Below, piece after piece: positions 1 to 32,302 of a DNA stretch of 32,302 nt. The translations under genes were made by a program, and so were the position numbers. Every line of letters begins with the position of its first letter. Position 1 is the first letter of the stretch. The stretch is taken from the NCBI GenBank assembly GCA_013388645.1, contig JACAEV010000170.1, positions 1 through 32,302 of the forward strand, in the 5' to 3' direction. This DNA comes from Syntrophaceae bacterium. GTDB taxonomy: Bacteria; Desulfobacterota; BSN033; UBA1163. Below the pieces are notes generated by a model. That model had not been told where the DNA came from. It worked only from the letters and a program-made list of their open reading frames with translations, and did not search any database.

Positions 1-171
1 GGAGACCGTCTCGAGACGGACATTAAAATGGGGAAAGAATCTGGAATTGCCACAGGCATTGTCCTCACCGGGGTTACCGATGAGGAAACACTCAGAGGGG
101 TAAAACATACTTCCAATCAACCTGATTTTGTCTTTCAAAGTATCGCCGATGTTGAAAATCTTCTGATATAG
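1..171 (+). CDS. HAD-IIA (NagD/phosphoglycolate phosphatase-like) hydrolase, 3' end only
   Basis: The window opens inside an open frame that ends at TAG (169-171) and encodes 56 residues. It begins with GDRLETDIKMGKESGIATG and continues with IVLTGVT. This is the conserved C-terminal motif of the HAD subfamily IIA (NagD, 4-nitrophenylphosphatase, phosphoglycolate phosphatase): the acidic motif IV Asp residues of G-D-R-x-x-T-D that help bind Mg2+, then the strand leading to LTGVT. Family members are about 255-275 residues, so roughly four fifths of the gene lies upstream of base 1. The exact substrate cannot be told from the tail. The next gene starts 172 bp downstream behind its own promoter, so this is probably the end of a separate transcript. 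Confidence 0.8.
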   Translation, partial: GDRLETDIKMGKESGIATGIVLTGVTDEETLRGVKHTSNQPDFVFQSIADVENLLI

Positions 172-247
172 AATAAGATACGGAGAACCGGTGATGGGGA
201 GGTTGGAAGATAATACCCACTGATCATAAGCCTGTAGGTGATTTTCC

Positions 248-276
248 TTGACATCCTAATTACACCATTGTATCTT
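248..276 (+). promoter_or_regulatory. Sigma70-type promoter for the secreted-protein gene
   Basis: A perfect -35 box TTGACA (248-253) is followed by a 17-bp spacer and a -10-like TATCTT (271-276, 4 of 6 matches). It lies about 65 bp upstream of the start codon at 344. The gap after the HAD gene holds nothing else that I recognise. Assigned from sequence only. Confidence 0.5.
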
Positions 277-343
277 TCTGCCCATCTTAAAGCAGATTTT
301 TATAATTGTCATCCATTCGAATAAAGAGAGGAGGTAGCGATAC

Positions 344-1057
344 ATGAGAACTCAGATTTTGGTAATCGTATTGAGCTTGATGCTCAGCATTTCGGTAAGT
401 TACGGCCAGGGAACGAAATCTTTGGTCCAGTCGAAGCCAGTGCGTTTCACTCAGGGAGGGTACCAGTACACAGTGCAGTCTACTCTGAGTGATGGCAAGC
501 TGGAGACGGTCGTCCGCTATACCCCAACTGCTGGTCGATCCTCTTCCAAGCCTGGAGAAGTGCGCGTGGCTCTCGGACGAAGGAACGCCTCCATTTCCTC
601 GCGGGTAGGCGATGGGAGCACAATAACCCTGACACAGGCTGGCTCTCGGCTAACCGCCGTTTACTCTCACGGTGACAAGAAGGTCCGGAAGGAGGGTAAT
701 GAAGCAGAGGTAATGCGTTTTATCGACGACCAGTACATAGCCAACGCAACAGGTCGACCCAAAACCGACTCACCCTTTGTTGGGAAGTTTACAGCCAAGG
801 ATCCTGCGCTCATGGGTAAAATGAAGAAGTCCTTCCTCCAGACAGTAGAGGAAGTGAAACAGCGGCATGAGGCTAGGTTGGAGCGGATGTTAGAAGATAT
901 GCGGCGCTGGTGTAAGGAGAACCCGGAGTGGGAGGGGTGTCCGAAATTTAGTTTTTGCCAACGCGCTGATCAAGGTTGCAGCGGGGGAAGTACCGTTTCG
1001 TGCGCCTTCGCAGCCGGTTGCGATTTTTTTGAATGGCTATTCGATTTTACTTACTGA
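344..1057 (+). CDS. Secreted protein of unknown function, cysteine-rich C-terminus
   Basis: I do not recognise this 237-residue protein. The start is well supported by AGGAGGT (329-335) 8 bp before ATG. Residues 1-22 form a signal peptide: Arg near the start, a hydrophobic stretch ILVIVLSLMLSISV, then a likely cut after SYG or YGQ. The mature part has a Ser/Thr-rich, probably beta-rich region (about 25-125). A charged helix follows (about 160-195, with KQRHEARLERMLEDMRRWCK). The last 50 residues carry six cysteines (including EGCPKFSFC and GCSGG), consistent with disulfides formed outside the cytoplasm. Its GC-rich codon choice appears to differ from the genes after base 2850, and it shares this with the next gene, hinting at joint acquisition. 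Export is a firm inference; function is unknown. Confidence 0.6.
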   Translation: MRTQILVIVLSLMLSISVSYGQGTKSLVQSKPVRFTQGGYQYTVQSTLSDGKLETVVRYTPTAGRSSSKPGEVRVALGRRNASISSRVGDGSTITLTQAGSRLTAVYSHGDKKVRKEGNEAEVMRFIDDQYIANATGRPKTDSPFVGKFTAKDPALMGKMKKSFLQTVEEVKQRHEARLERMLEDMRRWCKENPEWEGCPKFSFCQRADQGCSGGSTVSCAFAAGCDFFEWLFDFTY

Positions 1058-1241
1058 TTGGAAAGGTGATGGCTTTGAGGCTTACTGTTCTTATCTCCGT
1101 GTATATTGGAAACAAATTGGCTCCCCGAAGAAGTATGCTTATCAACAAATCAGACAAGTGACATCGCTGGGCGGTATGGTTCGATTCGGGAAGCTTGCTG
1201 TTTCATTTACGCTACAACTCATCAATAAGGAGGAAGACGAC

Positions 1242-2210
1242 ATGCATACTGGAACAAGTTGGCTTCTACGGAGTATCATAAGGATTCTTTGGTGTCGGTC
1301 GAGAAGTTCCGCTGCTGAACTTGGGATAGCTGCAGTGCTTTTAATCACCCTCGCTGGTGCTGTCTGGGCTCAGCAACCAGCCAGGCTCACGCCGAGTAGG
1401 GACAGCGCACCCCCCGGAGCCACGGTCAGAGTCGAAATGGACCCGGTCATCGGGCTGGGGAAACACCATATCGAGAACGTGCGTATGGTCCTCCGTCCAT
1501 CTCAGGCCCAGGGGCCGGAGTCTGACCTCGTGCTCAGGATTATTGAGTACCAGGGAGCCTGGTTTTCGGTTCGAATCCCCCAGGACGCTAGTCTCGACAT
1601 GGGTCCTTGCCGGCTGTTGCTGCTTAATTCCCGCGGCGATATTCTCGCTTCGTCCGGAAACCGGTTTTTCCGCATCGTCTCAGCGGCTCCATCGGCCTCC
1701 CAAAAACCTGTGCCGGGCGCCGATGCACGTCCAAGCAAGGAGGAGGTTCGAGCCAAGGAGAAGATGTCGACTCCGGGTGTACGGGCAGAGGCACGAGAGC
1801 CAGTTGTCTTGACGACACCAGGCGTGGCAGGGCAAGCCAAAAAGCTTCCGCTGCAAGTCGCGGATTATGTTACGATAGGAAGAAAAAATATGGAGCTTCG
1901 TGACGATTATCGTTATCCTATGGTGTTTCATCTTCCGGCCGACTTGAGACTTGATGGTCAAGGGGTGCTAATGTTCATGGCAAATCCGGAACAGGGAGGA
2001 GTTGTTATCACGTTATGGGTGTCCATAAACGGCCACAACGTCAAAACCATCAATTTCCGTGAAGGAACGATGCACGCTCGTTGCATATCCTTCAATGCCA
2101 AGGGAGTCCTTCTCGCCGGTAGGAACGAAATCGAATTTAAAAAATCGGGGGGCGGGCTCACGCTCAGCATTGACGATATTGTCCTATGGTTTCAGCGGGA
2201 GGTGCAGTAA
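1242..2210 (+). CDS. Secreted two-domain protein of unknown function
   Basis: This is 322 residues from the ATG at 1242, chosen because AAGGAGGA (about 1227-1234) sits 7 bp upstream. An open frame continues further upstream but has no ribosome site and no conserved look. A hydrophobic segment ELGIAAVLLITLAGAVWAQQ (about residues 26-45) acts as a long-N-region signal peptide with an AWAQ-type cleavage site. The first mature domain (about 45-150) looks like a beta sandwich: it begins with a proline/glycine-rich APPGATVRVEMDPV, a style seen in Ig-like/IPT modules. A linker with Pro, Ala, Lys and Glu follows (about 155-205). The last 110 residues form a second beta-rich domain with SINGHNV and SIDDIVLWF. 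I assign no function. It probably forms a pair with the preceding secreted gene. Confidence 0.55.
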   Translation: MHTGTSWLLRSIIRILWCRSRSSAAELGIAAVLLITLAGAVWAQQPARLTPSRDSAPPGATVRVEMDPVIGLGKHHIENVRMVLRPSQAQGPESDLVLRIIEYQGAWFSVRIPQDASLDMGPCRLLLLNSRGDILASSGNRFFRIVSAAPSASQKPVPGADARPSKEEVRAKEKMSTPGVRAEAREPVVLTTPGVAGQAKKLPLQVADYVTIGRKNMELRDDYRYPMVFHLPADLRLDGQGVLMFMANPEQGGVVITLWVSINGHNVKTINFREGTMHARCISFNAKGVLLAGRNEIEFKKSGGGLTLSIDDIVLWFQREVQ

Positions 2211-2635
2211 AGTCTGCGAGGTCCCGAACTGTCATGCCTTTGGCGAGACGAATAGTAAATAAGGTCAGTGTAGGAAATTAAGAATATTCCTGCTTTTTTA
2301 ATTAAACCAAAAATAATTTGAAATGCTACAGAGATATTGTAGGAGTAAGGCTTAAGGGGTCACATCTTCATATGTCATTATTTTGACCTAATCACCCTCT
2401 CTTTCATCACAAGCAAAAAAACTGGTCCCCCCTTTTTGGATGTAAAACTTTAAATCTTTCATCCATCTTTTTAACCTTCCGGAAAGAGGGTAACGGTTAA
2501 GTTTGGATATGATCGCCTTTAAAAAATTGTCTTGGTGTTTTGATTTGTAAATGGATGCTGAATTACCTATCCTGACTAAAAAAAGGTTTGTTAAGGAAGG
2601 GCCCGCCATCGGCAGGTCCTTCAAATAGCCAATAG
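2211..2635. other. Non-coding or degraded intergenic stretch
   Basis: About 425 bp without a gene I can defend. It is AT-rich near 2270-2320. A segment at 2357-2391 begins AGGGGTCACATC and ends TTTTGACC, which resembles the ends of small mobile elements, but the two ends match poorly as an inverted repeat. A minus-strand reading frame of 78 codons (2388-2624) has no recognisable family, no ribosome site that I can see, and lies against the radical SAM remnant. The stretch may be the scar of an insertion. Confidence 0.4.
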
Positions 2636-2824
2636 AACAAAGGGGAGATCATCCTCACAGAACTGGTGACGGCCCTGCAGAAAAATGATGAGAAATTCCA
2701 TTCCATTCAGGGGATCAGTTTTTAATCAAATGGCCAGGTCGTTCGTATCCCTTCCAGACCCTTCCTGGAAAATCTTGACAGCCTTTCCCTCCCTGCCAGA
2801 CATCTCATTCCTATGGATGATTAA
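2636..2824 (+). pseudogene. Remnant of a B12-binding-domain radical SAM protein
   Basis: Two short plus-strand segments in different frames read as adjoining parts of one known protein type. The first (from about 2642) reads GEIILTELVTALQKND and then FHSIQGISF before a stop. After a frameshift the second (about 2729-2824) reads NGQVVRIPSRPFLENLDSL and then PARHLIPMDD before TAA. This order (G-E-x-x-L-x-x-L-v-x-A-L, i-x-G-I-s-f, r-P-f-l-e-n-L-D-s-L-p-x-P-a-R-h-l-i-P-M-D) is the stretch between the cobalamin-binding domain and the radical SAM core in B12-dependent radical SAM enzymes. Both the B12 domain and the CxxxCxxC core are missing, so this is a small non-functional relic, not a gene. Confidence 0.7.
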
Positions 2825-2851
2825 AGGCCCGGAGGCATTCCCTGGATTCTC

Positions 2852-3595
2852 TTATTTCTTCCCTTTCACTCCATCTCCGGTCATGGGGACAAAGACCACT
2901 GGGATCACGTCAGTCGTCTCGATCTTTCCCGATCGTTTGACAATTTTTTTTAACTCCTGCATATAAGTGCCCACCGGAACAACCATTCGTCCTCCCTCTT
3001 TTAGTTGTTCGATAAGGGGCTTTGGGATATGGTCAGGCGCCGCCGTGACGATGATGGCATCAAAAGGGGCTACTTCCGGCCAACCTAAATATCCATCCCC
3101 TGCTCTCACGTTGATATTCTGATATCCAAGCTGCCGAAGTCTTTTTTCCGCCGAAGAAGCAAGCGTTTCAATGATTTCGATGGAGTATACTTCTTTCGTT
3201 AATTCGGCCAAGATGGCTGCTTGATAGCCTGAGCCAGTCCCGATCTCTAAAACTTTTTCATCTCCTTTCAGTTCTAAAAGTTCTGTCATGAGGGCGACGA
3301 TATAGGGTTGAGAGATGGTTTGACCCTCTCCAATTGGAAGGGGTTGATCGGAATAGGCCGAGCTTAAATATTCATCAGGGACAAAAAGGTGTCGTTCGAC
3401 CTTACTCATCACAGAAAGGACACGAGGGTCTTTTACGCCTCTCGCTTTAATCTGGGTGTCGACCATCTTCTCGCGCATGGTTTTAAAATCCTCCTTCAGG
3501 GTTGACTCAGAACCCTTTTTCCCATTCGTGCATTGGAGGAGCACAAGGGTTAGGATAGTCAATACGACTACCCTGAAAATTGCTTTTTTATCCAT
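2852..3595 (-). CDS. pcm: Protein-L-isoaspartate O-methyltransferase with N-terminal hydrophobic export-like segment
   Basis: This 247-residue enzyme methylates L-isoaspartyl residues in damaged proteins using S-adenosylmethionine. The family motifs are clear: TISQP (93-97), SAM-binding motif I VLEIGTGSGY (115-124), the acidic end of motif II (SIEI), DAIIVTAA and GGRMVVPVG. ATG at 3595 is preferred over a GTG three codons upstream because GGGTGG lies about 6 bp before the ATG. Unlike the cytosolic enzymes of about 210 residues, it has about 38 extra N-terminal residues with a KK..R start, a hydrophobic run (residues 9-20) and Cys22. This resembles a signal peptide or lipoprotein signal, though Gln at -1 makes the lipobox poor. 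It is divergent from the TPR gene and convergent with the radical SAM remnant. The family call is strong; the location is uncertain. Confidence 0.9.
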   Translation of the reverse strand: MDKKAIFRVVVLTILTLVLLQCTNGKKGSESTLKEDFKTMREKMVDTQIKARGVKDPRVLSVMSKVERHLFVPDEYLSSAYSDQPLPIGEGQTISQPYIVALMTELLELKGDEKVLEIGTGSGYQAAILAELTKEVYSIEIIETLASSAEKRLRQLGYQNINVRAGDGYLGWPEVAPFDAIIVTAAPDHIPKPLIEQLKEGGRMVVPVGTYMQELKKIVKRSGKIETTDVIPVVFVPMTGDGVKGKK

Positions 3596-3626
3596 GATCA
3601 CCACCCTATCACAGTTGTAAAAATCC

Positions 3627-3641
3627 TGTCAATCCTTGACA
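3627..3641. promoter_or_regulatory. Perfect 15-bp palindrome in a divergent promoter region (possible operator)
   Basis: TGTCAATCCTTGACA is a perfect 6-3-6 inverted repeat lying between the pcm-like gene and the TPR gene. Its right half is also the candidate -35 box of the TPR gene, so a bound regulator would block that promoter. The left half read on the minus strand is also TTGACA, but no workable -10 follows before the pcm start. An operator role is inference. Confidence 0.3.
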
Positions 3642-3663
3642 ATATTGAAATATATTTGATACT
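3636..3663 (+). promoter_or_regulatory. Putative promoter for the TPR-tonB operon
   Basis: A perfect TTGACA (3636-3641), a 16-bp AT-rich spacer, and GATACT (3658-3663; 4 of 6 matches to TATAAT) lie about 20 bp before the start codon at 3683. The very short leader still has room for the AAAAAGGG ribosome site. Confidence 0.4.
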
Positions 3664-3682
3664 TTTTTAAAAAGGGTTGAAT

Positions 3683-6600
3683 ATGTTTCACTTTTTCCTA
3701 AAAGTGTTGAGTCTTTTTCTTTTGATTTCGATCACCGTCTCTTTCCCTGTTTTTCAAAGCCAGGGGCAATATCCACCTCAGACGGGTTCTTCCGAAGTCA
3801 CCTTTTTTGGAAAGGAGGAGACAAAATGGATTGAGAAGAGGGAGGTGCCTCTTCCTATCATCATAGGGCAGGGAATCAAAGAAGAGCCTCGCATGGACTC
3901 TTTCTATCTGGACGAGGACTCGATCGGTCCCACGAAGAAAATGAGCGCCACGACGGCAAAGCCAGGTTGTGCCTATTCCAGTCGGTTCACTTCGGGTTTG
4001 GCAAAGACGTTTGTAGGAGATAAAGCCCTCTACGAGAAAGGTCGATATCAATATTTTAAAGGGTCTTATGAAGATGCCATCGCCTCTTTCCAAAAATTGA
4101 TTCAAGACTACCCACAAAGTGAATGGGCGGGTCCGTCCTATTACTGGATGGGGGAAGCCAGATATCACCAGGAAAAGGAGGGAGAGGCGTTTCTTCATTT
4201 CCATCAGGTCATCGAAAAATATCCTAAGAGTGAATTCTATGATTATTCTCTTTACTCCTGTGGCTGGATTAAACTTAAACAGGGGGCCTATGAAGAGGGC
4301 CATCGTTTTTTTCATCAGGCTCATGAAAAAACATCCACTCATCCCATCGCCGAGTCCTCTCTCTTCTGGTCCGGGTATTGCCTTTATCAATTGGGTCGCT
4401 ATTCGGAGACCCTTCCAGAAATGGAGCGTCTCCTTCAACAATACCCAAATGGGAAGTGGAGGCCAGAAGCTGAATACCTGATCGGGGTCAGCATCTTTCG
4501 ACTGAAACGATATCAAGAGGCAGCCGATCTCTTTAAAAACTTCTGGAGACGTTATCCCAAGCACCCCTTGGAAGAAAGCACCCGTTATGCCTTAGGTTGG
4601 AGTTTACTCTCCCTCGGACAATATGCCGAAGGGAGAAAGACATTTGAGGACATCCTCCTGACCTACCCTGGGACCAGACTCTCCGATCCCATTTTCTGGG
4701 GTATTGTGAAAACCTATCTGGGGACGGACGAGGTGGAGAGAGCGGTGCTTCTCTATCAGAGATTTCTTTCCCAATTTCTCTCCTCCCCATGGTTGGAGCA
4801 AACTCTCTTTGACATCGGGCAATATTATTTCATGAAAAAAGACTATTCCAGTGCTGCCACCACCTTTCGTCAATTTCTGTGGACCTACCTCGAGAGCGAC
4901 CTTCGGGAGAGGGTCTACTTCATGTTAGGAGAAAGCCTATTCAATCAAAAAGATTATCCAGGCGCAATTGCGGCTTATCATCAAGTCTTAGAGGAGAAGG
5001 GAAGGACAAAACTTGAACCTGAAGTTTTTTCAAAATTGGGTTACGCCCATTTCTATTTAAAAAATTATGAAGTGGCGATCCAGTTTTGGGACCGACTCCT
5101 GGTGGATTTCCCACAGTTCGAAAAAAGAAATGAGATTCTTTATTGGGCGGTAGAGGCATCACTTTTGAAAGCGGATTATCGGAAAGGGGTTGGATATGTC
5201 GACAAGTTGAAGGAAGATCCCATCCTCTATCCCAAAGGGCTGAATAGTTTGGGATGGTATCATTTTCAGAGGAGGGAGTGGAAGGAGGCCAACCAGTATT
5301 TTTTGAAGATCCTTTCAGAATTTCCTCATTATCGTTCCTCTCCCTCCCTTTTTCTTTTAATTGGGGAGTGCTATTTAAATCAGAATGAATATTCGAAGGC
5401 CAAACTCTATCTTACGCGATCGACTTCGATGAAGGAAGGAAATGGAGACAGGGAGAAGGCCACCTATCTGCTTGGGTGGGTCGCTTATCGAGAGGAACGA
5501 TTTGGAGATGCGATCACTCAATTCCAAACCCTCTTGGAATTGAACCCCTTCAGTTCCTATCGTGATGAATCTCAGTATTGGATTGGTTGGTCTTTTTTCC
5601 GGAAGAAAGAGTTCCAAAAGGCCATTGAGGAATTTCAGCATCTCGTCCAGCGGTACCCAGAAAGCCCTTATGTCCCGTCAGCGCTCTTGAAGATCGGGGA
5701 CGGGCATTATAATCTCAAACGATATGCCACTGCCATCCCATCCTATTCCCATGTCGTCAAAGCCTATCCGAAATCGAAAGAAGCGCCCGAGGCTGATTTT
5801 GGCATTCTCCTTTGTTTATTTCATGAAAAAAAATATGACGCCTTTGTTTCCCAGGTAGAAACTTTTTTGAAGCGATACCCACAACACGTGTTGGCTAGCC
5901 AAGCCCTGATGCAGTTGGGGGATTACTATCAAAAGGAACGATTGAAGGAGAAGGCGGTCAAAACCTTTCGAGAGCTCATCAACCTTTATCCCCAGAGCGA
6001 GTGGGCCGAGGAAGCTCAGTTCCATATTGCTCGTCTCTTCATCCAGGATCGAAGATGGAACGAAGCCGTGGAGGAGATGGATAAAGCCATTCGACAATAT
6101 CCCAAGAGTCGTTTTTTACCCGAAGCCCATGTCGAGCTGGGAGATCTTTTTCTCCTCCTCAAGGATTACCCCAAAGCGCTTGAACGTTATGAGTGGGTCA
6201 TCAAGAACCATCCTCAACATCCATCCATCAAAAGGGTCTATTTTGGAATGGAGGAGGCTTATCGAAACTGGGGGAAGATGGATCAGGTTGAGAGGATTCT
6301 GAAAGAGCTCATCCATCATTTCCCTCAGGACCCCGTTCAGTTCGAAGGCCAACTGAGGTTGGGGCATCTTTACCTTGCCCAGAAGAAGTTTGGGGAGGCC
6401 GTCGCTGCATTGTCCATGGCCGTGCGAAGTCCTGAAGAAAGGGTAGCCAGTCAGGCCCAATTCAAATTGGGAGAGGCTTACATCGAAGCTGGAAATCGAG
6501 AATCGGCCCTTCTCCAATTTTCAAATGTGGTCTATCTTTACCCTCATCATGTTGACCTCGTGGAAGAAGCCCTTCTGAAATTGGGAGCTCTTTATCTGGA

Positions 6601-6724
6601 AGAGAAGAAATTTTCTGAAGCCACTCAGGTCTATCGTAAATTGTTGGAGAAAAGTAAAAGGGAAGATCGAAGAGAGATAGCCAAAAAAATGCTCGCTCAG
6701 ATCAGTCAGGAGAATATTCGTTGA
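3683..6724 (+). CDS. Large exported TPR-repeat protein
   Basis: This is 1,013 residues from the ATG at 3683, chosen because AAGGG ends 6 bp upstream; a TTG two codons earlier lies too close to that site. Residues 1-28 form a signal peptide (MFHFFLKVLSLFLLISITVS, then FPVFQSQGQ). After a low-complexity segment to about residue 112, the rest is a solenoid of some two dozen tetratricopeptide-like units. They follow the CpoB/YbgF/BamD style: Y-x-x-A-x-x-x-F-x-x-h-x-x-x-Y-P-x-S, for example YEDAIASFQKLIQDYPQS and FQKAIEEFQHLVQRYPES. Such proteins are periplasmic scaffolds for envelope machines. It overlaps the TonB-like gene by 4 bp (TTGA), so the two products are probably made in ratio and work together. 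The partner complex is unknown. Confidence 0.85.
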   Translation: MFHFFLKVLSLFLLISITVSFPVFQSQGQYPPQTGSSEVTFFGKEETKWIEKREVPLPIIIGQGIKEEPRMDSFYLDEDSIGPTKKMSATTAKPGCAYSSRFTSGLAKTFVGDKALYEKGRYQYFKGSYEDAIASFQKLIQDYPQSEWAGPSYYWMGEARYHQEKEGEAFLHFHQVIEKYPKSEFYDYSLYSCGWIKLKQGAYEEGHRFFHQAHEKTSTHPIAESSLFWSGYCLYQLGRYSETLPEMERLLQQYPNGKWRPEAEYLIGVSIFRLKRYQEAADLFKNFWRRYPKHPLEESTRYALGWSLLSLGQYAEGRKTFEDILLTYPGTRLSDPIFWGIVKTYLGTDEVERAVLLYQRFLSQFLSSPWLEQTLFDIGQYYFMKKDYSSAATTFRQFLWTYLESDLRERVYFMLGESLFNQKDYPGAIAAYHQVLEEKGRTKLEPEVFSKLGYAHFYLKNYEVAIQFWDRLLVDFPQFEKRNEILYWAVEASLLKADYRKGVGYVDKLKEDPILYPKGLNSLGWYHFQRREWKEANQYFLKILSEFPHYRSSPSLFLLIGECYLNQNEYSKAKLYLTRSTSMKEGNGDREKATYLLGWVAYREERFGDAITQFQTLLELNPFSSYRDESQYWIGWSFFRKKEFQKAIEEFQHLVQRYPESPYVPSALLKIGDGHYNLKRYATAIPSYSHVVKAYPKSKEAPEADFGILLCLFHEKKYDAFVSQVETFLKRYPQHVLASQALMQLGDYYQKERLKEKAVKTFRELINLYPQSEWAEEAQFHIARLFIQDRRWNEAVEEMDKAIRQYPKSRFLPEAHVELGDLFLLLKDYPKALERYEWVIKNHPQHPSIKRVYFGMEEAYRNWGKMDQVERILKELIHHFPQDPVQFEGQLRLGHLYLAQKKFGEAVAALSMAVRSPEERVASQAQFKLGEAYIEAGNRESALLQFSNVVYLYPHHVDLVEEALLKLGALYLEEKKFSEATQVYRKLLEKSKREDRREIAKKMLAQISQENIR

Positions 6725-7548
6725 CCCCCAAAAGATCAGCCCATAGCAAAAAATGGTCACTTTTCCTGCTCTTTCTTTTTCTGTTCCTGACCGGTCTTTT
6801 CTTGTGGATTTTTTTCTTTGTCCCCGCCTTTCCCACTCGTTTAGAGGAGGCTTGGAGAGCTCTGACTCAAGAAAGCAAAAGGATTTTGGGATGGAAAGAG
6901 GGGGAGGTCCCTCCAGAGGAAAAACGGATCAGGGAGGAAGTCATTTTTAAAAAGATGAAGGAGGCGAGTTCGCATCAGGATTGGAGGACCCTCGCACCGG
7001 AGTATCCTCGACCAGCGAAAAAAGAATCGCGAACTGCCGAAGAGAAGATGAAAGCCTTCAAGAGCACCCCAGAATTTAAAGAGATCGATCGGGAGTTGAA
7101 AGCCTATCTCAAAAAGAAGGAGGACCTTTTCTATCCGGAACCGCCTGCCCCATCTTTCAAAGATGCAACCGATTTCATTCCGATGAAGAACAAAGGGGCG
7201 GAAAAGGTCATTGAGAGATTGCAGAGTGCAAAAGAAGGAGACGTTCAGGAAAAACCTCTGGAGGAGAACCTTCGATTAGGGATCAAGGGACCTCTTCTGA
7301 CGCGGAGAATCTTGGAAAGACCTAATCCACCTCAAATCAAAGTGAAAGTGGAGGCAGAGATTGAATTGATGCTTTGGGTGTTACCCAACGGGACGGTGGA
7401 TCGTGTCGTCCCTTCGGTCAAGGGAGATGCGGAATTGGAGAGGATCTCGATTCAATACTTAAAACAATGGCGATTTGCACCCCTGCCCAAAGAGCAACCA
7501 CAGGTTGAACAATGGGGGTCCATTCCCATTAAATTTAAACTGCAATAG
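6721..7548 (+). CDS. TonB C-terminal domain protein (energy-transducer type)
   Basis: This is 275 residues starting at TTG 6721, which overlaps the TPR stop codon (TTGA). AGGAGA (6708-6713) lies 7 bp upstream, and no better start exists before the membrane segment. Residues 12-36 form one transmembrane helix after a basic KRSAHSKK leader. A charged, Lys/Glu-rich periplasmic spacer runs to about 200. Residues about 200-275 form a TonB_C domain: VKVEAEIELMLWVLPNGTVD, a central GDAELE, QYLKQWRFAPLP, then the IPIKFKL terminal strand. TonB family proteins pass proton-motive-force energy to outer-membrane partners. The usual Pro-Lys/Pro-Glu spacer is replaced by a plain charged one, and no ExbB/ExbD lies nearby. 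A structural role alongside the TPR protein is as likely as transport. Confidence 0.75.
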   Translation: MTPKRSAHSKKWSLFLLFLFLFLTGLFLWIFFFVPAFPTRLEEAWRALTQESKRILGWKEGEVPPEEKRIREEVIFKKMKEASSHQDWRTLAPEYPRPAKKESRTAEEKMKAFKSTPEFKEIDRELKAYLKKKEDLFYPEPPAPSFKDATDFIPMKNKGAEKVIERLQSAKEGDVQEKPLEENLRLGIKGPLLTRRILERPNPPQIKVKVEAEIELMLWVLPNGTVDRVVPSVKGDAELERISIQYLKQWRFAPLPKEQPQVEQWGSIPIKFKLQ

Positions 7549-7627
7549 AGCAGAGAGAAGATGACCTCTCCCATGTCAGGAATGTTTGATTTCATAAACG
7601 TATTCTATATGTGAGTGGGGATGGCCG

Positions 7628-7915
7628 GTGAGAAAGAAACGTCTTCTCCTTTTCATTTTTATTCCCCTTTTGATTTTTGGAGCCCTTACCTTCTTTGGAG
7701 AAAAAGGGATGCTTCAACTCTATCGCCTCAAGAAAGAGATCACCCAGATCAAGGAGAGAAATATAAAACTGGAGGAAGAGAATCAGAAGTTGAGGGAAGA
7801 GGTGAAACGGTTACAAAGGGATAAACGTTATATCGAAGAAATTGCCCGAAAGGAGCTGGGCATGGTGAAAGAGGGAGAGATCATTTATCAATTCGATGAC
7901 CAAAAAACCAAATAG
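7628..7915 (+). CDS. ftsB: FtsB/DivIC-type septum formation initiator
   Basis: This 95-residue bitopic protein is the right size for FtsB (about 90-105). A short basic cytoplasmic tail (RKKR) is followed by one membrane helix (about 5-23). A strong heptad coiled coil (about 33-68, IKERNIKLEEENQKLREEV) comes next, then the family signature RDKRYIEEIARKELGMVKEGE, close to the consensus Y-x-E-x-x-A-R-x-x-L-x-M-V-x-x-G-E. FtsB joins FtsL and FtsQ to activate septal peptidoglycan synthesis. The start is GTG at 7628, with a GTGGGG ribosome-site-like stretch (7614-7620) upstream. It stands 79 bp after the TonB-like gene and ends just before the phased palindrome. Confidence 0.85.
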   Translation: MRKKRLLLFIFIPLLIFGALTFFGEKGMLQLYRLKKEITQIKERNIKLEEENQKLREEVKRLQRDKRYIEEIARKELGMVKEGEIIYQFDDQKTK

Positions 7916-7917
7916 CA

Positions 7918-7972
7918 CGAATGATAACGAATTGACCGAATAAAAGATATTCGTGGCATTCGCCACCATTCG
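7918..7972. repeat. Phased palindrome with three CGAAT boxes per arm
   Basis: The left arm has CGAAT at 7918, 7928 and 7937. The right arm has ATTCG at 7949, 7958 and 7968. Box spacings are 5 then 4 bp on the left and, read from the far end of the right arm, also 5 then 4 bp. The three boxes therefore pair exactly while the bases between them mostly do not. A 7-bp loop separates the arms. It begins 2 bp after the ftsB stop and ends 27 bp before the next start. There is no T-tract, so it does not look like an intrinsic terminator. Confidence 0.6.
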
Positions 7973-7999
7973 AGTCCTTCGAAAAAAGGAGTCTTCACA

Positions 8000-8869
8000 A
8001 TGAAATACGAGGGAATGATCTTCCGCCCTCCGAGCGAAGCAGACAGCCTGATCCTCCAAGTCACCGTCGGTTGTTCTTACAACCGATGCACTTTTTGCGG
8101 AGCCTACCAGGGGAAGCGGTTCCGAATGAAACGTTTTGAAGAGATCAAAGAGGATATCGATGAGGTGAGTTCTTACAAGATCCGAAGAGTTTTTTTGGCG
8201 GATGGGGATGCCCTGATCATTCCCCAGGAAGAACTCATTCGAATCCTATCCTATTTAAAGGCCAATTTAAGAGGGCTTGAAAGGATAGGGATTTATGCCA
8301 ATGCAAAAGATATCCTTCGAAAAGAGGTGAAAGAGTTGAGAGCCCTGAAAGACCTGGGATTGGGGATCCTCTATTTAGGGTTGGAGTCAGGAGATCCGGA
8401 GGTACTGAAACGAATTAAGAAGAATGCAACAGTTGACCAGTTGATCCGAGCTGGCAAAAGGGTGAAGGAATCGGGGATTCTTCTTTCGGTGACGGTGATT
8501 TTAGGTTTGGGAGGCGTGGAGGGGAGTCAACCGCATGCTATTGAGACTGGAAAAGTCCTTTCGGAGATGGACCCTGACTATGTTGGCGCTCTTTCTCTCA
8601 TGATCGTTCCAGGAACACCCATTGAAAGGGAAATAGAGACAGGCGAGTTGGTTTTGCCGACTCCTTTCGGTCTGATTCAAGAATTGGAATGGATGATCAC
8701 CCATAGCCATTTCACCCATTGTTTTTTTGCTTCTAATCACGCTTCCAATTACCTTCCTCTCCGGATTCGATTGCCGGAGCAAAAGGAAGAGGCCCTTCAG
8801 CGCATTCGGGAGGTCCTGCGAAGAAAAGATCCCGCATTGCTTAGGCCCGAATATTTGAGAGCGCTATGA
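8000..8869 (+). CDS. Radical SAM enzyme, function unassigned
   Basis: This is 289 residues. The [4Fe-4S] cluster motif is near the N-terminus: Cys25, Cys30 and Cys33 in VTVGCSYNRCTFC, a C-x4-C-x2-C spacing rather than the classic C-x3-C-x2-C, which I associate with a conserved uncharacterised radical SAM group. Further core features are LADGDAL (about 68-74), YANAKD, GLGILYLGLESGDPEVL (the SAM-contacting Gly-Glu strand, about 127-143) and SVTVILGLGG. No B12-binding domain and no extra C-terminal Cys cluster are present. AAAAAGGAG precedes the ATG. Neighbours (ftsB, thioesterase) do not point to a substrate, and I assign none. Confidence 0.8.
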   Translation: MKYEGMIFRPPSEADSLILQVTVGCSYNRCTFCGAYQGKRFRMKRFEEIKEDIDEVSSYKIRRVFLADGDALIIPQEELIRILSYLKANLRGLERIGIYANAKDILRKEVKELRALKDLGLGILYLGLESGDPEVLKRIKKNATVDQLIRAGKRVKESGILLSVTVILGLGGVEGSQPHAIETGKVLSEMDPDYVGALSLMIVPGTPIEREIETGELVLPTPFGLIQELEWMITHSHFTHCFFASNHASNYLPLRIRLPEQKEEALQRIREVLRRKDPALLRPEYLRAL

Positions 8870-8936
8870 AACCCTTAGTAGCAATTCTATTAGGAAAAAA
8901 CAGAGGTAATAAAGGAAGAGTAGGAAGGGGTTACTA

Positions 8937-9341
8937 ATGGCGAGAGACATTGTGGATGTAGAAATTCGGGTTCGATATGCCGAAACGGATCAGATGGGCG
9001 TGGCTTATTATGCGAATTATCTTGTATGGTTTGAAGTGGGGCGTTCTGAATTCTGTCGAAAAAAAGGATTCCGTTATACTGATTTAGAGGCAATAGGGTA
9101 TAGACTGGTTGTCAGCGATGTCTCTTGCCGATATCGGAATTCTGCCCGATATGATGAAATCGTTATTGTTCGAACGTGGCTGAAGGGAGTGAATAAAAGA
9201 ATGATCACCTTTGGATATCAGATTCTTCATAAAGAGGGAGAAGGGGTGATCGCCGACGGAGAAACCCGACACATCTGTGTCGATTCAAATGGTAAAACAA
9301 AGAGCCTTCCCGATAAATTTCTTCTTTGCCTCACCGGGTGA
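8937..9341 (+). CDS. ybgC: YbgC/FadM-type acyl-CoA thioesterase (hotdog fold)
   Basis: This is 134 residues, the normal length for a single 4HBT hotdog domain. The active-site stretch RVRYAETDQMGVAYYANYL (residues 11-29) has the catalytic Asp18 and the G-V-x-Y-x-A-N-Y loop; the helix FEVGR follows. C-terminal strands include ADGETRHICVDSNGK. The family hydrolyses acyl-CoA or acyl-ACP thioesters in the cytoplasm. In proteobacteria ybgC often accompanies the Tol-Pal genes, and the TonB-like and TPR genes upstream echo that setting. However, tolQ/R/A/B and pal are absent here. GGAAGGGG lies about 5 bp before the ATG at 8937. Confidence 0.85.
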   Translation: MARDIVDVEIRVRYAETDQMGVAYYANYLVWFEVGRSEFCRKKGFRYTDLEAIGYRLVVSDVSCRYRNSARYDEIVIVRTWLKGVNKRMITFGYQILHKEGEGVIADGETRHICVDSNGKTKSLPDKFLLCLTG

Positions 9342-9458
9342 TATTCTCGCCTTTTTTAATGTCTGGACGTTTAACTTCTTTAACCTCCATTGGGAGAATT
9401 TGATATCTTCTTGTATTTCCTATTGAAAATTAAGGGTGAATAGGATAATGTTTCAAAA

Positions 9459-10523
9459 ATGGATTCTCCAAAGATTTTAATTTTGAGGCTGAGTGCAATG
9501 GGAGACGTTGTTCGGACACTGCCGGCAGTAAAGGCCTTGAAAGATCGCTACCCTTCCTCCACTGTCATCTGGATCACCGAAGAACCCTCTCAAGCATTCC
9601 TGAAAAGTCAAAAAGAGGTTGACCAGGTCATCTTGTTTCCAAGGAAAAGATGGACAAAAGGGATCAGATCATTCATAGGAATGTGGGGAACGATTGGAGA
9701 GATGTGGAGGTTTATCATCGATCTTCGAAGACAGAAGTTCGATGTGGTTCTCGATTTTCATGGGATTTTTAAAAGTGGGATCCTCTCTTTCCTTTCCGGG
9801 TCCCCAAAACGAGTTGGATATGATCGAAACTCAACTAAAGAAGGGAACTTTTTATTTTCGAATGTCAAAGTGAAACTCCCAAGAGAGAGGATCAGTCGAT
9901 TTCAACGAAACTTGACCCTCCTCCAGGGAATAGGGGTGGAGATGAAGGAAATTGAATATAGCCTTCATATCCCCCCAGAGGACCAACGGTATGTGGAATC
10001 TTTTTTTCAAAATGCCTCAGCCCATCTTAAAAGGCCTTTAATTGCCATCCATCCTGGGACAAGTTCAAAGGCTCTTTTTAAACGATGGATACCCCATCAA
10101 TATGCCCAATTCGCCGATCGATTGGTCAGGAAGCTTCAGGCGAGCGTTCTTTTCACCTGGGGAGCTGAGGAACTCGAATGGGTGAAGGATATTCAAAAAA
10201 TGATGAAGGAGCCCTCAATTCTTGGGCCCAAAACGGAATCGTTGACGCAATTAGGGGAGGTCTATCGTCATTGTGATCTATATGTGGGAGGAGATACTGG
10301 GCCCACGCACATCGCCTCACTGATGGGCGTTCCGACTGTTGTGATCTATGGGCCGACCGACCCCATTGAAAATGAACCTTTTGGGGAGCATATCAAGGTG
10401 AGAAAAGAGGTGGGGTGTAATCCGTGTCACGAGTATTCATGCAAGGAACTTTTCTGTTTAAAAGCTATCTCAGAGGAGGATGTTTTTAAAGCAACCGAAG
10501 AGATTTTGCATCTAACCCCTTGA
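9459..10523 (+). CDS. waaC: GT9 ADP-heptose:LPS heptosyltransferase, WaaC-like
   Basis: This is 354 residues, usual for GT9. The N-terminal KILILRLSAMGDVVRTLPAV holds the acceptor-side loop with the conserved Asp (GD). DFHGIFKSG (about 101-109) matches the D-x-Q-G-L-x-K-S motif of WaaC-type enzymes. HPGTSSKALFKRW and the donor-binding GGDTGPTHIASLMGVPTVVIYGPTDP follow. The C-terminal tail has a cysteine cluster (CNPCHEYSCKELFC). The product adds a heptose to the Kdo region of lipid A-core at the cytoplasmic membrane face. It opens the long glycan operon after a 117-bp AT-rich gap; AGGATA about 11 bp upstream is a weak ribosome site. WaaC rather than another GT9 is an inference from the motif. 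Confidence 0.8.
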   Translation: MDSPKILILRLSAMGDVVRTLPAVKALKDRYPSSTVIWITEEPSQAFLKSQKEVDQVILFPRKRWTKGIRSFIGMWGTIGEMWRFIIDLRRQKFDVVLDFHGIFKSGILSFLSGSPKRVGYDRNSTKEGNFLFSNVKVKLPRERISRFQRNLTLLQGIGVEMKEIEYSLHIPPEDQRYVESFFQNASAHLKRPLIAIHPGTSSKALFKRWIPHQYAQFADRLVRKLQASVLFTWGAEELEWVKDIQKMMKEPSILGPKTESLTQLGEVYRHCDLYVGGDTGPTHIASLMGVPTVVIYGPTDPIENEPFGEHIKVRKEVGCNPCHEYSCKELFCLKAISEEDVFKATEEILHLTP

Positions 10524-10582
10524 AAACCTAATCATATTGACTTGAGAGAGATAATTTAATAATATTTGGCTTTAAATAAAGA

Positions 10583-11644
10583 GTGGATGTTTTGAAAGGC
10601 GATTTTAAACAAATCAATCGTATATTGGTGAGGGGAGTCAATTGGGTAGGGGATACAATCCTCACCTACCCAACAGTACAACAATTAAAGACTCTCTTCC
10701 CCCAATCCCATTTGGCTATCCTCGTTCCAAGATATCTCACCGATTTATGGAAAACATTTCCTTCTGTTGATGAGATTATTCCCTTCCAAAAGAAGAAGGG
10801 GATCAAATCCCTTTGGGAGGACTTGAACCTCAGTCAATCTTTAAAGGAGAGGCATTTTGACCTCGCGGTCATCCTTCCACGGTCTTTCCGGTCTGCACTC
10901 CATATCTACCTTGCTCAAATTCCAGTTCGAATGGGTTATAGAGATGAAGGACGTTCCCTCCTTCTTACCCATCGAATCCATCGAACCCGAGAGATTTTTA
11001 ATGTCCACCGAATCCATTATTATTACAGATTGCTTGAGCCATTCGGAAAGATAGAAGATCCTCCTTCGCCCAAGATTTTTCTCAGAGAGGAAGATCGAAA
11101 ATGGGCAATTCAGGCACTGGCGGAATTGGGAGTTCCAGGCGGGAAGCCCCTGATTGGCATGAATCCCGGGGCAACCTATGGATTGGCGAAATGCTGGCAT
11201 CCTGAACGATTCGGCGAATTAGGAAGGCGGCTTGCGGAGCAATGGCAAACGAACATTCTTTTGTTTGGGAAGGAGGACGAGCAACCCATCATCCATGAGA
11301 TTCGAAGATATTTAGGGACCAAAGGTATTGATTTGGCAGGGAAAACCAGTCTTCTCCAATTAGCTGCCCTTCTGGAGCGATGTGCTCTTCTTGTGACAAA
11401 TGATACAGGCACGATGCATGTTGCGGCAGCAGTGGGCACACCTGTGGTCGCACTCTTCGGGTCAACGCCCCCCCATATGACTGGACCATGGGGAGATCAT
11501 CATGCGGTGGTCAAAAAGGATGTGGAATGCAGTCCTTGCTGGAAAAGAATATGTCCAACCGATCATCGGTGCATGGAACTCATTACCGTCGATGAGGTTG
11601 AGGAGATTGTTAATAAGAAATTGAAAGACCTCAATAATAAATGA
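10583..11644 (+). CDS. waaF: GT9 ADP-heptose:LPS heptosyltransferase II, WaaF-like
   Basis: This is 353 residues. RILVRGVNWVGDTILTYPTV (residues 13-32) is the WaaF signature N-G/W-x-G-D. LAVILPRSFRSALHIYLAQI, GMNPGATYGLAKCWHPERFGELGRRL and the donor site NDTGTMHVAAAVGTPVVALFGSTPP all fit WaaF closely. The tail CSPCWKRICPTDHRCME matches the cysteine-rich end of the preceding GT9, and such tails recur in this family. The enzyme adds the second heptose to the inner core. The GTG start at 10583 lacks a clear ribosome site, so a start a few codons later (TTG at 10592) is possible. Adjacent waaC-like and waaF-like genes form the inner-core module. Confidence 0.88.
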   Translation: MDVLKGDFKQINRILVRGVNWVGDTILTYPTVQQLKTLFPQSHLAILVPRYLTDLWKTFPSVDEIIPFQKKKGIKSLWEDLNLSQSLKERHFDLAVILPRSFRSALHIYLAQIPVRMGYRDEGRSLLLTHRIHRTREIFNVHRIHYYYRLLEPFGKIEDPPSPKIFLREEDRKWAIQALAELGVPGGKPLIGMNPGATYGLAKCWHPERFGELGRRLAEQWQTNILLFGKEDEQPIIHEIRRYLGTKGIDLAGKTSLLQLAALLERCALLVTNDTGTMHVAAAVGTPVVALFGSTPPHMTGPWGDHHAVVKKDVECSPCWKRICPTDHRCMELITVDEVEEIVNKKLKDLNNK

Positions 11645-11684
11645 TGAACAACAAACGATGAACTAAGAACGATGAACGAAAAAC
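11643..11684 (+). repeat. Heptanucleotide repeat array (six 7-bp units)
   Basis: GATGAAC occurs at 11643, 11657 and 11671, alternating with variant units AACAAAC, TAAGAAC and GAAAAAC. All six units end in AAC and are in exact 7-bp phase. The array covers the end of waaF and the start codon (11672) of the following GT2 gene. Confidence 0.6.
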
Positions 11685-12472
11685 AAGGGATGATTGAAAA
11701 AATTCCAGTTTCCGTATATGTTCTCACCACCGATAATCGGAGGACGATTGAACGGTGTCTGAGGAGTCTCACTTGGGCTAAAGAATTGGTCATCGTTGAC
11801 TCTTTCAGTCAGGATGGAACGTATGAGATCTGTCGACAGTATACGGATAAGCTTTATCAGAGAAAGTGGACAGACCATCGTGATCAATATCAATATGCCG
11901 CTGACCTCACTACCCAGGATTGGGTTATGTTTGTTGACGCCGATGAAGAAATTCCCCCTGAATTGGTCGAAGAGATTCGAAGAGAGATCGAAGGAGGAGG
12001 AAAAGAGGTGAATGGTTACTTTGTTTATCGGCGCACCTATTATTTAGGGAGATGGATTCAATACGGAGGATGGTACCCAGATGGTGAGATTCGCCTCTAC
12101 CGGAAAAATAAAGGGAGATGGGAAGGGGGACTCCATGCTAAGTTGGTGGTGGAGGGGGCCATCGGTGTTTTAAAAAATCAATATCTCCATTATACCTATG
12201 GAAATATTTCAGATCAGATTCAGACCATTGATCGATATTCGAGTATTGCTGCGGCAGACCTTTACGAAAGCGGAGAAAAATTTAGTCTCTTCAAGCTCCT
12301 CTTTCATCCTCTTTTCCGATTTTTCAAGGAGTACCTGTGGAAGTCAGGGTTTCGGGATGGATTGCCCGGTCTCATCATTATCGTCTCGACCATGTTTTAT
12401 GTCTTCATCAAATACGCCAAACGATGGGAGTTGACGATTTCAAAGGAGGAGAAAAAGGATGGCACCTCGTGA
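11672..12472 (+). CDS. GT2 glycosyltransferase, WaaE/KdtX-like LPS core enzyme
   Basis: This is 266 residues. The GT2 A-fold is clear: VSVYVLTTDNRRTIERCLRS, WAKELVIVDSFSQDGTYEI, then DWVMFVDADEEIPPEL with the metal-binding DAD at 89-91. ELVIVDSFSQDGT and DADEE(I/R) are hallmarks of the WaaE (beta-1,4-glucosyl to heptose I) group, and its place next to waaC/waaF fits inner-core decoration. The C-terminus holds a hydrophobic stretch (about 229-250) that may sit on the membrane. ATG 11672 lies inside a 7-bp repeat without a good ribosome site; a second ATG (11690) directly follows AAGGG, so the start may be 6 codons later. The end overlaps the epimerase by 14 bp. Confidence 0.8.
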   Translation: MNEKQGMIEKIPVSVYVLTTDNRRTIERCLRSLTWAKELVIVDSFSQDGTYEICRQYTDKLYQRKWTDHRDQYQYAADLTTQDWVMFVDADEEIPPELVEEIRREIEGGGKEVNGYFVYRRTYYLGRWIQYGGWYPDGEIRLYRKNKGRWEGGLHAKLVVEGAIGVLKNQYLHYTYGNISDQIQTIDRYSSIAAADLYESGEKFSLFKLLFHPLFRFFKEYLWKSGFRDGLPGLIIIVSTMFYVFIKYAKRWELTISKEEKKDGTS

Positions 12473-13451
12473 AGAGGTTTTTAAAGGAAAAAAAGTGTTA
12501 GTGACAGGTGGATTGGGATTTATCGGGTCCAATCTTGCTGCTCGGTTGGTGGCGTTGGGGGCCGAGGTTTTCCTCGTGGACAGCCTGATTCCGGAGTACG
12601 GTGGAAATTTATTTAATATTACCGGCATCGAACAAAAGGTTCGGGTCAATATCTCAGACGTCCGGGATGAACACAGCATGCGTTATTTGATTCAGGGGCA
12701 GAATTATCTGTTTAATCTCGCGGGTCAAACGAGTCATATTGATTCGATGCAAGATCCCTATACCGATCTGGAAATCAATAGTAAGGCCCAGCTTTACATC
12801 TTAGAATCCTGTCGGAAGTATAATCCAAAGATTAAGATCATCTTCGCAAGCACCCGTCAGATTTATGGCAGACCGGAATATCTTCCTGTAGACGAAAAAC
12901 ACCCCCTTCGTCCGGTCGATGTGAATGGGATCAACAAAATGGCGGGAGAGTGTTATGCCCTTCTTTACCACCAAGTGTACGGAATACGAGCCTGCGCGCT
13001 TCGTCTCACCAACACCTATGGGCCGCACATGCGAGTCAAGGATGCGCGGCAAACCTTTTTGGGAGTCTGGATTCGGCTTCTTGTTGAGAACAAACCGTTT
13101 GAAGTTTGGGATGGGGATCAGCTCCGTGACTTTACTTATGTGGATGATGCCGTAGAGGCTCTTTTGATGGTGGCCCAAAGCGGCAAAGCCGATGGTCAAA
13201 TATTCAATCTCGGCGGCGATTCTGTGATCAGCCTGAAGGATCTTGCAGACTTGCTGATCAAGGTCAACGGAGGAGGACGCCGTCTCATTCGCTCCTTTCC
13301 ACCTGATCGCAAGCGCATCGATATCGGTGATTATTACGCGGACTTTAGTCGTATCCGGTCTCTTTTGGGCTGGGAGCCAAAAATCCGCCTTCGCGAGGGG
13401 CTGTTGAAGACGCTCACTTTCTATCGCAAAAACCTTAAGCATTACCTTTAA
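12459..13451 (+). CDS. NAD-dependent sugar-nucleotide epimerase/dehydratase (extended SDR) lacking the usual Tyr
   Basis: This is 330 residues, typical for an extended SDR. The Rossmann motif VTGGLGFIGSN (15-25), NLAGQTSHIDS, FASTRQIYG (129-137) and LRLTNTYGP are present, and QLRDFTYVDDAVEALL ends the cofactor and substrate part. The active-site Y-x-x-x-K reads N-G-I-N-K, so the catalytic Tyr is replaced by Asn156 while Lys160 is kept. Ser131/Thr132 provide the usual hydroxyl position. From memory this VNGINK form recurs in a conserved subgroup found in glycan clusters, so the gene is probably intact and not decayed. The substrate is likely a UDP-, GDP- or CDP-sugar and the exact reaction is unknown. 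It overlaps the upstream GT2 and precedes the aminotransferase by 8 bp, fitting one operon. GAGGAGAAAAAGG precedes the ATG. Confidence 0.75.
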   Translation: MAPREEVFKGKKVLVTGGLGFIGSNLAARLVALGAEVFLVDSLIPEYGGNLFNITGIEQKVRVNISDVRDEHSMRYLIQGQNYLFNLAGQTSHIDSMQDPYTDLEINSKAQLYILESCRKYNPKIKIIFASTRQIYGRPEYLPVDEKHPLRPVDVNGINKMAGECYALLYHQVYGIRACALRLTNTYGPHMRVKDARQTFLGVWIRLLVENKPFEVWDGDQLRDFTYVDDAVEALLMVAQSGKADGQIFNLGGDSVISLKDLADLLIKVNGGGRRLIRSFPPDRKRIDIGDYYADFSRIRSLLGWEPKIRLREGLLKTLTFYRKNLKHYL

Positions 13452-13459
13452 GAGGTTCT

Positions 13460-14587
13460 ATGGATCTTGCTCTTTCCATCCCCCTGACCCATCCAAAAGC
13501 AAGCTATCTTGCCTGTAAGGAGGAAATCGATGCGGCCATCAAACGCGTCATGGAGAGCGGACGATATATCCTTGGACAGGAGGTAAAAGCCTTTGAACAA
13601 GAGTTTGCCGCTTACATCGGGGTCCGATTTGGAATAGGCGTGGGCAGCGGTACAGAGGCTTTACATATCGCTTTACGGGCATGCGGGATTCAATCAGGTG
13701 ATGAGGTCATTACGGTATCCCACACTGCAGTGGCTACGGTTGCGGCCATCCAGTTAAGTGGTGCCCGACCGATCTTGATCGATATTGACCGCGACACCTT
13801 AGTGATGGACGTCAGTCAAATTGAACGGGCGATCACCCCACGGACAAAGGCCATCCTCCCCGTGCACCTTTATGGCAATGTGGTGGATATGAAGAGCCTT
13901 CGTTCGATTTCAGAAAGCCATGGATTGTGGGTGATCGAGGATTGTGCCCAATCGCATGGAGCCACTCATCAAGGGCAAAAAAGTGGGACATGGGGAAATA
14001 TCGCTGCCTTCAGTTTCTACCCAACAAAAAATCTCGGTGCCTTTGGAGATGGAGGAATGGTTTTGACCAATGATCCGGAACTCGATGAACGGGTTCGATT
14101 GCTTCGCGAGTATGGTTGGCGCCAACGATATATCAGTGAGATCTTGGGTTTGAATTCCCGATTGGATGAATTACAGGCGACCATTTTGAGAGTCAAGTTG
14201 AAACATCTGGATCAATGGAATGAGGAGAGGAGGAAAAAGGCAAAGATTTATACGGAGAGACTTACCTCTCTGGGAATAGTTTGTCCTTCAGAGAAAGCAG
14301 GAGCCCTACCGGTTTATCATCTCTATGTCATCCGGACAGAGAAGAGGGATGCTTTACAAATGTTTCTGAAGGCAAAGGGGATTGAAACACTCGTCCATTA
14401 TCCCATTCCCATCCATCTCCAAAATGCTTATAAGGGATTAGGATACCGGAAAGGGGATCTTCCCGTAACAGAACAGTGTGCCTCTGAGATCCTCTCACTT
14501 CCCCTTTTTCCAGAGTTGAAAGAGGATGAAATCGAGAGGGTCGTGGAGAGCATCCGATCTTTTATGAAAGCCGCCTCTATCAAATGA
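13460..14587 (+). CDS. DegT/DnrJ/EryC1/StrS-type PLP aminotransferase for nucleotide sugars
   Basis: This is 375 residues, full length. GVGSGTEALHIAL (60-72) binds the PLP phosphate. IEDCAQSHGA has the Asp (161) that contacts the pyridine nitrogen. SFYPTKNLGAFGDGG carries the PLP-linking Lys190. NSRLDELQA and HYPIPIH close the substrate pocket. The family transfers amino groups from glutamate to 3- or 4-keto sugar nucleotides. With the WbpB-WbpD fusion and the WbpI-like epimerase in the same operon, it could be the WbpE step (3-amination of UDP-3-keto-GlcNAcA). The sequence also resembles 3-aminotransferases acting on dTDP-sugars, so the substrate is not settled. The stop codon overlaps the next start by 4 bp (ATGA). 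Confidence 0.85.
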   Translation: MDLALSIPLTHPKASYLACKEEIDAAIKRVMESGRYILGQEVKAFEQEFAAYIGVRFGIGVGSGTEALHIALRACGIQSGDEVITVSHTAVATVAAIQLSGARPILIDIDRDTLVMDVSQIERAITPRTKAILPVHLYGNVVDMKSLRSISESHGLWVIEDCAQSHGATHQGQKSGTWGNIAAFSFYPTKNLGAFGDGGMVLTNDPELDERVRLLREYGWRQRYISEILGLNSRLDELQATILRVKLKHLDQWNEERRKKAKIYTERLTSLGIVCPSEKAGALPVYHLYVIRTEKRDALQMFLKAKGIETLVHYPIPIHLQNAYKGLGYRKGDLPVTEQCASEILSLPLFPELKEDEIERVVESIRSFMKAASIK

Positions 14588-15852
14588 TAGTGAATATAAC
14601 AAATGTCATCCCGGAATTATCTTCCCCCTCACCCCCTCCCTCTTCCCGTGAAAGAGAAGGGAAGGGCGAGGGGAGGAAAAAAATAACCTTTGCGATTGGT
14701 CTTTTGGACTTTTCTAAGAAGAAAGGCGGGGCAGAAAGATATTTGGTTGATCTATGTCGTCGGATGGTGGAAGAAGGCTATGAGGTCCATGTTTATACAG
14801 GACGTCGAGAGGAAGAAGATTTAGGGATTTATTTTCATCGTGTTAAAACCATTCCGTTTCCGAAAAGTCTCCAACTTCTCTCTTTTGCAAGCAGGGCGAC
14901 CCGGGCCATCGAAAAGGGTCATTATGATATCACCTTTGGAGTGGGCAATACATTAAGGGCGGATATTTTGCAGCCCCATGGAGGAGTTCATTGGGCGTGG
15001 TTTTGGCGAAGCCTCAGGGGTTATAGCCATCCATTTCTATGGCTAATAAAATTTTTGGGAAGGGTTTTCAGCTTGAAACAATGGGCCAGCGGGTGGATCC
15101 AGGATGCGCCCTACAAAAGGAGAAATTTTTCAAGGGTGATTGCGATTTCTGATATGGTCAAACAAGACTTGATGCGCTGGTACCAGATCCCTGAGGAAAG
15201 AATCACCGTCGTCTACAATGGTGTGGATATTGACCACTTTCATCCCCGAAATCGTCAATACCGAAATGAGATCAGAAAACGCCATGGCATTGGGGAAGAT
15301 GAATGGGTCATCCTCTTTGTCTCGAATAACTTTCGCATGAAAGGGCTGGCCTTTCTCATCAAGGCATTAGGGAAGGTCGAAACAGCCGCTTCCTCTCCTT
15401 TTAAACTTCTGGTGCTGGGAAGAGGTCATCAGGGTCCTTATTTGCGCATGGCCCAAAAAATGGGGATCTCAGGAAAATTGATCTTCGCCGGCTCCACCCC
15501 TGAGCCGGAAAAATATTATGGTGCCTCTGATTTTCTTATTCATCCTACTTTTTATGATGCCTGTTCATTGACGGTGTTAGAAGCCTTGGCAAGCGGACTG
15601 CCGGTCATCACCACCCATTCCAACGGGGCCGGCGGGATCATCACCCAGGGCCAAGAGGGATTTGTCCTCTCCGACCCTCGAGAGGTAGAGGTATTGGTTG
15701 AGAAAATTTTATTCTATTTGGACCGGAAGAGAATCGAGAGGGCCTCCATCGCCGCTCGCCATTTGGCAGAGTCCTATTCTTTCGAAAGAAATTGGGAGAA
15801 GATGAGAAATATTTTTCAAAATCATCGTTCCGGAGGAAAAAACGAGGGATGA
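14584..15852 (+). CDS. GT4-family glycosyltransferase, WaaG-like, with repeat-derived N-terminus
   Basis: This is 422 residues. The core starts at about residue 33 (KKITFAIGLLDFSKKKGGAERY, matching the G-G-A-E-R loop of WaaG/RfaG). QPHGGVHWAWFWR, VIAISDMVKQDL and VVYNGVDIDHFHP follow. The nucleotide-sugar site HPTFYDACSLTVLEALASGLPVITT has the E-x7-E-like arrangement. WaaG-type enzymes add glucose to heptose in the outer core. The first 30 residues (including PELSSPSPPPSSREREGKG) are encoded by a near-palindromic repeat and have no counterpart in the family. No in-frame start exists between that repeat and the core, so ATG 14584, coupled to the aminotransferase stop by ATGA, seems to be used. 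The end overlaps the acetyltransferase start by 4 bp. Confidence 0.82.
   Translation: MIVNITNVIPELSSPSPPPSSREREGKGEGRKKITFAIGLLDFSKKKGGAERYLVDLCRRMVEEGYEVHVYTGRREEEDLGIYFHRVKTIPFPKSLQLLSFASRATRAIEKGHYDITFGVGNTLRADILQPHGGVHWAWFWRSLRGYSHPFLWLIKFLGRVFSLKQWASGWIQDAPYKRRNFSRVIAISDMVKQDLMRWYQIPEERITVVYNGVDIDHFHPRNRQYRNEIRKRHGIGEDEWVILFVSNNFRMKGLAFLIKALGKVETAASSPFKLLVLGRGHQGPYLRMAQKMGISGKLIFAGSTPEPEKYYGASDFLIHPTFYDACSLTVLEALASGLPVITTHSNGAGGIITQGQEGFVLSDPREVEVLVEKILFYLDRKRIERASIAARHLAESYSFERNWEKMRNIFQNHRSGGKNEG
14622..14678. repeat. Near-palindromic pyrimidine/purine repeat inside the GT4 coding sequence
   Basis: The left arm (14622-14647) is almost pure pyrimidine, opening TTCCCCCTCACCCCCTCCC. The right arm (14654-14678) is its imperfect complement, purine-rich (GAGAAGGGAAGGGCGAGGGG). 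The arms are about 25 nt with a loop around GTGAAA. Its composition resembles common intergenic repeats of the CCCCTC...GAGGGG kind, and a smaller relative lies at 31947-31967. Confidence 0.6.
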
Positions 15853-16442
15853 AGAAAAAATGGTTTTGGTACCCGGTTGCGAATATCAAGAATCGGTTCC
15901 TTTTCGCCTCCTATGGAAGGGATGTCTATATTGAACCTGGAGTCGTGATCAACCGACCCCGTTTTGTCGAGGTGGGTAATTATGTTAGAATAAAGCGAAA
16001 TACGAGTATTAACCTTCACCCTCAGGACAAGAAATCAAAACAGGCCCTGCTCGTTCTCGGAGATCATGTGATTATCTCTGAAAGTTGTTTTATCAGCGCC
16101 TGTCATCGGATCGTCATTGAGGAAAATGTGGGGATTTCTCCCAACGTGATGATCATAGACAATTCACGGAAACCGGGAGATGTCAGTCGTCCCAGCAAAG
16201 AACAGGAGGTGGAGGTCGGTTATGTCCACATCGGAGCAGATTCCTGGATTGCTTACGGTGCTTGCATCTTGCCAAATGTGACGATTGGGAGACATTGTAT
16301 CATTGGAGCCCTTTCCGTCGTCAACCGTGACATCCCGCCTTATTCCGTTGCAGTGGGTGTTCCAGCAAAAGTGATTAAACAATACGATTTTGATAAAAAA
16401 CAATGGGTGAGAGTGGATGAGCCGAGAGATTTCCTGGAGTAA
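15849..16442 (+). CDS. Left-handed beta-helix O-acetyltransferase (LbetaH family)
   Basis: This is 197 residues from ATG 15849, which overlaps the preceding stop (ATGA) with GAGGAAAAAACGAGGG upstream. Hexapeptide repeats of the [LIV]-G-x-x-x-x type run from about 50 to 175, for example VVINRPRFVEVGNYVRI, IGADSWIAYGACILPNVTIG and HCIIGALSVVNRDIPPYSVAVG, ending in the family signature G-V-P-A-K-V-I. His84 in SACHR or the histidine in GRHCIIG could be catalytic. Such enzymes acetylate sugar hydroxyls or amines from acetyl-CoA. Being next to the WaaG-like and methyltransferase genes suggests decoration of the core or O-chain. The 3' end overlaps the methyltransferase start by 26 bp. Confidence 0.82.
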   Translation: MKKKWFWYPVANIKNRFLFASYGRDVYIEPGVVINRPRFVEVGNYVRIKRNTSINLHPQDKKSKQALLVLGDHVIISESCFISACHRIVIEENVGISPNVMIIDNSRKPGDVSRPSKEQEVEVGYVHIGADSWIAYGACILPNVTIGRHCIIGALSVVNRDIPPYSVAVGVPAKVIKQYDFDKKQWVRVDEPRDFLE

Positions 16443-17061
16443 GTTATTCGAATATCGGGGTCAGGTTCACCAGAGATATCGGGATATCTGGAATATTCCG
16501 ATCCTCCGGAAACGATTTCCTCTAATGTTAAGATGGATTCAAGATGGGGATAAAATTCTGGATATCGGAGCCTCAAATCGAGATCTTCAGGAACGGTTGA
16601 GACGCCATTTCCCCAAACTGATCTATAAAAGTATGGACATCGATCGCGAACAGTTTCATGACTTCTACACCCTGGAGGAAATTCAAGAACCCTTTGACGT
16701 CATTTTTTTATTTGAGGTCATCGAACACCTCAGTCTTGAAGAAGGGGTTACCCTGTTGAAGAGGGCTTATGATCTTCTCAACCAAGGGGGACGATTGCTT
16801 CTGACCACCCCCAATGTTTTCAATCCCAATCGTTTTTGGAGAGATGCGACACACAAAGTGGCCTATTGTTATGATGAATTGGGGGGCCTTCTCCTGGCAC
16901 AGGGGTTTCAGATTCAAGCGATCTACCGAACCTATAACGATGCTTACCACCGCTACCTTTTCAGACTTTATGTAATGGCTCCTCTCCATCGATACCTTGG
17001 CATTGACTTTGGCAAATCGATTTTGATGATCGCGGAGAAGAGGTCGAACGGGGAAAAATGA
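16417..17061 (+). CDS. Class I SAM-dependent methyltransferase
   Basis: This is 214 residues. ILDIGASNRDLQERL (motif I, about 47-61), SMDIDREQFHDF, FDVIFLFEVIEHLSLEEG (motif IV plus the E-V-I-E-H-L sequence typical of ubiE/coq3-like small-molecule and sugar methyltransferases), then GGRLLLTTPN (motif V/VI). An N-terminal helical part (1-45) and a C-terminal part with IYRTYNDAYHRYLF flank the fold. The substrate is unknown; in this operon it may O-methylate a sugar or cap a polysaccharide chain. ATG 16417 lies within the end of the acetyltransferase gene after GGGTGAGAGTGG. The stop overlaps the next gene by 4 bp (ATGA). Confidence 0.8.
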   Translation: MSREISWSKLFEYRGQVHQRYRDIWNIPILRKRFPLMLRWIQDGDKILDIGASNRDLQERLRRHFPKLIYKSMDIDREQFHDFYTLEEIQEPFDVIFLFEVIEHLSLEEGVTLLKRAYDLLNQGGRLLLTTPNVFNPNRFWRDATHKVAYCYDELGGLLLAQGFQIQAIYRTYNDAYHRYLFRLYVMAPLHRYLGIDFGKSILMIAEKRSNGEK

Positions 17062-18056
17062 AAATCATCTTCCTCACCCATTATAGTGATCAGGGGCATC
17101 GATTTCGGGTGGAGCAGTATTTCCCCTATCTCATCGCCCATCACGTCGAACCGAGGTGGCAACCTCTTTCTGGTTCATGGAGGAAACGACTCCTCCTCTA
17201 TCAGGAACTTCCCTCTTATGACGCCGTCTGCATTCAGAGGAGGTTGTTGTCTCCTCTCGAATTTTCTTGGGTTCGGAAAAAATCTTCGAAAGTCCTTTTT
17301 GATCTTGACGACGCTATCATGTATCGTTCCTCCAGCTCCCCTCATCCGCGTTCTCTGTCGAGGTTTCTAAAATTTTGGTGGATGGTGAGGGGAAGCGATG
17401 TGGTGACGGTGGGAAACCAGTTTTTAAAAAAGGAAGTCCTCCAGGTAGATCGATCGAAAAAGGTGTTTGTCATCCCGACCTCCATCGATACGGGTTTTTA
17501 TCCAAAAAAAAAGAGCCTTTCTAAAAACCCGGAGATCATTTTGGGGTGGATGGGGACAAAAGGAAATTTGAGGTATCTTAAAACATTGGAGCCTGTCTTT
17601 GAGACCCTCTATCAAAGGTTTCCTCAACTCAAATTGAAAATCGTGAGCGATGATTTTTACCATTCTCACCTTCCGACCATTCAAAAGCCTTGGAGATTGG
17701 AGGAAGAGAACGAGGATTTGATCTCTTTTGACATTGGCCTCATGCCCCTCAGCGATGACCTGTGGTCCAAGGGGAAATGCGGATTGAAGATGATTCAATA
17801 TCTGAGCGTCGGGGTGCCGGTCGTTTGTACCCCCGTGGGCATTAATTCAGACATCGTCAAAGATGGGGAAAATGGTTTTTGGGCTCAGAATCACCAAGAA
17901 TGGGTGGACCGTTTATCCACCCTGATTCAACATCCGGAACTCAGATCTCGAATGGGGTTAAAAGGGATCGAGTCGGTAGAAAAAGAGTATTCCCTGGCGG
18001 TGACTTCCGAAAAATTTTATAACGTTCTTCAACACCTTGGGCGGAAGGAAGGGTAG
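17058..18056 (+). CDS. GT4-type glycosyltransferase, first of a tandem paralogous pair
   Basis: This is 332 residues. The N-terminal Rossmann domain has KIIFLTHYSDQGHRFRVEQY and a conserved VLFDLDDAIMYR (80-90). The C-terminal domain has ILGWMGTKGNLRYL and FDIGLMPLSDDLWSKGKCGLK (about 224-244), then MIQYLSVGVPVVCTPVG. In this GT4 group K-C-G-L-K replaces the common E-x7-E phosphate-binding stretch. A short sugar-nucleotide specific region lies between. It is probably a cytoplasmic-face transferase extending the polysaccharide repeat. It starts by ATGA overlap and ends one base before its paralogue. Donor and linkage are unknown. Confidence 0.8.
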   Translation: MKIIFLTHYSDQGHRFRVEQYFPYLIAHHVEPRWQPLSGSWRKRLLLYQELPSYDAVCIQRRLLSPLEFSWVRKKSSKVLFDLDDAIMYRSSSSPHPRSLSRFLKFWWMVRGSDVVTVGNQFLKKEVLQVDRSKKVFVIPTSIDTGFYPKKKSLSKNPEIILGWMGTKGNLRYLKTLEPVFETLYQRFPQLKLKIVSDDFYHSHLPTIQKPWRLEEENEDLISFDIGLMPLSDDLWSKGKCGLKMIQYLSVGVPVVCTPVGINSDIVKDGENGFWAQNHQEWVDRLSTLIQHPELRSRMGLKGIESVEKEYSLAVTSEKFYNVLQHLGRKEG

Positions 18057-19073
18057 ATGAAAGTTTTATTTCTCATCCAGGGTTTTTCTGTTGCCGCCAG
18101 TCGGTATCGTGTGCTTCAATATGTACCCTATTTAGAGTCAAAAGGGGTCGAGGCAACCGTTCGCCTTTATCCCAGGACGTTTAAAGAAAATATCCAATTT
18201 TTTAACAGCCTCTCCCGATATGATCTTCTCTTCCTTCAGCGGAAGAGATTCAATCAACCGAGGCTGGGACTGCTGAGGCGAAGGGCAAAAAAGATCGTTT
18301 ACGATTTTGATGATGCCGTGATGTATCGAAACTCAAAGGCCAAAGAATCTGTTTCTCCTACTCGGAGAAGGCGTTTCATCCAGATGATCAAAAACTCCGA
18401 CTTCGTCATTGCCGGAAATGAATTTTTAAAGAAAGAGGTGTTTCCATTTAATCCAAATGTGGAGGTGATTCCCACAGCGATTGATGAAGAGAGTTATTCA
18501 TTAAAAACCTATCTTCCTCAACAGGAGAGGGTGATATTGGGATGGATCGGAGATCATGGCTCCATCCATTATTTAGAAAAAATGAAACCCATTTTTGAGA
18601 AGATTGGAAAGAGATATCCGCAGACGATATTGAAGATCGTCTGCGACACTTTTTTTGATTGCGATCACATGAAGGTGATCAAGAAGAATTGGAATTCGGA
18701 GGAGGAGGTGGCCGATCTTCAGGAGTTTGATATCGGACTGATGCCACTTGTGGATGACCCCTGGTCTTGGGGAAAGTGCGGCCTTAAAATTATTCAATAT
18801 CAGGGGGTGGGGGTGCCGGTCGTTTGTACCCCAGTGGGAGTCAATCGGGACCTGGTGGAGGACCACGTCAATGGGCTTTATGCCAGGACCCCAGAAGAGT
18901 GGGAGAGGACACTCTCCCTTCTCATCGAGAGTCCAGCATTACGTGAAAAAATGGGTCAGGAAGGGAGGAAGCGGGTTTTAAAGAACTATACCTTTCAATC
19001 CTGTGCTCCCCGTCTCTATTCCATTCTGGCCCAAGTGGCAGAGGGAGGAGGAAACCAGCCTCATGCTTTTTAA
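18057..19073 (+). CDS. GT4-type glycosyltransferase, second of the tandem pair
   Basis: This is 338 residues, clearly homologous to the preceding gene along its full length: RYRVLQYVPYL, VYDFDDAVMYR (81-91), NEFLKKEV, VIPTAID, ILGWIGDHGSIHYLEKM, FDIGLMPLVDDPWSWGKCGLK and VPVVCTPVGVN all align with it. The amino-terminal halves have diverged more than the donor-binding halves, as expected if the acceptors differ. It starts at the ATG directly after the upstream TAG (TAGATG), so translation is coupled. The end overlaps the MBOAT gene by 11 bp. It probably adds the next sugar in the chain. Confidence 0.8.
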   Translation: MKVLFLIQGFSVAASRYRVLQYVPYLESKGVEATVRLYPRTFKENIQFFNSLSRYDLLFLQRKRFNQPRLGLLRRRAKKIVYDFDDAVMYRNSKAKESVSPTRRRRFIQMIKNSDFVIAGNEFLKKEVFPFNPNVEVIPTAIDEESYSLKTYLPQQERVILGWIGDHGSIHYLEKMKPIFEKIGKRYPQTILKIVCDTFFDCDHMKVIKKNWNSEEEVADLQEFDIGLMPLVDDPWSWGKCGLKIIQYQGVGVPVVCTPVGVNRDLVEDHVNGLYARTPEEWERTLSLLIESPALREKMGQEGRKRVLKNYTFQSCAPRLYSILAQVAEGGGNQPHAF

Positions 19074-20526
19074 CTCTTTGTCTTTTTTGATTTTCTTTCC
19101 AACGGTCACGCTTCTTTATTTCTGGATTCCTCATCCCTATCGCTGGTTTTTTCTCCTGATGGCCAGTTGGGTTTTCTATATGGCCTTTCTCCCCATCTAC
19201 ATCCTCATTCTTTTTTTGACCATTGCCATCGATTATACAGCAGGCCTCTTGATCGAGAGAACCGAGGGGAAAAGAAGGAAGCTCTTTTTAATCATCAGCA
19301 TTGTTTCCACCTGCGGCGCTATTTTCGTTTTCAAATATTTTAATTTTTTTAATTCGAATCTGGCGCAAGTGGCCCGTTTTTTCCATTGGAATTATCCGAT
19401 CGAGAGTCTATCTTTAATTCTACCCGTCGGGATATCGTTTTATACCTTTCAAGGGATCAGTTATGTCATGGATGTTTATCGGGGGCATCAAAAGGCTGAA
19501 AGGCATATCGGCATGTTTGCCCTTTATATTTCGTTTTATCCCCAATTGGTGGCAGGGCCCATCGAACGGTCGGGGAATTTGCTTCCTCAATTTTACCAAA
19601 AACATACTTATGAAGATCAGAGGGTGATGGATGGATTGAAATTGATGGTCTGGGGATTTTTCAAGAAAGTGGTGGTCGCTGACCGATTGGCCCTCGTAGT
19701 CGACCAGGTTTATCAAGACCCGACCCAATTTACTGGGTTTCCCCTCATCGCCGGGGCTCTCTTTTTCGGAATTCAGGTCTACTGTGATTTTTCTGGTTAT
19801 TCGGATATTGCCATCGGCTCAGCTCAGGTGATGGGTTTTCGCCTCATGGATAATTTTAACAGACCTTTCCATTCCAGCACGATGGCCGAATTCTGGAGAA
19901 GGTGGCACATGTCTCTGATGTCATGGTTTCGGGATTATGTCTATATTCCGTTAGGGGGAAATCGGGTGGGGAAATGGAGATGGTATTTTAATCTCTTTGT
20001 CACCTTCACGTTGAGCGGATTATGGCATGGGGCCCACTGGGGGATGATCCTATGGGGGTCATTGAATGGTTGCTATTTGATTTTTTCCGATTGGACGAAA
20101 AACTTTCGGGAGAAAGGAATACGGGCAATCCGTTTGGATCGATTCCCTAAATTCCATCGCGGGCTCCAGATCGCCTTCACTTTTTTGCTCTTTTGCTTTA
20201 CTTTGATTATCTTCAGGTCAAAGACGCTTTCGGATGCCTTTTATGTGATCACCCATTTGGGAGCAGGACTGGGGAGCTCGGAAGGGATTAAAGCGTCCGT
20301 GGGGACTCTCTATGATTTGAGTGTGGATCGTTACCAACTGATCTTTACGTTGCTGTCGATTGTCATCATGGTGGTGATTGAGAGGGTGGAGCCGCTCCGG
20401 AACATGAGGCAGATGTTTTCTAAAAAGCCCATTTTGTTTCGATGGGCCATGTATTATTTCATCCTTCTCTTTCTCATCTTTTTTGGAGAATATAACGATC
20501 AGGCCTTCATCTATTTTCAATTCTAA
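19063..20526 (+). CDS. MBOAT-family O-acyltransferase (AlgI/DltB type)
   Basis: This is 487 residues and a polytopic membrane protein with about ten hydrophobic segments. ATG 19063 is chosen because GGGAGGAGGAAAC lies about 10 bp upstream and the protein then begins MLFNSLSFLIFFPTV, the standard AlgI-like start. The conserved motifs are LPVGISFYTFQGISYVMDVYRG (120-141), QLVAGPIERS, FFKKVVVADRLA, EFWRRWHMSL (276-285, first conserved His282) and LSGLWHGAHWGMI with the essential His322. These enzymes carry an acyl group, usually acetyl, across the membrane for O-acylation of a glycan. The next gene encodes an SGNH-like partner, as in AlgI/AlgJ or PatA/PatB. Confidence 0.9.
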   Translation: MLFNSLSFLIFFPTVTLLYFWIPHPYRWFFLLMASWVFYMAFLPIYILILFLTIAIDYTAGLLIERTEGKRRKLFLIISIVSTCGAIFVFKYFNFFNSNLAQVARFFHWNYPIESLSLILPVGISFYTFQGISYVMDVYRGHQKAERHIGMFALYISFYPQLVAGPIERSGNLLPQFYQKHTYEDQRVMDGLKLMVWGFFKKVVVADRLALVVDQVYQDPTQFTGFPLIAGALFFGIQVYCDFSGYSDIAIGSAQVMGFRLMDNFNRPFHSSTMAEFWRRWHMSLMSWFRDYVYIPLGGNRVGKWRWYFNLFVTFTLSGLWHGAHWGMILWGSLNGCYLIFSDWTKNFREKGIRAIRLDRFPKFHRGLQIAFTFLLFCFTLIIFRSKTLSDAFYVITHLGAGLGSSEGIKASVGTLYDLSVDRYQLIFTLLSIVIMVVIERVEPLRNMRQMFSKKPILFRWAMYYFILLFLIFFGEYNDQAFIYFQF

Positions 20527-20537
20527 AGGGAGTGGCG

Positions 20538-21500
20538 ATGAGTATTCGTTGGACCCAAAAGATGGTTTTTCTTTCCATTCTCGTTGGGATGATCGTTTTT
20601 ATGAATGCGTGGATGGATCGGGGAGGCAATCAACAATCCCGCTTGCAATTTGAAGAGGCGTTTCATCCCAAAGTCAATGCCGATATGATCATCATCGGAG
20701 CCTCTCATGCCGGCCATGGGATCAACCCCAAATATCTCGAGAGGGATGGCCTAAAGGTGTTTAACTTCGGAACGGATGGAGCGGGGCCCTACTACTTTTT
20801 AAAATGGTATCGAAAAATATTTCAGCGCTACTACCGCAAGCCGGAAACGGTGATCTTCGGGGTCCATTGGGTGATGTTCGAAAGTCATATCCTCCAGAGA
20901 CAGTTGGAGCAAGACAGTAGCTATTTCCCTCGTCATTTTTTATTTGAAGAGCTCCATAACTTCAAGGAGATGAAAACACTGGTTCTGAACCAATTCGCCT
21001 TTATCCGTGAGAGAAAAAAATTGCCCTACCGATTGGTCCGGATATTTGAGAAGGAACGAAAAAAGGGGCCCCATATCATTGCGCAATACTATAATGGATT
21101 TGTCCCTTATGAAAGGAGGGGAAGGCTTGATAAAAAGAAAGGGTCCAAACCTAAAAATGATATCCTCCAAATCAATGCCTTTAAGGAATTGCTCGATGAG
21201 TTTGAAAAGAATCATATTCGAGTCATCTTGGTGAGTATCCCGGGATATCTTCCTGCGCGGGATGCTGATAATATTCGTGAAAGCATCGAACTGATACACA
21301 CGATTGCAAAAGAGAAGAACATCCCATTTCTTGATTACGAGATGAAAAGGATTACAGACCTGAATACCGATCCCAGTCTGTTTTCGGATTGGGTTCATTT
21401 AAATGGAAAAGGGAGCGATGCGTTTTCAAAATTGTTGAAAAGCGATTTGGATTTACTGTTAGACTCAAAAAAGACGAGAGGAGGGGCGCCTCCAACCTAA
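20538..21500 (+). CDS. SGNH/DltD-like exported partner of the MBOAT acyltransferase
   Basis: This is 320 residues from ATG 20538, with GGGAG (20528-20532) 5 bp upstream; the GTG two codons earlier is too close to that site. A single N-terminal membrane anchor (about 8-25) places the rest in the periplasm. [13 protein letters not shown] (50-62) has the Ser56 nucleophile of the GxSH/GDS block; [14 protein letters not shown] follows. Near the C-terminus [11 protein letters not shown] has Asp284 and His287 in D-x-x-H spacing, completing a Ser-His-Asp triad. This fits the AlgJ/AlgX/PatB/DltD-like role of moving acyl groups from the MBOAT enzyme to the glycan. The gene follows the MBOAT gene after 11 bp. 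Confidence 0.8.
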
Positions 21501-21561
21501 CCCCGAAGGAAGAGGCGCTTCCTGCTGTTGGGGGAAATATTCGAGCCAGGGAGTCAGTCGC

Positions 21562-22170
21562 TTGAAATGGACCAGACGAATTAGATTGCTTCAAAGGAAG
21601 ATCAAACAGAGGCTGGGCTCCGGCTCGGATCAACTCATCTATACCAAGGACCTCCTGGGCGACCGATATTGTATTGGCGATCACACTTACGGAAAACCGA
21701 GGGTGATTGCCCGAGGTGAAGGAAAATCCCTTAGCATCGGAAAATATTGCTCCATTTCTACCCAGGTGCTCATTTTTCTTGGCAGTGAACATCGGACCGA
21801 TTGGGTCAGCACCTATCCTTTCCCCATTCTCTGGAAGGAGGCAGGTTCGATCAAAGGTCATCCTTCCTCCAAAGGGGATGTGAGCATTGGAAATGATGTG
21901 TACATTGGATACCATGTCATCATTCTCTCCGGAGTGACCATCGGAGATGGTGCGGTCATCGGCGCTGGATCTGTGGTGACCAAAGATGTCCCCCCCTATG
22001 CCATTATGGCTGGAAACCCTGCCACCATCATCCGGTATCGTTTTGATGAAGAGACGATTCGGAGACTTTTGGAAATAAAATGGTGGGACTGGCCTGATGA
22101 GAAGGTGAAGGAAAATATCCATCTGATCTGTGACGATAGGGTGGATGCGTTTATTAAAAAATTCAGCTAA
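21562..22170 (+). CDS. CatB/XAT-type hexapeptide acetyltransferase
   Basis: This is 202 residues with a TTG start at 21562, chosen because AGGGAG (21548-21553) lies 8 bp upstream and the protein begins naturally there. Left-handed beta-helix turns occupy about 40-160: [42 protein letters not shown] (the XAT-family loop with the catalytic His), then [24 protein letters not shown] and [25 protein letters not shown]. The tail with [16 protein letters not shown] is also typical of CatB-like sugar acetyltransferases. It probably acetylates a sugar of the repeat unit in the cytoplasm. A 61-bp gap separates it from the SGNH gene. Confidence 0.85.
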
Positions 22171-22221
22171 ACAGGTTGGGTCTTTTCATATCATTTGATG
22201 CACCGTAAGGTTCGATAATCC

Positions 22222-23169
22222 ATGGTCCCGTTATCCATCATCATTGTGAATTGGAATACGAAGGAATATCTTTTTCTATGTTTAGAATCGATTTTTAAGA
22301 AGGAGAGCGGGAAATCCCAAGAAGTCATTGTCATTGACAATGGCTCCCAGGATGGGAGCGGTATAGAGATAAAACAGAAATTCCCTTTTATCCATCTCAT
22401 CGAAAACAAAAAAAATCTGGGATTTGCAAAGGCGGCGAACCAGGGGCTGAGGAAAGCCTCTGGACACTATCTCCTTCTGCTCAATCCAGATACTGAGATA
22501 AAGAATGGGGCCATTGGTCGACTCGTCGCCTTTCTAAATTCCCATCCAGAGGTGGGAGTAGCTGGAGGGCAATTATTAAATTCCGATGGTTCGAGACAAA
22601 ATTCAATTGCAAGTTATCCTTCCTTAGCAACAGAGCTTTTGAATAAAAATCTCTTGAGGTGGCTCTTCCCGGAGAGGTTCCCCGGGAAAGAGAGGAAATA
22701 TGCTGAACCGATTGAAGTCGATTCCGTGATTGGCGCCTGTTTGATGGTAAGGCGGGAGGTGTTAAACCAGGTCGGGTTGCTCGATGAGGATTATTTTCTT
22801 TTTCTTGAAGAAACGGATTGGTGCTACCGGATGAAAAAGAGCGGTTGGAAGATCTATCATGTTCCTCAAGCAGAGGTCATCCACTTTCAAGGAAAAAGTG
22901 CGGAGAGAGAAATAGCCCGGGCGAAAGTTGAATATTACCGCTCTCGCTATTTATTCTTTAAAAAGCATCGAGGTTTTTTTCAATGGGTTCTCCTCGCCAT
23001 CGGATTGAATATCAAGTTGTGGGTTGAATTCGTCTCCATGAGCGTCGCATGCCTATTGACCCTTTTTACGATTAAAAGATGGAGGAGAAAACTCTCGGTT
23101 TACGCCACGCTGCTCAAATGGCATCTCAAATTCTGTCCGGCTGAAATGGGGTTGAGGGCGATTTCGTGA
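22222..23169 (+). CDS. GT2 glycosyltransferase, rhamnosyltransferase (WbbL) type
   Basis: This is 315 residues. LSIIIVNWNTKEYLFLCLES, EVIVIDNGSQDGSG, NKKNLGFAKAANQGL and LLLLNPDTEI (DxD-like metal site) define the GT2 fold. GACLMVRREVLNQVGLLDEDYFLF is followed by EETDWCYRMKKSGWKIYHVP, containing the E-x-x-D-W/x-R catalytic block of WbbL/rhamnosyl transferases. The last 70 residues contain a hydrophobic stretch (about 252-280) that may associate with the membrane. It probably transfers a deoxyhexose to the growing O-chain. The ATG at 22222 has only a distant AAGG upstream. A 98-bp gap follows before the WbpBD fusion gene. Confidence 0.85.
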   Translation: MVPLSIIIVNWNTKEYLFLCLESIFKKESGKSQEVIVIDNGSQDGSGIEIKQKFPFIHLIENKKNLGFAKAANQGLRKASGHYLLLLNPDTEIKNGAIGRLVAFLNSHPEVGVAGGQLLNSDGSRQNSIASYPSLATELLNKNLLRWLFPERFPGKERKYAEPIEVDSVIGACLMVRREVLNQVGLLDEDYFLFLEETDWCYRMKKSGWKIYHVPQAEVIHFQGKSAEREIARAKVEYYRSRYLFFKKHRGFFQWVLLAIGLNIKLWVEFVSMSVACLLTLFTIKRWRRKLSVYATLLKWHLKFCPAEMGLRAIS

Positions 23170-23267
23170 TCATCAGAGCGCTGTCCATGGAACATGAATG
23201 ACGACTTTTTATGATTCCATCAATGTTTACTTTCCCATTTTTTTAATGGCTTTTACATGGAGGGTTT

Positions 23268-24827
23268 ATGGTTAAGGTTGCTGTCGTGGGTTGTGGTTAT
23301 TGGGGGAAAAATCTGGTCAGGAATTTTTCGGAATTGAAGGCCTTGCATTCCCTTTATGATGTGGATGAGAAGAAGGCTCAGGAGGTAAAAGCCCATTACC
23401 CTCAGGTCAAACTTTCTCCGACCCTTTCCGAACTTTTTCGAGATCCATCGATCGATGGAGTCATCATCGCAACCCCTGCTGAATCTCACTACAGGGTGGT
23501 CAAAGAGGCGTTGACGGCTGGGAAAGACGTTTTCGTAGAGAAACCGTTAGCCTTAAAAGTCAGAGAGGGTGAGGAGTTGGTCGCCTTAGCGAAGGAGAGG
23601 GAGAGGCTTTTGATGGTAGGACATCTCCTTGAGTACCATCCCGGAATCCTCAAACTCAAACAGATCGTTTCGAACGGAGAGTTGGGAAAGATCAATTATA
23701 TCCACTCCACCCGGCTCAACTTAGGTAAGTTTCGGACCGAGGAGAACATCCTCTGGAGTTTTGCCCCTCATGACATCTCGGTGATCCTTTTGCTTTTAGG
23801 AGAAATGCCCAAGGAGGTGTCCGCCCATGGAGGAAGTTACCTCAATCAGGGAATTGCTGATGTGACGATGACCACGATGGATTTTCCAAGCGGAGTGAAG
23901 TCCCATATTTTTGTCAGTTGGCTTCATCCCTATAAGGAACAAAAGTTGGTGATCGTAGGGGATCGGAAGATGGCTGTTTTCGATGATGTGGTCCCGAAGG
24001 ATAAGCTTTTACTATTTAGCCATCGGATTGATTGGATTGAAAGGGTTCCTATCCCCAGGAAAGAAGACGCAGAGGTCATCCCTTTTGACATGGAAGAACC
24101 CCTCAAAGCCGAATGTCGCCATTTTCTCGAATGCCTTCAGACACGAAGGAGACCGAAGACCGATGGTGAAAATGGTCTAAGGGTTTTAGAGATCCTTGAG
24201 CTTTGTCAAAGGTCGTTACAGGAAGGAGGAAAGGTGTTGACGTTCGGGAAAGGGGTGGCGCGTCAACTCTTCATCCATGAGACGGCCTGTGTCGATGAGC
24301 CCGTGGAGATCGGCGGGGGAACCCAGATCTGGCACTATTCCCATATTATGTCAGGGGCCAAGATCGGAAGAGATTGTATTCTCGGGCAAAATGTGTTTGT
24401 CGGGTCTGGAGCCGTTTTAGGGAACCGTATTAAGGTCCAAAATAACGTCTCGATTTATGCTGGGGTGATCTTGGAGGATGACGTTTTTTGTGGGCCCTCC
24501 ATGGTCTTTACCAATGTCTTCAATCCACGAAGTTTCATCTCCCGGAAAAAGGAGTTTCGAAAAACCCTCGTCAAGAAAGGAGCCACCATTGGAGCCAATG
24601 CCACGATCGTCTGTGGAAATGAAATTGGTCAATATGCCTTTATCGGGGCCAATTCGGTGGTGACCAATGATGTCCCGGATTACGCATTGGTTTATGGAAA
24701 TCCAGGGAAAGTGAAAGGGTGGGTCTGCCAGTGTGCAGAAGGAATCACATTCCGATCTGGAAAAGCGGTGTGTCAAGCCTGCGGGAAACGGTATAAGAAA
24801 GGTCGTGATGGCGTGAAGTTGATCTAA
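23268..24827 (+). CDS. Fused WbpB-type dehydrogenase and WbpD-type N-acetyltransferase
   Basis: This is 519 residues and a two-enzyme fusion. Residues 1-325 are a Gfo/Idh/MocA oxidoreductase: GCGYWGKNLVRNF (8-20, NAD-binding), VFVEKPLAL with Lys92 (E-K-P motif) and SFAPHDISV with His168. Residues about 334-485 are a left-handed beta-helix acetyltransferase with HETACVDEPVEIGGGTQIW, GQNVFVGSGAVLG and GPSMVFTNVFNPRS, ending YGNPGKVKGW. A C-terminal zinc-ribbon-like tail has Cys487, Cys489, Cys502 and Cys505. WbpB oxidises the 3-OH of UDP-GlcNAcA and WbpD N-acetylates the 3-amine made by the aminotransferase in between, so the fusion supplies two of three consecutive steps. GGAGGG stands only 3-4 bp before the ATG. 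The stop codon forms part of the left inverted repeat of the adjacent transposon. Confidence 0.88.
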   Translation: MVKVAVVGCGYWGKNLVRNFSELKALHSLYDVDEKKAQEVKAHYPQVKLSPTLSELFRDPSIDGVIIATPAESHYRVVKEALTAGKDVFVEKPLALKVREGEELVALAKERERLLMVGHLLEYHPGILKLKQIVSNGELGKINYIHSTRLNLGKFRTEENILWSFAPHDISVILLLLGEMPKEVSAHGGSYLNQGIADVTMTTMDFPSGVKSHIFVSWLHPYKEQKLVIVGDRKMAVFDDVVPKDKLLLFSHRIDWIERVPIPRKEDAEVIPFDMEEPLKAECRHFLECLQTRRRPKTDGENGLRVLEILELCQRSLQEGGKVLTFGKGVARQLFIHETACVDEPVEIGGGTQIWHYSHIMSGAKIGRDCILGQNVFVGSGAVLGNRIKVQNNVSIYAGVILEDDVFCGPSMVFTNVFNPRSFISRKKEFRKTLVKKGATIGANATIVCGNEIGQYAFIGANSVVTNDVPDYALVYGNPGKVKGWVCQCAEGITFRSGKAVCQACGKRYKKGRDGVKLI

Positions 24828-25556
24828 AAAGGGGACAGGCTACTTTTTTCGATTTAAGGTTTCAGCGATGCCAAGAATTTCAAGAGGTCTAATAGACGGG
24901 TCTGTGTACCATGTCATTAACCGTGGAAATGGCAGGCAGGTGATTTTCCACAAAGATAAAGATTATCAAGCTTTTATCGGTATAATGGAAGAGGCAAAGG
25001 TCAATTATTCTGTAAAGGTCTATGCATATTGTTTAATGCCGAATCATTTCCATATGGTTTTAATGCCTGAAGAGGCAACGCATTTAAGTAAAATGATGCA
25101 ATGGTTAATGACAAGTCATGTTCGTCGTTATCATCGACATTATGGAACCAGTGGTCATATATGGCAAGGACGTTATAAAAGTTTTCTGATCCAAATGGAC
25201 AACCATTTATTGGAGGTTCTTAGGTACGTCGAAAGCAATCCGTTGAGGGCAGGACTGGTTAATTCAGCAAAGGACTGGCCATGGTCTTCTTATCACGAAT
25301 TATCCGGTAAAAGGCAACGCTTATGGATTGACGAAATTCCTATAGAATTGCCCAGGAATTGGGGTGAATATGTGAATGAACCAATGAAAAAAAATGAGTT
25401 AGATAAACTGCGTCAAAGTGTAAATCGTCAGTCTCCCTATGGAAGCCCATCTTGGCAGATTCAAATGACTAAAGAACTTGGATTAGAATCCACGATGAGG
25501 CCACGGGGAAGACCAGCGAAAATGGGTGAAATGAAAAAGTAGCCTGTCCCCTTTTT
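24826..25556 (+). mobile_element. REP-associated transposase element bounded by perfect 23-bp inverted repeats
   Basis: The left repeat (24826-24848, A5 GGGGACAGGCTAC T5) and the right repeat (25534-25556) are exact complements. They enclose one transposase gene, giving a 731-bp unit. The left end lies in the stop codon of the WbpBD gene and the right end encodes the last residues and stop of the transposase. No target-site duplication is apparent, as expected for single-strand HUH enzymes. Confidence 0.75.
24868..25542 (+). CDS. REP-associated tyrosine transposase (Y1_Tnp/TnpA_REP, RAYT)
   Basis: This is 224 residues. It is an HUH-type single-strand DNA transposase that cuts with a tyrosine. 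The N-terminus GSVYHVINRGNGRQVIF is diagnostic, and YAYCLMPNHFHMVL holds the metal-binding His60-x-His62. GHIWQGRYKS (96-105) and LRYVESNPLRAGLV contain the catalytic Tyr120; WPWSSYHEL follows. The C-terminal stretch LGLESTMRPRGRPAK is a typical RAYT tail. All catalytic residues are present, so it may be active. AAGGT lies 7 bp before the ATG. The last codons (MKK plus stop) lie in the right inverted repeat. It sits in the glycan operon in the same direction, so it may be read from the operon promoter, and it should not break transcription. Confidence 0.92.
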   Translation: MPRISRGLIDGSVYHVINRGNGRQVIFHKDKDYQAFIGIMEEAKVNYSVKVYAYCLMPNHFHMVLMPEEATHLSKMMQWLMTSHVRRYHRHYGTSGHIWQGRYKSFLIQMDNHLLEVLRYVESNPLRAGLVNSAKDWPWSSYHELSGKRQRLWIDEIPIELPRNWGEYVNEPMKKNELDKLRQSVNRQSPYGSPSWQIQMTKELGLESTMRPRGRPAKMGEMKK

Positions 25557-25570
25557 CTGGAGATGAAGAA

Positions 25571-26734
25571 ATGAAGATTATAACGATCGTCGGCGCAAGG
25601 CCACAGTTTATTAAAGCGGCAGCAGTTCATCGTGCTATTGAGCAACATCATCGAAGAGGTCCTTCTTTGAGGGAGTCCCATTATAAAAAAAGGCTTCGAG
25701 AGATCTGGGTTCATACGGGTCAACATTATGATATTTTGATGGACAAGGTTTTTTTTGATGAACTTCAACTTCCTAAGCCTGCTTATCACCTGGGAGTTGG
25801 ATCCGGTTCTCATGGCAAGCAGACGGGGCTGATGCTTGAGCGGATCGAGGTTGTCCTGGAAAAGGAAAAACCTGAAGCAGTGATCGTTTATGGAGATACG
25901 AATTCTACTCTGGCAGGGGCCTTGGCGGCAGCGAAACGCCATATCCCCGTTGCCCATATCGAGGCAGGGTTGAGGAGCCATAATCGGAACATGCCAGAAG
26001 AATTAAATCGCATCGTGACCGATCATCTCTCGACGTTTCTATTCTGCCCTACGGACTTAGCCGTTCGAAATTTGTCAAATGAAGGAATCCGGGAGAGTCG
26101 GAGCAAGATTGTCAGAAATGTCGGCGATGTGATGTATGATTCGATTCTTTACTATTCCAAAATGGCAGAGGAGAAAAGTACGGTTATTAAAGATTTGAAT
26201 CTTTATTTTTCAACTCCGAATTCCGAACTCCGAACTCCGAACTATTATTTAGCCACTCTCCACCGAGCTGAAAATACGGACGATCCCCAAAGGCTAAAAT
26301 CTATCCTGAGAGCTCTGGACGAGATCGGCAGAAATCATCCCGTCGTCCTTCCCCTCCATCCCCGAACGAGGAAAAGGATGGAGGTCCATTTTCTTTTTTC
26401 CAGATTCGTCAATATTAAATTTATTGAACCGGTCTCCTATCTCGACATGCTCGCGCTGGAAAAGAATGCCAGGGCTATCCTGACAGATTCAGGAGGGGTC
26501 CAGAAGGAAGCCTATTGGTTCAACATCCCTTGTTTAACGCTGAGGGAAGAAACAGAGTGGGTCGAAACAATCAAAAGTGGTTGGAATCAATTGGTAGGGA
26601 TAGAGAGGAAAAAGATTGTTCAAGCGGTCCATGATTTGGAGAAGAAGAGACCTTTCAAAAGGGGAGGAATGATCTTTGGAGAGGGCAGGGCGAGCGAAAA
26701 AATCGTTCGGATATTGTTAGAGTGGTTTCGTTAG
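25571..26734 (+). CDS. wecB: UDP-GlcNAc 2-epimerase family (WecB/WbpI-like)
   Basis: This is 387 residues. The GT-B-fold epimerase motifs are GARPQFIKAAA (8-18), HTGQHYDILMDKVFF, VYGDTNSTLAGALAA with Asp109, HIEAGLRSHNRNMPEELNR with Glu131, HRAENTD, HPRTRKRM (His263, Arg265) and LTDSGGVQKEAYW. The family inverts C2 of UDP-GlcNAc or UDP-GlcNAc3NAcA. With WbpBD and an aminotransferase in the operon, the WbpI reaction (to UDP-ManNAc3NAcA) is the likely one. It is about 25-30 residues longer than usual because of a basic insert at about 26-43 and a repeat-encoded insert at 215-224, both in places expected to be loops. GGAG lies 8 bp before the ATG. It follows the transposon by 14 bp. Confidence 0.87.
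   Translation: MKIITIVGARPQFIKAAAVHRAIEQHHRRGPSLRESHYKKRLREIWVHTGQHYDILMDKVFFDELQLPKPAYHLGVGSGSHGKQTGLMLERIEVVLEKEKPEAVIVYGDTNSTLAGALAAAKRHIPVAHIEAGLRSHNRNMPEELNRIVTDHLSTFLFCPTDLAVRNLSNEGIRESRSKIVRNVGDVMYDSILYYSKMAEEKSTVIKDLNLYFSTPNSELRTPNYYLATLHRAENTDDPQRLKSILRALDEIGRNHPVVLPLHPRTRKRMEVHFLFSRFVNIKFIEPVSYLDMLALEKNARAILTDSGGVQKEAYWFNIPCLTLREETEWVETIKSGWNQLVGIERKKIVQAVHDLEKKRPFKRGGMIFGEGRASEKIVRILLEWFR
26212..26242 (+). repeat. Heptanucleotide tandem repeat within the epimerase coding sequence
   Basis: Four 7-bp units (AACTCCG, AATTCCG, AACTCCG, AACTCCG) plus a partial unit are read in frame as TPNSELRTPN. This peptide interrupts the stretch before YYLATLHRAEN and is absent from the family as I know it. 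Confidence 0.65.
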
Positions 26735-26735
26735 A

Positions 26736-28292
26736 ATGATGAAAACCTTCTCAACATTCATACCCAAAAGAGAATCTGAAATGAAGAAGCGAAGGACTTG
26801 GCAGCCCCTCTTGCTGATCATGGCTTTAGCTTTGGGCTTAAGGATTTTCCTCGTCCTCTATCCTGAAGTCATTCATAACGACGGCATCGAATATATTCGT
26901 TATGCGAAAGAGGTTCTAACAGGGAATTGGACAGCAGGGAAGGCGAATCCCGGTTACCCTGTCCTCATTGCCCTGGTCTATTCCTTGGTGGGAAATTATG
27001 AACTGGCCGGCATCTGGATTTCTGTGATTTTCGGGGTCCTTCTCATCCTCCCTGTTTTTTACTTAGGGAAAACGATATTTAATGAGAGGGTCGGAATCAT
27101 TTCGAGCCTTGTGGTGGCTGTCCATCCCATCCTTTACTCATCCTCTGGTTCCGTTTTGACCGAATCGACCTACCATTTCTTTATGGCGACCTCCGTCCTT
27201 TTCGGTTGGTATGCCTTCCATAAAGGGAGGTGGGTTCATGCCTTGCTCTTTAGCCTTTTTGCCTCCCTGGCTTTTCTCACTCGACCCGAGGCGATTGGGT
27301 TTCTCCTCATCTTCAGTGTTTGGGTATTTTTTTTCAATCCGCCTGGAGGAAAAAGATCGATTTCAGGAAGAATCTGGATGATCCTGATAGCGACCCTGGC
27401 GTTTCTTATTTTTTCCTCTCCCTTTTTGATACAAATTCGAAAAGAGACAGGGAAATGGTCCATCTCAAAAAAGGTAGATGTGTCCATCGGGTCATTTTCG
27501 AAAATGGGTGAGCTTCCCTCCATCGATGAAATACGTCCATGGAGAAAAGGAGTTCCGTTGCTCTCCCTGGTCAAAGATCCTCTTTCCCTATTGGTTAAAA
27601 TGGGAACGGGGCTTTCAAAGTCCTTCTATCGTTTTCAACAGGGGTTTCACCCCCTTCTTTGTTTTTTTGCTGTGATCGGATGGATTGGGATCATTCGAAA
27701 TCGATCTCGCACCTCTCTGAAGGCAAATCTTTACATCCTGACTCACCACTTTTTCTACTTTGCTCTTGTCTTCTCAATCCTAATCGCCACACGACGATAT
27801 ACCTCGCAAATGATTGCGATCTCCATCCCCTGGGCGGCGTTTGGATTGGAGGTGGCCCTTGAATGGATTCTGCAGCGATGGAAGCTTGTTGAAAATAAAG
27901 GAAAGGTGGCAACCCTCTCAGTTGCCCTCCTCTTGCTCATCCTTTTCATCCAGGGGAGGGTGATCCATTCTCGGGAGCACCGTGAAATTCAAAGAGAAGC
28001 AGGTCTGTGGATGAAAGATCATCTTCCCAGAGGCGTTTACATCATGAGTCGATTGCCTCAGGAAGCTTTTTATGCTGATTTATCCTGGACCGGAATCCCT
28101 AAAAAAGGTTACGAGGAGATTTTACAGATAGCCCGGTCAAAAGGCGTCGGGTATCTTGTCTTAGATGAAAATACTGAAGAGCGGTCCCCTGGCTTTTGGG
28201 GAGAATTTAAAAAAGAAGATTTGATTCTTTTAAAGACTTGGGATAAGGAGAATCAAAAAATAGTTGTTTATGAAATTATCTATCCAAAATAA
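26736..28292 (+). CDS. GT39-family (ArnT/PMT-like) polytopic glycosyltransferase
   Basis: This is 518 residues with about ten membrane segments in the first 420 residues and a soluble C-terminal region (about 425-518). The first external loop reads VIHNDGIEYIRYAKEV, where Asp49 occupies the place of the catalytic acidic residue of PMT/ArnT enzymes. NPGYPVLIALVY and LTESTYHFFMATSVLFGW are typical of the family, as is the FLTRPEAIGF loop. Such enzymes use a polyprenyl-phosphate sugar to glycosylate a periplasmic target such as lipid A or an O-chain. Two ATG codons at 26736/26739 lack a ribosome site; an ATG at 26781 (MKKRRTW) is an equally reasonable start. It is the last gene of the operon and converges on cysN with a 43-bp gap lacking an obvious terminator. 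Confidence 0.82.
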   Translation: MMKTFSTFIPKRESEMKKRRTWQPLLLIMALALGLRIFLVLYPEVIHNDGIEYIRYAKEVLTGNWTAGKANPGYPVLIALVYSLVGNYELAGIWISVIFGVLLILPVFYLGKTIFNERVGIISSLVVAVHPILYSSSGSVLTESTYHFFMATSVLFGWYAFHKGRWVHALLFSLFASLAFLTRPEAIGFLLIFSVWVFFFNPPGGKRSISGRIWMILIATLAFLIFSSPFLIQIRKETGKWSISKKVDVSIGSFSKMGELPSIDEIRPWRKGVPLLSLVKDPLSLLVKMGTGLSKSFYRFQQGFHPLLCFFAVIGWIGIIRNRSRTSLKANLYILTHHFFYFALVFSILIATRRYTSQMIAISIPWAAFGLEVALEWILQRWKLVENKGKVATLSVALLLLILFIQGRVIHSREHREIQREAGLWMKDHLPRGVYIMSRLPQEAFYADLSWTGIPKKGYEEILQIARSKGVGYLVLDENTEERSPGFWGEFKKEDLILLKTWDKENQKIVVYEIIYPK

Positions 28293-28335
28293 ATCTTAAA
28301 CTGACCCACCCAAAGCAAAGAAGATCCTAAAAGGT

Positions 28336-29565
28336 TTACAGAATAATTCCCCCTGCAGCGGGTCTTCCCTCTTTTTCTAACACAAATCTTCCCATTTCAG
28401 GAATCTCGTTAAACGGATCGACCGCCACCTTTTCATCAAGTTGAAGTAAAACGTCGGCCACCTCTGCGCCCTTGATGGAAGAGGCGTCTTCCTCTGTTAA
28501 TTCCATCGATGCGGGATCGAATTTCCGATTGATCTTATCGATTCGACAGGGGACCTCCTGAGTGACACACCTGAATAGAAGGGCTTCTCCAACTCGATAA
28601 CCCGTCGGGTCCAACCAAAATATATTCGCTTTGATCTGATCAGAGATCCAAGAAGAGAGATCCGCCGTCAAGATTTGCCCCCTCTTGACCCGGTGCCTTC
28701 CCTTTAAACGAATCCCGATGGATTCTTCGAAATGAGCGATGGATACATCCTTCTCCAAGAACTTTTTAATTTCCTTAACTTCTACTTTCTTCTTTTCGGG
28801 TAAAAGATAAACACTCTGACCCTTCTTGAGTTCCCCCGCTTCAATTCTTCCGACAATGGTTTTCTTTCCATCAATCGTATAGATATCCTGAATGGGAAAT
28901 CTCAACGGTTTTTCTTCGATCTTCAGCGGTTCGAAGGTATCCAATGCCTGCAATACGGTCGGTCCATCAAACCAGGATATTTTTTCTGAGGGTTTAGCAA
29001 CGTTGTCTCCATGGATGGCTGAGATGGGGAGAATAAAAGTGGGATGGACATTTAATTGATTCAAAAAATCGATGACCTCTCCCTTCAACGATAAGAATTT
29101 ATCCTGAGAATAATGGACCAAGTCTATCTTATTTAATAACACGCAGACCTGCTTGAACCCCAGCATGCCTAAAATATAGGCATGACGCCTGGTCTGATCT
29201 CGAATTCCCTCGAAGGCGTCGATGATCAGTAGGGCTGCCTCCGCTTGGCTGGAGCCTGTAATCATGTTTTTCAAAAATTCTTTGTGCCCGGGGGCATCGA
29301 TGATGACGTATCTCCTTTTTGGTGTTTTGAAAAAGGTTTGGGTCGTGTCGATGGTGATGCCTCTTGATCGTTCCTCTTCAAAGCAATCCATGACAAAGGC
29401 AAATTCGAGGTTTCTCCCGAGCGTTTCAGAGCTATGCTGAATCTCAGAAAATTTATCCGGGGGCAGACAACCGGTATCATAAAGAAGCCTTCCGATCAGG
29501 GTGCTTTTTCCGTGGTCGACGTGTCCGACGATCACGATCGGGAGAGCCCGTTCTTCCATCAACAT
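28336..29565 (-). CDS. cysN: Sulfate adenylyltransferase subunit 1, GTPase (CysN)
   Basis: This is 409 residues from the ATG at 29565, chosen because AAGGAGGA lies 7 bp upstream; an open frame running further upstream consists of repeat DNA. The EF-Tu-like G domain has GHVDHGKST (14-22), a DAPGHKEF G3 block and NKID. The switch region RGITIDTTQTFF and the CLPPDKF stretch are diagnostic of CysN. Two beta-barrel domains follow, ending in FNEIPEMGRFVL. CysN hydrolyses GTP to drive APS formation by CysD in the cytoplasm. It is shorter than the E. coli protein (about 475 residues) and lacks a fused APS kinase. It lies downstream of cysD, separated by a repeat-filled gap. Confidence 0.95.
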   Translation of the reverse strand: MLMEERALPIVIVGHVDHGKSTLIGRLLYDTGCLPPDKFSEIQHSSETLGRNLEFAFVMDCFEEERSRGITIDTTQTFFKTPKRRYVIIDAPGHKEFLKNMITGSSQAEAALLIIDAFEGIRDQTRRHAYILGMLGFKQVCVLLNKIDLVHYSQDKFLSLKGEVIDFLNQLNVHPTFILPISAIHGDNVAKPSEKISWFDGPTVLQALDTFEPLKIEEKPLRFPIQDIYTIDGKKTIVGRIEAGELKKGQSVYLLPEKKKVEVKEIKKFLEKDVSIAHFEESIGIRLKGRHRVKRGQILTADLSSWISDQIKANIFWLDPTGYRVGEALLFRCVTQEVPCRIDKINRKFDPASMELTEEDASSIKGAEVADVLLQLDEKVAVDPFNEIPEMGRFVLEKEGRPAAGGIIL

Positions 29566-29590
29566 GAGAGATTCCTCCTTATAGAAATTT

Positions 29591-29689
29591 GGAATACTGG
29601 AATATTGGAATACTGGAATACTGGACAAATCCTACTTCCAAGCTTTCCCCCATCAAATTATTCCATGATTCCACTATTCCATCATCCCA
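29591..29689. repeat. Eight-bp tandem repeats in inverted arrangement between cysD and cysN
   Basis: Four GGAATACT-type units in exact 8-bp phase (29591-29622; the second is GGAATATT) are followed after about 37 bp by three ATTCCANN units (29660-29683) plus a degenerate one. The second array is the reverse complement type of the first, so the whole can fold into a phased stem, as with the CGAAT palindrome at 7918. Confidence 0.6.
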
Positions 29690-29700
29690 ATTTTTCCGTT

Positions 29701-30504
29701 TTACATATATCCCAATGCCCTCAGTTTTTGCATGGTGTAGATATTCTCTTTGTCCTGGGCGCGGCCTGACCTTTCCGAGGTTTTCGAAATCCGAATTTCC
29801 TCTACAATCTCATCAATGGTCTGAGCTTCCGAATCGATAGGAGAGCAGCAGGGAAGGCATCCAATACTTCTAAATCGTTTCCCATTCTTGCTAAAATAGA
29901 GTGGGACAACAGGGAGTCCTTCCCGTTTCACATAATTCCAGATATCAAATTCCGTAAAATGAAGGATGGGATGAATCCGAAAGTGTTCTTCCTCCTCCAC
30001 GGTCGATTGGTATTGATCCCACAATTCAGCCGGCTGGTTTTCGTAATCCCATTTGAATTGGGAATCCCTGGGTGAAAAATATCTCTCCTTCGCACGAATT
30101 CCGTGTTCATCTCTGCGGATCCCTAAAAGGATGGCTTTCAAATGGTACTTTTTAATGACCATCTTCAGGGCATTGGTTTTTAATTCATTACAACAATCTA
30201 ATTTACTTCCGGAACCGGGTCCCATGCCTTCTTTTAATTTTTCTTCGTTTCTCCCGATCAATAAATTGAGATGCCATTCTTTTGCACGTGCATCTCTGAA
30301 TTGATACATCTCTGGGAATTTATAGCTCGTATCGATATGGATGATCGGGAAGGGAATATGGCCGAAAAAGGCCTTCCGACAGAGCCAGAGTAAAGTGGTG
30401 GAGTCTTTCCCGACCGACCAGAGCATGGCAATATCTTTGAATTGATAATACGCTTCACGAATGATATAGATACTTTTATTTTCCAATCTGGTGAGATGAT
30501 CCAT
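29701..30504 (-). CDS. cysD: Sulfate adenylyltransferase subunit 2 (CysD)
   Basis: This is 267 residues, in the range of the shorter CysD proteins. The PP-loop SVGKDST (30-36) binds ATP; IHIDTSYKFPEMYQFRD, DCCNELKTNALK and LLGIRRDEHGIRAKERYFSPR are conserved PAPS-reductase-like family motifs. LHFTEFDIWNYV and RFRSIGCLPCCSPI close the active site. With CysN it makes adenosine 5'-phosphosulfate from ATP and sulfate. AGGAGACC lies 5 bp before the ATG, and it starts 14 bp after the phosphodiesterase gene. No cysC or cysH is in view, so the next step must be encoded elsewhere. Confidence 0.95.
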   Translation of the reverse strand: MDHLTRLENKSIYIIREAYYQFKDIAMLWSVGKDSTTLLWLCRKAFFGHIPFPIIHIDTSYKFPEMYQFRDARAKEWHLNLLIGRNEEKLKEGMGPGSGSKLDCCNELKTNALKMVIKKYHLKAILLGIRRDEHGIRAKERYFSPRDSQFKWDYENQPAELWDQYQSTVEEEEHFRIHPILHFTEFDIWNYVKREGLPVVPLYFSKNGKRFRSIGCLPCCSPIDSEAQTIDEIVEEIRISKTSERSGRAQDKENIYTMQKLRALGYM

Positions 30505-30518
30505 AAAGTGGTCTCCTG

Positions 30519-31874
30519 CTAAGAATAATATTGAAGGATATACTCCGTTAAATTCTCGACCGATGGCTTTTTAGAAAATCGAATCGTTTCCGGAAGAATG
30601 CAAAAAGCATCACCCCAAGTATGCATCCCCTTAAAGATGTTATCGCCGAAAATTTGCTTTTTTTCTAAACTTCCCTTTAAATCATAGCCCTCCTTGGGAA
30701 GGCAGATTAAATCCGGAGCCAGATGGGTGTGAGGCCCATGATAAATCTCCTCTTTTTCGTAAATTTGATCAATGACCTCGTCGCCGTTATCTCCCCTCAG
30801 CCCTCTCAAACTCATCTTTAATTCTTCCAATAAAGCAGCCCTTTCTTCTTTTTTCACCGTTCCCCCCGGAAAAGCCTCCTTTGAGTGGATATAAATTCGG
30901 CAAGGGTCTAAATTGAATGCTCTGGTTTCATTTTCGATCCTTTCATAAAAATTCCCTTCACTCTTTAAGAGCAGAAACCCTTTTTCCTCTAAAAACTTAT
31001 TGATATAGACCTCTTTTTGAACGGGGGCAAACCCATGGTCAGAGAGGATCATCAGGAATCCTTTGTCCGAAGATATTTCAAGAAATTGTTCGTATAGATA
31101 TTTTATAAATTTATCCAATTCGATATAGAAGCGGATGAACGACTCATGATAAGGATTCTTATCATCGTTGGATGCATCAAAGAAGAAATGGTGAAGGCGG
31201 TCTGTCTCTGTGATGCAGGCGAAAAAAAGGTCCCAAGACTCTTCTCCGAAAAAGTGAGAGATGGCTTTTTTGCGGATATCAAAACATTCGAATAGGCTTT
31301 TCATAAAAGCTGCTTTATCTTCTTTGGCTTTTTCCGCTTCCACATCAATAAGATAATCAATGGACTGGAGATAGGCATAAGCCGATTCAGGAAAGGTGGC
31401 TTTTTTTAAATCAATGGCTACAAAACCAGAAACCAATATTCCATTCATCGGTAATGCAGGATAGGTATGGGGGACATTGAGAACAATGGATCGATAGGGA
31501 TGACTCATTTTATGTTGGTACTTTTGAAACAGGGTGGAGGTCCTTTCATTTGTTTTAGCTAATATTTCCCAAAAGGTGGGTGCTTTGACGTCCTTTGAAT
31601 TGGGGAAATATAAAGAATAACTTTGAGGTCTTAGATCCGTAAATCCAAAGATCCCATGTTCGCCGGGATTGACTCCAGTGTTAAACGATGTCCAGGAAAC
31701 CGACGAAATATCAGGAATGGAGGCGTTCGTCTGATGAAGCGTTAGCCCTTGGCTCAGGATCTCTTTCAAGTTTGGCATCACGTCCTTTTGCAGGTAGGTG
31801 TTCAATAGGGAATAGGGGACTCCATCGATACCAATGATCAAAGCCTTTTTCGTTTTTCTCTTAAATAACTTCAT
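30519..31874 (-). CDS. Alkaline-phosphatase-superfamily phosphodiesterase (type I PDE/NPP-like)
   Basis: This is 451 residues. The N-terminus ALIIGIDGVPYSLLN has the first metal Asp (17). PDISSVSWTSFNTGVNPGEHGIFGFTD carries the Thr/Ser nucleophile region and the N-P-G-x-H-G-I-f signature. CITETDRLHHFFFD, LMILSDHGFAP and GMHTWGDAF provide the remaining metal ligands. No signal peptide is seen (KLFKRKTKK start), so it is probably cytoplasmic. The family cleaves phosphodiester or pyrophosphate bonds. Preceding cysD and cysN in one minus-strand operon, it could act on APS/PAPS-derived nucleotides or nucleotide sugars, but that is inference. AAAGGGG lies 4 bp before the ATG. A promoter is not clear. 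Confidence 0.83.
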   Translation of the reverse strand: MKLFKRKTKKALIIGIDGVPYSLLNTYLQKDVMPNLKEILSQGLTLHQTNASIPDISSVSWTSFNTGVNPGEHGIFGFTDLRPQSYSLYFPNSKDVKAPTFWEILAKTNERTSTLFQKYQHKMSHPYRSIVLNVPHTYPALPMNGILVSGFVAIDLKKATFPESAYAYLQSIDYLIDVEAEKAKEDKAAFMKSLFECFDIRKKAISHFFGEESWDLFFACITETDRLHHFFFDASNDDKNPYHESFIRFYIELDKFIKYLYEQFLEISSDKGFLMILSDHGFAPVQKEVYINKFLEEKGFLLLKSEGNFYERIENETRAFNLDPCRIYIHSKEAFPGGTVKKEERAALLEELKMSLRGLRGDNGDEVIDQIYEKEEIYHGPHTHLAPDLICLPKEGYDLKGSLEKKQIFGDNIFKGMHTWGDAFCILPETIRFSKKPSVENLTEYILQYYS

Positions 31875-31946
31875 CGAACCCCTTTCCCGGATATTACCAT
31901 TCTATAGATCCTTTGCATAATTGAGCAGACATTTCCACTTTTCTTT

Positions 31947-31967
31947 CCCCTCTTAGTCAAAGAGGGG
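31947..31967. repeat. Perfect 8-bp hairpin in the gap between the phosphodiesterase and DUF559 genes
   Basis: CCCCTCTT (31947-31954) and AAGAGGGG (31960-31967) are exact complements around AGTCA. The surroundings (GGGGTCAGGGGAG) match the pyrimidine/purine repeat seen at 14622. There is no T-tract in the minus direction, so it is more likely an intergenic repeat than a terminator. Confidence 0.5.
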
Positions 31968-31986
31968 TCAGGGGAGATTTTATAAA

Positions 31987-32302
31987 TCACAAACAATTCC
32001 ATATTCCCTCCATCACTCCACCGATATTCTCAAAAACATCCCTATCCGAAAACCCCAGAACCTTTAAACACATTTTTCTGAGGACATCATCCCCTCCCCA
32101 GTCTTTTGCTGGCCCTTTTCAGAATAGTGTTGTCCAACATCAAGCTCGATCACAAGATTGGCTTTCGGACAGTAAAAATCTACAATGTACTTTCCAATAA
32201 TCTTTTGGCGGTAAAATTGATACCCCTTCAATTGCTTTCGTCTCCATTTCAACCACACTCTGTTTTCAGCATCGGTCATATTTTTTCTGAGATGCTGCGA
32301 TA
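31987..32302 (-). pseudogene. DUF559-domain protein (Vsr-like nuclease fold), frameshifted and cut by the window edge
   Basis: The first frame, entering from the window edge, reads HLRKNMTDAENRVWLKWRR and continues through YQFYRQKIIGKYIVDFYCP and LVIELDVGQH. These are the conserved parts of DUF559 proteins, including the D/E-x-x residues of a PD-(D/E)XK-type fold. It then hits a stop at about 32064. A second frame beginning about 32 codons after GQH resumes the family ending with DDVLRKMCLKVLGFSDRDV, then FENIGGVMEGIW, and ends at TGA (31987-31989). A one-frame shift in a G-rich run near 32095-32110 joins them. It could be real decay or a sequencing error in a homopolymer. The usual family length is about 120 residues. 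Confidence 0.75.

Follow-up and report, generated by a model that had tools for sequence, protein, structure and literature searches.

The closest described systems are the TonB-ExbB-ExbD and TolA-TolQ-TolR machines. Their transducers have the same topology as the TonB-C protein reported here, with an N-terminal helix, a periplasmic linker and a TonB-type C-terminal domain, and the relatives of the present locus likewise have motor genes adjoining TonB. The Tol-Pal system with CpoB also combines a TonB/TolA-type protein with a neighbouring TPR protein and ybgC-like gene, and has a division-type gene close by. TPR genes that adjoin motors of ExbB/ExbD type and a transducer, TonB-like or other, or that work with them, are described, in the accessible text of the sources, for the PVC vWA transducers, the Myxococcus Glt-AglRQS system and Fibrobacter FSU_2397-2403 (PMC12204202, PMC3169522, PMC6851124). 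According to the same text, all three keep a motor, unlike the family studied here, and none is described as motor-less; the C-terminal fold of the PVC vWA transducers differs from that of our TonB-C protein, and the role of Glt/AglRQS is gliding. In the literature searched, with subscription journals and preprints mostly outside the search, we found no account of a TonB without a motor that forms a pair with a TPR protein.

The window, that is, the whole analysed stretch of 32,302 nucleotides from a Syntrophaceae bacterium, encodes a giant TPR protein next to a TonB-C protein. Unlike the TonB and TolA transducers, the window's family has neither motor genes in the operon nor a Ser-x-x-x-His motif in the transmembrane helix, and the linker is not proline-rich. 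The explanation that we favour, and to which we give about an even chance, is that a former motor-driven transducer-client pair became a passive tether: the TPR and TonB-C proteins would bind each other directly, hold without motor drive and may have a link to the septum or to coordination of the outer membrane.

A TPR solenoid overlapping a TonB-type protein

The pair comprises the following features:

3683..6724, + strand: giant secreted TPR protein with ~24 TPRs, first gene of the pair (Pfam TPR families, AlphaFold2 model, orthologues)
6708..6712, + strand: AGGAG within the TPR gene, a possible ribosome-binding site for TonB-C (by inspection)
6721..7548, + strand: TonB-C protein with a TTG start, motor-less in the window's family (scores above the PF03544 and TIGR01352 cut-offs; orthologues in 15 of the family's 17 genomes)
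6739..6819, + strand: transmembrane helix (residues 7-33) without Ser-x-x-x-His (model; family alignment)
7276..7545, + strand: TonB-type C-terminal domain (residues 186-275) (Foldseek; dN/dS)

The TPR reading frame extends over 3677-6724 from a TTG codon, with ATG 3683 as the likely start. Its Pfam TPR_6 match has an E-value of 3e-85. In the AlphaFold2 model (mean pLDDT 84) the N-terminus forms one helix, followed by a disordered tail and then by the solenoid, with 49 predicted helices from residue 115 corresponding to ~24 TPRs. The original prediction had placed the gene correctly and counted some two dozen TPR units, which the model bears out. Foldseek matches of the TPR model are generic TPR scaffolds and uninformative about function. 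The protein is about four times longer than CpoB and was rejected as a CpoB orthologue, scoring 198 bits against the NF008068 cut-off of 383; its TIGR02795 score of 383.9 (cut-off 90.1) is summed from nine repeated stretches.

The TonB-C protein scores 31.4 bits with PF03544 (TonB_C; cut-off 24.6) and 29.9 bits with TIGR01352 (cut-off 27.1). Its model has a single N-terminal helix at residues 7-33, and the top PDB matches of the C-terminal fold are TonB C-terminal domains (Foldseek 1u07, 6i97, 2gsk), the domain being closer to TonB than to TolA. No proline-rich spacer was seen in the sequence. These results agree with the earlier description of a membrane-anchored TonB-C protein lacking such a spacer. 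The TPR stop and the TonB-C start share the bases TTGA, as had been noticed at the window, and the same 4-base overlap is found in 11 of the 14 family loci measured, window included.

Co-occurrence of the two genes and other Ton/Tol loci

The pair is present in 15 of the 17 genomes of the window's family, and the remaining two (G015 and G016) have neither gene. The two genes are adjacent in all 15 carriers, so their pairing is not due to chance. An assembly artefact is ruled out by the agreement of 15 separate genomes. Of the 23 genomes of the class, 20 carry the TPR gene and 21 the TonB orthologue; all that G021 has of the TPR gene is a piece at the end of a contig. The TPR and TonB genes are gained and lost jointly, and the phylogenetic profile that had been proposed as a check on the pair thus shows co-occurrence.

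Other TonB/TolA proteins of the same genome are encoded at btu-like, siderophore and tol-pal loci. The TonB-C protein was rejected as an ordinary siderophore TonB, the identity against which the original prediction had been set, since that role is filled by the genome's other TonBs. The tolA-tolB-pal-cpoB genes lie on another contig, and none of them belongs to the window's operon; because they exist elsewhere in the genome, the pair is distinct from Tol-Pal, as had been suggested. The earlier interpretation is partly supported, in that the pair co-occurs, is separate from Tol-Pal and does not contain an ordinary siderophore TonB, and is incomplete with regard to the absence of ExbBD.

Loss of the motor genes and of the motor-binding motif

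The Pfam scan, which covered 29 proteins of the window, turned up no ExbBD gene, in keeping with the claim that none lies nearby. This absence is not a primary feature. ExbB and ExbD genes sit between the TPR and TonB genes at 19 loci from nine other families of the phylum, and at none of the 15 loci of the window's family. Because the relatives carry ExbB-ExbD between the two genes, the absence is a loss in the window's family, and the protein there is therefore probably not an energised apparatus. The comparison included 18 further fetched loci, ten of which have TPR, ExbB, ExbD and TonB together (L214 with a TonB fragment only). Contig ends truncate five others (L208, L215, L216, L222 and L225), which are unusable; in L213 the TPR gene is broken into pieces and no motor gene was called; and L223 and L224, fetched for ExbBD, have no TPR gene. 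L054, one of the 19 motor-linked loci, lies at a contig end and shows no more than a fragment of TPR; L056, where a TonB with the motif lies at the contig start, was not counted as motor-linked.

The transmembrane helix of every motor-linked TonB (19/19) carries Ser-x-x-x-His. The motif is absent from all 15 paired TonB proteins of the window's family, 14 of which were aligned, while that of L040, outside the alignment, was judged separately. The remaining TonB/TolA proteins of the family have the motif in all 21 cases examined, a count that leaves out the siderophore TonB of L092, missed by the script. As the loss is one evolutionary event, motor loss and motif loss are associated once.

The search for co-occurring ExbBD that had been recommended gave a divided answer: such genes are absent between the pair genes of the family (0/15) and present elsewhere in most of its genomes. 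ExbD occurs elsewhere in 16 of the 17, and motor drive in trans would therefore be possible. The window's own genome has other ExbBD pairs. The orphan ExbBD that most family genomes possess might still energise the TPR-TonB pair, by way of some contact that does not involve Ser-x-x-x-His. In favour of such an arrangement, G000 and other family genomes have an orphan ExbBD pair without an adjoining TonB, and heterologous motors are known, from the accessible text of PMC12204202, to serve TolA and TonB. We nevertheless consider it unlikely, if worth keeping in view: the motif has been lost only in the paired TonB and is still present in TolA and the other TonBs, which could use the orphan motor themselves; the helix of the paired TonB drifts; and the draft genome of G011 keeps the pair, with no ExbB or ExbD found there.

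As to the origin of the orphan ExbBD pair, its derivation from the operon motor by relocation is disfavoured (p-AU 0.019). Grouping it with the btu-type motors of families f2 and f3 is likewise rejected (p-AU 0.021), and the orphan pair sits on a long branch.

Selection on the TonB-C protein

Within the family, residues 1-35 of the TonB-C protein have 32% identity and a median dN/dS of 0.45, and the C-terminal domain has 77% identity and a median dN/dS of 0.09. Purifying selection acts strongly on the C-terminal domain, while the helix evolves fast. The values for the helix region could be taken as a sign of a decaying relic, the TonB gene being in the course of loss after the motor had gone. 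The selection data largely refute such decay, which we hold to be very improbable: the frame is open in 15 of 15 genomes, the median dN/dS is 0.14 over the whole protein as well as being low in the C-terminal domain, and a family-specific stretch at residues 61-100 has 79% identity across the family. Open frames and selection together also rule out reading the gene as a pseudogene.

The disordered tail of the TPR protein

Two features of the TPR protein concern a possible contact with TonB-C:

3734..4012, + strand: disordered N-terminal tail, residues 20-112 counted from TTG 3677 (pLDDT < 50)
3791..3814, + strand: SEVTFFGK, at the position of the outgroup's TonB-box-like strand (alignment)

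A TonB-box-like strand lies in the disordered N-terminal tail of the TPR protein in most outgroup families. Among 21 outgroup TPR proteins it is the best-scoring TonB-box window in 14, the second best in three and not at the top in four. The aligned tail segment is the best window in none of 14 proteins of the window's family, the window's own TPR protein not being among those scored, and in neither of two from family f3; L222, which offered no anchor, was also outside the scan. By these scores the TonB-box-like strand appears to have drifted in the window's family, where binding through the tail is therefore no more than putative; this counts against the favoured explanation. Family f3, whose segment likewise does not score as a TonB box, still has the motor. 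Four tail residues (P96, G97, C98 and Y100) are invariant in 10 of 10 aligned TPR proteins. In another scan, of fewer proteins, the N-terminal stretch of most barrels from other phyla did not come out as the best TonB-box window.

The low scores of the family's tails would suit an arrangement in which the TPR and TonB-C proteins do not bind directly, the TPR protein serving as a separate scaffold and the C-terminal domain holding some other partner (peptidoglycan or an outer-membrane barrel, for example). Calditrichota and KSB1 loci, where a beta-barrel gene lies between the TPR gene and the ExbB-ExbD-TonB genes, point the same way. Set against this, the family keeps only TPR and TonB together, with overlapping frames, and the two are jointly absent in G015 and G016. 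We regard separate partners as improbable.

A possible route to a passive tether

Under the favoured reading of a passive tether, the ancestor would have been a proton-driven force-transduction module made up of the giant periplasmic TPR solenoid, an ExbB-ExbD motor and TonB. In this ancestor, the C-terminal domain of TonB may have captured the TPR protein by the TonB-box-like strand of its disordered tail. Both motor genes would then have dropped out of the operon in the window's family, so that the TPR and TonB frames met in the TTGA overlap. Left without the Ser-x-x-x-His motor contact, the TonB helix could have drifted to a generic hydrophobic anchor. What remained would be a passive tether, in which an inner-membrane anchor and a strongly conserved binding domain hold the TPR solenoid. 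Translational coupling would ensure co-production of tether and solenoid, whose operon includes a division-type gene.

More tentatively, and with less than even confidence, we suggest that the Desulfobacterota have a third Ton/Tol-type machine, whose client is a giant soluble TPR solenoid with its own TonB box, encoded beside a division-type protein, and which in the window's family lost motor genes and motor contact, kept the client-binding domain and so changed from a proton-driven puller to a passive strut. Such a history would amount to a natural experiment on the purpose of TonB, in which evolution seemingly took away the pulling part and kept the holding part. It predicts that TonB-type C-terminal domains are able to act as static tethers, and it points to the TPR protein as the probable direct client, in the relatives, of a Ton-type transducer.

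Gene neighbourhood

The pair is flanked by the following genes:

2852..3604, - strand: divergent PCMT gene, a conserved upstream neighbour (PF01135; divergent in relatives)
7628..7915, + strand: FtsB/DivIC-type gene (PF04977, 87.5 bits against a cut-off of 28.9)
8000..8869, + strand: radical SAM gene of the conserved neighbourhood (PF04055; linked in relatives)
8937..9341, + strand: YbgC/FadM-type thioesterase gene (TIGR00051, 100.6 bits against a cut-off of 68.7)

The order on the 3' side of the pair is ftsB-type, radical-SAM, ybgC-like and heptosyltransferase genes. The original prediction had noted ftsB and a ybgC-like gene downstream, and the family models identify genes of DivIC/FtsB and YbgC/FadM type at these places. 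Both score below the narrower models: the ftsB-type gene has 65.6 bits against the cut-off of 101 for the FtsB equivalog NF002058, and the ybgC-like gene 76.2 bits against 141.35 for TIGR02799 (ybgC). Linkage to the ftsB-type gene is kept in several families, and the gene order suggests that the pair may have a role in division. A further DivIC match, weaker than this one, is on contig C193.

Results

In the window, the pair formed by the giant TPR solenoid gene and the TonB-C gene opens an operon-like run, which continues after its third gene with a radical SAM gene, a ybgC-like thioesterase gene and heptosyltransferase genes, in that order:

3683-6724, TPR solenoid gene, first of the run, after a divergent PCMT gene
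6721-7548, TonB-C protein gene, second of the run
7628-7915, FtsB-type gene, third of the run

The distance from the TPR stop to the TonB start is -4 bases in the window, and the same value is found in 10 of the 13 loci measured in its family, f1 (the remaining three: -1, 9 and 237). In the structure model, the TPR protein starts with a signal-like helix and a disordered tail (residues 20-112, pLDDT <50), followed from residue 115 on by 49 helices. The TonB-C protein comprises a single helix at residues 7-33 and a C-terminal domain, whose top matches in the PDB are TonB C-terminal domains, with TolA behind.

The phylogenetic profile proposed beforehand for the pair shows that its members co-occur: 15 of 17 f1 genomes carry both the TonB orthologue and the TPR gene, and two (G015 and G016, 88% and 87% complete) carry neither. 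Across the 23 genomes of the class, the TPR protein is matched in 20 (E 1e-60 or better) and the TonB orthologue in 21; in G021 the TPR gene is present only as a contig-end fragment. Of 297 genomes drawn from the phylum, 32 match the TPR protein (E 1e-35 or better). Named relatives that the TPR protein retrieves are the MAGs Syntrophaceae bacterium UBA2208, Deltaproteobacteria bacterium RBG_16_49_23 and Thermodesulfobacteriota bacterium Yes70-18. Genome G167, of another family, has a TPR fragment 64% identical to the window at the end of contig C386 (L225, 2-440), which may reflect contamination or transfer.

The original observation that no ExbBD lies near the pair extends to f1, where no locus has a motor gene between TPR and TonB, and not to the relatives. 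There, 19 loci (nine from the first fetches and 10 of 18 fetched later) have ExbB and ExbD between the TPR and TonB genes; they come from two families of the class (f2 and f3) and seven others of the phylum (f10, f12, f14, f23, f44, f47 and f82). The gene after TonB is of the FtsB type in 14 of 15 f1 loci (the exception is L043) and in many motor-linked loci; in L053, L210 and L217 it does not come directly after TonB. At locus L224 (G044 contig C313, 1043-3652), an FtsB-type gene comes after an ExbB-ExbD pair, with no TPR or TonB gene recognised; this is perhaps another operon variant.

The motor contact of TolA and TonB is described as a Ser-His motif within their transmembrane helix (PMC12204202). 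Taken as Ser-x-x-x-His, the motif occurs in 19/19 motor-linked TonB orthologues, in none of the 15 TonB-C proteins of f1, and in all 21 further TonB and TolA proteins examined from f1. Its absence across f1 counts as a single evolutionary event rather than 15 separate losses. Mean identity within f1 is 32% for TonB-C residues 1-35, 79% for an f1-specific stretch at residues 61-100 and 77% for the C-terminal domain. For dN/dS in f1, the medians are 0.45 over residues 1-35 (40 of 91 pairs with dS <2), 0.09 over the C-terminal domain (26/91) and 0.14 across the whole protein (20/91). The binding domain is constrained and the anchor at liberty to drift. The simplest account is that a motor-driven transducer and its client turned into a passive tether in f1.

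Alternatively, a motor may act on the f1 pair in trans via some other contact; an ExbD match exists somewhere in 16 of 17 f1 genomes. The ExbBD sets inspected comprise siderophore-type sets, each accompanied by a TonB of its own, an odd set in G003, and an orphan pair. The tol genes in the f1 genomes inspected run tolA-tolB-pal-cpoB, mostly adjoining groEL, with no tolQR at these loci. In the window's genome (G000, a draft of 250 contigs) these are:

contig C72, 5693-6868 (L082), orphan ExbBD pair with no adjoining TonB
contig C61, 1901-5608 (L106), tolA-tolB-pal-cpoB without tolQR

TolA and the btu-like TonB retain the motif, so their motor may well be the orphan pair. Joining the orphan pair with the operon motors of the class was rejected (p-AU 0.019), as was joining it with the btu-type motors of f2/f3 (p-AU 0.021); the trees give no placement for it.

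The disordered tail of outgroup TPR proteins contains a strand (e.g. LPEVVVVG, LPPVVITG, LPEVVITS) about 60 residues ahead of a conserved PGCxY. The TonB-box profile used to score it was built on receptor proteins encoded in f1 loci; plug and barrel domains were checked for three of these. Among about 1000 scoring windows per protein, the strand ranks top in 14 of 21 outgroup proteins and second in three, and is not top-ranked in four (L052, L053, L208, L216). The f1 counterpart is recognisable by alignment (SEVTFFGK in the window), and none of the 14 aligned segments scores as a TonB box. These scores support the idea that the TPR protein would be a TonB client through its tail strand in several outgroup families; in f1 it may be one too.

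L137, L139, L142 and L144 carry a cluster in which a giant TPR gene is joined by a barrel-like gene (~510-610 residues) and ExbB-ExbD-TonB; they come from Calditrichota, KSB1, one further bacterium and a Chlamydiae-labelled MAG. In Calditrichota and KSB1, the TPR protein begins shortly past the signal peptide. The separate barrel-like gene of these loci is placed between TPR and ExbB-ExbD-TonB and has, close to its start, a similar stretch of LPEI type. This stretch is not the best TonB-box window in most of the barrel-like proteins, among which a Pfam receptor-type barrel is found in the Chlamydiae-labelled L144 only. TPR-ExbB-ExbD also occurs in Omnitrophota, Poribacteria and Auribacterota loci (L146, L148-L150, L152).

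Discussion

TPR genes beside or with TolQR/ExbBD-type motors are on record for vWA transducers (PMC12204202), Myxococcus Glt with AglRQS (PMC3169522) and Fibrobacter FSU_2397-2403 (PMC6851124). Our literature search returned no account of a TonB-type protein that is without motor genes and motif and retains its TPR partner. The pair may have a role in division, as suggested by gene order with the FtsB-type gene, which scores under the FtsB equivalog cut-off.

Elsewhere in the window, two overlapping frames of 237 and 393 aa (344-2210) have no Pfam match, and the following features are recognised:

10583-28292, long surface-polysaccharide cluster (glycosyltransferases, epimerases, aminotransferase, hexapeptide transferases, MBOAT, Gfo/Idh/MocA, UDP-GlcNAc 2-epimerase)
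24868-25542, IS200-like Y1 transposase-family gene, within this cluster
28336-31874, minus strand, EF-Tu-type GTPase, PAPS-reductase-family protein and type I phosphodiesterase

The last set resembles a sulfate-activation (CysN/CysD-like) set.
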